Of a stretch of DNA of 64,000 bases, positions 1 through 64,000 are shown one piece after another. Below the pieces are notes generated by a model. That model ran no database searches, had not been told where the DNA came from, and was given only the letters and a program-made list of their open reading frames with translations. Made by a program: the position numbers and the translations under genes. Position 1 is the stretch's first letter. The number at the start of each line of letters is the position of its first letter. Where the stretch lies: NCBI GenBank assembly GCA_021775755.1, contig JAJFHE010000026.1, positions 1 to 64,000 of the forward strand. The letters are read 5' to 3'. Source of the DNA: Hyphomicrobiales bacterium. GTDB lineage: Bacteria; Pseudomonadota; Alphaproteobacteria; Rhizobiales; JAJFHB01.

Positions 1-1440
1 ATCGTGCGAGGGATCGGCCTCGAAGTCTATGTCAGCACCGGTTTTGACACGGATCTCGTCTCCGACGATCTCGAAGTTCGCGTCGGACAGCGGATTGCCC
101 GAACCATCGACCAGCGCGTAGGTGAAGGTCTCACCGGTGTCCTGATCAACCGCGGAGAGCGTCGCGACCGTCGTGCCATCTGCGGCATTCTCATCGACCG
201 CGCCACCCGACACGGTGATGTCGGTCGGGTCTTCATTGAGGTCATTGACCGTGACCGTGACGGTCTCGGAGTAGGTATTCCCGCCGGAATCGGTGACCTG
301 GACGATCAGATCGTGCGAGGGATCGGCTTCGAAGTCGATATCAGCACCCGCCTTGACGCGGATCTCATCGCCGACGATCTCGAAGTTCGCGTCGGATACG
401 GGATTGCCCGAACCATCGACGAGCGCAAACGTGAAAGTCTCGCCGGAGTCCTGATCGACAGAAGACAGAGTCGCAACCGTCGTGCCGGCACCAGAGTTCT
501 CATCTACAGAACCACCCGACACCATAATGTCGGTCGGATCTTCATTCAGGTCATTGACCGTCACCGTGACGGTCTCCGAGTAGGTGTTCCCGCCGGAATC
601 GGTGACCTGGACGATCAGGTCATGCGAGGGATCGGCTTCGAAGTCGATGTCAGCACCCGCCTTGACGCGGATCTCGTTGCCGACGATCTCGAAGTTGGCA
701 TCACTGAACGGATTGCCGGAGCCATCGACCAGCGCATAGGTGAAGGTCTCGCCCGAATCCTGGTCCACAGCAGAGAGCGTCGCGACCGTTGCGCCGTCCG
801 CCGCATTCTCGTCCACCGCGCCACCGGACACCGTAATGTCGGTCGGATCTTCGTTGAGGTCATTGACCGTCACCGTGACGGTCTCCGAATAGGTGTTCCC
901 GCCGGAATCGGTGACCTGGACGATCAGGTCGTGGCTGGGATCGGATTCGAAGTCGATGTCAGCACCCGCCTTGACGCGGATCTCGTCACCGACGATCTCA
1001 AAGTTCGCGTCGGAAACCGGATTGCCGGAGCCATCGACCAGCGCATAGGTGAAGGTCTCACCGGAATCCTGGTCGGTCGCACTCAGGACTGCCACGGTCG
1101 TACCGGGGGCGGAGTTCTCGTCAACTACGGTGCCGCTGGCGGCGATGTCTGTCGGGTCTTCATTCAGATCGTTTACCGCGATCGGCACGGCTTCTTCATA
1201 GGAATTGCCCGCGGAGTCGCTCACACGGATATTGAGGTCATAGGTGTCCAGCGTTTCAAAGTCGATATCGGCGCCCGCTCTGACGCGCACCTCGTCACCG
1301 ATGATTTCGAACACGCTCGATCCGCCGACAATTTCAAATGTAAAGCTGTCGCCGGCGTCCGGATCGTCAACGGAAAGGCGCGCCACGACGGTGCCGACGG
1401 CGGCGTTTTCGTCGACGCTGCCTCCGGCGATTTCTATGTC
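1..1440. repeat. Tandem 309-bp coding repeats (cadherin-like domains)
   Basis: The same sequence recurs with a 309-bp period: the segment starting gaagtcgat appears at 22, 331, 640, 949 and (as aaagtcgat) 1258. The unit is 103 codons and its copies are very similar in DNA as well as protein, which suggests recent duplication or gene conversion. The unit nearest the N-terminus is about 18 bp shorter and the most divergent. The array continues beyond the left edge, so the copy number is unknown. Confidence 0.9.
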
Positions 1441-2016
1441 AGTTGGTGAGCTCTTGACATCTCCATCGTCGCTAACGCCTGGCACAGGAGCCGCCAACTG
1501 CTCGTCGCCCATCCCTGCTTCGGCCGCGCCGGAAATCTGTGAGCTGCCCTCGGCATCCGTTTCCTCATATGCCGAAGCCTGGCGGGCGCCATCGAATTGC
1601 GATTGGAAGGCAGGTGCTTCAAGCGGCAAATCCTCCGCGCCGCTGCCCGTCAGCGCAGCGTTGACGCCTTCGGAAAGCTGCTCATTAGCGCCGGTCGCTT
1701 CTGCGCCAACCGGCGGCACTGGTGCCGGTTCGCCTCCCGCAACATCACCATCGGCGACAAATGACGCTTCTTGCTCCGGCGATACAACCTCGGTGGAATC
1801 AAGTTCCGGATCCTTGAATGTTTGGCTGCCCTGGTGGACATTCGACAGCGTGATCTCTTCCAAAATGCCGCCATCGCCTGTGAGACGGTAATCATTGGCA
1901 TCGCGAACCGCTTCGTCCGTTCCCGGCGCAGCATTGTTCAATTCCTGTCCGACCGGTCCGGCACCGCCCGAGGTGTTCGCGGGGTTTTCCCCGTTTTGCT
2001 TTATTTCTTCCGCCAT
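1..2016 (-). CDS. Large cadherin-repeat adhesin-like protein (N-terminal part, runs off window)
   Basis: The minus strand is open from an ATG at 2016 to the window edge, so only the first 672 residues are present and the C-terminus is missing. The first about 190 residues are an acidic, low-complexity leader without a classical signal peptide. Cadherin-like repeats follow, each with a DENxAxGT start, a central FEIVGDEIRV strand, a KAGADIDFE calcium-site-like segment and a closing DLNEDPTDI. Such repeats are typical of very large calcium-dependent surface or biofilm proteins exported by type I secretion, whose signal is C-terminal and therefore outside the window. The opposite strand is also open over the first 1.4 kb, but that frame reads as a shadow of the repeats. 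The adhesin role is inferred from the repeat type; the reading frame is certain. Confidence 0.85.
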   Translation of the reverse strand, partial: MAEEIKQNGENPANTSGGAGPVGQELNNAAPGTDEAVRDANDYRLTGDGGILEEITLSNVHQGSQTFKDPELDSTEVVSPEQEASFVADGDVAGGEPAPVPPVGAEATGANEQLSEGVNAALTGSGAEDLPLEAPAFQSQFDGARQASAYEETDAEGSSQISGAAEAGMGDEQLAAPVPGVSDDGDVKSSPTDIEIAGGSVDENAAVGTVVARLSVDDPDAGDSFTFEIVGGSSVFEIIGDEVRVRAGADIDFETLDTYDLNIRVSDSAGNSYEEAVPIAVNDLNEDPTDIAASGTVVDENSAPGTTVAVLSATDQDSGETFTYALVDGSGNPVSDANFEIVGDEIRVKAGADIDFESDPSHDLIVQVTDSGGNTYSETVTVTVNDLNEDPTDITVSGGAVDENAADGATVATLSAVDQDSGETFTYALVDGSGNPFSDANFEIVGNEIRVKAGADIDFEADPSHDLIVQVTDSGGNTYSETVTVTVNDLNEDPTDIMVSGGSVDENSGAGTTVATLSSVDQDSGETFTFALVDGSGNPVSDANFEIVGDEIRVKAGADIDFEADPSHDLIVQVTDSGGNTYSETVTVTVNDLNEDPTDITVSGGAVDENAADGTTVATLSAVDQDTGETFTYALVDGSGNPLSDANFEIVGDEIRVKTGADIDFEADPSHD

Positions 2017-2226
2017 TTTGGCTCCGTCACTCTGACTAAAGACAGCCCTGCGCCAGACAGACCGGCGCATTACAACCGGCGGAGTATCGGAAATACAGTT
2101 TAATAGCCGCTTCACGGCCGGCCGGATTTTGCCGCACTGGTTAACCGGCCGTAACCAATTTCCTTGGCGGATGGCGCCTTGTTTCGGTACCGATTCGACA
2201 GATTGAGGGCTGGGCATTTGCACAGA

Positions 2227-2251
2227 CTCATGTAAAACATATTCACATGAG
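2227..2251 (+). promoter_or_regulatory. Inverted repeat over a TetR start codon (autoregulatory operator candidate)
   Basis: CTCATGT (2227-2233) and ACATGAG (2245-2251) are perfect 7-bp arms separated by 11 bp. The right arm contains the ATG of the TetR gene at 2247. A palindrome of this size next to a TetR gene is the usual layout of an autoregulatory operator; this is inferred from position and symmetry only. Confidence 0.45.
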
Positions 2252-2897
2252 CTGGTCGAAACGCGGCAAAGGCCGCGGGTATCATCACGGAGACTTGCGC
2301 GAAGCGCTGGTGCAGGCGGCCCTGGACCTCATTGCCAGCAAGGGGCCTGCGGGCTTCACATTCGCCGAAGCCGCACGCACGACAGGGGTCAGCGCGGCGG
2401 CCCCCTACCGCCACTTTCGCGACCGCGACGCGCTTATGGCGGATGTCGCACGGCGCGGGTTTGAACGCTTCGGCGAGCAGTTGTCCATGGCCTGGAACGG
2501 CGGCACGCCCGACCCGATCACGGCGTTTCAGAGCACCGGGCGAGCCTATCTGAACTTCGCACGCAGTGAACCTGCCTACTACGCAGCCATGTTTGAAGCC
2601 GGGCTGCCACCCGACATGGACACCGACCTTGCCCGGGCAAGCGACGATGCCTTTGCCGTTTTGCGGCAAGCGGCAGAGGCTGTTTGCGCGACGCTTGCGC
2701 CGGAAAACCGGCCGCCTCCGCTTATGATGGCATTGCATGTCTGGTCGCTGTCGCACGGCATCGCTTCATTGTTTGCCCGCGGCGACGCGGCAAGACGCAA
2801 ACTGCCAATGCCGCCGGAAGATCTTCTGGAGGCCGCAATTCTTGTTTATTTACAAGGCCTTGGATCAATGCGAGGTGCGAACGGACAAACCGGCTAG
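2247..2897 (+). CDS. TetR/AcrR family transcriptional regulator with WHG-type C-terminal domain
   Basis: This 216-residue protein has an N-terminal TetR helix-turn-helix: an HGDLREALVQAALDLI opening helix, then a recognition helix around residues 45-65 ending in PYRHFRDRDALM. The C-terminal part, including VWSLSHGIASL, resembles the WHG ligand-binding domain found in many TetR proteins. The gene is divergent from the cadherin-repeat gene and followed by a DUF2852 gene, so it may control one of these or itself. No ligand can be predicted. Confidence 0.88.
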   Translation: MSWSKRGKGRGYHHGDLREALVQAALDLIASKGPAGFTFAEAARTTGVSAAAPYRHFRDRDALMADVARRGFERFGEQLSMAWNGGTPDPITAFQSTGRAYLNFARSEPAYYAAMFEAGLPPDMDTDLARASDDAFAVLRQAAEAVCATLAPENRPPPLMMALHVWSLSHGIASLFARGDAARRKLPMPPEDLLEAAILVYLQGLGSMRGANGQTG

Positions 2898-2929
2898 GCG
2901 CCTCTCATCTGAAATCTTGCGTCATACAC

Positions 2930-2982
2930 TTGACAGATCGACCTGCACTGCCCAAATATGTGAATGTTAAATACATTAACAT
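2930..2982 (+). promoter_or_regulatory. Probable promoter and inverted repeat upstream of the DUF2852 gene
   Basis: TTGACA at 2930-2935 is followed after 18 bp by AAATAT (2954-2959), a plausible -35/-10 pair. Just downstream lies ATGTTAA (2964-2970) and TTAACAT (2976-2982), perfect 7-bp arms around a 5-bp spacer. The palindrome would cover the transcription start and looks like an operator. Its outer sequence differs from the repeat at the TetR start, so regulation by that TetR is not shown. Confidence 0.45.
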
Positions 2983-2991
2983 GAGGGTCCA

Positions 2992-3429
2992 ATGGAACTT
3001 GCACAGAAATTGGACGATTACGGCAAACCGGCCTGGATCGCTGTAATGGTCGTCAGCTTTATCGTGTTCTGGCCCATCGGCCTTGCAGTCCTGGCATACA
3101 TGATTTGGAGTGGTCGAATGGGATGCAGCAAGCGTGGTGGCCCCGGACGTTGGTACAATAAAACCGAATCGGGCAAGGCGTCCCGCTCGGAGTGGTGGTC
3201 GCGCACAAAGGCCGGTCACCAAACCGGAAATCGTGCCTTCGACGAATACCGCGAAGAAACCCTGCACCGTCTGGAGCAGGAACATGACGAATTCATGGGC
3301 TTTCTCGACAATTTGCGCCAGGCGCGCGACAAGGCCGAGTTCGATCAGTTCATGGACGAGCGCCGCCAGCGCTCCGAAGAAGAGGCCCCTGAGAGTTCAG
3401 ACGGTCCCGCCGCACAGCCTCAAAGCTGA
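2992..3429 (+). CDS. DUF2852 domain-containing membrane protein
   Basis: This 145-residue protein has one clear transmembrane segment at about residues 13-38, ending LAYMIWSGRM, followed by a basic, tryptophan-containing linker. A charged helical tail starts at FDEYREETLHRLEQEH and probably forms a coiled coil. Length and the N-terminal pattern match the DUF2852 family, common in Hyphomicrobiales and of unknown function. It stands alone between its own promoter and a strong hairpin at 3461-3490, so it is probably monocistronic. Confidence 0.8.
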   Translation: MELAQKLDDYGKPAWIAVMVVSFIVFWPIGLAVLAYMIWSGRMGCSKRGGPGRWYNKTESGKASRSEWWSRTKAGHQTGNRAFDEYREETLHRLEQEHDEFMGFLDNLRQARDKAEFDQFMDERRQRSEEEAPESSDGPAAQPQS

Positions 3430-3460
3430 CGGCACCCCCGAACGTCTGTCTCTCCTCCCC

Positions 3461-3490
3461 TAACGCCGGACCCGACACGGTCCGGCGTTA
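3461..3490 (+). terminator. Stem-loop terminator after the DUF2852 gene
   Basis: A perfect 12-bp stem (TAACGCCGGACC with GGTCCGGCGTTA) encloses a 6-nt loop and is followed by ATTCTGTT. The U-tract is weak, but stem strength and position fit transcription termination. Confidence 0.6.
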
Positions 3491-3636
3491 TTCTGTTCCA
3501 AACAGTAGCGCCGGATCTCATTTTGGGGCCCGGCGTTGCCGTTATCCACCTCCCAGCAACATCAGACAGGAATCCATTGTGCGTCCGCCGCGTTCATCGC
3601 AATATCGCCCTCCTCGCACCGCACAAAGGAGTGTTC

Positions 3637-4368
3637 ATGAGCGGAAGATTGAAGGGCAAGCGCGCCGTGATAACGGCGGCGGGCCAGGGGATCGGCAAGG
3701 CAACGGCGGAACTGTTTGCGACCGAAGGCGCCAACGTTCTGGCCACGGATATCAACGGCGATCTGCTTGCCGCGCTCAACGGCGTTGAAACTCGCGTTCT
3801 CGACGTGACGGACCCCGGGGCGATCTCCGCCCTGGCCGGCGAAACCGCCACGCCCGATATCCTCTTCAACTGTGCGGGCTATGTGCATCAGGGCACGATA
3901 CTTGAGTGCGGCGAAACGGAATGGCGGCGCTCGTTCGATATCAACGTCACTTCGATGTACCGCATGGTGTCCGCATTCATTCCGGCAATGATCGAAAACG
4001 GCGGCGGCTCCATCATCAACATGTCGTCGGTGGTGAGTTCCCTTAAAGGCGTTCCCAACCGGTTCGTCTACGGCACCACCAAGGCAGCGGTTATCGGCCT
4101 GACGAAGTCCGTCGCCGCCGACTTCATTTCTCAAGGTATCCGTTGCAACGCGATCTGCCCGGCAACCGTTCAGTCTCCCTCGCTCGAGGAGCGCTTGCAT
4201 GCGCTCGGCGACTATGAAGCCGCCCGCGCGGCGTTCATTTCGCGCCAGCCCATGGGGCGCCTTGGCGAACCCTCCGAAATCGCTTCGCTTGCACTCTATC
4301 TGGCATCCGACGAAAGCGCCTACACGACCGGCGTTGCCCATCCCGTCGACGGCGGCTGGGCGTTGTGA
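3637..4368 (+). CDS. SDR family dehydrogenase (2-keto-3-deoxy-L-fuconate dehydrogenase-like)
   Basis: The start at 3637 is chosen because AAAGGAG lies 5 bp upstream; the frame is open further 5' but that part looks non-coding. The 243-residue protein is a classical SDR: a TAAGQGIG nucleotide-binding loop near residue 12, NCAG near 80, the catalytic serine in NMSS, YGTTK supplying Tyr and Lys, and a C-terminal PVDGGW. Overall it most resembles the DHRS6 / 2-keto-3-deoxy-L-fuconate dehydrogenase branch. It lies 42 bp before another SDR gene, probably in one operon. The sugar-acid substrate is inferred from family resemblance. Confidence 0.8.
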   Translation: MSGRLKGKRAVITAAGQGIGKATAELFATEGANVLATDINGDLLAALNGVETRVLDVTDPGAISALAGETATPDILFNCAGYVHQGTILECGETEWRRSFDINVTSMYRMVSAFIPAMIENGGGSIINMSSVVSSLKGVPNRFVYGTTKAAVIGLTKSVAADFISQGIRCNAICPATVQSPSLEERLHALGDYEAARAAFISRQPMGRLGEPSEIASLALYLASDESAYTTGVAHPVDGGWAL

Positions 4369-4410
4369 GCCGGCGGCGAAAACCAAAACCTTATCGAGGA
4401 TACCTGTGAA

Positions 4411-5163
4411 ATGAGCGATACGACGTTTGAGAACCAGTGCGCTGTCGTCACCGGCGGCGCACAGGGAATTGGCCGCGAAATCACCATCCGTCTCGCAAAC
4501 GGCGGCGCCAGAGTGGCGATCTGGGATCTGGACGACAGCCTCGCCTCTAAAACGGCTTCAGAGATTGGCTCCAACGGAGCGGTCATTGCCGCCCGTACCG
4601 ATGTCACCGATCTTGCATCGGTCGAAGCTGCCCGCGACGAAACGCTCAAGGCGTTCGGCCAGATCGACGTACTGGTCAACAACGCCGGCATTTCCGGCCC
4701 TAACGCCCCGACCTGGGAATACACACTGGAAGACTGGCACAACGTCATGAAAATCAATCTCGACGGGCCGTTCCATTGCTGCCGGGCGGTCGTGCCGCAG
4801 ATGATTGAGCGCGGCTACGGACGCATCGTCAACATCGCCTCGATCGCGGGAAAGGAAGGCAACCCGGGCGCGCCGGCCTACTCCGCCTCCAAGGCGGCCG
4901 TTATCGGTCTCACCAAATCACTGGGCAAGGAACTCGCCGGCCACGACATCTCCGTCAACGCGGTGACGCCGTCAGCGGCGCGCACCGCGATCTTCGATCA
5001 GATGTTGCCGGAACATATCGACTACATGCTCTCTAAGGTGCCGCGCGGCCGCTTCGCCAAGGTTGAGGAAATCGCCGCCATCGTCGCGTTTGCGGCATCG
5101 CGTGAGTGCGCATTCACTACCGGCGCCGTGTTTGACGTCTCCGGCGGCCGCGCGACTTACTGA
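4411..5163 (+). CDS. SDR family oxidoreductase (FabG-like)
   Basis: This 250-residue classical SDR has TGGAQGIG near residue 15, NNAG near 91, a serine in NIASIAG and the YSASK catalytic pair near 157. The C-terminus ([10 protein letters not shown]) is of the FabG-like type. It follows the preceding SDR closely and is probably co-transcribed with it, suggesting two steps of one sugar or hydroxy-acid pathway. The stop overlaps by 7 bp the stop of the convergent MBL gene. The substrate is not predictable. Confidence 0.82.
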   Translation: MSDTTFENQCAVVTGGAQGIGREITIRLANGGARVAIWDLDDSLASKTASEIGSNGAVIAARTDVTDLASVEAARDETLKAFGQIDVLVNNAGISGPNAPTWEYTLEDWHNVMKINLDGPFHCCRAVVPQMIERGYGRIVNIASIAGKEGNPGAPAYSASKAAVIGLTKSLGKELAGHDISVNAVTPSAARTAIFDQMLPEHIDYMLSKVPRGRFAKVEEIAAIVAFAASRECAFTTGAVFDVSGGRATY

Positions 5164-6023
5164 GCCGTGCCCCGCCACTGCGCCACGGACTGCGGAGAGA
5201 TCAAAATGCCCATCCTGTCGCTGAAGGGAACGCGCCACTCATCGCGCTCCGGCCAGTTCAGGCATTCGCGGCGCACACGCTCAAGACCCGCAACAAGTTG
5301 TTGTAGATCGCGTCGTTGCATGATGGGGGCGGAATGCACATCGCCGTCCGCTACATTGCCATGTGCGCACAATATCTGGGTGTCATCGCCGATCTGCTCG
5401 CGGACGGACGTCGCAATGGCAAGATACTCCGGCAACGAAGCGCCGGGCACCTGGGCATAGAGATCCCCGTCATAAAGAAAATCCGCCGCGTAAAACAGAT
5501 CGCGCCCGGGTTCGTACAATGAAACGGAATCCGGCGAATGGCCGGGCGTGTGCAAGATGCGAAGTCTGCGCCCGCCGAGATCAATCTCACCTTCGATCGC
5601 AAGCCACTCCGACACCTTGAAGGCCGGAGCCTCCAGGTTTTCCCACGCCCCGAGAAAGAACTCTTCGCTCGGCGTGACAACGCCGCCCTTTTCGAAGGCA
5701 CGCAGGCATGGCAGGTCCGCCAGTGCCACACGAGAAAACCGGTGCACGTTTCCGAGATGATCAAAATGCATATGCGAGGGCATTGCGGTCAAAGGTTTGT
5801 CTGTAAGCCGGGCGGCGACGCCCGAGATATCGCGCGAGAACGAACCTGTGTCGAACAACAAGGACCGCTCATTGCCGATCAGGAGATAGCTCCAGTTCTG
5901 CTGGTAGTAAGCCGGCTCACCGATCGCGTAGGTCGTTTCGTCAAGACGCTGCACCGCGTACCAGCCGTCTTCCAGAACAAGACCATCGGCCAGAATTATG
6001 TCGGGCAGATTGATGTCGGCCAT
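5157..6023 (-). CDS. MBL-fold metallo-hydrolase
   Basis: This 288-residue protein has the metallo-beta-lactamase fold signature: SHMHFDHLG (HxHxDH) supplies metal ligands, followed by HTPGHSPDS and a later AADFLYDGD segment. Such enzymes use a binuclear metal centre to hydrolyse diverse esters, thioesters or lactams. No signal peptide is visible, so it is probably cytoplasmic. It converges on the SDR pair and may belong to the same catabolic neighbourhood (for example as a lactonase), but that is only contextual. Confidence 0.82.
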
Positions 6024-6131
6024 GGCGAACGCCTCCTCGTTTTAGTATCCCGGCCCAGTGTGCAACACCGGTTTTGCATGGCAAGCAAAATCCGGTTGAG
6101 GCAGAATGCGGCTCCTGGCAGGAGGACCATC

Positions 6132-6569
6132 ATGCGCTGTCTCATCCAAAGAGTGACCGAAGCCCAAGTTGATGTCGCCGGAGACACCATCGGCAAAATC
6201 GGCCCGGGCATGCTCGTGCTTGTCTGCGCCATGCAGGGCGACACGGAAGACAACGCCGCACACCTTGCGCGCAAGGTGGCGAGCTTGCGAATTTTCCGCG
6301 ACGAAGAAGACCGCATGAACCGCTCCGTTGTCGATGTCGGGGGTGCGGCCCTTGTCGTCAGTCAGTTCACGCTTGCCGCCGACACATCGCGCGGCAACCG
6401 CCCCGGCTTTTCAGCCGCCGCGGCACCGGACGACGGCAACGCGCTATACGAAACATTCTGCGGACTTCTGCGCGAACACGGCGTGCCCGTCGAGACGGGG
6501 GCCTTCGGCGCCGACATGTCGGTGAGCCTCGTCAATGACGGGCCGGTCACCATCTGGATGGAGTTCTGA
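6132..6569 (+). CDS. dtd: D-aminoacyl-tRNA deacylase
   Basis: The start at 6132 gives a 145-residue protein of the usual DTD length, beginning [11 protein letters not shown], with GGAGG 5-10 bp upstream. It carries the cross-subunit motifs of the family: SQFTLAAD near residue 80 and NDGPVT near the C-terminus. DTD removes D-amino acids and glycine mischarged onto tRNA. The longer open frame back to 5538 lies over the MBL gene and is a shadow. Confidence 0.93.
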
Positions 6570-6574
6570 GCCAG

Positions 6575-6988
6575 CTATTTCGGTGGTTCGCGGAATATCG
6601 GTCCGCGGGCGATCACCGGCTGCAGCAGATCTTCATAGTCGTACTCTTCGTCTTCGACCGGCGGGCGTTGCAGCTGGCCCGGGTATCCAAGTTTTGTGCG
6701 GATGTCGGCATCGAGATAGTAGGCCGACGAGGCGACAAGGCCTATCAGCCCAATGGCATCAGGTTGATCGCGGTTGAGCATCTCGGCAATCTCCCCCGCA
6801 TCCCCTCCTCCGCCGCCGAGCGCCAACGCTGCCTTCAGAGCATCGAGCAGCTCCGGCCGCAGCTCCAGCACCCTGTCGGTGTGGGCGTTATGCGCACCGG
6901 ACTGGCTGAACGACGGCATCTCGCCATAGGCCGGGATCAGCACATCGGCGATGGCGCCCAGGGTTTTTCTCTCCGCATCGCTCAGCAT
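6575..6988 (-). CDS. Small subunit of a GMC dehydrogenase (gluconate 2-dehydrogenase subunit 3-like)
   Basis: A 137-residue protein whose ATG overlaps the stop of the GMC oxidoreductase gene by one base (TGATG), a sign of translational coupling. The pattern (AIADVLIP near the N-terminus, DRVLELRPEL, YYLDADIRTKLGYPGQ, PVIARGPIFREPPK) matches the small proteins paired with GMC flavoproteins and related to gluconate 2-dehydrogenase subunit 3. There is no twin-arginine signal, unlike many periplasmic relatives, so this pair may work in the cytoplasm. The subunit role is inferred from context. Confidence 0.7.
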   Translation of the reverse strand: MLSDAERKTLGAIADVLIPAYGEMPSFSQSGAHNAHTDRVLELRPELLDALKAALALGGGGGDAGEIAEMLNRDQPDAIGLIGLVASSAYYLDADIRTKLGYPGQLQRPPVEDEEYDYEDLLQPVIARGPIFREPPK

Positions 6989-8601
6989 CACACCGCCTCC
7001 GTCGCGCCACGGGTCTCCAGCATGTGCGCAACAGCGCGCAGCGCAATGGCGCAGATCGTAGCGGTCGGATTGAAACCGGAAGACGTCACGAACACGCTGC
7101 CGTCCAGAATATATAGGTTCGGAACATCGTGGGCCCGGCACCACTGGTCGACCACGGAACGGTCCGGATTGGTTCCCATCCGGCAGGTGCCCATGAGATG
7201 CCATCCGCAATCGCGCATCAGGGTGGTCAGCGAAATCGCCCTGGCGCCGGAAGCCGCCATCGCTTCTTTCTGGCGTTCCAGGTGGAAGGCAATCAGCTTC
7301 TGCGTATTCTCCGAATTCCGATAAATGATTTTCGGAGCCGCAACGCCATCGCCGTCTCGCAGTTCGGGGTCCAGCACGACGCGATTGTCTTCGCTCGGCA
7401 GATCTTCGGCGATTATGCCCCACTCGAACGAGCGGCCAAGGCGCCGCTCGGTGCCACGATGGAAATTCTCGCCCCATGCGCTTTCAAGCGGCCCGCCGCC
7501 GTGTATCGAACGCATGCCAAGCGGCCCGCCCGTCGGCATCGCGTTCCATTTGGCGCCGCGCACAAAGCCGCGCGTCTCATCGGTCTCGTAAAACTGCATC
7601 GACTGAATGGCCTGCCCGGCCGGCCCCATCCAGCTCTCCAGCGGCTCATCGAAATAGCCGACGACCGCCGCATAAGGGTGCATCATCAGGTTGCGGCCCA
7701 CCAGCCCGGACGCGTTCGCGAGGCCGTTCGGGTGTGCTTTGGAAACCGAGTTGAGTAGCAGCCTCGGCGTGCCGACACCGTTTGCGCACACAAGCACATT
7801 GCGAGCCTTCTGGCGGTGTTCGCGCCCCTCCCGGTCGATCCAGATAGCGCCGTCCGCCAGCCCGCTCGGAGATGTTGTGATCTCGCGAACGCGCGCACCG
7901 GTTATCAGACGCGCACCATGGCGGATTGCATCGGGCCAGTGAGTAAGATCGGTCGACCCCTTGGCCTGATCCGCACAGCCCTGCATGCAGCTGCCGCGGC
8001 GCACGCACTGGCCGCGCCCGCGATAGGGTCGTGACGGGATCGCCTGCGGCGCCGGCCACCAGTGCCATCCAAGCTCGTTCATGCCCCGTGCGGCCAGCTT
8101 TCCGATCGGCCCGATAGGCATCGGGGGTAGCGGCGGCGGCGTCATCGGCGGATAGGCCGGGTCTCCGACAAGACCGGACACACCCATCTCGACATCCATG
8201 ATGTCGTAGAACGGCTCGAGGTCCTCGCAAGCGAATGGCCAGTCATCGGCCACACCATCGAGACTGCGGACACGGAAATCGGACGGCATGAACCGTTGCC
8301 AGTGCGCCGCATAAAGAACCGTGCTGCCGCCGACCGCGTTGTACATCAATGGATTGACGTCGGATTCGCTCGTGTCGACCGGGTAGTCGTTTTCAAGCCC
8401 CCGCACATTCGGATTGGGATGCCAGCGCCGCTGGCTCATCACTTCCCATTCGGGCTTGTCGCCATAGAACTCTTCCGGGCTCACCTGCCCGCCCTGTTCC
8501 AGGCATACGACGCCAACGCCGGCCTCGGCCAGGTGTTTAGCCGCCACCGCGCCGGAAGCTCCGGCGCCGATGATCAGCACTTCCGCTTCATCGGTGCTCA
8601 T
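6988..8601 (-). CDS. GMC family FAD-dependent oxidoreductase
   Basis: This 537-residue protein starts with a Rossmann FAD loop (IIGAGASGAVAAKHL) and the conserved GGSTVLYAAHWQRF segment that holds the flavin. It has a cysteine-rich insert (CVRRGSCMQGC) near residue 200 and the C-terminal GMC catalytic region with HLMGTCRMG and GFNPTATICAIALR. It belongs to the branch that oxidises sugars, polyols or gluconate rather than the choline dehydrogenase branch. The small subunit is coupled directly downstream. The next gene upstream in the same direction is a uronate dehydrogenase-like gene, suggesting sugar-acid oxidation; the substrate is unproven. Confidence 0.87.
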   Translation of the reverse strand: MSTDEAEVLIIGAGASGAVAAKHLAEAGVGVVCLEQGGQVSPEEFYGDKPEWEVMSQRRWHPNPNVRGLENDYPVDTSESDVNPLMYNAVGGSTVLYAAHWQRFMPSDFRVRSLDGVADDWPFACEDLEPFYDIMDVEMGVSGLVGDPAYPPMTPPPLPPMPIGPIGKLAARGMNELGWHWWPAPQAIPSRPYRGRGQCVRRGSCMQGCADQAKGSTDLTHWPDAIRHGARLITGARVREITTSPSGLADGAIWIDREGREHRQKARNVLVCANGVGTPRLLLNSVSKAHPNGLANASGLVGRNLMMHPYAAVVGYFDEPLESWMGPAGQAIQSMQFYETDETRGFVRGAKWNAMPTGGPLGMRSIHGGGPLESAWGENFHRGTERRLGRSFEWGIIAEDLPSEDNRVVLDPELRDGDGVAAPKIIYRNSENTQKLIAFHLERQKEAMAASGARAISLTTLMRDCGWHLMGTCRMGTNPDRSVVDQWCRAHDVPNLYILDGSVFVTSSGFNPTATICAIALRAVAHMLETRGATEAV

Positions 8602-8643
8602 CGCAAATCTCTCCTCATCGCGGCGATGCTAAATCAATCGGCC

Positions 8644-9453
8644 TCAAGTCTCATCCTCGAAATGCCCAGACGCGGCAAAAGAGCCGCCAACGCAAACCAC
8701 GGCGGGATCGTGAGGATCGGGCAGCGGGGTTTCCGCCTCCAGTTTCTCCCGGAAACCTTCCGCACTGTCTTTTGGCTCGTAGCCGAGATGCGCCGCGTGA
8801 CGGTTATCCCAGAACTGCTCCTTGTTGGCGGACGACCCGTAGGACACGGTGAACCCGACGCCGGACGCGATCAGCGAGCGGCGCACGAGTTCCGCGCAAT
8901 CGGCAAACGAGAGCCACGTGGCGAGCATGCGCCGGTCCATCGGCTCGGGAAAGCTCGAGCCGATCCTGAGCGCCACGGTTTCAACGCCGAATTTATCGAA
9001 ATAGTAGCGCCCGAGGTCCTCCACGAAGCATTTCGACAGGCCGTAGATACTGTCGGGGCGGTGTGCCGCCGTCGCATCGATTACCGCATTGCGGGGATGA
9101 AAACCGACCGCGTGATTGGAGCTTGCATAGACGATGCGCGCAACGCCGTTTTTCCGGCAACCTTCATAGATGTTGTAGGAGCCGACGATGTTACCGCTGA
9201 GGATCGCATCGAAAGTGCCCTCAAGCGCCACGCCGCCGAAATGCACGACCGCATCGACGTCGCGGGTCATCTCCATGACGGCATCCTTGTCGGCGAGGTC
9301 GCACTGGACGATCTCTTCCCGCTCGCCCGCCGGCGCCATCTCCGCCATATCGCTGAGGCGCAGATGCGCCGCCAGCGGCGCCAGTTCGCGCCGCAATACC
9401 GTGCCCAGCCGACCCGCCGCACCGGTAATCAAAAGTCGTTCAAACCGCGCCAT
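8644..9453 (-). CDS. NAD-dependent epimerase/dehydratase, uronate dehydrogenase-like
   Basis: This 269-residue extended SDR has TGAAGRLG for NAD binding at the N-terminus, CDLAD and VHFGG in the Rossmann core, SSNHAVGF, and the catalytic YGLSK. The conserved pieces MLATWLSFADC, YGSSANKEQFWDN and LGYEPKDSAEGFR are those of uronate dehydrogenases, which oxidise galacturonate or glucuronate to aldarolactones. It lies 42 bp upstream of the GMC gene on the same strand and may form an operon with it. The family is firm; the uronate substrate is likely but not certain. Confidence 0.8.
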   Translation of the reverse strand: MARFERLLITGAAGRLGTVLRRELAPLAAHLRLSDMAEMAPAGEREEIVQCDLADKDAVMEMTRDVDAVVHFGGVALEGTFDAILSGNIVGSYNIYEGCRKNGVARIVYASSNHAVGFHPRNAVIDATAAHRPDSIYGLSKCFVEDLGRYYFDKFGVETVALRIGSSFPEPMDRRMLATWLSFADCAELVRRSLIASGVGFTVSYGSSANKEQFWDNRHAAHLGYEPKDSAEGFREKLEAETPLPDPHDPAVVCVGGSFAASGHFEDET

Positions 9454-9616
9454 TTTCCCCTCTCCGCCGTTCTCATGGTTTTACATCCGTGTCGCGTCCG
9501 CAATGAGCATGTGCAAGCCGCAGGCGCAAGTGTTCGCGCACCGTCGACGTTTAACGCGGTGTCGTCCACAATACGCGGCACGGCACAACGACATGCGAAC
9601 AATTTCGGAGGACAAC

Positions 9617-10360
9617 ATGGGCACACTTGACGGCAGATGCGCGATGGTAACCGGTGCCGGCAGCGGCATCGGACGCGCCAGCGCCGAAGCTCTCGCCGGT
9701 CTCGGCGCGGAGCTTCTGGTGCAGGACATTTCCGCAAAGGGCGCACACGCAACCGTGGCTTCCATCCACAAGTCCGGCGGCAGGGCGCATTCGGCGGTTT
9801 GCGATGTCGGCGACGAGGCCGCCCTTGCCGCTGCCCTCGAACACATCTCGCCGGTGACAATCCTGGTCAACAACGCCGGCGTGCCGGGCGGCGGCGCCAC
9901 GATCGAACAGATCGACCACGCCGAATACGAGAGGCTTATGGACGTGCATCTGTGGGGTGCTTATGCGGCGACCCGCGCAGTGATTGCCGGCATGAAGCAG
10001 GCGCGCTGGGGCCGCATTGTCAATATCGCCTCGGAACGCGGCCAGATCGGCTTTGAAACCTCATCGCACTACTGCGCCGCAAAGGCCGCCCTGATCGGCG
10101 TCAGCAAGGCCTGGGCGCGCGAATTCGCGCCGTGGAACATTCTCTGCAACGCCGTCGCCCCCGGCGTCACCCGCACCGGCATGACTGTTCCGCTCGGCGA
10201 GGCGGCAATTGCCGAAGAGGCCGATCTTACCCTCCTCAAACGCGCCGCCGAGCCGCACGAGATCGCGCAATGGGTCGCCACATTGTGCACTCCCACCGGA
10301 GATTATATGACCGCCCAGGTCCTCTGCCCCAATGGCGGCCTGGCGATTGTTGGGATCTGA
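9617..10360 (+). CDS. SDR family oxidoreductase
   Basis: The chosen ATG at 9617 has GGAGGA 8-13 bp upstream; an in-frame ATG at 9593 is less well placed. The 247-residue protein has TGAGSGIG near residue 12, NNAG near 87, NIASERG with the serine, and a YCAAK active site. The end reads VLCPNGGLAIVGI. It is a classical FabG-like SDR and ends about 60 bp before the FNR-type box of the next operon, so it is probably a separate unit. The substrate is unknown. Confidence 0.8.
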   Translation: MGTLDGRCAMVTGAGSGIGRASAEALAGLGAELLVQDISAKGAHATVASIHKSGGRAHSAVCDVGDEAALAAALEHISPVTILVNNAGVPGGGATIEQIDHAEYERLMDVHLWGAYAATRAVIAGMKQARWGRIVNIASERGQIGFETSSHYCAAKAALIGVSKAWAREFAPWNILCNAVAPGVTRTGMTVPLGEAAIAEEADLTLLKRAAEPHEIAQWVATLCTPTGDYMTAQVLCPNGGLAIVGI

Positions 10361-10422
10361 CGGAAACCGTGCATGGGCGCTCCCGTCCGGGGCCGAAGCA
10401 CGCCGCACTGGCTCACTGCCTC

Positions 10423-10465
10423 TTGATTCAGATCAAACCTGCCCGCCACTGCCTCTCTGTAGAGT
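10423..10465 (+). promoter_or_regulatory. FNR/FixK-type box and -10 upstream of the oxidoreductase operon
   Basis: TTGATTCAGATCAA at 10423-10436 is a perfect match to the TTGAT-N4-ATCAA consensus of FNR/FixK/Anr regulators. TAGAGT at 10460-10465 sits where a -10 element would lie if the box were centred at -41.5, the class II activator layout. The box lies about 195 bp upstream of the iorA start. The match and spacing are seen directly; oxygen-responsive activation is inferred. Confidence 0.75.
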
Positions 10466-10489
10466 GTCTTCACGCGTCTTTGCGTGGGG

Positions 10490-10537
10490 CTTGCCGCGAA
10501 CAAACGTGCCGCTTGAGTTTGCGGCAAGGTGGTTTTT
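10490..10537 (+). promoter_or_regulatory. Leader hairpin followed by T-tract (possible attenuator or terminator)
   Basis: CTTGCCGCGAAC (10490-10501) pairs with GTTTGCGGCAAG (10517-10528) over 12 bp with one wobble and a 15-nt loop, followed by GTGG and five T (10533-10537). It lies downstream of the FNR box and about 95 bp before the iorA start, so it is in the predicted leader. A smaller stem CACGC/GCGTG lies just upstream at 10471-10486. It could end transcription from the SDR gene or attenuate the operon. Confidence 0.4.
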
Positions 10538-10630
10538 GACATCCCCCGTGTGACATCTGGCAACACCTTTTGCTGGCGCTGCGGCGTTTGCGGCGTGTGG
10601 TGGTGGGGTACCTCTTTGGGGGGGAAATCG

Positions 10631-12445
10631 GTGAATTACCAGGACAAAGCCTCGGATATCGAGCGGCAGGCGGTTACATCGCAATATCCGATGACCGGCA
10701 ACGAAGCGATCGCACAGGGCGCCTGGGAGGCAGGCGTCAAAGTAGCGGTTGCCTATCCGGGCACGCCTTCGACGGAGATCCTTGAAGCGCTCGGCACCTA
10801 TCCCGCGTCCGATGTCGATGCCGAATGGGGAACCAACGAGAAGACCTCGCTCGACGCCGCCATCGGCGCATCTTTCTGTGGCGCGCGAGCCTTCACGGCG
10901 ATGAAGCATGTCGGGCTCAACGTGGCGTCGGACTCGCTCATGTCGCAGAGCTACATCGGCGCCAATGGCGGCCTGGTTCTTGCTGTGTGTGACGATCCGG
11001 GCATTCATTCCTCGCAGAATGAGCAGGACACAAGGCTCTTTGCACGCTTTGCCATGGTGCCGGTGCTCGAGCCCGCAGACGCCCAGGAAGCCCTCGACTT
11101 CACCCGCATTGCTTTCGACATATCGGAAGAGTTCGACACGCCCGTCATCGTGCGATCCACCACCCGGCTTTCCCATACCCGCTCTCTCGTGCGCCGCGGC
11201 GAACGCCTCGAGCATGAAGATAAATCATTCATTGAAGACTTCACCAAGAATGTCATCATTCCAGCCCACGCCCGCATCCGCCACCCGCAGGTCATCGAGC
11301 GCGAGCGTAAACTCGGCGTCTATTTCGACGAGTGCGACCTCACGCAATGGCATGAAGGCCCGTCCGATGTCGGCATCGTGACGGTCGGGCCGGCCTACGC
11401 CTATGTAAAGGAAATCCTGCCCGATGCCACGATCCTGAAACTGCCCTCGTCCTACCCGCTTGCCACCGGCGCGGTGGAGCGCTTCTGCGCAAGCGTCGAA
11501 CGCGTCATCGTGGTTGAGGAGCTTGAGCCGCTGCTGGAGGAACAGCTCAAGGTTCTGGGGATCGCCGTCGAAGGCAAGGAGTTCTTCCCTCGTGCCGGCG
11601 AACTGTCGCCGGAGATCGTCCGCCGCGGCTTTGAAGCGGCCGGCGTGCTCGAAACCTCCGCCAGCGCCACACCGTTAGAAGCCGAACCGATGGCGCGGCC
11701 GCCGGTGCTGTGCGCCGGCTGCCCGCACATTTCAAGTTACCTGGCGCTGCGCAACATCAACGCGCGCGTCGCCGGCGACATTGGCTGCTACACCCTCGGC
11801 GCCATCGAACCGTTACAGGCCATCGATACTTGCGTCGCCATGGGGGCAAGCATCGGCAACGCCGTGGGCATGGCGAAGGCTGGAACCGAGACCCGCCCCA
11901 TCGTCGCGACAATCGGCGATTCGACCTTCCTGCACGCCGGCATTCCGCCTCTCATCGATGCGGTCTATTCCAACGTCAACATCACCGTCATGCTGCTCGA
12001 CAATCACATCACGGCGATGACCGGCGGCCAGGACCATGCCGCCACGGGGCGCAGTCTGCGCGGCGAGGTAACCCACCGCATCGATTTCAACGAAATCTGC
12101 CGCGCCGTCGGCGTGAAATGGATCAAGACGGTGGACTCCTACGAGATCGGCGCCATGACGCGCACGCTGCGCGAAGCTGTCGAGTTCAAGGGTGTGTCGG
12201 TGATCATCTCCGACCGCCCCTGCGTGCTCGATCCGGTGAAGCTCAAGGGCGAGGCACTTGCCGTGCGCACCGACAAATGCACCGCCTGCCAGTCATGCAT
12301 GAACCTTGGCTGCCCGGCGCTGTCGTGGGACGACGAGATGTATAACGGCTATCACCGCATCAGGATCGACCCAACCGCCTGCGTCGGCTGCGCCATGTGT
12401 TCGCAGGTCTGCCCCGTCGACGGCATCCACCCGGTTGCGCAGTAA
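10631..12445 (+). CDS. iorA: Indolepyruvate ferredoxin oxidoreductase, alpha subunit
   Basis: This 604-residue protein is chosen from a GTG at 10631 preceded by a purine-rich GGGGGGGAAA; the frame is open further upstream but that stretch is not protein-like. Order of parts: an N-terminal pyruvate-oxidoreductase fold (PMTGNEAIAQGA, AYPGTPSTEI), a thiamine diphosphate-binding half with LCAGCPH and GDSTF...DNHITAMTGGQ, and a C-terminal 2[4Fe-4S] ferredoxin domain (CTACQSC, CVGCAMC). IorAB oxidatively decarboxylates aryl pyruvates from aromatic amino acids to aryl-acetyl-CoA, reducing ferredoxin. The enzyme class is oxygen-sensitive, fitting the FNR-type box upstream. Confidence 0.92.
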   Translation: MNYQDKASDIERQAVTSQYPMTGNEAIAQGAWEAGVKVAVAYPGTPSTEILEALGTYPASDVDAEWGTNEKTSLDAAIGASFCGARAFTAMKHVGLNVASDSLMSQSYIGANGGLVLAVCDDPGIHSSQNEQDTRLFARFAMVPVLEPADAQEALDFTRIAFDISEEFDTPVIVRSTTRLSHTRSLVRRGERLEHEDKSFIEDFTKNVIIPAHARIRHPQVIERERKLGVYFDECDLTQWHEGPSDVGIVTVGPAYAYVKEILPDATILKLPSSYPLATGAVERFCASVERVIVVEELEPLLEEQLKVLGIAVEGKEFFPRAGELSPEIVRRGFEAAGVLETSASATPLEAEPMARPPVLCAGCPHISSYLALRNINARVAGDIGCYTLGAIEPLQAIDTCVAMGASIGNAVGMAKAGTETRPIVATIGDSTFLHAGIPPLIDAVYSNVNITVMLLDNHITAMTGGQDHAATGRSLRGEVTHRIDFNEICRAVGVKWIKTVDSYEIGAMTRTLREAVEFKGVSVIISDRPCVLDPVKLKGEALAVRTDKCTACQSCMNLGCPALSWDDEMYNGYHRIRIDPTACVGCAMCSQVCPVDGIHPVAQ

Positions 12446-12456
12446 AGGCCGCGGCC

Positions 12457-13362
12457 ATGGCAACCAACGGCAAACACAAGACAACAAGCGTCCTCATCGT
12501 CGGCGTCGGCGGCCAGGGCGTTATCCTGGTATCGAAGGCGCTGGCGCTGCTCTGTCAGCGGCACGGCTACGAGGTCAAGCAAAGCGAAGTGCACGGCATG
12601 GCAAAACGCGGCGGCGCGGTGTTTTCGCACGTGCGCTTCGGCGATGCCGTGTGGTCGCCGACCATTCCCGCTGGCGAAGCGGATGTACTGCTGGCGCTCG
12701 AATGGGCGGAGGGGCTGCGCTGGCTCAACTATCTCAATCCGCAAACCGGCACGTTGATCTCCGATACCCGCAAGATCATCCCGCCCTTCGCGTGCCTCAA
12801 GCGCGCGCGTCATGTCGAGCCGGTCTATGCACGCTCAACGCCGGCCGAAGTCATCGGCAAACTCGACGCCGGATACGCGCTCGATGCCACCGGCATGGCC
12901 GATGAGCTCGGCAATGAACGCGCATCCAACATCGTGCTGCTCGGCGTTCTGTCGACGGTGCTCGACTTCGAGCTCGACGACTGGCTCGCCGTCATCGCCG
13001 ACTGCGTTCCGCCCAAAACACTCGAGGTCAACCGCGAGGCATTCCTTGCAGGACGCGCCTGGGTCGACAACGCCGTTGTGCCGCGCGATGAAGACGTTGC
13101 AATTCCAACCCCTCCCGCCGGGCCCGAGCTGCGCTCGGAACTGGAGATCATTCCCGAGTGGTGCAAGAGCTGCGACATCTGCGTGCGCATGTGCCCCGAG
13201 CGCTGCCTTGTGCTCAACGCCGAACAAATCGTGGAACTGGCAAATCCGGAAGCCTGCACCGGCTGCCGCATCTGCGAATGGCTCTGCCCTGACTTTGCGA
13301 TCCGCGTTCACAACGTCCCGGTCATGGATCCCGCGACCATCGAACTGACGGTGGAGGCCTGA
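12457..13362 (+). CDS. iorB: Indolepyruvate oxidoreductase beta subunit fused to a 2[4Fe-4S] ferredoxin
   Basis: The ATG at 12457 lies 11 bp after the iorA stop. The first about 195 residues are the gamma-type domain of 2-oxoacid oxidoreductases (GVGGQGVILVSKAL, KQSEVHGMAKRGGAVFSHVRFG). The last about 80 residues are a separate ferredoxin domain with CKSCDICVRMCPERC and CTGCRICEWLCP. Typical IorB proteins lack this tail, while Kor/Por complexes use a similar domain as a stand-alone delta subunit. As the following Kor genes have no ferredoxin subunit, the tail may serve as the shared electron outlet; that is inference. Confidence 0.88.
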   Translation: MATNGKHKTTSVLIVGVGGQGVILVSKALALLCQRHGYEVKQSEVHGMAKRGGAVFSHVRFGDAVWSPTIPAGEADVLLALEWAEGLRWLNYLNPQTGTLISDTRKIIPPFACLKRARHVEPVYARSTPAEVIGKLDAGYALDATGMADELGNERASNIVLLGVLSTVLDFELDDWLAVIADCVPPKTLEVNREAFLAGRAWVDNAVVPRDEDVAIPTPPAGPELRSELEIIPEWCKSCDICVRMCPERCLVLNAEQIVELANPEACTGCRICEWLCPDFAIRVHNVPVMDPATIELTVEA

Positions 13363-13363
13363 C

Positions 13364-14524
13364 ATGCAACATGTGGACGCCATGGAACATGTAAATGCCA
13401 CGCAGAACGTTCAGGGCAACCATGCCTGCGCCCTCGGGGCGGTTGCCGCCGGCTGCCGGTTCTTTGCCGGCTATCCGATCACGCCGTCCTCCGAGGTCGC
13501 CGAGCGCATGTCACGCGAACTGCCGGGCGTCGATGGCGTGTTCATTCAGATGGAAGACGAGATCGCCTCGATGGGCGCCATAATCGGCGCGTCGCTCGGC
13601 GGCGCCAAGGCGATGACCGCGACGAGTGGGCCCGGTTTCTCGCTGATGCAGGAAAACATCGGCTTTGCGGCGCAGACCGAAACCCCTTGCGTCATTATCA
13701 ACGTGATGCGTGGCGGACCCTCCACCGGCATGCCGACACGCCCCGGTCAGGGCGACATCATGCAGGCACGCTGGGGCACCCATGGCGACCATCCGGTGAT
13801 CGTCGTTGCACCGGCCTCGGTGAAGGAAATCTACGACGAGACGATCCGCGCCTTCAATCTGTCGGAAGAATTCCGGGTGCCCGTGGTGGTGCTCTATGAC
13901 GAGATTATCGGGCACCTGCTTGAATCCATCGAACTGACCGGGCCCGCGGCCGGTACGCTTGCGGGCCGCAAATGGGCGACCGGGTCGAAGCAGGAGTTCC
14001 GCGCCTGCGCCGAAACCGGCGACATGATCCCTGAAATGGCGCGCCCGGGAGACGGCTACCGCGCCCATACCACCGGCCTCACCCACGACGAAACGGGGTT
14101 TCCGACACAGGATCCGGTCGAAGTCGACCGCTTCCTGCAGCGCCTGCTCGGCAAGACCGCACATCACCGCAGCGCCATTGAATCCTATGAAACCGTCGAG
14201 ACCGGCGATGCGAAGATCGTTGTTGCGGCCATCGGCGTCACCGCGCGCGCCGCGCGTGCCGCGGTGAAAATGGCCCGCAAGGAAGGCGTCAAGGCGGGAC
14301 TGTTCCGGCCGATAACGCTGTGGCCGTTCCCCGAAGAGCCGCTGCGCAAGGCGGCACACAATGCAAAGGCCGTCCTCGTGCCGGAATTGAACGCCGGCCA
14401 GATGAGCCTTGAGATCGAGCGTATCTGTCCCGACCGCATCACCGTCGCACCGTTGAACCGCATTGATGGCGAGGCCATAACGCCCCGTCAAATCCTCTCA
14501 AAGATTCAGGAGCTTGGCGCATGA
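13364..14524 (+). CDS. korA: 2-oxoacid:ferredoxin oxidoreductase, alpha subunit
   Basis: The gene starts one base after the previous stop and encodes 386 residues. It has the pyrimidine-binding half of the enzyme: GNHACALGAVAAG, FAGYPITPSSEV, ATSGPGFSLM and RGGPSTGMPTRPGQGD, then a C-terminal domain II (LFRPITLWPFPEEPL). These features are typical of the 2-oxoglutarate/2-oxoisovalerate branch. It acts with KorB and KorC, converting a 2-oxoacid and CoA to acyl-CoA, CO2 and reduced ferredoxin. 2-Oxoglutarate is the likely but unproven substrate. An ATG at 13382 is an alternative start. Confidence 0.88.
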   Translation: MQHVDAMEHVNATQNVQGNHACALGAVAAGCRFFAGYPITPSSEVAERMSRELPGVDGVFIQMEDEIASMGAIIGASLGGAKAMTATSGPGFSLMQENIGFAAQTETPCVIINVMRGGPSTGMPTRPGQGDIMQARWGTHGDHPVIVVAPASVKEIYDETIRAFNLSEEFRVPVVVLYDEIIGHLLESIELTGPAAGTLAGRKWATGSKQEFRACAETGDMIPEMARPGDGYRAHTTGLTHDETGFPTQDPVEVDRFLQRLLGKTAHHRSAIESYETVETGDAKIVVAAIGVTARAARAAVKMARKEGVKAGLFRPITLWPFPEEPLRKAAHNAKAVLVPELNAGQMSLEIERICPDRITVAPLNRIDGEAITPRQILSKIQELGA

Positions 14525-15390
14525 ATGTAATGAGCCATGTGTCGGCCGAGGGCTTCGATGTGCGCGACTACATGCGCCTTGAGCTGTTCCCGCATTTTCT
14601 GTGCCCCGGCTGCGGCCACGGCATGGCGCTGCGCGCCTTCATGTGGGCCGCGCATGAACTTGAAATCTCAATGGACGCGCTTGCCGTCGTCACAGGCATC
14701 GGCTGTTCGGGCCGGCTTGGCGCCTATATCGACAGTAATACATTTCATGTCACCCACGGCCGGCCGCTGGCTTTCGCCACGGGGCTCGCCCTTGCCCGTC
14801 CCGACCTTGAAGTCGTCGTCATCACCGGCGATGGCGACAGCCTTGCCATCGGCGGCAACCATCTCATCCATGCCTGCCGCCGCAATCTCAAGATGACCTG
14901 CCTGATGCTCAATAACGAAGTCTACGGCATGACCGGCGGCCAGGTCTCGCCGACCACCGCCGAGTCCCGCTTCACCACCACCACGCCGCAGGGCAATCAC
15001 GAGCCGGCCTTTGACGCCTGCACGCTCGCCGAGGCCGCCGGCGCCGGGTTCGTCGGACGCGAAGCAACGCTGCAGGTACCGACGCTGAAGGACCTCATCG
15101 CCGAAGCGCTCGTCTATGACGGGTTCTCGTTTGTCGAAATTATCTCCGACTGCACGGAAATCTACGGCCGCAAGAACGATCTTGGCAATTCGCCGGAAAT
15201 GATCCTCTCGCAAAAAGCCGTCATGCGCCCGGACAGTTACGGCAACGCGGTCGACCAGCCGTTCCGTCCGAACCCGTTCCGGACCGGCGTGCTCGCCCGT
15301 AATGAGCACCCCGAGTACCGCACCCGCAACATCGGACACTCGGCAGACCTGAGCGCACCGCGCCCACCCACTGGAGGCGGCAATGACTGA
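14521..15390 (+). CDS. korB: 2-oxoacid:ferredoxin oxidoreductase, beta (ThDP-binding) subunit
   Basis: This 289-residue protein overlaps korA by 4 bp. CPGCGHG near residue 28, TGIGCSGR, and the ThDP/Mg signature GDGDSLAIGG with NNEVYGMTGGQVSPTT are diagnostic of the beta subunit of 2-oxoglutarate-type ferredoxin oxidoreductases. Its cysteines help bind the [4Fe-4S] cluster between ThDP and ferredoxin. Tight coupling to korA and korC indicates a stoichiometric complex. Confidence 0.9.
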   Translation: MNVMSHVSAEGFDVRDYMRLELFPHFLCPGCGHGMALRAFMWAAHELEISMDALAVVTGIGCSGRLGAYIDSNTFHVTHGRPLAFATGLALARPDLEVVVITGDGDSLAIGGNHLIHACRRNLKMTCLMLNNEVYGMTGGQVSPTTAESRFTTTTPQGNHEPAFDACTLAEAAGAGFVGREATLQVPTLKDLIAEALVYDGFSFVEIISDCTEIYGRKNDLGNSPEMILSQKAVMRPDSYGNAVDQPFRPNPFRTGVLARNEHPEYRTRNIGHSADLSAPRPPTGGGND

Positions 15391-15925
15391 GTGCGAAGTC
15401 AGGTTGAGCGGCTCGGGCGGTCAGGGACTGATCCTATCCGCCGGCATCCTTGCCGAAGCGCTGATCCGAGAGGGCCGCTGCGTTTCCCAGTCGCAAAGCT
15501 ACGAGCCGACCTCGCGTGGCGGCTTGAGCCGCTCCGACCTGGTGATCTCCGATTGCCCGGCGGACTATCCCCTCGTCACCGAACTAGACTATCTGGTGAT
15601 CCTCGACCAATGCGCCGTCGAGGCATCCGACGGCATGATCAAGGACGATGCCGTCGTCGTCGTCGACACGCGCCATGTGACGGACCCGCCGCAAGGCGAT
15701 TTCAGGGTCATCCAATTGCCGGTCATTGAAACCGCGACAGCGGTCGGCAACAGGCGCGTCGCCAACATCGTGGCACTCGGCGCCATGGCGGAGTTGAGCG
15801 GCCTGTGCTCGCCCGAGGCTCTCAAAGACGCCGTCAGGGCACGCGTGCCCGCCGCCCTGCGCGACCTCAATGTCGAAGCGCTGGCACGCGGCCGCGCGCT
15901 GGCCGGTGAGGTTGAAAACGCCTGA
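15383..15925 (+). CDS. korC: 2-oxoacid:ferredoxin oxidoreductase, gamma subunit
   Basis: This 180-residue protein overlaps korB by 8 bp. It shows the gamma-domain pattern: LSGSGGQGLILSAGILAEA at the N-terminus, SQSYEPTSRGGLSRSDLVIS, and a late VGNRRVANIVALG. The gamma domain contributes to CoA binding and to closure of the active site. It is the last gene of the five-gene operon. Confidence 0.9.
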   Translation: MTECEVRLSGSGGQGLILSAGILAEALIREGRCVSQSQSYEPTSRGGLSRSDLVISDCPADYPLVTELDYLVILDQCAVEASDGMIKDDAVVVVDTRHVTDPPQGDFRVIQLPVIETATAVGNRRVANIVALGAMAELSGLCSPEALKDAVRARVPAALRDLNVEALARGRALAGEVENA

Positions 15926-15930
15926 CGAGC

Positions 15931-16536
15931 CTACATCAATTCAACGACAATCTCTGTCGGCCCGCCGGGAGCATTGATCGCCCATCCCGGCCCCTCAAGA
16001 TCATAAGGACATGACGACACCGCGCCGATGAGATCCATGCATGCCTCGAGTACGACATAGCCGCCCGGCTGGACGACCGGATCCGACGGCGTGTTGAACA
16101 TAAAGCCGTCCTCGACCACGGTATTGGTGAAGAAGTTGACCGCAAGCGGCGCCTGCGTGATCTCATGACCGATGTCTCGCATCGCCAGCACGAGGTTTTC
16201 CGCACAGCTTCTGTGGTGCCCCTCAACGCCGAATTGTTTGTATCTGATCGCATCGCACGGCGCGATGATGAAGTCGTGCAGGCCATCGGCGCCGTCCTCG
16301 ACGAATTCGAGCATCGGCTGGCGTCGGCCTGAGAGAAACGTATCGCCGACACGCGGATGCAGCGACCGCGTTGGCATCCAGGTGTGCGGCGGCGACAGCC
16401 ACTCCGTGGTATCGCCGCCATTGCACGCAAAGAAATCGGCCGACTGCTGGCCCTTCGGCGTCGAAATGCGGATGCGCCGACCGTTTTCGATAATGAACGC
16501 CCGGCCCTCACCGGCCGGAACAACTAGGGTTTCCAT
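15931..16536 (-). CDS. DUF1989 / urea carboxylase-associated family protein
   Basis: This 201-residue protein has the family features: an N-terminal beta-rich half (GRRIRISTPKGQQSADFFA), LSPPHTWMPTRSLHPRVGD, DAIRYKQFGVEGHHRSCAENL, and NFFTNTVVEDGF. DUF1989 proteins are often linked to urea amidolyase and guanidine carboxylase systems, but their activity is not established. Here no urea carboxylase gene adjoins it; it converges with korC and lies 70 bp downstream of a gamma-glutamyltransferase gene. A link to the distant ureohydrolase locus at 47-56 kb is possible in principle, though nothing in the sequence shows it. Confidence 0.8.
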   Translation of the reverse strand: METLVVPAGEGRAFIIENGRRIRISTPKGQQSADFFACNGGDTTEWLSPPHTWMPTRSLHPRVGDTFLSGRRQPMLEFVEDGADGLHDFIIAPCDAIRYKQFGVEGHHRSCAENLVLAMRDIGHEITQAPLAVNFFTNTVVEDGFMFNTPSDPVVQPGGYVVLEACMDLIGAVSSCPYDLEGPGWAINAPGGPTEIVVELM

Positions 16537-16605
16537 AGGGCTGCTCCCTGGTTTTGCGGTGATCGCCTGCCACCGAATATACAGAGAAAGCTACCCCGGA
16601 CGGGC

Positions 16606-18213
16606 TCAAACCCCAAGCGCCACGCCGTCATGTCCCGGGTCGGCGCCGCCACTCAGCACTCCGTCGTCGATGCGGATGCCGTGCACGGCGGCAATGCCGA
16701 AGGTAAGCGCGGAGCGTATCACCTCGTAGCCCATGTCCTTCAGCGGCTCGACCGTGTATCCGGGAATACGGTTGGTGATATCGATGGCGTTGCTGGTCGC
16801 GGAAAATCGCGGCACCGACACGGCTTGCGCCATCGTCATGTCGAAATCGAGCACATTGAGGATAGCCTGAAGCACGCCCATGGCGATCTGCGTGCCGCCG
16901 GGCGCCCCGATCACGATATGCGGCTTGTTCTTCTTGAAGACGATGGTCGGGCAGACCGAGCTGAAGCGGCTCTTGCCAGGCGCAATCGATCCGGCATTAC
17001 CGGGCCGCGGATCGAAGACGCCCATGCAGCCGTTGTACATGAAGCCGAGCCCGTCGGTAATCACGCCGGACGGCATGCCGAGCGAATGGGTCATGGTCAC
17101 GCAGTTGCCGTCCTTGTCGACCACCGCGACATGGGTCGTGTCGGGCGGTTCGAAGGCGGCGTCGAGCCGCGTCACCGACAACCGCTCGCCGGCACTGATC
17201 CGTTCAGCAATCGTTGCGGCATAGGCTTTGTCAGTGAGGCGAGTGAGCGGAACGTCGACAAATTGGGGATCGCCGACATGGGTATCCTTGTCTGCGGTCG
17301 CCGCGCGCATGGCCTCGCAGACGATGCGGATATAGTCGCTGGTATTGTGGCCAAGGCCGGCAAGATCGAAACGCTCCAGGATGTTCAGCATTTCAACGAG
17401 CATGATGCCGCCGCCCGGCGGTGCGTTGGTGGCGATGTCATAGCCGCGATAGCTGCCCCGCAGCGGATCTCCGCGTACCGTAACATAGTCGGCAAGATCA
17501 TCGCGCGAGAGCAAACCGCCATTGGCTTTCATGTCGGCGTCGATCTCCTCGGCGATCTCGCCGCGGTAGAAGATTTCCGCCCCATGGCTGGCGATGCGCT
17601 CAAGCGTATTCGCAAGATCGGGGTTTACGACGATGTCGCCGATTTTCTTCAACCTGCCGTCCGCATCGAAATAGATCGCCCGCCCGGTCGCGGACAGTGC
17701 AAGGCGCTCGGTCACATCGACGCGGCCCATATCTCCGCCGTGCATCCACCAGTAGTGCACATGCGGCCTGACCGCGAACCCGGCGCGGGCGCGCGCGATC
17801 GCCGGCGCGCAGATATCGGCCCAGTCGAAGGTTCCGAACTCACCGGCGGCTTCCGAGTAGGCAAGCAGGCTTCCCGGCGTGGTGATCGACTGATAGCCGA
17901 AGTCGTTTGCGTTATCGCGCAGAATAAAGCCGAAACCGTCGCGCGCCTCGCCTTCCAGCCTGTCGAGCCACATGTCCGGCGTTGCCGAAAGCGGCGTTCT
18001 CCCATGAAAATCGATGACCGTGTGAACGCCGCGCCCGGGCATATAGATCTGGCATGAGCCGAAGCCCGCAATGCCGCACATCTGCGGGTCGACCACCCCC
18101 TGCACAAGCGCTGCCGCCATCGCCGCATCGACGGCATTGCCGCCGCGCATCAACACCCGCGCTCCGGCCTCGGACGCTTCAGGCTGCGCCGCGACAATCA
18201 TACCGGTGGTCAT
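16606..18213 (-). CDS. Gamma-glutamyltransferase family protein
   Basis: This 535-residue protein has the N-terminal nucleophile hydrolase fold of gamma-glutamyltranspeptidase: GGNAVDAAMAAALVQGVVDP near residue 24, and the processing site PPDTTHVAVVDKDGN, where Thr359 would be the new N-terminus and nucleophile. A late GAPGGTQI follows. No signal peptide precedes the mature sequence (MTTGMIVAAQPEAS), so it appears cytoplasmic, unlike periplasmic GGT of Escherichia coli. Cytoplasmic relatives include enzymes on oxamates or other gamma-glutamyl or acyl amides, so glutathione should not be assumed. Confidence 0.82.
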   Translation of the reverse strand: MTTGMIVAAQPEASEAGARVLMRGGNAVDAAMAAALVQGVVDPQMCGIAGFGSCQIYMPGRGVHTVIDFHGRTPLSATPDMWLDRLEGEARDGFGFILRDNANDFGYQSITTPGSLLAYSEAAGEFGTFDWADICAPAIARARAGFAVRPHVHYWWMHGGDMGRVDVTERLALSATGRAIYFDADGRLKKIGDIVVNPDLANTLERIASHGAEIFYRGEIAEEIDADMKANGGLLSRDDLADYVTVRGDPLRGSYRGYDIATNAPPGGGIMLVEMLNILERFDLAGLGHNTSDYIRIVCEAMRAATADKDTHVGDPQFVDVPLTRLTDKAYAATIAERISAGERLSVTRLDAAFEPPDTTHVAVVDKDGNCVTMTHSLGMPSGVITDGLGFMYNGCMGVFDPRPGNAGSIAPGKSRFSSVCPTIVFKKNKPHIVIGAPGGTQIAMGVLQAILNVLDFDMTMAQAVSVPRFSATSNAIDITNRIPGYTVEPLKDMGYEVIRSALTFGIAAVHGIRIDDGVLSGGADPGHDGVALGV

Positions 18214-18280
18214 ATTGAACGTTCCCCTTGCGTTGCCGGCCCCTGAGGGGACCAGGGCATTTGCGCTTGGCGCGCCCGAC

Positions 18281-18375
18281 TTGAGACATAGGTGACGTTT
18301 TGTTCCGGAGACATGGGTAACACATTTGGCCTTTTGGCTGGAGGTGTTGATGCCGTGGAAGGAAAGCTCCGTTAT
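18281..18375 (+). pseudogene. IS481-family element remnant (left end and transposase N-terminus)
   Basis: The stretch starting TTGAGACATAGGTGACG and containing GAGACATGGGTAACAC resembles the left end of IS481-type elements. It is followed at 18350 by ATG and MPWKESSVM, the usual start of their transposases. The frame then runs straight into the left end of an IS6 element at 18376 and stops at 18424. The remaining transposase is absent, so this is a stub cut by the IS6 insertion or by later deletion. Identification rests on recall of the family pattern. Confidence 0.55.
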
Positions 18376-19188
18376 GGGCGGTGTCAGGAGAAACTGGCTT
18401 GAGCCAGGGCATCTAGTTTCCTAGCGTCGCCGAATGAGAAATCCTTTCCGCTACTTCAAAACCTCCCCTGAGATCATCCGTCTGACGGTTATGATGTATG
18501 TCCGTTTCCCTCTGTCGTTGCGGCAGGTCGAAGATCTGCTGCACGAACGCGGTATCGACGTCAGCTATGAGACCGCACGCGCCTGGTGGATCCGGTTCGG
18601 CCCGATGTTCGCCGCAGAAATCAGAAAGAAACATTTAGCGTCGGTGCGGGGCTTGCCTCAATGGCGGTGGCATCTGGATGAGGTTTTTGTGCGTATCAAC
18701 GGTGAAATCCACTACCTCTGGCGGGCCGTGGATCACGAAGGTGAGGTTCTCGAAGCGTTTGTCACAAAGAGGCGGAATCGCAGGGCTACACTAAGGTTCT
18801 TGAGGAAAGCAATGAAGCGACATGGCCGACCGGAAGTGATCGTGACGGATTGCCTTCGCTCGTACGGTGCGGCGATGAACGCCATCGGAAATGCATCACG
18901 CCAACAGACCGGCCGTTGGCTCAATAATCGAGCCGAAAACTCAAATCAGCCAATTCGACGACGGGAGCGAGCGATGGCGAGATTCAGGAGTGCAGCATCG
19001 CTTCAGAAATTCGCCTCGATCCATTCTTCAATTCACAATCATTTCTATCAGGAACGCCACCTCTACAGCCGCCAAGATTTCAAGCTCATGCGTGGCGCGG
19101 CGTTGACAGAGTGGCGGCAACTCGCTGCCTGACTATTTTTGTGATCGATGGGCTTTGTGGTTCAGATCGAATTGCTCTGACAATGCCC
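18376..19188 (+). mobile_element. IS6-family insertion sequence, about 813 bp
   Basis: GGGCGGTGTCAGGAGAA (18376-18392) and the reverse complement of 19172-19188 (GGGCATTGTCAGAGCAA) agree at 12 of 17 positions and bracket a single transposase gene, giving an element of typical IS6 length. No 8-bp target duplication is visible (TCCGTTAT left, TCGCACTG right). The two sides carry unrelated gene fragments (IS481 on the left, integrase on the right), so the element probably took part in a deletion or recombination after insertion. Confidence 0.7.
18434..19132 (+). CDS. IS6 family transposase
   Basis: This 232-residue DDE transposase begins with a helix-turn-helix region (FPLSLRQVEDLLHERGIDVSYETARAW) and has the catalytic acidic residues in WHLDEVFV, VTDCLRSY and NRAENSNQPIRRRERAM. 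Length and motifs are those of IS6-family enzymes, which move by replicative cointegration. The frame is intact, so the copy may still be active. Confidence 0.92.
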   Translation: MRNPFRYFKTSPEIIRLTVMMYVRFPLSLRQVEDLLHERGIDVSYETARAWWIRFGPMFAAEIRKKHLASVRGLPQWRWHLDEVFVRINGEIHYLWRAVDHEGEVLEAFVTKRRNRRATLRFLRKAMKRHGRPEVIVTDCLRSYGAAMNAIGNASRQQTGRWLNNRAENSNQPIRRRERAMARFRSAASLQKFASIHSSIHNHFYQERHLYSRQDFKLMRGAALTEWRQLAA

Positions 19189-19430
19189 TCGCACTGTATG
19201 GCCAACGCGTTTGCCCGAATGCGGAAGCCTTCAAGGCTTGGAGTCAGAACCTCGGCCATGAGCAAGTGCTAACCACCTTCACGAGCTACGGAGCCATCGC
19301 CAGCCATAGACAGGCGGAGATTTTCGAAGAGCTGCGCATCGTCAAAAGTACTTCAGCGTCGAGCGAAGGAAAGCCCGATCGTGAAACAGTTCAGAAAGTG
19401 ATCGCGCATCTGGCGAAGGCGGCATCATAG
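19189..19430 (+). pseudogene. Site-specific integrase, 3' remnant
   Basis: Directly right of the IS6 end, a frame encodes NAEAFKAWSQNLGHEQVLTTF and then TSYGAIASHRQAEIFEELR, the C-terminal end of phage-type tyrosine recombinases, with the LGH of the catalytic box and the final TSYG tyrosine. The upstream part, including the first catalytic arginine, is missing, apparently cut at the IS6 boundary. It is a dead remnant of the integrase that may have brought in the island at tRNA-Ser. Confidence 0.65.
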
Positions 19431-19452
19431 ACTCAAACCGCGCCGCGCCGGC

Positions 19453-22400
19453 TCAGAGGTCGATCTCGGTATCCGGTTCGCCGGCCGCTAGTGCGTTCAT
19501 CCAGGCGAGACAAAGCTCACGTGATCTGTAACTGTCGAATCTGTCCATCTCGTCGCGTTCGATAATTGGAAACGTCGAGTAGACATAGCGGACATCTTCA
19601 CGGTCCGTGACGCCATAGAGATGAAAATAGACCGCGTCGAGCTTGGCGCGAAGCTTCAGGCGCCGTTCTTCGTCCCATACGAAGGGTGCGAGCACATTGT
19701 TCTCCCCGTCCACATGGCCCGTATCTCGCGCGAAGGGTGCCATGTCATGTGCGGTGTAGGTAAGTTCTAGCACCGCGGCTCGGACAATCTCTCCGGCGTA
19801 TCTTCCGCCGAAGTGCACAGCCGCATAGCTCTCTGGGTGAACAATCGGAAGCTGCTCAGCAATGTACCAATTGAGATGCGTACTCTGCGCTTTCTGGCGA
19901 ACGACGAAGTCAAGAATGCGCGCATTCAGGTTGGCGAGGAGAAGTGGAGCATGCGTTCTATAGAGCTCAGAGCGATTAGCAGAAACGAGGATGGGCGCTG
20001 TATTTCCGAAGCCGGCAATGGGAACCAAGGACGCGATCATTGTGCGTGCGTCGGTTGCCCGCGCGATGTCTCTGAATGCGATCGCCCATTCGAACCCCCC
20101 GGGTATTCTGACTTCGTTAGCGGACACCCAATACTGAGGTGTCGGCGCAAAGGTGGGGTCTGCTTTTTGTTCCAGCGTCACATCTCCGCTTAGAGCTGCA
20201 TTGTGGACGTTGCCGACGTTTACCTCCACAGATGCTGCCCTATGGTCGAACTGGTGGATCATCCGACCCACATAAAGCGGCACCCATTCGCCCGACGCGC
20301 TGCCGAATCTGCTCCCGCCGATGGGCCACGCGCCCTCGCGCTCGTCCAACTCAGCTCGTGTTCGGAATAAGTGCGAGTCGTTCGTCATGTGGAACATTGT
20401 TGAGTACTTGACAGGCCATGCGCTCACCTCTTCACCGCTGGATCGGTCGACCAGCACCGGCAGGCGACCATAGACCGCGGTGGTAAGTGCCGCAGCCCGT
20501 CGAGACCGAAATATCGGAGCAGTACCCGTGTTCGGATTGACGCTGGCGAAGTTCTCTGCCGTCAGCTCGAAACAACGTTCAGGATCATCAAGTTCAGAAA
20601 CATCGTGGAGGAAAAATGCACATTGTGCCGGACTTGGGGTGGGTGACGGGCTGGCTACTAGAACGCAAAATTTGAAACTACGATGGACGTCTGCAAAGAA
20701 CGGCGAGTAGCCGGTTCCTTGCCTACCATTCTCGAAATCGTAAAGGGCTTTCAATCGGCCTTCCGTCGCCACTCCTTTGAAAAACTTGGAAGCGGTCTTG
20801 TCCGACGCGATACCAGAGGGAGTGAGCAGGCCAACTATGCCTTGGCGTTTGACGATCATCATGGCTCGCTCGACAAAGAGCGAATAGAGGTTCACGTCAC
20901 CGCTGGCTAGCAGTGGGTAGTCGCCACAGGCGCGCGCCATTCGCGCACCATTTTCAGCGCGCTGGTTGGCCCGTGCATAGTCGCGAGCGAGCGGATCCTC
21001 ACTTGCGACAAGTTCCTCGATCATCCTCTTGCGATCGGCTGCGCGGGTCGCCAAGGCGATCTCGCGACAGCGCGCTTCAAACCATTCCACCTGCTGCAAT
21101 TTCACGCGGTCCCATGGTGGATTGCCCACGACTGCGTCGAAACCCCCAGACAGCTCTGCGCCTTCCCAACTGGACCAGACACCCGGAAATACTGCCTGCC
21201 AATTCAAAAATTTCTCTTCGGCGATGAGTGTTCGGGCGGTCGAAAGAATCGAAGCAAAATGTGCAGCATGACGGTTGCCACTGCTCGCTTCGAGCGCACC
21301 CTTCGCAATTTCGATTGGATCGCCAAACTGACCATCCAGAAAAGCCTGGATTGCCGCTCTGTCTTCGGCGCTGCGCAGTCCGACCCAATCGAGAGCATGC
21401 AACAGCGACAAGAACGCATCGAGCGGCTCGGTCATTTCGCGAACTTCGTCGAATATGTCCTTTGACCGATGAGCTTCGGCGATCTCTGCGTCGGTCAAGC
21501 TCTCGATCACCTGCATCGCAGACGCTGCCCGCATCGCGCGACGCATCGGCTCATGCAGAAGCAGTTCGCCTCCCAGTTCGTGCACACGATCCATGGCCGG
21601 CCGTACCCAGGATCCGAACAGGGAATCGCCGCACCGAAGATGGTGGTCGAGGAATGAGAGTGGAGCGCCCACCGTGAACGTGTGGAGCCAGAGCGAAACC
21701 TTGGCCAGTTCCACGGCCATCGGGTTCTTGTCGACCCCATAGACACAACGCTTGAGGACCATGCGACGAACGATATGGCGATCATCGAGCTGAGACGCGT
21801 CGATAGTCCAGCCCATTTCCTCCGCGTTATGAAGGATCGTGTTGCGGATGGTCTCGACGCGATCGGCGAGAGGCGAAACATATTCGCCCCAATCGACGGT
21901 ACTTTCCGCCTCCGCCATTGCGGTGATGACGTGGTCGGCCATGATGTCGACCAATGATACGAGGAAATGGCCCGACCCCATCGCCGGATCGCAGATGCGC
22001 AGTTCGAGCAGCCGCTCGGCAGGGTCATGGCGCTTTAACAATCCCAAACGGTGACCTTCCGAATCCCGGCTTTCTCCAAGTTCGCCTGTCCTGTCTTGGA
22101 AAGCGCTGAAGCGCTCCGCGATGAGCGGTTCGAGTGTCTCCTTCAGAATGAGCTGTACGAGGTCATCCGGCGTGTAGTAGCTGCCGGAGCCCTTGCGGGC
22201 GAACTTGTTCGGGCGCACGATGATTTCACCGTCTTCCCGGTACACCTCGTGTTCCAGGAGCCGCTCGTAGATCGAACCAAGCTGCTGGACGCTCAAGTCG
22301 CGATAGTTGATGTACTTGCGCCCTTGCGGTGTCTCCTCAAAGGAAAGCCGGTCGATCACATCGGCCACGATGGCATCATTGAGGCGAATGTGAGCCAGGA

Positions 22401-23568
22401 GGGGAGTACGTTGGCGATCGAAAAGACCGCCATTATAGGGCGGCAGCCCGATCGACGCATCGCCGGCGTCGATGGCACGGCAGAGATCGTCAATCACCGC
22501 CCAATATTGCCCTGCCGACGTGGAGAACACGTCGCCGTCATCCTTGCGTTGCCCAATCTCACCTCGCACACGGTCGCGGAGGCTGTAATTGTCATAGCGG
22601 CTGTCACGCACCGGCAGCAGGTCGCGGTCTTCGGCGTAGAGCAGGAACAGCAGGCGATAGAGCAAAACGAGCGCCGCATCGCGAACCTCCTGGAGTTCGG
22701 CGTCCGGCGCTTCGTTCGCTATTGCAGTGGTGAGGTGGGGGAACAGTTGCTCGAAAACCAGTTGCGACAGGCTTTCGGCAACGCGTTGCTCGTAGAACCT
22801 GCCTTCGTCTAGCGCCCGCTGGTGGAAGGTTCGGCTATCGCTTGGACTCGGAACGAATGCATCCCGCCCGAACACGAGGAGGAAGACACGCAGCCAATGG
22901 GTGCGTGCTTCGTCATTGAGGGCGAAGAGACCACCATCATGCCCTTCGATGCCCAGGATCGCGGCAAGGTCCACTTCGAAGAATTGCTCCGAGACGGATC
23001 GTGCCCCCTGATAGTAGAGGCGCCAGCGCCCGCCATTTGTAAGGATGCCCCAACGCAGATTACCCGTAGTGAGGTCTTCGACGCGGCGGAGGTAGCGCAG
23101 CATCTGCGTCGAGGGTGCCGTCTCCTCGCCGCGCCGGCCGGAGCGCCGGTCTAAAGGGCGCTGCCAGCGCTTGGACTCGACGATTGCCCGGCCGAACCCG
23201 TAGCGCCGCCACTCTTCGGCATGGGCGTTCGCTTCCGTCTTGTGCGCATCGCTCTCGAACAGCAACCCGTCCGGAACGTCGTCGCGTCCACGCGTCGCAA
23301 GGTTCTGCTGGCGGAGCAATGCGGTCCAGCCCAGGCGCTCGAGGACCAGCCAGATGAGATCGTCCTCGGTCTGGCTCTCGTTTGGTGTCAGGTCGGTCGG
23401 GAAGGTCGCAAATATCGCCGCGAGATCTTCCCGGAGGCGCGCAATCGCATTATCGTCGACAGCTACCCACTCAGGCAGCCTCACGATCGCGTCCGTGAGA
23501 AAGTCCAGAGCGAAGAGGCTGCCCTGGAACTCGATCGCGCCGTCGCTCAAGGCAATCTCCCCGCTCAT
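19453..23568 (-). CDS. Type IIG-like restriction-modification protein (PD-(D/E)XK nuclease plus Eco57I-type methylase)
   Basis: This single 1371-residue protein starts with a nuclease-like domain: VPDG with Asp100 and AIVESKRW with Glu131 and Lys133 form a PD-(D/E)XK pattern. A helical linker leads to an adenine-N6 methyltransferase with motif I CDPAMGSGH (526-534), GVDKNPMAVELAKVSLWLH, and motif IV NPPW (816-819). The remaining about 550 residues would hold target recognition. This order fits type IIG enzymes that cut and methylate with one chain. No helicase, PglZ or BrxC-like gene adjoins it, so BREX or DISARM is not supported. It sits between an integrase remnant and tRNA-Ser, indicating horizontal acquisition. 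Confidence 0.82.
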   Translation of the reverse strand: MSGEIALSDGAIEFQGSLFALDFLTDAIVRLPEWVAVDDNAIARLREDLAAIFATFPTDLTPNESQTEDDLIWLVLERLGWTALLRQQNLATRGRDDVPDGLLFESDAHKTEANAHAEEWRRYGFGRAIVESKRWQRPLDRRSGRRGEETAPSTQMLRYLRRVEDLTTGNLRWGILTNGGRWRLYYQGARSVSEQFFEVDLAAILGIEGHDGGLFALNDEARTHWLRVFLLVFGRDAFVPSPSDSRTFHQRALDEGRFYEQRVAESLSQLVFEQLFPHLTTAIANEAPDAELQEVRDAALVLLYRLLFLLYAEDRDLLPVRDSRYDNYSLRDRVRGEIGQRKDDGDVFSTSAGQYWAVIDDLCRAIDAGDASIGLPPYNGGLFDRQRTPLLAHIRLNDAIVADVIDRLSFEETPQGRKYINYRDLSVQQLGSIYERLLEHEVYREDGEIIVRPNKFARKGSGSYYTPDDLVQLILKETLEPLIAERFSAFQDRTGELGESRDSEGHRLGLLKRHDPAERLLELRICDPAMGSGHFLVSLVDIMADHVITAMAEAESTVDWGEYVSPLADRVETIRNTILHNAEEMGWTIDASQLDDRHIVRRMVLKRCVYGVDKNPMAVELAKVSLWLHTFTVGAPLSFLDHHLRCGDSLFGSWVRPAMDRVHELGGELLLHEPMRRAMRAASAMQVIESLTDAEIAEAHRSKDIFDEVREMTEPLDAFLSLLHALDWVGLRSAEDRAAIQAFLDGQFGDPIEIAKGALEASSGNRHAAHFASILSTARTLIAEEKFLNWQAVFPGVWSSWEGAELSGGFDAVVGNPPWDRVKLQQVEWFEARCREIALATRAADRKRMIEELVASEDPLARDYARANQRAENGARMARACGDYPLLASGDVNLYSLFVERAMMIVKRQGIVGLLTPSGIASDKTASKFFKGVATEGRLKALYDFENGRQGTGYSPFFADVHRSFKFCVLVASPSPTPSPAQCAFFLHDVSELDDPERCFELTAENFASVNPNTGTAPIFRSRRAAALTTAVYGRLPVLVDRSSGEEVSAWPVKYSTMFHMTNDSHLFRTRAELDEREGAWPIGGSRFGSASGEWVPLYVGRMIHQFDHRAASVEVNVGNVHNAALSGDVTLEQKADPTFAPTPQYWVSANEVRIPGGFEWAIAFRDIARATDARTMIASLVPIAGFGNTAPILVSANRSELYRTHAPLLLANLNARILDFVVRQKAQSTHLNWYIAEQLPIVHPESYAAVHFGGRYAGEIVRAAVLELTYTAHDMAPFARDTGHVDGENNVLAPFVWDEERRLKLRAKLDAVYFHLYGVTDREDVRYVYSTFPIIERDEMDRFDSYRSRELCLAWMNALAAGEPDTEIDL

Positions 23569-23742
23569 TGCGATTCGTCCGGATCAACCTATCCGATTGA
23601 ACACCGCTTCGCACCTGCCAGCTGGATCATCGCTGTTGGCTCGAAATCGTGGGGCAGCGCAACAGTTTTGTGGGGTTAATTGTGGTATGGAAATATCGGA
23701 TTGTAGAAAACAAATTAAAAACAACCAGTTAGCTTTTAATAG

Positions 23743-23832
23743 TGGCGGAGAGAGAGGGATTCGAACCCTCGGAACGCTTGCGCGCTCAACGGTTTTCGAG
23801 ACCGCCCCGTTCAACCACTCCGGCACCTCTCC
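23743..23832 (-). tRNA. tRNA-Ser (anticodon CGA)
   Basis: Read on the minus strand, 90 nt fold as a class II tRNA: acceptor GGAGAGG pairing with CTCTCTCC, a D-arm containing GGAGTGGTTGAACGG, anticodon loop CTCGAAA (CGA), a long variable arm around GAGCGCGCAAGCGTTC, the T-arm GGGTTCGAATCCC, discriminator G and an encoded CCA. Its 3' end faces the restriction-modification gene, the usual side for an integrated element. Confidence 0.95.
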
Positions 23833-23871
23833 GTACCCAGGGGATCGTCGCGCGCTTGATACACGGCCAGA

Positions 23872-23909
23872 CGCCGTCTGCCAAGACCCCAGGCGCCGTC
23901 TGCCAAGAC
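23872..23909. repeat. Short direct repeat beside tRNA-Ser
   Basis: CGCCGTCTGCCAAGAC occurs at 23872-23887 and again at 23894-23909, a 16-bp direct repeat with a 22-bp period. It lies upstream of the tRNA promoter region on the minus strand. No function is evident. Confidence 0.7.
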
Positions 23910-23943
23910 AATTGCGCGGTGTGAGTAGCTTTTGACCTCAGGG

Positions 23944-24249
23944 TCAGCTGCCGCCGTCATCGTCTATGACCGAGATCGGGCGTGTCGCCTCGTCGACGGC
24001 CTGCAGCAGTTTGCGGATTTCTCCCAGCCGGTCGTAGCAGCGGAACACAAGCAGGATGAGTTCAAACGCCAGCCTGAGAGCCAGCACACAGAACACGACC
24101 GCCACCCACTCGAGCATCGGCGGATCGAGATCCATCTCCACCGGGATCATGACGACGAGGATCGCCGCGCATACCCAGAACAAGACCTGCAGCATGAACG
24201 GGCCCAGCATACGCCGGAATGTCAGGAACTCGACAAATGCACGTATCAT
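23944..24249 (-). CDS. DUF4282-like small inner-membrane protein
   Basis: The start at 24249 is preferred because GGGGAGAGG lies just upstream; a longer frame to 24282 lacks such a site. The 101-residue protein begins IRAFVEFLTFRRMLGPF, followed by two transmembrane segments (about residues 18-38 and 49-70) and FELILLVFRCYDRLGEI. The FLTFRRML start and overall layout resemble DUF4282 proteins, of unknown function. It is isolated between tRNA-Ser and the rplU operon, which is on the other strand. Confidence 0.65.
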   Translation of the reverse strand: MIRAFVEFLTFRRMLGPFMLQVLFWVCAAILVVMIPVEMDLDPPMLEWVAVVFCVLALRLAFELILLVFRCYDRLGEIRKLLQAVDEATRPISVIDDDGGS

Positions 24250-24561
24250 AATCCTCTCCCCGGGCGACTCGCCCCGCAACACTCGCGGTTAGCGCCCGCA
24301 AACGCGCCTTGCCTACGCCAGATGCGTACTTCTCAGCAAGCGGACCATCTGCCGCGCCTTGGCGCCTGACCGCACGTGAAAAAGACCGCGCGGCGGCGCG
24401 GGCGATCATTTGCACCGAAACGGCATACAGGGCCGCAACGAACTGCGCAAGTTAGCCGTTTTGCCGGGGAGACAGGGCGCCATTGCGCACCGCCCGCGTC
24501 TGCTGGCCGGCGGGCCCGGCGATCGGCCATGGCAAACATCGCCGCAAGCCGGTTACAGTTC
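24250..24561. other. Intergenic region without recognisable gene
   Basis: Short open frames here on both strands (for example 24376-24588 plus) have no protein-like character, being arginine/alanine-rich shadows of GC-rich DNA. Apart from the rplU promoter at its right edge I see no RNA gene or repeat. Confidence 0.5.
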
Positions 24562-24589
24562 TTGACAGTACAAGTCCCCTATGTATAGT
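24562..24589 (+). promoter_or_regulatory. Promoter of rplU-rpmA
   Basis: TTGACA (24562-24567) and TATAGT (24584-24589) are separated by 16 bp, a near-consensus housekeeping promoter. Transcription would start about 60 bp before the rplU ATG, as expected for a ribosomal protein operon. Confidence 0.75.
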
Positions 24590-24654
24590 GCGCGCCAACT
24601 CGCCGGTCGCTCTAAGCGTCCGGCCGATTTTCTGTGATTTTACGGATTGATCCG

Positions 24655-25305
24655 ATGTACGCAGTCATCAAGACCGGCGGCAAGCAATACAAAGTTGCTC
24701 CCGACGACAAAATCCGAGTTGAAAAACTCTCAGGCGCCGCCGGCGACACGGTGAAATTCACCGATGTTCTCATGGTTGGCGGCGACGGCGATGCCATGAT
24801 CGGCACGCCGCACGTGGATGGCGCCACCGTCACCGCTGAGCTGGTTGAACAAACCCGCGCCGACAAGATCGTGGTGTTCAAGAAGAAACGCCGCAAGAAC
24901 TACCGCCGCACTGCCGGACACCGCCAGGAACTCTCGGTTTTGCGCATCACCGAAATTGCCGCGGGCGGCAAGAAGGCGAAAGCGGAAGCCGCTGCCAAAC
25001 CGGCCAAGAAGGCCGACGAGAAACCGGCGGAGGCCGAGGCCAAGGCGGACGCAGCCGACGATGCCACAGCGGCTCTTTTCACCGCACCTGCCGGCGAGCC
25101 CGACGATCTCAAGAAGATCTCAGGCGTCGGGCCGGTGCTCGAGAAGAAACTGAACGCGCTCGGCATAACGAAATATGCTCAGATTGCCGCCTTTACGGCC
25201 GATGAAATCGCCAAGGTCGACGAGGTCCTGAACTTCAAGGGTCGCATCGAGCGCGACGACTGGCTCAGCCAGGCCAAGACGCTCGACGAAGGCAAAGACG
25301 CTTAA
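24655..25305 (+). CDS. rplU: 50S ribosomal protein L21 with C-terminal helix-hairpin-helix extension
   Basis: The ATG at 24655 starts the standard L21 sequence [14 protein letters not shown], which continues through [23 protein letters not shown], about 103 residues. A lysine/alanine/glutamate-rich linker follows, then a folded tail of about 70 residues ([42 protein letters not shown]) resembling a helix-hairpin-helix domain. Standard L21 ends where the linker begins; the 216-residue form is known from related Hyphomicrobiales. The tail may bind RNA or DNA, which is unproven. The gene heads an operon with rpmA 23 bp downstream. Confidence 0.95.
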
Positions 25306-25328
25306 GGCGCTGCGAAGGAGAATACGAG

Positions 25329-25595
25329 ATGGCACATAAAAAGGCAGGCGGTTCTTCACGCAACGGCCGCGATTCAGCGGGCCGGCGCCTTGGCATCAAG
25401 AAGTCGGGCGGCCAGCCGGTGATCCCCGGCAACATCATTTTGCGCCAGCGCGGCACCAAGTGGCACCCGGGCGACAATGTCGGCATCGGTAAGGACCACA
25501 CGATTTTCGCAACGGCGGAAGGCACCGTTGCGTTCCGCTCCTCGCGCGGCGGGCGCACCTATGTATCCGTGGTGCCCGCGGAGCCGGCGAACTGA
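25329..25595 (+). CDS. rpmA: 50S ribosomal protein L27
   Basis: This 88-residue protein begins [20 protein letters not shown], the classical L27 start whose N-terminal tail reaches the peptidyl transferase centre, and continues IIRQRGT-like ([23 protein letters not shown]). AAGGAG precedes the start. A strong terminator follows at 25663. Confidence 0.97.
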
Positions 25596-25662
25596 CAATC
25601 GGCGGATCTGGAACCAACCGCCGGCATCTCATAGACCCGGCGGCAACGGCTGACAAGAATTC

Positions 25663-25703
25663 GAAAGAGGGGAGATGGGATGCCATCTCCCCTCTTTCTT
25701 TTT
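25663..25703 (+). terminator. Rho-independent terminator after rpmA
   Basis: A perfect 16-bp stem (25663-25678 with 25683-25698; arms GAAAGAGGGGAGATGG and its complement) with a 4-nt loop is followed by TTTTT. It is among the strongest terminators in the window. Confidence 0.93.
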
Positions 25704-25717
25704 GTACGGGCTAATTT

Positions 25718-26314
25718 ATGACGAGCGAAACCACGACACTGGACACCGGCGCGGCCATCGCCACCGCGCGCCTTTTGCTGCGGCGTCCCGATGAACGCGA
25801 TGTCGCGGATATGGCGCGCCTGGCAAACAACTGGAATGTCGTCTGCAACACATCGCGCCTGCCTTTTCCCTATCGCGAGGAGCACGCTAGAGCCTTCATC
25901 GCTATCCTCGAGCATAACCGCGGCGATGGCTCGGCCCCGTTTTCCGTCTGTCTGGACGACGGCAAGGGGTCATTCATCGGCGTATGCGGCTACGGCGCGC
26001 CTGAAGGCCACATCATTCGCGAACTCGGTTACTGGTTGGGAGAACCTTACTGGGGCAGCGGCTTTGCAACCGAGGTCGTGTCCGCGGTCGTGGCACACGC
26101 TTTTACGAGCCATCCGCATGTTACGGAAATGCATGCCGACTATCAGGTCGGGAACCATGCTTCAGGCGCGGTGTTACGCAAATGCGGGTTTGAAATTGTC
26201 GGCGAAGGCGAGGCCTACTCCCTCGCCAATGGTAAAAACATGCCGCTCGTGCACGTTTCTCTTCGCCGCGAGGCATGGCAGCGCACGGTAACCGAAAGCC
26301 AGGACAGCGCTTGA
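25718..26314 (+). CDS. GNAT family N-acetyltransferase (RimJ/RimL type)
   Basis: This 198-residue protein starts just after the rpmA terminator. It has TARLLLRRPDERDVADMARLAN, the acetyl-CoA-binding core GYWLGEPYWGSGFATEVV and the closing NHASGAVLRKCGF, all typical of RimJ/RimL-like acetyltransferases that act on protein N-termini or small amines. Its place between rpmA and obgE is conserved in Hyphomicrobiales. It lies 30 bp upstream of obgE and is probably co-transcribed. The substrate is unknown. Confidence 0.85.
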   Translation: MTSETTTLDTGAAIATARLLLRRPDERDVADMARLANNWNVVCNTSRLPFPYREEHARAFIAILEHNRGDGSAPFSVCLDDGKGSFIGVCGYGAPEGHIIRELGYWLGEPYWGSGFATEVVSAVVAHAFTSHPHVTEMHADYQVGNHASGAVLRKCGFEIVGEGEAYSLANGKNMPLVHVSLRREAWQRTVTESQDSA

Positions 26315-26335
26315 GTTGCGCGCCATCCGGGATAA

Positions 26336-28508
<2,173 letters not shown>

Positions 28509-28512
<4 letters not shown>

Positions 28513-29804
28513 GTGTTGCAGTTGACTATGAGGACAATACCGCCTCCGCCATCGCACAGCAGATGGCCGAAACCGGCCGTGCCGCGCGCGCTGCGGCAGC
28601 CGAACTGGCGATTGCCGGCACGCGGCCGAAAAACGATGCATTGGCTGCAATGGCTGGCCACTTGCGCGCGGGCGAAGCGGAGATTCTTGCCGGCAATGAA
28701 CGCGACCTGGTGGCAGCGCGCAAGGCCGGACGCAATGCCGCCTTCATCGACCGGTTGACGCTGAACGCCGAGCGCGTCGAAGCGATGGCGGCCGGACTTG
28801 AAGCAATCCGCGATCTCGACGATCCGGTCGGCACCGTCACCGAGACCTTTGAGCGCCCCAACGGCCTGCGCATCGAGCGCACGCGCGTACCCATCGGCGT
28901 AATCGGCATTATCTATGAGAGCCGCCCCAATGTGACGGCGGACGCAGGCGCGCTGTGCATGAAGTCCGGAAACGCCGTAATCCTGCGCGGCGGCAGCGAC
29001 AGCTTCCACTCAAGCGCGGCAATTCTCGCCTGTCTGCAGGCCGGATTACGCGATGCCGGACTGTCCGGAAACGCAATCCAGATGGTGCCAACGACCGACC
29101 GTTCAGCCGTCGGCATGATGCTTGAGGGCCTGAACGGCTGCATCGACGTTATCGTACCTCGCGGCGGCAAGAGCCTTGTCGGCCGTGTCGAGGAGGAGGC
29201 CCGGGTGCCCGTCTTTTCGCACCTGGAAGGCCTTTGTCATGTGTATATCGATGGCGCCGCGGACCCGGCGATGGCGCGCGATATTGCCGTCAACGCCAAG
29301 ATGCGCCGTACCGGCATTTGCGGCGCCGCGGAGACCTTGCTGGTCGACAGTGCCTGCGCACGTACCTTGCTTCCCGATCTCACCGGTGCACTGATCGAAG
29401 CCGGCTGCGAGGTGCGAGGCGACACGGACACCCGCGAGATTGACCCTCGCATCGCTCCGGCAACCGAGGACGACTGGAGCACGGAGTATCTCGATGCCAT
29501 CATCTCCACCCGCATAGTCGACGGCGTCGGCGGGGCCATCAGCCATATCGCCGGTTACGGTTCGAATCACACCGACTGCATTGTAACAAGCGACAATGCC
29601 ACGGCTGAGCGGTTCCTGCGCGAGGTCGACAGCGCCATCGTTCTGCACAATGCCTCGACACAGTTCGCCGACGGCGGCGAATTCGGCATGGGTGCGGAAA
29701 TCGGCATCGCGACAGGCAAGCTGCATGCCCGCGGGCCCGTCGGCCTGGAGCAGCTCACGACGTTCAAGTATGTCGTACGCGGTTCGGGGCAGACCCGTCC
29801 CTGA
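28509..29804 (+). CDS. proA: Gamma-glutamyl phosphate reductase
   Basis: This 431-residue aldehyde-dehydrogenase-like enzyme has [27 protein letters not shown], the catalytic cysteine in [12 protein letters not shown], and a C-terminal [10 protein letters not shown]. It reduces gamma-glutamyl phosphate to the semialdehyde that becomes proline. Its start overlaps proB by 4 bp and its stop overlaps the nadD start. Confidence 0.96.
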
Positions 29805-30445
29805 TGCGGCCAAGGGGTTCACGCTATTCCCTGTGGTTGCCGGAGAGGCCGGTCAGGCGCGCCTCCAAAAAGCGCTTCGCTAGTCCCGTTGTCGGACTTC
29901 TGGGCGGCTCCTTCAATCCCGCCCATGAAGGTCATCTGGCGATATCGCTTGAGGCTTTGAAACGGCTCGGCCTTGATCAGGTCTGGTGGTTGGTCGCTCC
30001 GCAGAACCCCCTGAAACCCGAGCACGAAACCGCGCCCTACGAGACCCGCATCGAGGTGGCGAGAGATGTCGCGCGCCACCCGCGCATTGTTGTCTCCGAT
30101 CTGGAGCAGCACTGGGCATGCCATTACACGGTCGAAACGCTCGATGTTCTCGAAACGCGCTATGCCGAGCGGAGTTTCATATGGCTCATGGGTGCCGACG
30201 CCTTCGCCGGTCTTCACAATTGGAAAGATTGGCGCGACATCGTCAGCCGCATACCAATCGCCGTTTTCAACCGGCCGGGCAGTGTTCAGTTTGCCTGCCA
30301 CTCGAAGGCGGCGCAGACTTTCCCGCATGCCCGCCGGCACGGGTTCGCGGCCGGCCGTACAGGCCCCGGACACCCGCCGGCCTGGTGCATACTCGACATA
30401 CCCCTGCAGCCGCAAAGCTCCTCAGCCATAAGATCGGTGAAATGA
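29804..30445 (+). CDS. nadD: Nicotinate-nucleotide adenylyltransferase
   Basis: This 213-residue protein has the nucleotidyltransferase signature GGSFNPAHEGHL near residue 33, WWLVAPQNPLK, WLMGADAF, and the C-terminal SSSAIR box. It makes deamido-NAD from nicotinate mononucleotide and ATP. The first about 25 residues ([16 protein letters not shown]) are basic and unconserved, so translation may begin inside, but the start overlapping proA is plausible. Confidence 0.93.
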   Translation: MRPRGSRYSLWLPERPVRRASKKRFASPVVGLLGGSFNPAHEGHLAISLEALKRLGLDQVWWLVAPQNPLKPEHETAPYETRIEVARDVARHPRIVVSDLEQHWACHYTVETLDVLETRYAERSFIWLMGADAFAGLHNWKDWRDIVSRIPIAVFNRPGSVQFACHSKAAQTFPHARRHGFAAGRTGPGHPPAWCILDIPLQPQSSSAIRSVK

Positions 30446-30485
30446 TCTGTTGAATTGTCCCCCTCAGACGCAGTAAATTGAAGGT

Positions 30486-30508
30486 GCTGCGGCGATGCCG
30501 GCCGCAGC
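30486..30508 (+). terminator. Weak hairpin downstream of nadD
   Basis: GCTGCGGC (30486-30493) pairs perfectly with GCCGCAGC (30501-30508) around a 7-nt loop. No T-run follows, so it may only slow transcription or protect mRNA ends. Confidence 0.3.
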
Positions 30509-30618
30509 GGCTTGCGCTTTATGCTAACGGGCATGAACGAGAGGGCATTGCGGTTGACCAGAACCCGCATTGACCACGTGAAAGAGGATTCCCGCTCTGA
30601 TATCCCATAGTACCAGCG

Positions 30619-30640
30619 GGAGCACCGGTAACGGTGCTCC
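30619..30640 (+). promoter_or_regulatory. Stem-loop at the 5' end of rsfS
   Basis: GGAGCACCG and CGGTGCTCC form a perfect 9-bp stem around GTAA, ending 14 bp before the TTG used here as rsfS start. If translation begins further upstream, the hairpin would be inside the coding region. A translational control role is conceivable but untested. Confidence 0.4.
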
Positions 30641-30653
30641 TGAGAGCACGGCT

Positions 30654-31013
30654 TTGCCGACGGGGAAGCCAAGCTCCAAATTGCACGGATGCGTCCTTGA
30701 ATGCCTCGAGGATGCGAAGGCTGAAAACATCATCTCCATCGACCTGACGGGCAAGACCCAGATCTCCGATGCCATGGTCGTGGCGTCGGGGCGCTCGCAC
30801 CGCCATGTCGGCGCTATCGCCGATCAATTGCTGCGCAAGCTCAAGGACGATGGCTTTGGAACGGCGCGCATCGAGGGCCTGTCCAATTCCGACTGGGTGC
30901 TCATTGATGCCGGCGATGTTATCGTCCACATCTTCCGGCCCGAGGTGCGCGAGTTCTATAACCTCGAGAAACTCTGGTCCGCCAATGTTCCATCGGAACG
31001 GCTCGCGGTCTGA
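30654..31013 (+). CDS. rsfS: Ribosome silencing factor RsfS
   Basis: At least 119 residues match RsfS (Iojap family): VLECLEDAKAENIISIDL, SDAMVVASGRSHRHV, GFGTARIEGLSNSDWVLIDAGDVIVHIFRPEVREFYNLEKLW. It binds ribosomal protein L14 and blocks subunit joining under poor nutrition. The start is uncertain: no in-frame ATG exists downstream of the stop at 30579. TTG at 30654 is the annotated choice; CTG at 30597 has AAAGAGGA 8 bp upstream and would add 19 residues. Confidence 0.9.
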   Translation: MPTGKPSSKLHGCVLECLEDAKAENIISIDLTGKTQISDAMVVASGRSHRHVGAIADQLLRKLKDDGFGTARIEGLSNSDWVLIDAGDVIVHIFRPEVREFYNLEKLWSANVPSERLAV

Positions 31014-31073
31014 GAGAAAACCGATGCGGCGGACGCGGCGGTGACAATGGCCCTCGCGCAAAGGATCACATAA

Positions 31074-31556
31074 ATGCGCCTGTCGATTCTGGCGATCGGT
31101 CAGATGAAGAAGGGGCCCGACGCCGCCTTGTGCGATGACTATCTCCATCGCCTCGGTCATCAGGGCCGAAGTATCGGGATTTCCGATGTCCGGCTGAAGG
31201 AATTCGCGGAGTCAAAGCATCCCAATGCGCCCGACCGCAAGGCCGAGGAGAGCGACCGGATGACGGCGGCCGTGCCCGGTCAGGCCCGCATTGTCGCCCT
31301 TTCAGAGCGCGGCCGCCAGATGAGCAGCAAGGAGTTTGCGGCATTTCTGCAAAATATGCTCGACGATGCGGTTCCCGAGCTTGCTTTCATGATTGGCGGG
31401 CCGGACGGGCACCACCCTGCCTTGGAGGAACAGGCATATCTGCACCTGTCGTTCGGCGAAATGACCTGGCCGCACCGACTCGCACGGGTAATGTTGAGCG
31501 AGCAGATTTACCGGGCGGTTACTATTCTGACCAATCATCCCTATCACCGGGCCTGA
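31074..31556 (+). CDS. rlmH: 23S rRNA (pseudouridine1915-N3)-methyltransferase
   Basis: This 160-residue SPOUT methyltransferase starts MRLSILAIGQMKKGPD and has the SAM-binding FMIGGPDGHHP knot segment plus LSFGEMTWPHRLARVMLSEQIYRA, both diagnostic for RlmH. It methylates helix 69 of 23S rRNA. It lies in the usual rsfS-rlmH-envC order. Confidence 0.95.
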   Translation: MRLSILAIGQMKKGPDAALCDDYLHRLGHQGRSIGISDVRLKEFAESKHPNAPDRKAEESDRMTAAVPGQARIVALSERGRQMSSKEFAAFLQNMLDDAVPELAFMIGGPDGHHPALEEQAYLHLSFGEMTWPHRLARVMLSEQIYRAVTILTNHPYHRA

Positions 31557-31567
31557 AGAAGATACAG

Positions 31568-32890
31568 ATGCCGCTGATTGCCGCCAAAACTTACATCTCC
31601 GCCGCGTTGGAAACGCTGCGCATGGGCGCAGGTATCACCGTTGTCGCGGGCATCGCCGCTCTCGCTGCACCGCTCGCCCTGGCGCAAAGCAGCGAAGACG
31701 GCGCCGATCCGACCGGCGCCCTAGAGGAAGTGCGCGAGCGGCTTGAGCAATCGGACGAGCGGCGCGAGGATCTTGAGCGCGCCGCCACCGAACTCGCTGA
31801 AGAAACGGAAGCCCTGAGCGGCAAACTGATCGCGACTGCCGGCAAGATCCAGGCACGCGAAGCGCAGATTACCGCCGGAGAAGAACGGCTTGAAAAACTG
31901 TCTTTTGAGGAAACCATCATCAGCGGCGAACTCCAGCAACGCCATGAGGCGCTTTCTGAACTCCTCGCCGGGCTGCAGCGGCTTGAAACCGATCCGCCGC
32001 CGCCCATTGCGGTGAAACCGGAAGATGCGCTGTCCGCCATGCGCGGTGCCATGCTGCTCAAGTCCGTGGTTCCCGAATTGCGTGGTCAGGCCAATGCGCT
32101 GGCACAAAGCCTCGCCCGGATCGCGGATTTGCGCACCGCCATCACAACGGAACAGACCGAGATCGCCGATAATCTTGCCGCACTCGACGAAGAGCGCCGC
32201 CAAATCACCAATCTTCTGCAACAGAAAGAAGAGCTGACCGCGTCAATTTCGCAGGAGCTTGTAACCGAACGTCAAAACGCCGAAACGCTGGCTGAACGCG
32301 CGCAGTCGCTGCAGGACCTTCTGGCGCGTCTTGAGCAGGCACGCCGCGAATCAGAACTGGCGCGCGCCGAAGCGGAACAGAACCGCCAGGATGAACTGGC
32401 ACGCGAGCGCGAAGAGCGCCTTGCCCGGCTGTCGCAGCCGAGTGTGGCCTTTTCCAAGGCTCGCGGTCAGCTCAACTATCCGGCACAAGGCACACGCATT
32501 CGTGATTATGGCAGCGACGACGAACTGGGCAGCAGCTCAGAAGGGGTCTATATAGAGACCCGAAACTTCGCGCAGATAACGACGTCGAATGACGGCTGGG
32601 TTGTTTACGCAGGTGAATTCAGAGGTTATGGCCAGCTCTTGATTATCAACGCTGGTGAAGGATATCATGTGCTGTTGGCAGGATTGGAACAGATCACTGT
32701 GAATGTCGGCCAGTTCATCCGCGCTGGAGAGCCGGTCGGGACCATGGGCGCCACTGCCGCCCACAGCACGATCATCGGCTCGCGCTCGCTGGACGGAAAG
32801 CCGGTGCTCTATGTTGAATTTCGTAAGAACGGTAACGCGATAGATCCCCGTCCCTGGTGGGCGGGCAATGACGAGAGGGTTCGCGGATGA
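31568..32890 (+). CDS. EnvC-like murein hydrolase activator (degenerate LytM/M23 domain)
   Basis: This 440-residue protein has an N-terminal signal-like helix ending LALAQSSE, a long coiled coil (about residues 55-290) and a C-terminal LytM/M23 fold. The M23 zinc ligands appear replaced: the first His/Asp region reads SEGVYIETRN and the last HxH reads LYVEFRKNG. It is therefore probably non-catalytic and, as with EnvC, activates periplasmic amidases during cell separation. The ctpA start overlaps its stop by 4 bp. Confidence 0.88.
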   Translation: MPLIAAKTYISAALETLRMGAGITVVAGIAALAAPLALAQSSEDGADPTGALEEVRERLEQSDERREDLERAATELAEETEALSGKLIATAGKIQAREAQITAGEERLEKLSFEETIISGELQQRHEALSELLAGLQRLETDPPPPIAVKPEDALSAMRGAMLLKSVVPELRGQANALAQSLARIADLRTAITTEQTEIADNLAALDEERRQITNLLQQKEELTASISQELVTERQNAETLAERAQSLQDLLARLEQARRESELARAEAEQNRQDELAREREERLARLSQPSVAFSKARGQLNYPAQGTRIRDYGSDDELGSSSEGVYIETRNFAQITTSNDGWVVYAGEFRGYGQLLIINAGEGYHVLLAGLEQITVNVGQFIRAGEPVGTMGATAAHSTIIGSRSLDGKPVLYVEFRKNGNAIDPRPWWAGNDERVRG

Positions 32891-34233
32891 TGCGAAAGCG
32901 CCTTTTGGCCGGACTGGGTTTTGCAATGGTCGGCGCCATGGCCGCCACCATTTTTATTTATACCGTAGGGCCGCTGGGTCCTGCGAATGCGGCTAACTCC
33001 GACACCTACCGCCAACTCGATCTGTTCGGCGACGTCTTTGACCGTATCAGGTCGGACTATGTCGATCAGCCGGAGGACTCGCAGCTTATCGATGCGGCGA
33101 TCTCCGGAATGCTTAGCGCGCTTGACCCGCATTCAAGCTACATGAACGCCAAGGGCTTTCAGGAGATGCAGGTCCAGACGCGCGGCGAATTCGGCGGTCT
33201 GGGCATTGAAGTCACCATGGAACGCGGCGTCATCAAGGTTGTCGCGCCCATCGACGAAACACCGGCGGCCCGCGCCGGCATTCTCGCCGGTGATTTCATC
33301 ACCCATATCGACGGCGAACAGATCATCAATATGACGCTCGGCGAAGCCGTTGACCGCATGCGCGGCGCGGTCAACACGCCGATCGATCTGACGATCGTGC
33401 GCGAAGGTACCGAAGAGCCATTCGACATCCGCGTCGTGCGCGACATCATCAGAATCCGTTCCGTCAGGTCACGCAGCGACGGCGATATCGGCTATGTTCG
33501 CATTACGACGTTCAATGAGCAGACCCAGTCGGGCCTGCACAAGGCGATACGTGAACTGTCCGACGAGATCGGCGACGGTCTGAAGGGCTTCATTCTCGAC
33601 CTGCGCAACAATCCCGGCGGTCTGCTCGATCAGGCAATCTATGTCTCCGACACCTTCCTCGACCGAGGCGAAATCGTCTCGACGCGCGGCCGCAATGCCG
33701 AACAGACGCAGCGCTACAACGCCGAGGGCGGCGATCTCGTCGACGGACTTCCCGTGGTCGTCCTGATCAACGGCGGTTCGGCGTCTGCCTCCGAGATCGT
33801 TGCAGGCGCCTTGCAGGATCACCAGCGCGCCACGATCCTTGGCACACGCTCTTTCGGCAAGGGATCGGTGCAGACCATCATTCCGCTCGGCGGCATGGGA
33901 GCGATCCGGCTGACGACGGCACGCTACTACACGCCATCTGGCCGTTCCATCCAGGCAAAGGGTATCGACCCCGATATCGTTGTTGAGCAGGAACTGCCGG
34001 AGGACCAGCGGAGCGAGGAGCCCCGGGGCGAGTCGAACCTGCCCGGTCACATCAACGCCGAAGACGGCGATGAAGGCTCCGGATCGTCGGCCTATGTTCC
34101 CCCGGATCGCGAAGAGGACAAACAGTTGATCTACGCGCTCAATCTTCTGCGTGGTATTTCCGAAGAGGCGCCGGCCACTAATGATGGCGGCGCGCAAGAG
34201 GAAGAACCGGAAGATACGGCTCCCGCGGAATAA
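32887..34233 (+). CDS. ctpA: Carboxy-terminal processing protease (S41 family)
   Basis: This 448-residue protein has a signal/anchor helix (about residues 5-28), a PDZ domain (about 85-170, FGGLGIEV to PFDIRVVRD) and an S41 protease core with the catalytic Ser in NGGSASASEIV and Lys in SFGKGSVQTIIPL. The C-terminal about 90 residues are acidic and disordered. Such proteases process C-termini of periplasmic proteins and control murein hydrolases, which fits co-transcription with the EnvC-like gene. A strong terminator follows. Confidence 0.95.
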   Translation: MMRKRLLAGLGFAMVGAMAATIFIYTVGPLGPANAANSDTYRQLDLFGDVFDRIRSDYVDQPEDSQLIDAAISGMLSALDPHSSYMNAKGFQEMQVQTRGEFGGLGIEVTMERGVIKVVAPIDETPAARAGILAGDFITHIDGEQIINMTLGEAVDRMRGAVNTPIDLTIVREGTEEPFDIRVVRDIIRIRSVRSRSDGDIGYVRITTFNEQTQSGLHKAIRELSDEIGDGLKGFILDLRNNPGGLLDQAIYVSDTFLDRGEIVSTRGRNAEQTQRYNAEGGDLVDGLPVVVLINGGSASASEIVAGALQDHQRATILGTRSFGKGSVQTIIPLGGMGAIRLTTARYYTPSGRSIQAKGIDPDIVVEQELPEDQRSEEPRGESNLPGHINAEDGDEGSGSSAYVPPDREEDKQLIYALNLLRGISEEAPATNDGGAQEEEPEDTAPAE

Positions 34234-34288
34234 AGCTCCGCTCGGCCACGGCTTGGTTAACAGAGCTTTAACGGGTCATCGAACATAG

Positions 34289-34326
34289 TCGGGCGTGGAC
34301 TTTCGAAGTCCGCGCCCGATTTGTTT
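34289..34326 (+). terminator. Terminator after ctpA
   Basis: TCGGGCGTGGACTT (34289-34302) pairs with AAGTCCGCGCCCGA (34306-34319) over 14 bp with one wobble, and TTTGTTT follows. Confidence 0.85.
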
Positions 34327-34365
34327 CGCCGTTCCCCGGAGCTCTCAATCAGGCATGTCGCAAGA

Positions 34366-34631
34366 TAGAGCCCATATGATGAATTCGGAGTCACTTTGAT
34401 GGACCAAATCAGTTCGACCGGTAAGGCGCGCCGCGCCGCACGATGCGAGGCATCGGGCAAGCGGCACAACGCTGCCGGCAGACTGATTTGGTCCACCAAA
34501 GGCCGGGTTGTCCCGCCGCGTGGCGGCGTTGCGCTTCTTATGAGATGTCCCACATCGCATTGCGAAGCGCGCCTGACTACGCGGCAGGACAACCCGGTCA
34601 AAGTGGCTCGGAATCCATCAAATGGGCTCTA
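34366..34631. repeat. 266-bp nested palindromic element
   Basis: The outer arms 34366-34399 and 34598-34631 are inverted copies with 29 of 34 matches, starting TAGAGCCCAT. Inside lie two separate palindromes of 96 and 95 bp. The first (34400-34495) has perfect 14-bp arms TGGACCAAATCAGT/ACTGATTTGGTCCA and an apex hairpin GATGC-GAG-GCATC. The second (34503-34597) has 18-bp arms with one mismatch (CCGGGTTGTCC...) and an apex GATGT-CCC-ACATC. The cores of the two resemble each other when one is reversed, so the element is built from an inverted duplication. It contains no coding frame of its own. The start codon of the next gene (34622) lies in its right arm. Confidence 0.8.
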
Positions 34632-35815
34632 ATGTCAGCACAGCTCAATCAGGCGCCCCCAGGCCGCGCGCCAGCCTCAGCATTGATCCACTCAGATTGA
34701 CCTGGGCTCTGGTCTGCTGCGCGTTCACCGTACTGTTCATCTGGCTAATGGTTGCTGACGACCCGCTGGGCGGCGAACCCGTTGCCATGCTGTCGATCCC
34801 ACCGGTCGGGGAGCAGCAGGCGGCCGAAGCCGCATCCGGCGAGCTTGACTTTCGCGAAGGCCTGAACCCGGAAGACAACGTCGAGTTCACACCTGTCGTG
34901 GTCGAGGACGAGACCCTCGAGCCTCAAGACATCGGCCCCGATCCGCTGGACCAGCAGTTTGACGAGATGCTTGCCCAGGGCGGCACGGCGGTTACACGGT
35001 TGGTGACGGCTCCGGTAGACGGGCTGACCGAGCCCTCCGCCAACGGTCTTCTCCCGAGAATATCGAATTCCGGTCAAACGCCCGCCAAGGTCTACGCCCG
35101 CCCGCCCATCGGCCCGCAGGCCGAAAGCAATACCGCCAAGGTTGCCATCATGATTGGCGGCATGGGCCTTAGCCCTTCGTCGACGACGCTTGCAATCAAC
35201 ACGCTTCCGGCCGAAGTCACGCTTGCCTTCGCGCCCTATGCCAACGGCATTCAAAGGCTTGCCGATACGGCACGTCAAAACGGCCACGAAACGATGCTGC
35301 AGTTACCAATGGAGCCGTTCGACTATCCAGATAACGATCCTGGGCCGCACACCCTTCTGACCGGGCTCGCGCCACCTGAAAACGTCCGCCGGCTGGAGTG
35401 GCTGCTGGGACGGTTTACCGGCTATTTCGGTGTCACCAACTACATGGGCGCCCGCTATACATCGATGCCCGATTCTTTGCGCCATGCCCTCGAACAGATC
35501 AATCTGCGCGGCCTGGTGTATGTTGAAGACGGCTCGTCCGCCCGCAGCCAGTCGGAGCGTGTCGCCCGCCAGATCGGTTTGCAGGCCACCAAGGCGGACC
35601 TTTTGATCGACGCCATACCGTCGGCCGCCGCCATCGATGCCGCCCTCCAGGAACTTGAGAAACAGGCGCTGGAAAGCGGCGTCGCGCTCGGCGTGGCATC
35701 CGGTCTTCCCGTCACCATCGAACGAATTGCCGCATGGGCGAGAAACCTTGAGCGGAAAGGCGTTTATCTGGTACCTGTCAGCTCAACGATAGCCTTGCGC
35801 CAAAACCTCTCCTAG
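34622..35815 (+). CDS. Divergent polysaccharide deacetylase family protein
   Basis: This 397-residue protein has a membrane anchor at about residues 28-45, a proline/glutamate-rich stalk of about 120 residues, and a C-terminal divergent polysaccharide deacetylase domain (VAIMIGGMGLSPSSTTLAI, LPMEPFDYP, YMGARYTSMPDSL, YVEDGSSARSQ). It follows ctpA in the envC-ctpA block, as in related genomes, and probably acts on the envelope. The ATG at 34622 lies inside the nested palindrome, so its translation start could be masked by mRNA structure; no nearby in-frame ATG offers an alternative. Confidence 0.87.
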   Translation: MGSNVSTAQSGAPRPRASLSIDPLRLTWALVCCAFTVLFIWLMVADDPLGGEPVAMLSIPPVGEQQAAEAASGELDFREGLNPEDNVEFTPVVVEDETLEPQDIGPDPLDQQFDEMLAQGGTAVTRLVTAPVDGLTEPSANGLLPRISNSGQTPAKVYARPPIGPQAESNTAKVAIMIGGMGLSPSSTTLAINTLPAEVTLAFAPYANGIQRLADTARQNGHETMLQLPMEPFDYPDNDPGPHTLLTGLAPPENVRRLEWLLGRFTGYFGVTNYMGARYTSMPDSLRHALEQINLRGLVYVEDGSSARSQSERVARQIGLQATKADLLIDAIPSAAAIDAALQELEKQALESGVALGVASGLPVTIERIAAWARNLERKGVYLVPVSSTIALRQNLS

Positions 35816-35887
35816 AGCATAGCCCGCAGGTTCTCACCGGGCGCGGCTCGCCCCGGGCCGGGTGCGCGAAAATAAAGCTGACAGATA

Positions 35888-36418
35888 ATGACTCCCACCA
35901 CACCAGACGATGCCGACAGCGACACACTGCCTTATCGCGCCTGCGTCGGGATTGCGCTTTTCAACCGGCAAAACCGGGTGTGGATTGGCCGCCGCCTACC
36001 GAAATGGGAAGGCGACGGCGGCGAACATCTCTGGCAAATGCCGCAGGGCGGGATCGACAAGGGCGAAACGCCCGCTGAAGCGGCGCGCCGGGAACTGCGC
36101 GAGGAAGTCGGCACCGACAAGGCCACCATCATTGCCGAGACCAGCGACTGGCTGACCTATGATTTGCCGGCCGAAGCCCTGGGCGTTGCCCTGAAGGGCC
36201 GCTTCCGCGGCCAGAAACAGATGTGGTTTGCCATGCGATTTGACGGCACCGACGCGGATATCGATATAGAAGACGGGCACGGTGAAAAGGTCGAGTTCGA
36301 CGCCTGGCGCTGGGAAAAACTCGAACAGCTTCCAGAACTTGTCGTACCGTTCAAGCGTGGCGTCTACGATCAGGTCGTATCGGCTTTCGCGCATATCGCA
36401 GCCGGCAACTCGGCCTGA
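35888..36418 (+). CDS. rppH: RNA pyrophosphohydrolase
   Basis: This 176-residue Nudix hydrolase has the box GGIDKGETPAEAARRELREE followed by VG (about residues 55-77), preceded by LWQMPQGG, and the FKRGVYDQV C-terminus of RppH. It removes pyrophosphate from 5' ends of mRNAs, starting decay, or hydrolyses dinucleoside polyphosphates. Its stop overlaps the next start (TGATG). Confidence 0.93.
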   Translation: MTPTTPDDADSDTLPYRACVGIALFNRQNRVWIGRRLPKWEGDGGEHLWQMPQGGIDKGETPAEAARRELREEVGTDKATIIAETSDWLTYDLPAEALGVALKGRFRGQKQMWFAMRFDGTDADIDIEDGHGEKVEFDAWRWEKLEQLPELVVPFKRGVYDQVVSAFAHIAAGNSA

Positions 36419-37080
36419 TGAGCGCACTTGTAATCTTTGACTGCGACGGTGTACTCGTCGACAGCGAATGGCTTGGGTGCGAGGTAGAGAGCGAACTCCT
36501 CCGCGAAGTTGGAATTTCTCTAACACCTGGTGAGCTGTTTACCCGGTTTGTCGGCTCAACGGTTGCGAGAATGTTTGCCGAAATTCAATCCGATACCGGC
36601 GTAGCTCTCGGACCCGAATTCACCGAACGTCATGCGCTCGCGCTCAAGGCAGCGTTCACTGACCGGTTGCGCGCACTGAACGGTGTCGCGGAAGTTATCG
36701 CGGATCTTAAATGTTCCGCGGCCGTCGCCTCGAACAGCGCACTTTCCCGTGTCCGCCACTCGCTCCAGGTCACCGGGCTTGAACGGCATTTCTCTGCGAA
36801 CCGGGTATTTTCGGCCGAAGCGGTGGCCAACCCCAAGCCCGCACCCGACCTATATCTGCATGTGCTGAAGCAAACCCGAGCCGATCCATCGCAATCAATC
36901 GTCATTGAAGACAGCGCCAGCGGTATCAGGGCAGCATGTGCCAGTGGGCTGCGGGCACTCGGTTTCACCGGCGCAAGCCACACCGCTCCAGATCACGACG
37001 AGCGCCTCCGGCAAGCTGGAGCAGTTGAGGCGTTTTCACACATGTCGCAATTGCCCGAGCTGCTCGAGCGATACCTTTAG
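36418..37080 (+). CDS. HAD family hydrolase (beta-phosphoglucomutase / phosphatase-like)
   Basis: This 220-residue HAD protein starts with FDCDGVLVDSE (nucleophile Asp8, acid/base Asp10), has a helical cap, SNSALSR (motif II), NPKPAPDLYLHV (motif III) and VIEDSASGIRAA (motif IV). It belongs to the beta-phosphoglucomutase/phosphoglycolate phosphatase group; the sugar phosphate cannot be told. It overlaps rppH by one base and converges on the ferritin-like gene with a 4-bp overlap of stops. Confidence 0.87.
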   Translation: MSALVIFDCDGVLVDSEWLGCEVESELLREVGISLTPGELFTRFVGSTVARMFAEIQSDTGVALGPEFTERHALALKAAFTDRLRALNGVAEVIADLKCSAAVASNSALSRVRHSLQVTGLERHFSANRVFSAEAVANPKPAPDLYLHVLKQTRADPSQSIVIEDSASGIRAACASGLRALGFTGASHTAPDHDERLRQAGAVEAFSHMSQLPELLERYL

Positions 37081-37895
37081 ACAGCGGTGCGTATCAGCTG
37101 TCGGCGTCGAAACGACAGGTAGTACCAGGCTATCGCACTTGCCGCACGCACCGGCCAGCCCTGCGGTTTGAAGCCTCCGGCCTTTGCCACCATCGACACC
37201 AGCCGTTCGACATGGCGGCGTTCGTAAAACCCGAGCGCGCGTTTTTGATACGCATCTGCAAACCGCTTCCGGTCATAGGCAACGTCGCTTTCAGCGGCGT
37301 AATTGGCGCAGTAAAACGCGCCGGACAATTCATCGTCGTCCGCCTCGTTGATGCGCCCGACCGCGATACGCAGCCGCTGCCATCGGGACGACAACTCGCT
37401 TTCATAGCGTCTGTAGCTTTTGAAGAAGAGGCCGTAGTGAGCGAACTCATCGCCGGCCATATACTCAACGATCTGGCGCAGGCAGGGCTCGCGGGTTGCA
37501 TCCTTGATCGCGGTATAGAATGACGTGGTGCCGCTTTCGACAACGCAGCGGGCGATCAACTCGCCTGCCCTGCTGCCGCGGACCGACTCCAGGGCGTCGA
37601 CGTTAATACCCTGAATTGCGCGGAAGCGCGCAAGCGCGCTATCGAAGTCGAAGGAGGAATCCGCCAGCGACGCCCACCGCGCCAGCGCCTGGCCATGTTG
37701 CGCTTCCTCGCGGCCCCACTGCCGGATATCGGCCTGGATCTCCGGACTGTCCTGAAAAACGTTGCACAGATAGCTGACATAGTCCGGTGCATTGGCTTCG
37801 ACGAGCGATGCCGCTTTCACCGCCTCAAGCGTTTCCGGATCAACCTTCGAAGCGTCAAAGGCTTCCCAATTGATGGTGTCGAGCGTCCACCGCAC
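37077..37895 (-). CDS. Ferritin-like domain protein
   Basis: This 272-residue, mostly helical protein has two ExxH motifs at the spacing of a carboxylate-bridged diiron site: REEAQHGQALARW and GDEFAHYGLFF, with further glutamates (LVEANAPDY, VVESGTTSFY). This suggests a ferritin-like diiron protein. The C-terminal AIAWYYLSFRRRQL is hydrophobic and basic and may touch the membrane. The function is not known and no neighbour clarifies it. Confidence 0.72.
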   Translation of the reverse strand: MRWTLDTINWEAFDASKVDPETLEAVKAASLVEANAPDYVSYLCNVFQDSPEIQADIRQWGREEAQHGQALARWASLADSSFDFDSALARFRAIQGINVDALESVRGSRAGELIARCVVESGTTSFYTAIKDATREPCLRQIVEYMAGDEFAHYGLFFKSYRRYESELSSRWQRLRIAVGRINEADDDELSGAFYCANYAAESDVAYDRKRFADAYQKRALGFYERRHVERLVSMVAKAGGFKPQGWPVRAASAIAWYYLSFRRRQLIRTAV

Positions 37896-38027
37896 TGCTC
37901 ACACTTTCACTGTGGCGTCTCGTGCCTGATTTGCAGTTTGTTGCTGGTTTATACACCACAGGTTCGCGGCGCAGCAAACGACATGCCGGCAGGTTCTGTC
38001 AGGACGGATGTAGGCTGATCGTATGGT

Positions 38028-38426
38028 TCAGAGAGCGTCGTGCAGCTGCTTCAGGTGGTCGAGCGCTTCCTGCACCCGCGCGCGCTTTTCGTCGCTCGAT
38101 GCATCAGCCACATCTTCCTCAAGATCCTTGATGTGCCGGTCCAGAGTTTCGCGGCTCACATCGGCCATCGGTACGGCTTCTTCGGCAAGAAGCGTCAGGC
38201 CTTCCGGGTTTACTTCCGCAAATCCGCCACGAATGAAGATGCGCTCCTCGCCGCCGCCGTCCTGCAGCACCGTGATCACGCCCGGGCGGATTGTCGACAG
38301 CACCGGCGCATGGCGCGGCATTACCGTGAAGTCGCCTTCCGTGCCCGGAACCGTGACATACTGAACGTCTTCCGACATCAGCAGCTTTTCCGGTGACACT
38401 AGTTCGAATTTTAGCAGTTCGGCCAT
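38028..38426 (-). CDS. atpC: F1 ATP synthase epsilon subunit
   Basis: The start at 38426 gives 132 residues beginning MAELLKFELVSPEKLL, the conserved epsilon start, with VTVPGTEGDFTVMPRHAPVLS and a helical C-terminal domain. It is the last gene of atpHAGDC, 40 bp after atpD. The longer open frame into atpD is a shadow. Confidence 0.95.
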   Translation of the reverse strand: MAELLKFELVSPEKLLMSEDVQYVTVPGTEGDFTVMPRHAPVLSTIRPGVITVLQDGGGEERIFIRGGFAEVNPEGLTLLAEEAVPMADVSRETLDRHIKDLEEDVADASSDEKRARVQEALDHLKQLHDAL

Positions 38427-38466
38427 AAGGATGCCCGTTTCTAATGTGTGGAGCGCAGTGCGCCGA

Positions 38467-39930
<1,464 letters not shown>

Positions 39931-40821
39931 CTAGAGCGCTTCGGCGCCCGAGATAATCTCAATCAGTTCCTTGGTGATCTGGGCCTGCCGCGCACGGTTA
40001 TAGGTGAGCGTCAGGGAATCGATCATTTCGCCGGCATTGCGCGTGGCGCTGTCCATGGCGCTCATCCGGGCGCCCTGTTCGCCGGCCGCGTTTTCCAGGA
40101 GCGCGCGGAAAATCTGCACACTGATATTGCGTGGCAGAAGTTCATCAAGCAGCTCTTTTTCCTCCGGCTCGTAATCATAAGCCGCAAGCGATGCATCCGG
40201 TTTCGACGGGGCGTCATCATCGCTGTCGATGCTTGCCGGGATAAGCTGCAAGGCCGTCGGCACCTGCGTAATGACATTCTTGAACTCTGAATAGAACAGC
40301 GTGCAGACGTCGCATTCACCGGCTTCGAACAGTGCGATCACCTTATCCGCGACGTCCCGGGCGTGGGAGAATTCCAGCCGCCGAACCTCGCGCATATTTA
40401 CGAAGTCAATGATCTGGTTCGACAACACCCGGCGCAGCACATCCTGCCCCTTGCGTCCGACGCATATTATTTTGACCGTTTTGCCTTCCGCCAGCAGCCT
40501 CAGCGCGTGTTCGCGCGCCAGTCTGGCGATGTTTGAATTGAAGCCGCCGCAGAGGCCGCGTTCCGCCGTCGCCACGACAAGCAGATGCGTTTCCGATTTG
40601 CCGGTGCCGATCATCATCGGCGGCGCATCATCGCGGCCCGCAAGAGATTCCGACAGCCCGGCAAGCACGGTTTCCATACGTTCCGCGTAGGGCCGCGCGG
40701 CTTCGGCACTTTCCTGCGCCCGGCGCAGTTTTGCCGCCGCCACCATCTGCATGGCTTTAGTGATCTTTTGCGTCGACTTGACGCTTGCGATCCGGTTTCT
40801 GAGATCCTTAAGGTTTGGCAT
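39931..40821 (-). CDS. atpG: F1 ATP synthase gamma subunit
   Basis: This 296-residue protein begins [24 protein letters not shown] and ends [22 protein letters not shown], the two coiled-coil strands of the rotor shaft. [12 protein letters not shown] is the conserved internal motif. Confidence 0.97.
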
Positions 40822-40858
40822 CTAACCGCTTCCCTGCTTGGTCGTCCGACACCAGTCC

Positions 40859-42388
40859 TCAGGCGAATTTCGCCGCGAAATCGTCCACGGCGGATTTGAG
40901 CTTCTCGCCCGTCGCATCGGAGATTTCCTTCTCCGTGCGGATGGCGTCGAGAACATCGCTGTGGCTGTCACGCAGATGCCGCAGCAGCTCGTCTTCGAAG
41001 CGCAGTACATCGGAGACCGCGAGCGGGTCGAGATAGCCGTTAACGCCGGCATAAATCGAGACCACCTGCTCTTCCGCCTTGAGCGGCGAATACTGGTTCT
41101 GCTTCAAAAGCTCCGTAAGCCTCTCGCCGCGGCTGAGCAGCCGCTGGGTCGCGGCATCGAGATCGGAACCGAACTGGGCAAACGCCGCCATTTCGCGATA
41201 CTGGGCGAGTTCGCCCTTGATCTTGCCGGCGACCTGCTTCATCGCCTTGATTTGTGCGGACGATCCAACGCGCGACACCGACAGACCGACGTTCAGCGCC
41301 GGGCGGATGCCCTGGTAGAAAAGGTCGGTCTCAAGGAAGATCTGACCATCGGTAATCGAGATCACGTTGGTCGGGATGTAGGCCGACACGTCGTTCGCCT
41401 GGGTTTCGATGACCGGCAGCGCCGTGAGTGAACCCGACCCGTTGTCTTCGTTCATCTTGGCGGCGCGCTCAAGCAGGCGGCTGTGCAGATAGAAGACGTC
41501 GCCCGGATAGGCTTCACGTCCTGGCGGACGGCGCAACAGCAGCGACATCTGACGATAGGCCACAGCTTGTTTTGAGAGATCGTCATAGGCGATCACGGCG
41601 TGCATGCCGTTGTCGCGGAAATACTCGCCCATGGTGCAGCCCGCAAACGGTGCAAGGAACTGCATCGGCGCCGGCTCCGAAGCCGTCGCGGCGACAACGA
41701 TGGAGTATTCCAGCGCGCCGTTTTCTTCCAGAACCTTGACGAACTGCGCCACGGTGGAGCGCTTCTGCCCGACCGCTACATAAACGCAGTAGAGCTTCTG
41801 CGATTCGTCATCGCCCTCATTGATCGATTTCTGATTGAGGAAGGTGTCGAGAATAATCGCTGTCTTGCCGGTCTGGCGGTCGCCGATGATAAGTTCGCGC
41901 TGGCCGCGTCCCACCGGAATCAGCGCATCCACAGCCTTCAGACCCGACTGCATCGGCTCGTGCACCGATTTGCGCGGAATGATGCCGGGTGCCTTGACGT
42001 CCACCTGGCGGCGCTCTTTCGTCTTGATCGGACCCTTGCCGTCGATCGGATTGCCGAGCCCGTCAACCACGCGGCCGAGCAGTTCCTTGCCGACCGGCAC
42101 GTCAACGATGGCGCCTGTTCGCTTGACCGTATCGCCCTCACGGATGCCGCGGTCATCGCCGAAGATCACGACGCCGACATTGTCGACTTCGAGGTTCAGC
42201 GCCATTCCCCGGATGCCGCCGGGAAATTCCACCAGCTCGCCGGCCTGCACATTGTCGAGACCGTAAACGCGCGCGATACCATCGCCCACCGACAGCACCT
42301 GTCCGATTTCGGAAACTTCCGCTTCCTGTCCAAAATTCTTGATCTGGTCTTTGAGGATTGCGGAAATTTCCGCGGCCCGGATATCCAT
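40859..42388 (-). CDS. atpA: F1 ATP synthase alpha subunit
   Basis: This 509-residue non-catalytic subunit has the P-loop [14 protein letters not shown], and [18 protein letters not shown] near residue 365 with the arginine finger region. Its ATG overlaps the atpH stop by one base. Confidence 0.98.
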
Positions 42389-42948
42389 CAGCCAACCTCT
42401 TTCATGGCATGTTTAAGATTGTTCAGTTTGGTGCGCAGCGAACTGTCGATCATGCGGCTGCCGACCTTGACGACAAGGCCGCCGAGCAACTCGGGATCAA
42501 CAGTGCTGTCAAGTTGCACGTCACGGCCGACACTCGATTTGAGCGCGGCTTTCAGACTTTTGATCTGTGCAGCGGTAAGTTTGTGTGCCGACGACACTTC
42601 GGCGGTGACTTCGCCACGTTCGTTGGCAAGAAGTTGTTGAAATGCACCGATCATGTCGCGAACGGCAAAAAGCCGGCGATTTTGCGTCGCCAGCTTGATG
42701 AAATTCGCCGCAAGACCTGCTATCCCCGCCTTGTCGAGAACCGCTGTGATTGCGCGCGACTGCTCGTCTGCGGAGAACACCGGACTGCGCACGAGACGCA
42801 TCAGATCCTCGCTTTCATCGAGCATGTCGCGGAAGCCGCCAAGCGCCGCCTCGACCTCATCGAGCGCCTTTTCATCGCGCGCCAGCTCGAACAGAGCCGT
42901 CGCGTAGCGCCCGGGCATACCTTCTACTATGGAATCCTGACCCGCCAA
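42388..42948 (-). CDS. atpH: F1 ATP synthase delta subunit
   Basis: This 186-residue protein has [20 protein letters not shown] at the N-terminus and [21 protein letters not shown] at the end, typical of the stator delta subunit. It is the first gene of the F1 operon. The F0 genes are not in the window, as usual for Hyphomicrobiales where they form a separate cluster. Confidence 0.96.
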
Positions 42949-43037
42949 GTTGCCTTATCTCCAGCATAATGACAGGATTGGCCCGTTTCAAACGACGATT
43001 AGCCAACCCTTTGAAATCATTAAGTTTTTCGATACAA

Positions 43038-43053
43038 GAAACAGCGCTGTTTC
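43038..43053. terminator. 16-bp palindrome between priA and atpH
   Basis: GAAACAGCGCTGTTTC is perfectly self-complementary and lies in the 248-bp gap before atpH. On the minus strand it is followed by TTGTATCG, so it could be a weak terminator of priA or a regulator site for the atp operon. I see no convincing -35/-10 pair in the gap. Confidence 0.35.
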
Positions 43054-43196
43054 TCGCTCCCCTGTAGCCGCGTTCCCTCTATCACATGGTGTGGGGCCTT
43101 GCAATATAGTGACCCGGACGGATTGTCGCGCCGCGCCGCATTATCGTGTCTTCAGGTGCTCGATGCAATCGCGCATTTGCGCAAATTTCGACCTGT

Positions 43197-45374
43197 TCAC
43201 ATGAAGCTGTAAGGGTCGATATCGATCTGCAATCGTACCGATGACGGCAGCTTGTGCGGCTCGAGCCAGGTCCGCAGGTAAGCCTGCAAATCGGCCGACC
43301 GGGTCGCCTTGAGCAGAAACCGCATGCGATAGCGCCCACGTACAAAGGCAATCGGCGCCGGCGCCGGCCCCAGAACGCGGACGGTTTCGGCACGCGGTGC
43401 CTGGCGCGCAAGCCGACGGGCCGCATCCTCCACTCCATCCTGGCTCGCACCGGACAGAACCAGCCCCGCAAGGCGCCCGAAGGGTGGCAGGGCGGCATGT
43501 TCCCGCGCCGCCATTTCGTGGGCGTAAAACCCGTCCCTGTCATGTGCGGCGAGCGCCGTGATAAGGGCGTGTTCGGGCTGATAGGTCTGGATCAGCGCCA
43601 GCCCCGCCTTTTCGCCACGGCCCGCACGGCCCGCCACCTGACACAGCACCTGGTAGGTACGCTCCGCCGCCCGCAGATCGCCATTGCCGAGCCCGATATC
43701 GCCATCGACCACGCCCACCAGCGTGAGATCGGGAAAATGGTGGCCCTTGGCGACGAGCTGGGTGCCGATGATGATGTCGAATTCGCCCTCGGCAATTTCG
43801 CGCAAAAGGTCGCGCAGCGTGGCACCGCGCGTCAGATCGCTTGAAAGGATGACCGCGCGGGCGTCGGGGTAGCGCTCGGCAACTTCGGCAGCGAGCCGCT
43901 CGACGCCTGGACCGCAGGCGACGAGCTTGTCCTCCGCCTCGCATTGCGGGCAGGCCTTCGGGACGGGCAGAGAATATCCGCAGTGATGACAGGTCAGTTG
44001 CCGGCGGAAGCGGTGTTCCACGAGCCACGCATCGCAGTCGGGACAGGCGAACCGGTGCCCGCAGGCGCGGCACAGCGTGAGCGGCGCATAACCGCGCCGG
44101 TTGAGGTACAGCAGTACCTGGCCGCCGTCGCCCAACGTTTGCGTCATGGCATCTGCAAGAGGTTCCGACAGCCAAGTTCCCGAAGCCGGCGGGTGTTTCC
44201 GCATATCGACGGCTCGTATTTCCGGCAGGCCGGCGCTGCCGTGCCTGTCGGCCAGCGTAACGTGAGCGTATCGCCCGGCCTGCACATTGTTCATGGTTTC
44301 GAGCGCCGGGGTGGCGGACGCCAGCATGACGGGGAAATCGCCGAGCGAGCCATAGACCACCGCCATATCGCGCGCATGATAGGCAACACCGTCTTCCTGC
44401 TTGTAGGCGCTTTCGTGTTCCTCATCGACAACGATCAGCCCGAGGTCCGCGAAAGGCAGAAACAGCGCCGAGCGCGCGCCGACGACAATGAGCGCCGAGC
44501 CGCGCGCAACAGCCCGCCACACCCGTTCGCGCTCGCGCGGCCTGACAGCCGAATGCCACTCGGCCGGCGGCGCGCCGAAGCGCGCTTCGAAACGCCTCAG
44601 GAACTGCACGGTCAAGGCAATTTCAGGCAGCAGAACCAGAGCTTGGCGGCCCGACGCCACGCAGGCGGCGACCGCCTCGAGGTAAACCTCGGTTTTGCCC
44701 GATCCCGTCACGCCATCCAGCAGCGAAACACTGAAGTTGCGGGCGGCAACAGCACCGCGCAATGCCTTGGCGGCGCGCTCCTGCGACCGGCTAAGGCGAA
44801 CCGATGGTGCGCCGGGATCGGGCACGCGAAACGGCTTGAATGCCGGCAACGGTTCAGCGCTCAGAGTTCCCGCCTCGACCAGCCCTTTGACAACGCCGCC
44901 TGACACGCCGGCGGCTTCGGCAAGATCTGCCGTCGAGCGCGCAATTTCTGCGTGCGCCTCGGCAAGAACCCGCATGCGCTGCGGTGTCATTCGTTCAGGT
45001 TCCGGTCCGCTGCGCCGATATCCGGTGCGCCCCTTTTCACGTCCCAGCGCTTCGGGCACGCGCACGCACATGCGCAGAACCGAGCCTGGCGGGCTCATCG
45101 TGTAATGCGCAACCCAGTCAATGAAACGGCGCTGAAGCTCCGGCATCGGCGGCGTCTCGAAAACTTCCGAGACATCGCGCAGCTTGGCGTCATCTACACC
45201 GCCCCCACCGTTAAAGCCCCAGACGACACCGGTCGCCTCGCGCGGCCCAAGCGGCACCCGCACGTAAGACCCTTCGCGCAGCGCCATATCTTGTGGCACC
45301 GAATAGGAATAAGCGCCCGCCAGAGCGAGCGGCAGCAGCACTTCGGCCACGGAAGGAGGAGAATCAGATGACAT
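43197..45374 (-). CDS. priA: Primosomal protein N' (replication restart helicase PriA)
   Basis: The ATG at 45374 (MSSDSPPSVAEVLLPL) is preferred to an in-frame TTG at 45410. The 725-residue protein has the 3'-DNA-binding N-terminus, Walker A GVTGSGKTEVY, the DEEH box, and zinc-binding cysteines in CRACGHRFACPDCD, CHHCGY and CPQCEAED inside the helicase C lobe. It restarts stalled forks by loading the primosome. Confidence 0.95.
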   Translation of the reverse strand: MSSDSPPSVAEVLLPLALAGAYSYSVPQDMALREGSYVRVPLGPREATGVVWGFNGGGGVDDAKLRDVSEVFETPPMPELQRRFIDWVAHYTMSPPGSVLRMCVRVPEALGREKGRTGYRRSGPEPERMTPQRMRVLAEAHAEIARSTADLAEAAGVSGGVVKGLVEAGTLSAEPLPAFKPFRVPDPGAPSVRLSRSQERAAKALRGAVAARNFSVSLLDGVTGSGKTEVYLEAVAACVASGRQALVLLPEIALTVQFLRRFEARFGAPPAEWHSAVRPRERERVWRAVARGSALIVVGARSALFLPFADLGLIVVDEEHESAYKQEDGVAYHARDMAVVYGSLGDFPVMLASATPALETMNNVQAGRYAHVTLADRHGSAGLPEIRAVDMRKHPPASGTWLSEPLADAMTQTLGDGGQVLLYLNRRGYAPLTLCRACGHRFACPDCDAWLVEHRFRRQLTCHHCGYSLPVPKACPQCEAEDKLVACGPGVERLAAEVAERYPDARAVILSSDLTRGATLRDLLREIAEGEFDIIIGTQLVAKGHHFPDLTLVGVVDGDIGLGNGDLRAAERTYQVLCQVAGRAGRGEKAGLALIQTYQPEHALITALAAHDRDGFYAHEMAAREHAALPPFGRLAGLVLSGASQDGVEDAARRLARQAPRAETVRVLGPAPAPIAFVRGRYRMRFLLKATRSADLQAYLRTWLEPHKLPSSVRLQIDIDPYSFM

Positions 45375-45418
45375 CGGCGCCAGTCTGGCAAGTGTGCCCG
45401 GCTGCAACAAGAACTACC

Positions 45419-45751
45419 TCAGGCTTTGGTCCAGACACCAAGTTCATTTCCTGAGGGGTCTGTAAAATGAAACCGCCGGCCGCCTGGAAACTCGTGCCGC
45501 TCAACGATCTCGCCACCAGCGTCGCCGACCGCACGTTCAGCCACATCGAGATCATCGGCGTAGAGAATAACGAGCGGCCCGCCCCGCGGTGACAAAACTT
45601 TGGCTTTTCGGAAGCCGCCTTCGAGGCCTGCATCGGAAAACGCCATGTAGTCCGCCCCCCACTCCTCAAACGACCAGCCGAACGCGACACCGTAGAAGGC
45701 CTTCGTCTGCGCAAAATCCAGTGCTGGAAACTCTACGTAGTCGATCTTCAT
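45419..45751 (-). CDS. VOC family protein (glyoxalase/bleomycin resistance-like)
   Basis: The start at 45751 has GAGGATACC upstream and gives a 110-residue single VOC module: MKIDYVEFPALDFAQTKAFYG, FGWSFEEWGADYMAF, and GGRRFHFTDPSGNELGVW. Such proteins bind a metal and may isomerise, cleave or only bind small molecules. The substrate is unknown and the gene is unlinked to its neighbours. Confidence 0.85.
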   Translation of the reverse strand: MKIDYVEFPALDFAQTKAFYGVAFGWSFEEWGADYMAFSDAGLEGGFRKAKVLSPRGGPLVILYADDLDVAERAVGDAGGEIVERHEFPGGRRFHFTDPSGNELGVWTKA

Positions 45752-45988
45752 GGTATCCTCATTGTTCTCTATTTGTTCTATATTCTCACAGCCTCTAGTC
45801 CGCGTAAACCGAAAACCTTCCAAACGAGAAATTCCACGCGTCCTGGTCGGATGGAACACACCCCAACCCAATTGCACGACTCGCGTGCCCATGACAGGGT
45901 GCGGCGGTAACTTTGGGGAAACGTAACGCGCCCTAAACTGGAGTTCTGCACGATGCTCCGGCGCGCTTGAAAGATCAGAGTCAGGCCC

Positions 45989-46645
45989 ATGAAATTCTTT
46001 GTCGATACCGCCGATGTGGATGAAATCCGCGAGCTTGCCGAAACCGGTTTGCTCGACGGCGTCACCACCAATCCTTCACTTGTCGCCAAGACGGGACGCG
46101 ACTTCAAGGAAACCATCAAGGAAATCTGTGCCATCGTCGATGGCCCGGTGAGTGCGGAAGTTGCCGCCATCGATGCGGACGGCATGGTCACTGAGGGCCG
46201 GGTGCTGGCCGAAATCGCCAGCAATGTCACCATCAAGGTGCCGCTCACGTTCGACGGGCTGAAGGCCTGCCGCACACTTACGCAGAGCGGAACGATGGTC
46301 AATGTGACCTTGTGCTTCAACGCCAATCAGGCGCTGATGGCGGCCAAGGCCGGAGCGACATTCGTATCGCCGTTCATCGGCCGGCTTGACGATATCGGCC
46401 TTGACGGCATGGAGCTTATTTCCGAAATCCGCATGATCTACGACAACTACGATGCGCTTGAGACGCAGGTGCTCGCCGCATCGATCCGCAGCCCCAATCA
46501 TGTGAAAATTTCAGCCCTTGCCGGCGCCGATGTCGCAACCGTGCCGCCGGGCGTCCTGCGCGACCTGATCAAGCACCCGCTCACCGACAAGGGCCTGGAG
46601 ATGTTCACCGCGGACTGGAACAAGACCGGCCAGTCGATCACGTGA
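45989..46645 (+). CDS. Transaldolase / fructose-6-phosphate aldolase family
   Basis: This 218-residue protein is a short-form (TalC/FSA) transaldolase: [30 protein letters not shown], the Schiff-base lysine in NVTIKVPLT, and [13 protein letters not shown]. It takes part in the non-oxidative pentose phosphate route or acts as fructose-6-phosphate aldolase; the two activities cannot be told apart by eye. xerC starts 4 bp downstream. Confidence 0.92.
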
Positions 46646-46649
46646 GACC

Positions 46650-47618
46650 ATGAGTGAAAGCCGCACCGCAGAAACCGAAAGCCTGCTTTTTGCCGCGCCC
46701 GACGCGGTGCGCGAGGTCGGTGCGTGGCTGCGTCATCTGGAAGCCGAACGCCGCGCCGCGCCGAAAACCGTTGAGGCCTACGGCCGGGACATTGCCGCCT
46801 TCTTTACGTTTCTGCGCCAACACCTGAGTGGCGAGGCGGCACTTGCCGACCTTGCGGGCTTGAGCGTCACGGATTTCCGCGCCTTTCTTGCAAGCCGGCG
46901 CCGCGACGGTCTTTCCAGCCGCTCGCTTGCGCGCTGCCTGTCTTCGGTACGCTCGCTGTTCCGCTACCTCGAAAAGCGTAGGCTCGTTGAAAACGCCTCG
47001 CTCGCGGCCATATCGACGCCGAAAATTCCGCATGCCGTACCCAAGGCGCTCGATGAAAGGGCAGCCGGCCGTGTGGTATCCGAAACCGCAAGCTTTCACG
47101 CCAATTCAGAACCCTGGATCGCAGCCAGGGACACGGCCGTGCTGCTGCTGCTCTATGGCTGCGGCCTGCGCATATCGGAAGCCTTAGGACTGAACCGAGC
47201 GGAAGCGCCTGCCGCGACCGGACAGGACACGCTCTCGATCACCGGCAAGGGCGGCAAGACGCGCATCGTGCCGGTGCTGCCGGTGGTCCGTCAGGCGATC
47301 GCGGTATATCTCGCCATCTGCCCGTTCGAGCGCGCCGGCGACGAACCGCTATTTCTCGGCGCCAAGGGCGGTCGGCTCAACGCCCGCAATATCCAGCTTC
47401 TCGTGCAGCGCCTGCGCGGCTTTCTGGGACTGCCTGACAGTGCCACCCCGCACGCATTGCGCCACAGTTTCGCGACGCACCTGCTCGGTGCCGGCGGTGA
47501 CCTGCGCGCCATCCAGCAGTTGCTCGGCCACGCGAGCCTCTCGACCACACAGATCTACACAGAAGTCGACCGCGCCCATTTGCTCAAGCAATATGATGCG
47601 GCGCACCCCAGAGCATAA
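46650..47618 (+). CDS. xerC: Tyrosine recombinase XerC
   Basis: This 322-residue recombinase has a SAM-like N-terminal domain ([18 protein letters not shown]) and the catalytic set: Arg in [13 protein letters not shown], Lys in [30 protein letters not shown], and [16 protein letters not shown] with the nucleophilic Tyr. Length and chromosomal context fit the housekeeping XerC that resolves dimers at dif, not an island integrase. Confidence 0.93.
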
Positions 47619-47654
47619 TTGCCGCCCTTGGTATAAGTCCATTAAGCAGATCGG

Positions 47655-48293
47655 TCAGCCGGCGCTGGCCTTCACCGGGCTGGACGTTTCGGCCGGCTCG
47701 CATTCGAGCAGGACCCAGATGCTGCGGCGCAGCGTTTCAACGGATTTGCGGATGTTGTAGCCAGGCCGCGTCAGAACACCGTAGTATATGCCGTCGATGC
47801 CGGTTGAGATAAAGGCGGCGAACTGTTCCGGATCATCGCACCGGAATACGCCATCCTTGACCCCCCGGCGGATACTGTCCGCCAGAAGCGTGGTCTCGAA
47901 TTTGTAGAAATACCGGATGTCTTTCTCAACCGTCGGCGAGCCTTCCCGCCTGTCGGAGTGCTCGAGCATGATCTTGCACAACCGTTTCAGGGAATCGGAA
48001 TACTTCACATTGATGTCGAGCCATTTGTCGATCGCCTGACGCGGATCGAACTCGACGATGTTGACGTCGGTGTAGGCCTTGGTTGCCTTCTTGATGGCGT
48101 AGCGCACAGACGAATAGAAAATCTCGTCCTTGTTCTTGTAGTAGTAGTAGATGAGGGAATGAGATGAATTGGTCCGGCGGGCGATCTCCTTCATGGAGAC
48201 ATCGGCATAGTCCTTCGATGAAAACAGCTCGAACGCGACCTCGAGGATCTCGTCGGCCTTTTGAGGCTCGCCGTGCTTTCCGCCGTAGTTCAT
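47655..48293 (-). CDS. TetR/AcrR regulator at the end of the ureohydrolase-transporter operon
   Basis: The ATG at 48293 gives 212 residues. The N-terminal HTH reads KADEILEVAFELFSSKDYADVS, then MKEIARRTNSSHSLIYYYYKNKDEIF, a standard TetR domain; the C-terminal ligand domain is divergent. It lies 65 bp after the ABC ATPase gene on the same strand, with no terminator seen between, so it is probably the last gene of the operon starting at hypB. A substrate-sensing repressor acting on the inverted repeat at 55968-55981 is the simplest model, untested. Confidence 0.85.
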   Translation of the reverse strand: MNYGGKHGEPQKADEILEVAFELFSSKDYADVSMKEIARRTNSSHSLIYYYYKNKDEIFYSSVRYAIKKATKAYTDVNIVEFDPRQAIDKWLDINVKYSDSLKRLCKIMLEHSDRREGSPTVEKDIRYFYKFETTLLADSIRRGVKDGVFRCDDPEQFAAFISTGIDGIYYGVLTRPGYNIRKSVETLRRSIWVLLECEPAETSSPVKASAG

Positions 48294-48358
48294 ACACACT
48301 CTTCCATTTGAGAGTTGCCGGGTTCGTAAGCCTCGTATCTGCCCTCGAGCCAATTGTG

Positions 48359-49429
48359 TCAATCGCGCAGCATCACGATGTCGGTCTGTTTCGCGGAAAT
48401 TTCCAGAACATCGTCCAGCGCAATGCCCGTTTGTGGCGGCTGCCGAATAATCCAGCGTATTTCAGGGTCGGATGTGGACACCGCGTGGCACAGGCGATTG
48501 GCCCCCTGAAACACCGCGGACGTCACCCGGACCTTGCCGAGGGGCACGTTGCCGTGTCCCGGAGCCTTGCCAAGGCGAAGCTGTTCGGGGCGGATTGAAA
48601 GATGAACGATGTTACCCGCCTCAGCCGCACCATCGGCGACCAACGGACCGACGCTCGTTTCCAGCTTGGCGGTCTTGCCCGATACACCTGCGACCTGCCC
48701 GTTCAAAATGTTGGTATCTCCCATGAACGTCGCCGCGAAAAGACTCTTCGGCTGGAGATAGACCCGTTCCGGCGATCCGATATCTTCAATGCGCCCATGG
48801 TTCATGACGACAATCACGTCGGCGATGTGCATGGCCTCTTCCTGATCATGGGTGACGTGAACGAATGTCGTTTCGATGCGTCTCTGCAGTTCGACAAGTT
48901 CTTCCTGCATCTGGCGCCTGATTTTCAGGTCAAGCGCCCCTAAGGGCTCATCGAGCAGCAGCACGGACGGCTCGACGACAATTGCCCGCGCCAGCGCAAC
49001 ACGCTGTCTCTGGCCGCCCGACAGTTGCTGTATCCTGCGCTCGCCAAGCCCTTCAAGCCCGACCGTTTCGAGGATCGCATCGGCACGGGACCGGCGCTCC
49101 GCTCTTGCCACCTTGCGCATCGCCAGCCCGAAGCCGACATTGTCACGCACACTCATATGCGGGAAGAGCGCATAGTCCTGAAACACCGTGACCGTGGGGC
49201 GGCGCGCCGGCGGTGTCGACGTTTGATCCTCGCCATTGATGAGAACCTCGCCGGATGTCGGCGTCACGAAACCACCGAGAATCGACAGAAGCGTCGTCTT
49301 TCCACTGCCGGATGGACCAAGCAGGACGACGAACTGACCCTGTTCGATTTTCAAGTCGATATCATCCAGTGCCACCAGCGCACCGTAGGTCTTGCGGATT
49401 TTGGAAAGTCGAACGAGGGCGTCGCTCAT
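48359..49429 (-). CDS. ABC transporter ATP-binding protein (spermidine/putrescine type)
   Basis: This 356-residue ATPase has Walker A LLGPSGSGKTTLLS, signature LSGGQRQRVALARA, Walker B SVLLLDEPLGALD, an HDQEEA switch and a C-terminal TOBE domain, as in PotA-like importers. It overlaps the preceding permease gene by 4 bp. It should power import of a cationic or guanidino compound, judging from the operon. Confidence 0.93.
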   Translation of the reverse strand: MSDALVRLSKIRKTYGALVALDDIDLKIEQGQFVVLLGPSGSGKTTLLSILGGFVTPTSGEVLINGEDQTSTPPARRPTVTVFQDYALFPHMSVRDNVGFGLAMRKVARAERRSRADAILETVGLEGLGERRIQQLSGGQRQRVALARAIVVEPSVLLLDEPLGALDLKIRRQMQEELVELQRRIETTFVHVTHDQEEAMHIADVIVVMNHGRIEDIGSPERVYLQPKSLFAATFMGDTNILNGQVAGVSGKTAKLETSVGPLVADGAAEAGNIVHLSIRPEQLRLGKAPGHGNVPLGKVRVTSAVFQGANRLCHAVSTSDPEIRWIIRQPPQTGIALDDVLEISAKQTDIVMLRD

Positions 49430-50217
49430 GTGGATTCTTTCTTCTTGAACATCAGGGTCGCCGCGGCCGCAAACACCGCAACCATGGAGATTGCGAACAC
49501 AAGCGTGCCGGCGGCATTCACTTCAGGCGTCAGCCCGGCGCGCAGCATCTCGTATATGATGACCGGCAGCGTGACCTCGAAGCGGCTGAGCAGAAACGCG
49601 ACGATAAATTCATCCCACGAAAGCGTGGCGGACAGACAGAACGCGGCCAGCAGCGACGCCTTCATCATCGGCGCGGACACATAGAGCATGGTCTGCAGGT
49701 CGCTCGCGCCAAGGTCGTGCGCGGCGGCATCGATGTTTTTGTGCCGCTCGCTCATCTGCGAGTAGATGACCGCAAAGGCGAGCGGCAGATTGATGATGAC
49801 ATGGCCGATACCGACCGCCAGAAGCGACTTGGAAATGCCGGCCACGTTGAAGGTGATGAGCAGACCCATGCCGATTATCAGATAGGAGACCGTGATCGGT
49901 GCAATGAGCAGAAACCGGGCAAGGCCCGGAAACGCGCCTGGATGCCGCGACAGTCCGTAGGCTGCGAGGAAGCCGAGCAGCGTCGACGCCGCGCCCGACA
50001 GCACCGCCACCACGATGGAATTCCACAAGGCGTCGAGCAGGCGCTCGTTCGCGAAAAGTTTCTCGTACCACTGCAGGCTCGGTCCATCGAACGGCGGCAC
50101 CGGCAGCGAGCCCTCCTGAAACGAAAACAGCACAAGCACGAGCACAGGCAGATAAATGAAGATCAGTGCCGCGATCAGATAAGCCGCCGCCGGCGCGGAT
50201 GTGATCCAGCGGCTCAT
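49426..50217 (-). CDS. ABC transporter permease (PotC-like)
   Basis: This 263-residue protein has six predicted membrane helices and the EAA-loop variant DAAAHDLGASDLQTMLYVSAP, typical of binding-protein-dependent permeases of the polyamine/opine type. It overlaps both neighbours by 4 bp, which supports a heterodimeric permease with the gene upstream. Confidence 0.92.
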   Translation of the reverse strand: MSRWITSAPAAAYLIAALIFIYLPVLVLVLFSFQEGSLPVPPFDGPSLQWYEKLFANERLLDALWNSIVVAVLSGAASTLLGFLAAYGLSRHPGAFPGLARFLLIAPITVSYLIIGMGLLITFNVAGISKSLLAVGIGHVIINLPLAFAVIYSQMSERHKNIDAAAHDLGASDLQTMLYVSAPMMKASLLAAFCLSATLSWDEFIVAFLLSRFEVTLPVIIYEMLRAGLTPEVNAAGTLVFAISMVAVFAAAATLMFKKKEST

Positions 50218-51095
50218 AGCTTGTCCATTTTGAGATGGCGGGCAAACGCCAGATAGCAGCCGGTGACCACGACCATCAAGGTGATGCTCATAACCGACGC
50301 CATCGGGAAGTTCGCGGAGCGTGATATCTGCAGGATGATGGCTTGCGGAATAAGGACTTCCGTGTTGCCACCGAGTATTTGCGGCGTGATGTAATCGCCA
50401 ATCGTGATGACAAATGTGAGGAATGCACCGACTGCGACGCCGGGCGCGCTGAGCGGCAGCGTGATGCGCAGGAAAGCCTGTAAGGGAGATGCCCCAAGAT
50501 CGGCAGCCGCATGGCGGTAGTTCGGCGGGATCTGAATGAGATTGGAATAGATCGTCAGCGTCAGCAGCATGGTGAAGAAGTGCACGAAGCCAAGCACCGT
50601 AGCGCCGCGCGTATAGGCAAGGGCGATCGGTTCGCCGATCAGCCCCAGCGTTATCAGCGTGGAGTTGACGATGCCGTTGTCCGATAAAACCAGCAGCCAG
50701 CTGTACGAACGCACTACATAGGCCGTCCAGAACGGCAGGACCGTCAAAAGCAAAATGATGCGCTGCCAGCGCGGCGGCACTTTGAATGCCAGAATGTAGG
50801 CCAGCGGATAGGCGATCAATATGGAGATCACGGTAGTGATCAGCGTGACTTCAATGGAGTTTATGAGGGCGTCGACCAGATAGTCGCGCGAGAAGAACTT
50901 TTCGTAATTCGCAAGCGTCCACGTTGCCTCAAGGCGCCCTCGAAGACGCTGCCAGAAGCTGACCGCGAACATAACCAGAAACGGCGCCACGAAAAACAAA
51001 AGGGAAAACGTAAGTGCCGGGTAGGCCGCCCATCTTGTAAGGGGCAACCCACCCAGCCGGGAGGCATCCTTGAGTGTTGTCTGTGGTGCCGGCAT
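50214..51095 (-). CDS. ABC transporter permease (PotB-like)
   Basis: About 293 residues, six membrane helices and the EAA loop HAAADLGASPLQAFLRITLP. The ATG at 51095 (MPAPQTTLKDA) is chosen; a GTG at 51134 would add 13 residues but lies inside a strong stem-loop. The protein belongs to the PotB/opine permease family and pairs with the next gene. Confidence 0.9.
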   Translation of the reverse strand: MPAPQTTLKDASRLGGLPLTRWAAYPALTFSLLFFVAPFLVMFAVSFWQRLRGRLEATWTLANYEKFFSRDYLVDALINSIEVTLITTVISILIAYPLAYILAFKVPPRWQRIILLLTVLPFWTAYVVRSYSWLLVLSDNGIVNSTLITLGLIGEPIALAYTRGATVLGFVHFFTMLLTLTIYSNLIQIPPNYRHAAADLGASPLQAFLRITLPLSAPGVAVGAFLTFVITIGDYITPQILGGNTEVLIPQAIILQISRSANFPMASVMSITLMVVVTGCYLAFARHLKMDKL

Positions 51096-51116
51096 CGCGG
51101 TCGCTTGAGTGTGTGT

Positions 51117-51147
51117 GCCGGGCGGCGGCGTCACGCCGCCACCCGGC
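51117..51147 (-). promoter_or_regulatory. Strong stem-loop between binding-protein and permease genes
   Basis: GCCGGGTGGCGGCGT pairs with ACGCCGCCGCCCGGC (minus-strand sense) over 15 bp with one wobble. No T-tract follows. Such hairpins often sit after the binding-protein gene in ABC operons and stabilise its mRNA, so that more binding protein than permease is made. Confidence 0.6.
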
Positions 51148-51163
51148 TACATCCTTGTAAATA

Positions 51164-52255
51164 CTAGGATTGCAGGAACTCGGTCCACATATCCAGCATT
51201 TCTGTATCCATCTCCGCGCTTGGCAGAAGCGATACATTCGATTTTGCCAGGAAGTCCGACTGGTCGTCCCATCGCAGAAGCGTCTTGGCTTCATCGGAAA
51301 GTTCCGCGGTCGAGTTTGCCGGCATCGCCCAGAAGCAATCCGACGTCGCGAGTAGACCCTGCCCCTTTGAGCTCAGGATCCACTTGACGAATTCCATCGC
51401 CAGTTCTTTCCGGTTGGAATTGGCGAGAACGCCTATGCCTTGGTTCCAGATCAGGCCGCCATGATCCGCGATCGTCCAGTCGAGATGCGGATTTGTCGGA
51501 ATGAGGTTTGAGACAGCGAACTCCGCGCCGCCGACAATCACGTCAACGCTGCCGGTGACCAGGGCGTTTTGAACGCTGACAATGTCGCCGACCATCTTGA
51601 CGTTCGGTTTCATCGCCAGAAGCCGTTCGCGGATTGCGCCGAGGTCCGACATTTTGATGTCCGCAGGCTTCAAGCCCATGGACATGCCGATCATCTGCAA
51701 CACCGGGAAATAATAGTCGTAAACGCCGATACGGCCTTTGTACTTTTCATTCCAGGCAATGTCGCCGCGGCTCGCATCTGCCGGGTCGACGACGTCCTTG
51801 TTGTAGCAAAAGCCGTAGTATCCGAACTTCTCCGGGATCGCGTATGACTTGCCGTTAACATGGGTGTAGGGCGCGTTGCGCAATTCGGGGAAAATGTCTC
51901 CCCACGGTGCGATATCTTCCGGCAATTCCATGAGGATGCCGAGATCCGCCACTTGAGGCACGTCGGGCGCATCGATCACGATTGCGTCCCAGTCGCCCGC
52001 CGCCGACTGCTCCAGGATGGAAAGTGCGGTGCCGGTGCCTTCATAGGCCTTGGCGTTTATTTTCACGCCATGCGCGGCTTCGAACGGCTCGAGCAGCTTC
52101 GCATCGACATGATCGCACCACACGAGGATATTAAGCTCGCCTTCGGCATGGCCAACGCGCGGCAGCAGTGTGCTCGCCGCGGCAGCCCCTGCGGTGCCGG
52201 CAAGAAACCTGCGCCTGTTCATTGAACCGGTAATCGCTTTGATCCTGGGTATCAT
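51164..52255 (-). CDS. ABC transporter substrate-binding protein (PotD-like, Tat-exported)
   Basis: The start at 52255 has AAAAGGG 10 bp upstream; ATGs at 52297, 52264 and 52222 are alternatives. The protein carries a twin-arginine signal, MNRRRFLAGTAGAAAAST, ending VGHA-EG. The mature part (LNILVWCDHVDAKLLEPFEAAHGVKI, YEGTGTALSILEQ) is a family 1 polyamine-type binding protein of about 335 residues. It lies 95 bp after the ureohydrolase beta-like gene and probably captures the guanidino substrate. The ligand cannot be derived from sequence. Confidence 0.9.
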   Translation of the reverse strand: MIPRIKAITGSMNRRRFLAGTAGAAAASTLLPRVGHAEGELNILVWCDHVDAKLLEPFEAAHGVKINAKAYEGTGTALSILEQSAAGDWDAIVIDAPDVPQVADLGILMELPEDIAPWGDIFPELRNAPYTHVNGKSYAIPEKFGYYGFCYNKDVVDPADASRGDIAWNEKYKGRIGVYDYYFPVLQMIGMSMGLKPADIKMSDLGAIRERLLAMKPNVKMVGDIVSVQNALVTGSVDVIVGGAEFAVSNLIPTNPHLDWTIADHGGLIWNQGIGVLANSNRKELAMEFVKWILSSKGQGLLATSDCFWAMPANSTAELSDEAKTLLRWDDQSDFLAKSNVSLLPSAEMDTEMLDMWTEFLQS

Positions 52256-52350
52256 CGTTTCCATCCCTTTTAGGTTTTGGTTGGTCGAACACTCCATTTA
52301 AGGCTTGGCCGAAGACGGCCGCGCGGTAGCGTTACGTGCCGGGCTACCGC

Positions 52351-53397
52351 TTACTTTCCATGCTGCCATCCGGCACGGCGCAGCGAATCATCGATCGTGT
52401 TGCCGTTCTTCACCGCGACGCCCGCCATGATGCGAAGCGCCACGCACACCGCCATACGCGACGTGGATCCACTGATGTCGAACATCGGACAAAGTTCTGA
52501 AACCTCGATAACGCTCGGCCCGCCCCTGTCGGCGATTTTGGCCGCAACGCGCATGATTTCCCTGGACTCCAGACCGCCCGGCTCGGTTGCCGTGACGCCC
52601 GGTGCTGCGGATGAATCCATGACGTTGAAATTGAAGCTCAGATACTGCGCGTCCGTGCCGTCCCATACCCGACCGCAGGCCTCGTCCATCACCTCATCTA
52701 CGCCGCGCTCAAGAATCTCGAACATCGGATGAAAGCGGATGCCCCGGCTTCTGGCGAGGTCGACATGGTCTTTCGGATTGAAGGAGTTGCGCGCACCGAT
52801 ATGGGCAACGTTGTCCGAGTTCAGATTACCGAGTTCCGTGATCCGCGCGAGGGCACAGGGGCTGACATATTTTTCGCCGGCCCAGCCGTCTGCCATATCA
52901 AGATGGGCGCCCAGATGCATGTAGCCCATCTTCCTGTCGGCACCGATGTGATCGGAGAGGGCCTGCGTGGCGGGAATGGAGATCGACCGGTCGCCCCCGC
53001 AAATGATCGGTGTCAGGCCGGCGTCAAGTACGGTGCGCACCGCGTCATAAATTCTCTTGCGCGCGACTTCCGGATTGACCCGGGGCATCTGCACATCGCC
53101 GCAGTCGACAGAGGAGCCATGCAGGTCGACGTTGAATTCAAACCAGTAGGGAAAATAGTCGAGCGATGCGACGCGGAACTCGCGTGCGCCATCTTCGCAG
53201 CCGGGTTTGCCGACATTTCCCTCATCGAACGGCACGCCAAGGAACGCATATGTCGCCTCCGCGTCTTCGAGAGCCTTTTTGTCGATTGAGGCAAACGGCG
53301 CACGCAGGAAGGATATCTGGCCGGGAGAGCGGTAGTTTTCAGCATCGTCGCCGCCAAGCGGAGAAAACAGGTGGGCGAAGGCCTTAGCTGGATTCAT
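52351..53397 (-). CDS. Ureohydrolase-family protein lacking metal ligands (putative beta subunit)
   Basis: The ATG at 53397 has AAGGGAAG upstream and gives 348 residues of arginase/agmatinase fold. The metal sites are largely lost: GGDHS is GGDRS (Arg137), DAHxD is GAHLD (163-167, first Asp gone) and SxDxD is SFNFN (254-258, both Asp replaced by Asn). It cannot bind the usual binuclear centre, yet the fold is well kept (FLGVPFDEGNVGKPGCEDG, SAAPGVTATEPGG), so it is not a decaying gene. The catalytic paralogue is 28 bp upstream. In heteromeric metformin and dimethylguanidine hydrolases a ligand-less beta subunit assembles with a catalytic alpha subunit; I infer the same here. Confidence 0.85.
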   Translation of the reverse strand: MNPAKAFAHLFSPLGGDDAENYRSPGQISFLRAPFASIDKKALEDAEATYAFLGVPFDEGNVGKPGCEDGAREFRVASLDYFPYWFEFNVDLHGSSVDCGDVQMPRVNPEVARKRIYDAVRTVLDAGLTPIICGGDRSISIPATQALSDHIGADRKMGYMHLGAHLDMADGWAGEKYVSPCALARITELGNLNSDNVAHIGARNSFNPKDHVDLARSRGIRFHPMFEILERGVDEVMDEACGRVWDGTDAQYLSFNFNVMDSSAAPGVTATEPGGLESREIMRVAAKIADRGGPSVIEVSELCPMFDISGSTSRMAVCVALRIMAGVAVKNGNTIDDSLRRAGWQHGK

Positions 53398-53425
53398 CGG
53401 TTCTTCCCTTGTCTTTCGTTCTTGT

Positions 53426-54505
53426 TCACGGCGTTTCACCGCGGTTGCGCAGCGCCACCGCGCGGGCGCCGAGATAGTGGTAGATCATGTTGCAGGCGAG
53501 CTTCATGCTCATCTGGCTGGCATCGAATATTGGCGAGAGTTCAGCCAACTCCAGCACGTCGGCGCCGTACTCGCCCATGACGCGGGCAAGCTGGATCGCT
53601 TCGCGCGCCTTGATGCCATAGCTTTCGGGGCAACTTGTTCCGGGCATGCAGCTGCAGTCGAGCGAGTCCGTGTCCCAGGAAACATACACAGCCCCTGAGC
53701 CGTTCCAGGCACGCTCGAAAATGAAGTGCGTGCAGGGCTCGATGCCCTTTTCGACAACCTCCGACATCGGCACGATGGGGATGTCGTTGTCGATCCAGAA
53801 ATCCATCCAGTCTTTCGGATTGAGACCGTTTCGCGAGCCCATGTGAGCCATGTTTGCCGCGCTGCAATTGGGCAGCTTCAGCGCCTCCGGCGGACCCGAC
53901 GCATTGGTTATCTCAATGCCGCCCCAGTCGACCGCCGCGTCGAGATGGCAATCGATATGGAGATAGCCCATCTTCGCATCCGGCCGGTGCCGTCCAAGAT
54001 GCTGTGACAGCGCGCGCGCACCGGGGATCGGCACGGAATGGTCGCCGCCAACCAGGATGACCTTGGCGCCGCCCTCAAGACATTCGGTGACATAGTCGCA
54101 GATATATTGTTGAGATTTTTCGTTGTTGCCCGGAACGATGGGAACATCGCCGCAGTCGACGACATTGTAGAATGTCATCAGGTCAACGTCGTACTCGAAC
54201 ATGTAGGGGAAATATTGCGTCGACGCTTCGCGGATGCCCTGAGGCCCGCTCGATGTGCCGGTGCGTACGATCGTGCCGAGGTCCCATGGCGCTCCGAGGA
54301 AACAGATTTTCGCGCCCGCTTCGCGCACCTTCTCCCGGTCCGGTTCGCAATAGGGCGCACCCATGAATGTCATGATGCCGGCCGACTTCACTGGCCCGTT
54401 GTGCCGGGTTGGGGACTTCGTGTGAGCCAGCGGGTCGGTCTCGCGATGGGGACCGCGATGCTGGTGCGGCACGAACTCCCAGGGGTTTGACGCCTCACTC
54501 GGCAT
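53426..54505 (-). CDS. Ureohydrolase-family enzyme, putative Ni-dependent guanidine-compound hydrolase (alpha subunit)
   Basis: This 359-residue arginase/agmatinase-family enzyme keeps all six metal ligands: His156 in GGDHS, Asp185, His187 and Asp189 in DCHLD, and Asp278 and Asp280 in SWDTD. The first about 60 residues (HQHRGPHRETDPLAHTK, then FMGAPYCEPDREKV) form an N-terminal extension absent from simple agmatinases. Family members split guanidino groups to urea plus an amine. It overlaps hypA by 11 bp, and the ligand-less paralogue follows. Dedicated HypA/HypB point to nickel, as in guanidine hydrolase GdmH and metformin hydrolase. A guanidine derivative such as N,N-dimethylguanidine is the likely substrate; agmatine or arginine is less likely. 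Confidence 0.85.
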   Translation of the reverse strand: MPSEASNPWEFVPHQHRGPHRETDPLAHTKSPTRHNGPVKSAGIMTFMGAPYCEPDREKVREAGAKICFLGAPWDLGTIVRTGTSSGPQGIREASTQYFPYMFEYDVDLMTFYNVVDCGDVPIVPGNNEKSQQYICDYVTECLEGGAKVILVGGDHSVPIPGARALSQHLGRHRPDAKMGYLHIDCHLDAAVDWGGIEITNASGPPEALKLPNCSAANMAHMGSRNGLNPKDWMDFWIDNDIPIVPMSEVVEKGIEPCTHFIFERAWNGSGAVYVSWDTDSLDCSCMPGTSCPESYGIKAREAIQLARVMGEYGADVLELAELSPIFDASQMSMKLACNMIYHYLGARAVALRNRGETP

Positions 54506-54929
54506 GTTGGTCTCCCTGCATTTCAGCCGGCGCGCTCGTGCTGCCGGGTTTGTGGCTCTGCACGGAATCCGCCGGCGTGCCGGCCTCCCCGTGCAGTTCG
54601 ATTGAAACGAGTTGCATTTCCCGGCCGGTCACCACGTCGGGTGTCGGCCGCCCGCAATCGGGGCAGCGAAAATTGTATCTGCCGCTCGGCTCGGTCGTCA
54701 TATCGCAGAAGCCGCAATGCACGGTGAGCGGCACTTCCTCGATTGTGAGTTCGGCCCCCTCGCAGCAGGTGCCGCGTGCTGCGGAACCGAAACAGAAATA
54801 GAGCGCGCGCGTCATCGCGGAGAGCTGGCCGAGCCGCACATGCACCCGCCGTACGGCGCGATTGCCGCGTTGATCGGCGTAATCGTCGATAATTTCGATA
54901 AGACTGCGTGCCAGCGCCAGTTCGTGCAT
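54495..54929 (-). CDS. hypA: HypA-like nickel chaperone
   Basis: The ATG at 54929 begins MHELALARSL, with the nickel-binding His2 of the MHE motif. Zinc is held by Cys72, Cys75, Cys89 and Cys92 (CGFC, CPDC). At 144 residues it is longer than usual HypA (about 115) because of a hydrophilic tail. The start is one base after the hypB stop, and the gene overlaps the catalytic ureohydrolase gene. No hydrogenase or urease gene is in view, so it probably delivers nickel to the ureohydrolase. Confidence 0.9.
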   Translation of the reverse strand: MHELALARSLIEIIDDYADQRGNRAVRRVHVRLGQLSAMTRALYFCFGSAARGTCCEGAELTIEEVPLTVHCGFCDMTTEPSGRYNFRCPDCGRPTPDVVTGREMQLVSIELHGEAGTPADSVQSHKPGSTSAPAEMQGDQHAE

Positions 54930-54930
54930 C

Positions 54931-55842
54931 TCAACCACCACGCGCCGGATGCAGTCGGATAGGGGCGGCACTTTCGGCCATGCGCGCCTGTTCGGCCATG
55001 AGAACAATCCTGTCGATCCATCCTCCCATGCCGATGCCTTGCCGCGCAGACACCTTGATGACATCAAGGGCGGGATTGATCCGCAAGGCCCGTTCAACAG
55101 CCTTGTCGGCATCGAAATCCACATACGGCAGAAGATCGATCTTGTTCAGAATGAACAAATCGGCGGCAGCGAACATGTCGGGATACTTGAGCGGTTTGTC
55201 GTCGCCCTCCGTAACCGACAGTATGACCACCTTGCAGGCTTCACCCAGGTCGAACGATGCGGGGCACACCAGGTTGCCGACATTTTCGATAAATGCGACG
55301 CCGCCGGCCCGCAGCGGCAGATCTTCCATCGCATGGCCAACCATATGCGCGTCGAGATGACACCCCCGGCCCGTGTTCAACTGTACCGCGGGAACACCAA
55401 GCACACGTATCCGCTCTGCATCATTGGACGTCTGCTGGTCGCCTTCTATGACGCAGACCGGCATGACATCGCAGAGTGCGGCGATCGATGCTTCAAGGAG
55501 CGTTGTCTTGCCGGCGCCCGGGCTCGAAACGAGATTGAGCGCCAGCACGCCGAGGTCGGCAAACCGCTTTCTGTTCGCCTCCGCGTAGACATCGTTCTTC
55601 GACAGAATGTCCTTTTCGATGGATATCAGTTCCGACGCATCAAGTCCGGGCACACTCAAGCCGGCCTCGTTCCGGCCGAAATGATGGTGGCCACCACTGT
55701 GCTCGTGGTTATGGTCGTGGTGGTTATTGTGGTGATTAGAGTGGTGATTAGAGTGGTAATTAGAGTGGTGATGTCCGCTATTGGCGGCGCCATTGGAATG
55801 TTTGTCGCTGCTGGCATCTCCGCAACCGCAGACCGAACACAT
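54931..55842 (-). CDS. hypB: HypB-like nickel GTPase with histidine-rich region
   Basis: This 303-residue protein has the N-terminal metal motif CSVCGC (Cys2, Cys5, Cys7), a histidine-rich stretch at 24-54 with 16 His, and a G domain with SSPGAGKTT (107-114), [31 protein letters not shown] (metal-site Cys) and NKIDLLPY. HypB stores nickel and uses GTP to hand it to HypA and the target enzyme. It is the first gene of the operon and starts about 140 bp from the predicted promoter. Confidence 0.94.
55729..55764. repeat. 12-bp tandem repeat in the His-rich region of hypB
   Basis: GTGGTGATTAGA occurs at 55729-55740 and 55741-55752 and with one change at 55753-55764. The unit encodes four residues (histidine/serine/asparagine), so slippage would change the number of nickel-binding histidines without breaking the frame. 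Confidence 0.8.
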
Positions 55843-55967
55843 TTTTCCACTCCTCCCCTAGCGCTTCGTGGCGATCTTCATTCCGTGCATCGCCTGAACT
55901 CACCGACAACACCATCGGCAAATTTATTATCTAACATTAAATTACTGTTTTTATTGTGATATTTTTG

Positions 55968-55981
55968 ACTGATTCATCAGT
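55968..55981 (-). promoter_or_regulatory. Inverted repeat at the hypB operon transcription start (operator candidate)
   Basis: ACTGAT-TC-ATCAGT is a perfect palindrome with a 2-bp spacer, placed 7 bp downstream of the predicted -10 element and so over the transcription start. It is a good repressor site candidate for the TetR protein encoded at the operon end. Confidence 0.5.
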
Positions 55982-55988
55982 AAATCTC

Positions 55989-56017
55989 ATTAAACTCGAG
56001 ATCCGGATCGGAGTCAA
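55989..56017 (-). promoter_or_regulatory. Predicted promoter of the hypB-hypA-ureohydrolase-ABC operon
   Basis: On the minus strand TTGACT (56017-56012) and TTTAAT (55994-55989) are separated by 17 bp, close to the housekeeping consensus. The DNA downstream to about 55920 is strikingly AT-rich compared with the surroundings. The 5' leader is about 140 nt; I looked for a guanidine riboswitch in it and saw no recognisable one. Confidence 0.6.
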
Positions 56018-56195
56018 GCACCCGCACCCGCCCGGGGCGCTGTTGCAACGGCGCGCCGATGCATCGGTCCGGTATTGTCAGATATCTCTGGAATGGCGCC
56101 TGTGGATAGCCAATCTTGGCGAAAATTCGTTTGTGTGCTATGTTTTCCCGGCTTGGCTGTATGCCGGCACGATTACAACAAAAGGGAGTCGCCCT

Positions 56196-56444
56196 ATGAT
56201 TAAGCGCTTATCTTTGGCCCTCGGCCTCGTCGCGCTGTCCGTGGCGCCGGCCCTTGCGGGCGGAGCTTGCCCCTTTGGGCACAGCTATTCGCAAACGACT
56301 GCCGAGGCAGAACTGCCCCTTAGCACCCCGGCCGATGCAGTTGTCGAAGAGCAAGCCGCACAGTCCGTTGACAGCGCGGAGCCCGCAGCGCAACCCTCGC
56401 AGACGACCGTGGCCGCGGCGTTGCCTTTATCGCAGCAACAGTAG
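56196..56444 (+). CDS. Small secreted protein of unknown function
   Basis: The ATG at 56196 is chosen because AAAGGGAG precedes it and a clean signal peptide follows (MIKRLSLALGLVALSVAPAL ending AGG). The mature protein would be about 60 residues, rich in Ala, Glu, Gln and Ser and probably disordered, with an ACPFGHSYSQT start and two similar segments (TTAEAELPLS and TTVAAALPLS). I do not recognise a family. A strong terminator follows at 56472, which supports a real transcript. Confidence 0.6.
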   Translation: MIKRLSLALGLVALSVAPALAGGACPFGHSYSQTTAEAELPLSTPADAVVEEQAAQSVDSAEPAAQPSQTTVAAALPLSQQQ

Positions 56445-56471
56445 TCAGCGAGAAAACTTGAGTTGGTAGTC

Positions 56472-56504
56472 TGCCCCGGACGTGTTCGTTCGGGGCATTT
56501 TTTT
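56472..56504 (+). terminator. Rho-independent terminator after the small secreted gene
   Basis: TGCCCCG (56472-56478) pairs with CGGGGCA (56491-56497) and is followed by seven T (56498-56504). Confidence 0.88.
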
Positions 56505-56537
56505 ACCTAGACCATTTCACGTTCATATGGAAACGAT

Positions 56538-57944
56538 CTACATGTGAATTGGGCGACCGTCGACCGCGAGCGCCGCTTCCTTCACGGCCTCCGTTAGCGT
56601 CGGGTGGGCATGGCAGGTGCGTGCCAGATCTTCCGCCGAACCGCCGAATTCCATGATCACCGCCGCCTCGGCAATGATCTCACCGACATTCGGGCCGATC
56701 ATGTGAACGCCCAGAATGCGGTCGGTCCTGGCATCGGCCAGCACTTTCACAAATCCGTCCGTCGTCATGTTGACCTTGGCACGGCCGTTGGCGGTAAACG
56801 GAAACTTGCCGACACGGTAGTCGATGCCCGCCTCCTTGAGCTCTTCTTCGGTTTTGCCGACGGTTGAAACCTCAGGCGCTGTATAAACGACGCCGGGGAT
56901 AACGTCGTAGTTCACGTGACCAGACTGGCCGGCAAGCAATTCGGCAAGCGCCATGCCTTCGTCCTCGGCCTTGTGGGCGAGCATGGGGCCGTCGATCACA
57001 TCACCGATGGCATAGATACCGTCCACATTCGTCTTGAAATGCCCGTCCGTCGCCACGCGGCCGCGCTCGTCGAGTTTGACACCGGCCTCTTCCAGACCGA
57101 GGCCTTGCGTGTACGGCACCCGTCCGATGCACACCAGCACGACATCGGCCTCAAGCGTTTCCGCATCGCCGCCCTTGGCCGGTTCCACCGTCACCTTGAG
57201 GCCTTTGCGCGACTTGGTGACACCTGTGACCTTTGAGCTGAGCTTAAATTCCATACCCTGTTTTTTCAGGGTCCGCTGGAACGTCTTGGCAATCTCAAGA
57301 TCCATGCCGGGCAGGATGCGGTCGAGGAATTCCACCACCATGACCTTGGCGCCGAGCCGGCGCCACACCGAACCAAGCTCCAGCCCGATGACCCCGCCGC
57401 CGACCAGGATCATGCGCTGCGGCACCTTGGCAAGCTCAAGTGCGCCGGTCGAAGACACAATCTGCTTCTCGTCTATCTCGATACCCGGCAACGGCGCCAC
57501 ATCGGAGCCCGTGGCGATGACGATGTTCTTGGTTTCCAGCGTTACCGCGTCGCCCTTTTCCGGCGTCACTTCAACCTTGCCGGCGCCGACGATGCGGCCC
57601 GTACCATGATGGGGCGTAATCTTGTTTTTCTTGAGTAGATAGGCCACGCCTTGCGTGTTGCCATCGATGCCCTGCTGCTTGTAGGCGAGCATGGCCTTGA
57701 GGTCGAGCTGCGGCTTGTTGACTTTGATGCCCATTTTCTTGAAATGGCTGCCCGCTTCTTCAAAGAGTTCGGAGGCATGCAACAGAGCTTTTGAGGGAAT
57801 ACAGCCGACATTTAGGCACGTGCCGCCGTGCGCTTCGCGCTTTTCCACCACGGCCACCTTGAGGCCGAGCTGCGCCGCGCGGATGGCACACACGTAACCG
57901 CCCGGTCCGGTGCCGATCACCACAAGATCATAAGTCTCAGCCAT
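56538..57944 (-). CDS. lpdA: Dihydrolipoyl dehydrogenase (E3)
   Basis: This 468-residue flavoprotein has the FAD loop [17 protein letters not shown], redox disulfide [16 protein letters not shown] loop [18 protein letters not shown] and the C-terminal [15 protein letters not shown] active-site base. Its position after sucB indicates the E3 of the 2-oxoglutarate dehydrogenase complex. Confidence 0.96.
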
Positions 57945-57990
57945 TTTGTGAAGTCCCCTTGTTCACGCCCACCGCAATCGCGCGCAGATG

Positions 57991-59196
57991 TCAGATATCG
58001 AGTACGAGCCGTTGCGGGTCTTCCAGCGAGTCCTTGACCCGGACGAGGAACGTCACGGCTTCCTTGCCATCCACAATGCGGTGGTCATAGCTGAGCGCCA
58101 GATACATCATCGGCCGCAGTTTGATCTCGCCGTCAACCGCCATTGGCCGCTGCTGGATTTTGTGCATGCCCAGAATGCCGGACTGCGGCGCGTTGAGAAT
58201 TGGCGTCGACATCAAGGAGCCGTAGACACCGCCGTTCGTTAAAGTAAACGTGCCGCCCTGCATTTCGCCGATCTTGAGCTGGCCGTCGCGCGCCCGTTTG
58301 CCGAAGTCGCCAATGGTTTTTTCGATGCCCGCAAGCGACAGCATGTCAGAATCGCGCACCACAGGCACGACAAGCCCCTTGTCGGTGCCGACCGCAACGC
58401 CGATGTGATAGTAGTTTTTGTAGACCAGCTCCTCGCCGTCGATCTCCGCGTTGACAGCCGGCAGTTCCTTCAGGGCGGCAACGCAGGCCTTCACGAAAAA
58501 CCCCATAAAGCCGAGCTTCACGCCGTGCTTCTTCTCAAAGAGTTCCTTGTACTGGCTGCGGAGTGCCATCACGTTGGTCATGTCGACCTCGTTGAACGTG
58601 GTCAACATGGCCGCGGTGTTTTGCGCATCTTTCAGCCGGCGGGCAATCGTCTGCCGAAGCCGCGTCATGCGCACGCGTTCTTCACGCACACCGTCATCCG
58701 GTGCGGACGGCGCGCGCACACTCACAGGCGCCGGTGCCGGAGCGGTTGAGCCCTGTTCGAGAGCTGCCAGCACATCGCCCTTGAGGAGCCGCCCGTCCTT
58801 GCCCGTGCCGGTGATCGCAGAGGGATCGAGATTGTTTTCGTCGACGAGTTTGCGCACGGCAGGCGAAAGCGTTTGGTCCGCCGCCGCGGCCGGTTCTGCG
58901 GGAGCCGCCGGCGCCGCAGCTGGTTCTTCCGCCTTGGCCGCTGCCGGCGCCGCAGCCGCCCCTTCAGCAATAGCACCCAGCAGGGCACCGACCTCGACCG
59001 TCTCACCGTCCTTCACGGACACGCTTGAGAGAACGCCGCCCGCGGGTGCGGGAACCTCGATCGTTACCTTGTCGGTTTCGAGTTCGACAAGCGGCTCATC
59101 CGCGTTAACTGCATCGCCCTCTTTCTTGAACCATTGAGCGATGGTGGCCTCGGTTACCGATTCGCCAAGCGTCGGAACCCGAATCTCTACTGCCAT
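57991..59196 (-). CDS. sucB: Dihydrolipoyllysine succinyltransferase (2-oxoglutarate dehydrogenase E2)
   Basis: This 401-residue protein has one lipoyl domain (lipoyl-lysine in [15 protein letters not shown]), an Ala/Pro linker, a peripheral-subunit-binding domain ([25 protein letters not shown]) and a catalytic domain with the [11 protein letters not shown] active site. One lipoyl domain and a sucA gene 56 bp upstream fit the 2-oxoglutarate rather than the pyruvate complex. Confidence 0.96.
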
Positions 59197-59252
59197 GTTG
59201 ACCTCTTCCTATCTGTGCCGAATTCACTCGCCACGAATGGCCTCGCGCCGGT

Positions 59253-62204
59253 TCATACGCCGAGCGCGGCCTCGAGAAATGTCTGAAGTTCCTTTTGGTG
59301 CTTCGACATGAGACCCGTCGCTGTCGCCGCCGATGCCGCCCGGCCCACATAGCGTGCACGCCCGTATTTGGCGTCGATTTGCTGCAGCACCCATTCGATG
59401 TTCGGCTCAATGAAGCTCCAGGCACCCATGTTCTTCGGCTCTTCCTGGCACCAGATCATTTCCGCTTGCGGAAACCGCCCGAGCTCGGTGATCAGGGCGC
59501 GGGCCGGGAACGGATAGAGCTGCTCGACGCGCATCAGGTAGACGTCCTTGATGCCTTGCTTCTCGCGCTCTTCGTAAAGGTCGTAATAGACCTTGCCCGT
59601 GCACAACACGACGCGCTGGATTTTCTTGTCCGCGACCAGCTTGATCTGCTGATCCGGAAGATGCTGCGCATCGTCCCAAAGCACCCTGTGAAAGGTCGTG
59701 TCGGGACCGAACTCTTCAATCGAGGAAACGCAACGCTTGTGGCGCAACAGCGACTTCGGCGTCATGAGCACCAGCGGTTTGCGGAAATCGCGGTTCAACT
59801 GGCGCCGCAGAATGTGGAAGTAGTTCATCGGCGTCGAGCAATTGGCGATCTGCCAGTTGTCTTCCGCGCACATCTGCAGATAGCGCTCAAGCCTGGCCGA
59901 TGAGTGCTCCGGTCCCTGGCCCTCATAGCCGTGCGGCAGCAGCATCACGAGACCCGACATACGCAGCCACTTGCGCTCCGCCGAACAGATGAACTGATCG
60001 ATCATCATCTGTGCGCCGTTGGCAAAATCGCCGAACTGCGCTTCCCACAGAACCAGGGCATTGGGTTCGGCCAGGCTGTAGCCATATTCGAAACCGAGCA
60101 CGGCAAGCTCCGACAGCATCGAGTTGATGACCTCGTAACGTCCCTGCGTGTCCGAAATACTGTTGAGCGGAATGTAGCGCTCTTCGTTGACCTGGTCGTT
60201 GAGCACGGAGTGGCGCTGCGAAAACGTTCCGCGCTCGCAGTCCTGACCGGAAAGCCTGACGCGATAGCCATCATTGAGGATCGTCGCGAATGCCAGGTGC
60301 TCCGCCAGAGCCCAGTCGATACCCGCGCCCTCGTCAATCGCCTTGCGGCGGTTGCCGATGACCCGCTTCAAAGTACGGTGTGCGTTGAACTCATCGGGGA
60401 TGTGCGTGATCTTGCGTCCGATATCGCGCAAGTAGTCGAGATCGACGCCGGTGCGGCCGCGCCGCGCGCTGTCGTCCTCGGGACGCGTCAGCCCCGACCA
60501 TGCGCCATCGAGCCAGTCAGCCTTGTTGGGTTTGTAGGATTCGCTGGTTTCGAACTCTTCTTCAAGAAAGGCACGGAACTCGGCGCGGAGCCTGTCGCCA
60601 TCGCCCTCTTTCAAGATGCCCTGCTTGGCCAGCCTGTCGGCATAGATGTTCACGACATTGGCATGCTCGGCAATTCGCTTGTACATGATCGGCTGCGTGA
60701 ACGAGGGTTCATCGGATTCGTTGTGGCCGAAGCGGCGGTAACAGAACATGTCCACGACCACAGGCTTGCCGAATTCCTGGCGGAACTCGATCGCCACCTT
60801 GGCCGCGAACACGACCGCTTCCGGATCGTCTCCATTGACGTGGAAAATCGGTGCCTCGATCATCTTCGCAACGTCTGAAGGATAGGGCGATGACCGCGAA
60901 TGGATCGGGCTCGTCGTAAAGCCGATCTGGTTGTTGACGATGAAATGGATTGAACCGCCCGACTTGTGGCCCTTCAGGCCGCTCAGGCCCAGACATTCGG
61001 CAACCACGCCCTGGCCGGCGAACGACGCATCGCCATGCAGCAGAAGCGGCAGCACGGATGTTCGCTTTTCGTCGTTGTGCTGATCCTGCTTGGCGCGCGC
61101 CTTGCCGAGCACCACCGGGTCGACAACCTCAAGGTGGGAGGGATTGGCGGTGAGCGACAGGTGCACGTTGTTGCCGTCGAACTCGCGATCCGACGATGTG
61201 CCCAGATGATACTTCACATCGCCGGAACCCTCGACCTCGTCCGGCTTGAACGAGCCGCCGCGGAATTCGTTGAAGATCGCCCGGAACGCCTTGCCCATAA
61301 CGCTTGCCAGCACATTGAGCCGGCCGCGGTGCGGCATGCCGATGACGATGTCCTTGATGCCGAGCGCACCGCCGCGCTTGATGATCTGCTCAAGCGCCGG
61401 GATCGCCGCCTCGCCGCCATCCAGACCGAAGCGCTTGGTGCCGGTATATTTGGTGTTGAGGAACTGCTCGAAGCCTTCCGCCTCGATCAGCTTCTTCAAG
61501 ATTGCAACCTTGCCTTCCGGCGTGAATGTAATCTCCTTGTCGGGCCCTTCGATACGGCGTTGGATCCACGCCTTTTGGGCCGGATCGGAGATGTGCATGA
61601 ACTCAACGCCGAGTGTCGAACAATAGGTCCGCTTGAGGATCTCCATGATCTGCGTGAGCGTCGCGGTCTCCAGACCGAGAACGTGATCGATGAAAATCGG
61701 TCGGTCCCAGTCGCCCTCGCCAAACCCGTAGGTTTCCGGCAAGAGTTCTGGATTGCCTTTTTGCTCGCGCAGTTTCAGGGGATCGAGGTCCGCCACCAGA
61801 TGACCGCGAATGCGGTAGGAACGGATCATCATCAAGGCGCGCACCGAATCAAGCGTCGCTCGGCGCAACTGCTCTTCCGACAGCGAAGCTCCGCCGGCTT
61901 TCGCCTTTTTGTCGATCTTGTCGCCGATCTGGCGTTCATAGGCCGGCCAGTTGCCGTCGAGCGCACTGACCAGTTCGCCGTTCGATGCGACCGGCCAGTC
62001 TGCCCGCTGCCAGGACGCACCGCGCGCTTGCGCGATCACATCGGCGCCATTGTCTTTCAGATCTGAGAAGAACTGTTGCCAGTCCGCATCCACGGACGAG
62101 GGGTCTTGCTGGTAGCGCGCATAGAGATCCTCTATGAACGTAGCGTTACCACCGTAGAGAAACGACGTGCTGTTCAACACGTCGTTCGTCATTTTCTGAG
62201 CCAT
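59253..62204 (-). CDS. sucA: 2-oxoglutarate dehydrogenase E1
   Basis: This 983-residue ThDP enzyme has the E1o start (STSFLYGGNATFIEDLYARYQQDPSSVD), GMPHRGRLNVLA, GDASFAGQGVVAE with the ThDP-binding site, the substrate-site FGHNESDEPSFTQP, and the C-terminal CQEEPKNMGAW that senses acetyl-CoA/AMP. It feeds succinyl-CoA formation with sucB and lpdA. Confidence 0.97.
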   Translation of the reverse strand: MAQKMTNDVLNSTSFLYGGNATFIEDLYARYQQDPSSVDADWQQFFSDLKDNGADVIAQARGASWQRADWPVASNGELVSALDGNWPAYERQIGDKIDKKAKAGGASLSEEQLRRATLDSVRALMMIRSYRIRGHLVADLDPLKLREQKGNPELLPETYGFGEGDWDRPIFIDHVLGLETATLTQIMEILKRTYCSTLGVEFMHISDPAQKAWIQRRIEGPDKEITFTPEGKVAILKKLIEAEGFEQFLNTKYTGTKRFGLDGGEAAIPALEQIIKRGGALGIKDIVIGMPHRGRLNVLASVMGKAFRAIFNEFRGGSFKPDEVEGSGDVKYHLGTSSDREFDGNNVHLSLTANPSHLEVVDPVVLGKARAKQDQHNDEKRTSVLPLLLHGDASFAGQGVVAECLGLSGLKGHKSGGSIHFIVNNQIGFTTSPIHSRSSPYPSDVAKMIEAPIFHVNGDDPEAVVFAAKVAIEFRQEFGKPVVVDMFCYRRFGHNESDEPSFTQPIMYKRIAEHANVVNIYADRLAKQGILKEGDGDRLRAEFRAFLEEEFETSESYKPNKADWLDGAWSGLTRPEDDSARRGRTGVDLDYLRDIGRKITHIPDEFNAHRTLKRVIGNRRKAIDEGAGIDWALAEHLAFATILNDGYRVRLSGQDCERGTFSQRHSVLNDQVNEERYIPLNSISDTQGRYEVINSMLSELAVLGFEYGYSLAEPNALVLWEAQFGDFANGAQMMIDQFICSAERKWLRMSGLVMLLPHGYEGQGPEHSSARLERYLQMCAEDNWQIANCSTPMNYFHILRRQLNRDFRKPLVLMTPKSLLRHKRCVSSIEEFGPDTTFHRVLWDDAQHLPDQQIKLVADKKIQRVVLCTGKVYYDLYEEREKQGIKDVYLMRVEQLYPFPARALITELGRFPQAEMIWCQEEPKNMGAWSFIEPNIEWVLQQIDAKYGRARYVGRAASAATATGLMSKHQKELQTFLEAALGV

Positions 62205-62290
62205 TCCGCATCTGACGGCCGGGGATGGCCGCCGTCCTTTTGCCCGGTTTCAGGTTCCAACGCGTTACGCCGCACTACCCGACGGCCACT

Positions 62291-63165
62291 TCAGCCATTT
62301 AATACCTTAACCAAGGTAGTGCCAAGACCGGCGGGCGAGTCCGACACGGTAATCCCGGCACTTTGCATGGCCTCGATCTTGTCGCCGGCGCCGCCGCGTC
62401 CACCGGAAATAATTGCGCCCGCATGTCCCATGCGCCGCCCCGGGGGGGCCGTGATACCGGCGATAAAACCGACCACGGGCTTTTTGGTCTTGGAGGCCTG
62501 GAGAAAGTCTGCCGCATCTTCTTCCGCGGTGCCACCGATTTCGCCGATCATGATGATCGATTCTGTTTCGTCATCGCCGAGGAAGGCATCAAGGCAGTCG
62601 ATGAAGTTCGTGCCGTTCACCGGATCGCCGCCGATGCCGATACAGGTCGACTGGCCAAGCCCGGCCGCCGTTGTTTGCGCCACCGCTTCATAGGTCAGCG
62701 TGCCCGAACGCGAGACGATACCGACCGAACCGGGTTTGTGGATATGGCCCGGCATGATGCCGATCTTGCATTGCTCGGGCGTGATGATGCCCGGACAGTT
62801 AGGACCGATGAGGCGCGTACTTGAGCCCTGCAGGGCGCGCTTCACCTTGACCATGTCAAGCACCGGGATGCCCTCGGTAATGCACACCGCAAGCGGGATC
62901 TCGGCGGCAATCGCTTCAAGGATCGCATCGCCTGCAAAGGGCGGCGGCACGTAGATCACGGTTGCGTTCGCGCCGGTTTCCTCAACGGCTTCCGACACCG
63001 TATCGAACACCGGAATGCCGAGATGCTCCGATCCGCCCTTGCCCGGCGTCACGCCGCCGACCATCTTTGTGCCGTAGGCAATCGCCTGCTCGGTATGGAA
63101 CGTACCGGTTTTTCCGGTCAGGCCCTGGCAGATGACCTTTGTGTTTTTGTCGACAAGAACGGACA

Positions 63166-63166
<1 letters not shown>
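62291..63166 (-). CDS. sucD: Succinate-CoA ligase alpha subunit
   Basis: This 291-residue protein has [29 protein letters not shown], and the [17 protein letters not shown] segment with the phospho-histidine. Its start overlaps the sucC stop by one base. The gene order sucC-sucD-sucA-sucB-lpdA is normal for the group. Confidence 0.97.

Positions 63167-64000
<834 letters not shown>

Follow-up and report, generated by a model that had tools for sequence, protein, structure and literature searches.

A predicted import-and-hydrolysis operon for a small alkylated guanidine in a separate clade of MefH/DmgH-type ureohydrolases

The operons of the metformin hydrolase MefH (MetCaCb) and the dimethylguanidine hydrolase DmgH were published in 2024, and the metformin version is described there with an AcrR/TetR regulator and an NCS1-type importer. 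The MefH subunits have a known heterohexameric nickel structure, which is the nearest to the two ureohydrolase subunits analysed here. Li et al. reported that deletion of metAB stopped growth on metformin and that HypAB coexpression left MetCaCb activity in E. coli extracts unchanged. The guanidine hydrolase GdmH is reported to need the nickel chaperones GhaAB, and its W305 is a published specificity residue. Where N,N-dimethylguanidine comes from in nature and what it does there are given as open questions in PMC11399263 and PMC12508155. We analysed a window of 64,000 nucleotides, the whole stretch of DNA presented above, and compared one of its operons with these systems.

Gene content and layout of the operon

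The operon comprises nine minus-strand genes (47655-55842) in the order hypB-hypA-alpha-beta-binding protein-two permeases-ATPase-tetR (Table 1). The first-pass annotation had described all nine on one strand in this order, with overlaps or short gaps, and the gap table and profile searches bore this out. From hypB through the ATPase gene the intergenic gaps are +1, -11, +28, +53, +29, -4 and -4, and the gap from the ATPase gene to tetR is about +65 bases if the ATG at 48293 is taken as the tetR start. HypB scored 277.9 bits with TIGR00073 (cut-off 121.2) and 51 bits with HypB_prefix_1, and HypA scored 90.5 bits with TIGR00100 (cut-off 88.1). The hypA start was set at MHELALARS; a longer ORF to 55124 would overlap hypB.

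Table 1. Features of the operon and its upstream region in the window
Feature	Coordinates	Strand	Basis
hypB, nickel GTPase chaperone, His-rich N-terminal stretch	54931..55842	-	TIGR00073, HypB_prefix_1, PF02492
hypA, nickel metallochaperone	54495..54929	-	TIGR00100, PF01155
alpha, predicted catalytic ureohydrolase subunit (PF00491, Arginase family)	53426..54505	-	homology, six metal ligands
beta, ligand-poor ureohydrolase paralogue (PF00491)	52351..53397	-	homology, ligand pattern
ABC substrate-binding protein, PotD/PotF fold	51164..52297	-	SBP_bac_8; 1pot E 6.3e-16
ABC permease, PotB/PotH type, GTG start	50214..51134	-	PF00528, NF007044
ABC permease, PotC/PotI type	49426..50217	-	PF00528, NF007047
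ABC ATPase, PotA type	48359..49429	-	PF00005, NF006987
tetR, TetR-family regulator, BetI-like	47655..48293	-	PF00440 48.3 bits; start picked by hand
Palindrome ACTGATnnATCAGT, candidate TetR operator 5' of hypB	55968..55981		single occurrence in the window (0.03 expected)

The alpha-beta pair, the preceding hypA and a PotD-type gene recur in all 14 loci of the same clade that reach past alpha, so the grouping of these genes is not due to chance. In 16/16 clade loci hypA precedes alpha, and hypB is present in 14, the other two (L016 and L028) beginning after hypB. Beyond the operon no conserved neighbours were found in most of these loci. A gene of the metallo-beta-lactamase fold lies near the operon in L017, L022 and L029.

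The ureohydrolase pair and its clade

Alpha and beta are each 63% identical to their MefH counterparts. Their best PDB matches are 8snf_D (E 8.5e-162) and 8ryi_C (E 7e-157), and guanidinobutyrase structures matched the two subunits far more weakly (E 1.8e-28 and 9.7e-27). In this comparison, a check on placement among Mn agmatinases and guanidinobutyrases, metformin hydrolase subunits thus came out best and the nickel-type reading held. The six metal ligands of alpha (H-D-H-D-D-D) are all kept, as in the 14 full-length clade members (the remaining 2 of 16 end at a contig edge). Beta reads R-G-H-D-N-N at these positions, with four of the six lost; the pattern occurs in 14/14 window-clade members and also in 3/9 DmgH/MefH-clade betas and 6/12 clade-2 betas. 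Tandem genes, ligand pattern and adjacent HypAB identify the pair, at the level of sequence, as a predicted heteromeric ureohydrolase of the MefH/DmgH type. The annotated picture of a nickel-type enzyme for a substituted guanidine, with HypAB, a catalytic and a ligand-poor subunit, an importer and a regulator, is therefore retained as a prediction. Both of its hallmarks, the HypAB genes and the ligand-poor subunit, are present in the window; their combination is not new, because alpha-beta pairs beside HypAB had already been published in the MefH/DmgH operons.

Phylogenetic analysis placed the pair in a separate clade (support 100/100) of 16 loci from Alpha- and Gammaproteobacteria, among which no characterised member was identified. 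The assignment to the heteromeric nickel type stood, but the enzyme is neither DmgH nor MefH itself, belonging to a clade with pocket residues of its own. Its stem is long and fully supported (0.41 and 0.39), and in the alpha and joint trees it falls outside the smallest group containing the characterised DmgH enzymes. The joint alpha-beta tree was built without L038, L043 and L050 (no beta) and without the near-copies L040, L042 and L045. Two loci, L036 and L049, join the DmgH clade in it at 92/96 (not starred), and the same fork is open in the alpha-only tree. The identities of L036, 70.1/67.5%, agree with the 70/68% given for the published Hyphomicrobium DmgH, and we infer that the two are probably the same enzyme. 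At 1e-100, 0/384 further genomes from this class, an even sample of a larger group, gave a match.

The alpha pocket carries T80, C184 and T288-S289-C290, of which T80 and C290 form the clade signature; the active-site differences from every characterised member that could be placed are T80 for Q80 and C290 for S or A. Eight alpha positions are clade-specific, and five of them are no more than two residues away from a published pocket or ligand residue, whereas this holds for 9.6% of the 250 variable columns (P 0.0004, a post hoc choice uncorrected for shared descent). Position 290 aligns with GdmH W305.

Importer, regulation and the rest of the assembly

A PotD-type binding-protein gene is present in the cluster at all 14 assessable window-clade loci, at 0/13 clade-2 loci and at 1/9 DmgH/MefH-clade loci. 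The leader of the window's binding protein, SMNRRRFLAGTAG, resembles a twin-arginine signal by eye. The structural model of the protein (pLDDT 87.3) best matched 4eqb PotD in Foldseek (TM 0.78) and 7oyu PotF/D in VIA-align (Z 32.1 over 318 residues). All equivalog scores of the importer are below cut-off (PotD 55.3 vs 582, PotB 167.2 vs 348, PotC 150.4 vs 326, PotA 346.9 vs 482). At the positions aligned to Glu171 and Asp257, which we take to be two acidic contact residues of PotD (chain numbers converted by hand), the protein reads Pro and Gln. The PDB includes PotF bound to agmatine, and the fold is thus able to accommodate a guanidino compound. At L032, an orthologous importer adjoins an alpha subunit that shares 79% identity with that of DmgH; the importer's binding protein has 63% identity to that of the window and joins the latter's subgroup at 93/94. 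The orthologous importer beside a DmgH-type pair favours a dimethylguanidine-like ligand. The 'polyamine' binding protein of the MefH plasmid was ruled out as an orthologue (20% identical).

The window TetR is 36% identical to that of the MefH plasmid, and a palindrome related to the one in Table 1 precedes hypB in 4/4 assessable TetR-bearing clade loci. At DmgH-clade loci the palindrome was not found 5' of tetR in L015, L039-L042 and L045 (L029 offered one base only and L034 was left out), nor 5' of the binding-protein gene in L032. The single promoter predicted earlier was not recovered: scanning 47400-56200 gave 4 promoter-like sites, where shuffled sequence gave 3.6, and the minus strand upstream of hypB had none. 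A guanidine riboswitch was rejected as the switch, the stretch 46500-57500 of the window being free of Rfam matches. Eight of the other 15 clade loci, including L016 and L028, which begin after the hypB start, gave only one tRNA and one SAM riboswitch match and no guanidine riboswitch.

A second alpha-beta pair of the assembly, of clade 2, lies on contig C57 (L009), which also encodes a different ABC importer as well as urease subunits and urease accessory proteins. With this pair in the same assembly, the window pair may serve a different substrate; since the assembly has 77 contigs and 3.88% estimated contamination, the second pair could also be foreign. A second pair is known in 3/16 window-clade genomes, and on one MAG contig a window-type operon occurs together with a clade-2 pair and a GdmH-like gene. 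A nickel-transporter label for the gene that follows the GdmH-like one (L011, L022), based on an HX4DH-like motif, was dropped: there was no Pfam match over cut-off and, in L011, no NCBIfam match. As a route for dimethylamine we considered PF11927, which we take to be part of dimethylamine monooxygenase (a literature search gave no confirmation); no PF11927 protein was found in the assembly. TMADH-type flavoproteins are many there, and the one compared was nearest to histamine dehydrogenase.

Candidate substrates and comparison with known systems

These results make it probable that the operon encodes a full import-and-hydrolysis module, in which a nickel-dependent heteromeric enzyme converts a small alkylated guanidine into urea and an amine. 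The leading candidate substrate is N,N-dimethylguanidine, whose products would be urea and dimethylamine, or else a closely related compound. The binding protein and PotBCA-like importer would bring the guanidine cation into the cell, HypA and HypB would load nickel into alpha, and alpha and beta, probably as alpha2beta4 as in MefH, would split the guanidine. TetR would repress from the palindrome as long as neither the compound nor a product is bound, and the urea could feed the urease whose genes lie elsewhere in the assembly. Conservation, in both Alpha- and Gammaproteobacteria, of an operon that couples such an enzyme with a binding-protein-dependent importer speaks for a guanidine that really occurs in nature as the substrate.

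It is possible, and we hold it tentatively, that the clade acts on a guanidine other than dimethylguanidine, such as methylguanidine or an unknown natural one, sharing only the chemistry; for small alkylguanidines this overlaps with the module proposed above. The clade-specific residues near the pocket, the correspondence of position 290 to W305, the long stem and the second pairs speak for it, whereas the importer of L032 next to a DmgH-type enzyme speaks against it. L036 reads C184/T-T-A and Aminobacter DmgH S184/S-T-S, so a change of signature need not change the substrate. Metformin, which the first-pass annotation had allowed and which would yield guanylurea and dimethylamine, is extremely unlikely. 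C184 and S289 are as in MefH, and S289 is essential for metformin hydrolysis according to Li et al.; however, C184 is also found in 13/13 clade-2 alphas, N288 and A290 of the MefH signature N288-S289-A290 are replaced by T288 and C290, and no codB-like gene was found within the available stretches of the 16 clade loci. Furthermore, Li et al. describe RsMetCaCb (distant, 61.7% to MetCa) as inactive on metformin and two others as about 20,000-fold less active, and Sinn et al. (PMC11399263) assign the switch to metformin to the genus Aminobacter.

We also consider it very improbable that the pair works as an ordinary Mn agmatinase or guanidinobutyrase supplied through a polyamine importer. The importer genes are PotABCD-like and, among NCBIfam models, those for agmatinase match both subunits best, but these matches are below cut-off (TIGR01230, 124.7 and 113.8 vs 174.3); the PDB and tree placement with MefH/DmgH, the four ligands gone in beta, HypAB in the operon and the divergent binding protein with its Pro and Gln likewise argue against it. 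HypA and HypB are maturation factors of hydrogenase and urease, and with urease in the assembly they could serve another nickel enzyme, their position being accidental. This is scarcely credible given hypA before alpha throughout the clade and both genes at the second pair, which has its own; hydrogenase was discarded as a client, no NiFe large subunit having been found in the assembly.

Our literature search, which covered texts other than the supplementary list of 56 pairs of Li et al., returned no paper describing this clade together with a PotD-type importer; the clade may be among those pairs, and RsMetCaCb may belong to it. The clade appears to be an untested branch of the dimethylguanidine/metformin hydrolases, paired with a different kind of importer. 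A bolder proposal, which we put forward with some reserve, is that the clade represents a further specificity of heteromeric nickel ureohydrolases for a natural guanidine not previously recognised as a nutrient of bacteria, served by a PotD-type importer and a TetR/operator of its own. If so, bacteria with window-type, clade-2 and GdmH-like enzymes would share a pool of methylated guanidines among three nickel enzymes. The binding protein is a direct handle, as one ligand screen could name the substrate, and the clade is a natural comparison set for substrate change on this scaffold, which is relevant to metformin breakdown.

Compared with the DmgH of Aminobacter niigataensis DSM 7050 and its Hyphomicrobium homologue (Sinn et al. 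2024, PMC11399263), the locus has the same HypB-HypA-alpha-beta order, a six-ligand alpha and a ligand-poor beta, with 63% (alpha) and 65% (beta) identity to the DmgH locus L041. It differs in its separate clade, in T80 and T288-S289-C290 where DmgH has Q80 and S-T-S, and in its PotD-type ABC importer, the Aminobacter loci having HupE and codB-like genes instead. MefH/MetCaCb (PDB 8RYI, 8X3G, 8SNF), the best structure-database match of both subunits, likewise comes with TetR, HypB, HypA, alpha and beta; it differs in sequence, in Q80 and residues 288 and 290, and in an NCS1-type importer gene and HupE, the compared copy being on a plasmid. GdmH (PDB 7ESR, 7OI1) is also a nickel ureohydrolase and has T at the position of the clade's T80, but it is a single gene, presumably homomeric, matching alpha only at 2.3e-49 (7esr). 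The clade's T80 is not the published GdmH T97, the alignment being one residue off: W305 corresponds to C, and T97 corresponds to I, assuming for T97 the second T of GTT and chain numbers of native plus 2. The clade-2 pair on C57 shares HypB-HypA-alpha-beta (alpha 66%, beta 71% identical); its signature is Q80, T-T-A, and its neighbours are an SsuA/NitT-type ABC importer, a type-III glutamine-synthetase-like gene, Lrp/AsnC and a urease operon. PotABCD/PotFGHI share fold and gene types with the window importer, but its binding protein is only about 20% identical to PotD/PotF and all four proteins score below the equivalog cut-offs. What is new relative to these systems, judged from sequence comparison, is the separate clade, its own predicted pocket signature and its PotD-type importer gene.

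Operon layout and enzyme subunits

The first-pass annotation had claimed an operon for a guanidino compound, and its gene set and order were borne out: nine genes were found in the order hypB, hypA, alpha (the catalytic ureohydrolase subunit), beta (the ligand-poor subunit), binding protein, permease, permease, ATPase and tetR, with intergenic gaps of -11 to about +65 bases. The promoter predicted for it received no support from a promoter scan.

Comparison with the PDB revealed that the top solved structures for both subunits were subunits of metformin hydrolase (MefH), namely 8snf_D for alpha (E 8.5e-162) and 8ryi_C for beta (E 7e-157), with guanidinobutyrase and agmatinase giving far weaker matches. 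Each subunit shares 63% identity with its counterpart in plasmid-encoded MefH. In a joint alpha/beta alignment, alpha retains the metal ligands H-D-H-D-D-D, and beta has R-G-H-D-N-N at these six positions, four of the six ligands being gone. Excerpts of Sinn et al. (PMC11399263) and Li et al. (PMC11271267) describe MefH as an alpha2beta4 complex with nickel in alpha only, report no activity for single subunits and place hypA and hypB in the MefH operon; excerpts of PMC11647477, PMC12508155, PMC13390362 and PMC11410670 were also drawn on.

Coordinates of the operon and related features
Feature	Location	Position	Content
Putative guanidino operon	window, minus strand	47655-55842	nine genes
14-base palindrome	window, 5' of hypB	55968-55981	candidate TetR operator
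Second alpha-beta pair, own assembly	L009 (G000:C57)	2967-17133	HypAB, SsuA/NitT-type ABC, type-III glutamine-synthetase-like gene, Lrp/AsnC gene, urease genes including UreF and UreD
GdmH-like gene region, own assembly	L011 (G000:C63)	73-12000	7esr match, E 4.6e-133; Thr at W305 position
His-rich membrane protein gene	L011	2494-3372	after GdmH-like gene
His-rich membrane protein gene	L022	20413-21075	after GdmH-like gene
DmgH-type alpha, beta, then immediately GdmH-like gene	L034	10001-13390	Ser at W305 position
Metallo-beta-lactamase-fold gene	L017	17112-17858	adjoins window-clade operon
Metallo-beta-lactamase-fold gene	L022	16915-17646	adjoins window-clade operon
Metallo-beta-lactamase-fold gene	L029	3827-4555	adjoins DmgH-type pair

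Groups of alpha homologues, importer and regulator

A scan of a genome contig collection described as 84,980 species returned 35 loci, which is a lower bound because the scan demands one of two exact peptide patterns. Together with the window, the second pair of its own assembly and MefH, these gave 38 alphas, which fell by pocket signature into the window clade (W, 16), clade 2 (13, of the L009 type; a signature group whose name does not imply a single clade) and M (9), which includes MefH and the Aminobacter dimethylguanidine hydrolase (DmgH). W was supported at 100/100 both in the alpha tree (16 members, stem 0.41) and in the joint alpha and beta tree of 32 rows (14 members, stem 0.39), and no characterised member was identified in it. 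Locus L041 comes from A. niigataensis DSM 7050, and its alpha has the published S184 and S288-T289-S290. The joint tree placed L036 and L049 with M at 92/96, a grouping that the alpha-only tree did not recover. L036 is 70.1% (alpha) and 67.5% (beta) identical to DmgH, and the excerpted text of Sinn et al. (PMC11399263) gives 70/68% for a Hyphomicrobium DmgH; these agreeing identities suggest that L036 is that published enzyme.

A PotD-type binding-protein gene was found within the cluster in all 14 W loci whose contig extends beyond alpha (those of L043 and L050 stop inside it), in 0/13 clade-2 loci and in one of nine M loci (L032). Both permeases and the ATPase were also visible in 12 of the 14; the contig of L024 ends within the binding protein and that of L025 within the second permease. 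L020 and L021 have the ABC genes 5' of hypB, with the ATPase on the opposite strand. The modelled window binding protein (pLDDT 87.3) is PotD/PotF-like at ~20% identity.

The tetR gene follows the ATPase in six W loci (window, L016, L017, L022, L027 and L028). The pattern TTGACT(0-8)AGT lies within 300 bases before hypB in 4/4 TetR-bearing W loci having sequence there, compared with 0/5 loci without TetR, 0/3 of undetermined TetR status and 11/809 background windows, and a palindrome of this type was absent at those DmgH-clade tetR genes examined. The palindrome before hypB may therefore serve as a TetR operator.

Co-occurring systems and neighbouring genes

The window's own assembly, 5.47 Mb in 77 contigs (99.45% completeness, 3.88% contamination), gave 21 ureohydrolase match rows, one C63 gene accounting for two; among them are the second pair on C57 and a gene on C63 like guanidine hydrolase (GdmH). 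Searches of this assembly turned up neither a NiFe-hydrogenase large subunit nor a PF11927 protein. There were 20 PF00724 match rows, 16 in open frames of 650-770 aa, and the single protein compared was nearest to histamine and trimethylamine dehydrogenases. Among the scanned loci, in small numbers throughout, W and clade 2 shared a WGS prefix or assembly three times (own, JAJEAD, JABJGO), M and clade 2 twice (JAJFHL, VFKA), two clade-2 alphas once (JAPUJA), and W and M never.

Near the L011 GdmH-like gene, possibly a methylguanidine hydrolase, lie glutamine-synthetase, amidotransferase, GXGXG and glutamate-synthase-domain genes, which we take to resemble the N-methylglutamate (methylamine) pathway. 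Contig JABJGO010000013 (L022 and L047) is a guanidine island: besides a W operon and a clade-2 pair, it has one GdmH-like and one glutamine-synthetase-like gene. The His-rich membrane protein looks like a nickel transporter; no Pfam model exceeded its cut-off (L011, L022), nor was there an NCBIfam model (L011). By tblastn, a glutamine-synthetase-like gene was nearby in 8/13 clade-2 pairs, 1/16 W and 3/9 M; at clade-2 loci it is presumably of the gamma-glutamylmethylamide synthetase type, and such neighbours would fit methylamine as a clade-2 product.

Pocket residues and substrate

Pocket residues of alpha by group (MefH alpha numbering)
Group	80	184	288-290
W	T (16/16)	C (16/16)	T-S-C (14/14 with data)
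Clade 2	Q or N	C	T-T-A
M minus MefH	Q	S or A	S-T-S
MefH	Q	C	N-S-A

Excerpts of Li et al. (PMC11271267) include Q80, N288 and S289 among the active-site residues. Five of eight W-specific alpha positions are no more than two residues away from a named pocket or ligand residue, compared with 9.6% of 250 variable columns, the positions being picked post hoc and shared descent uncorrected. In the alignment, position 290 falls opposite GdmH W305, reported as a specificity residue in an excerpt of PMC11410670, and T80 aligns one residue ahead of GdmH T97.

In the proposed mechanism, the importer would bring in a substrate guanidine, HypAB would load nickel, alpha complexed with beta would hydrolyse the substrate to urea and an amine, and TetR would control the operon. 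The best substrate clue is L032, because its orthologous importer, whose binding protein clusters with those of the window subgroup at 93/94, serves a DmgH-type enzyme (its alpha shares 79% identity with that of DmgH). The foremost single candidate is N,N-dimethylguanidine; since the W pocket differs, another small guanidine has to be taken seriously as a rival. The operon offers a lead to a guanidine substrate of natural origin, and one that can be tested. It is genuine and well conserved, with an enzyme of an already known kind paired here with a different importer, and is less surprising than the first-pass annotation had taken it to be.
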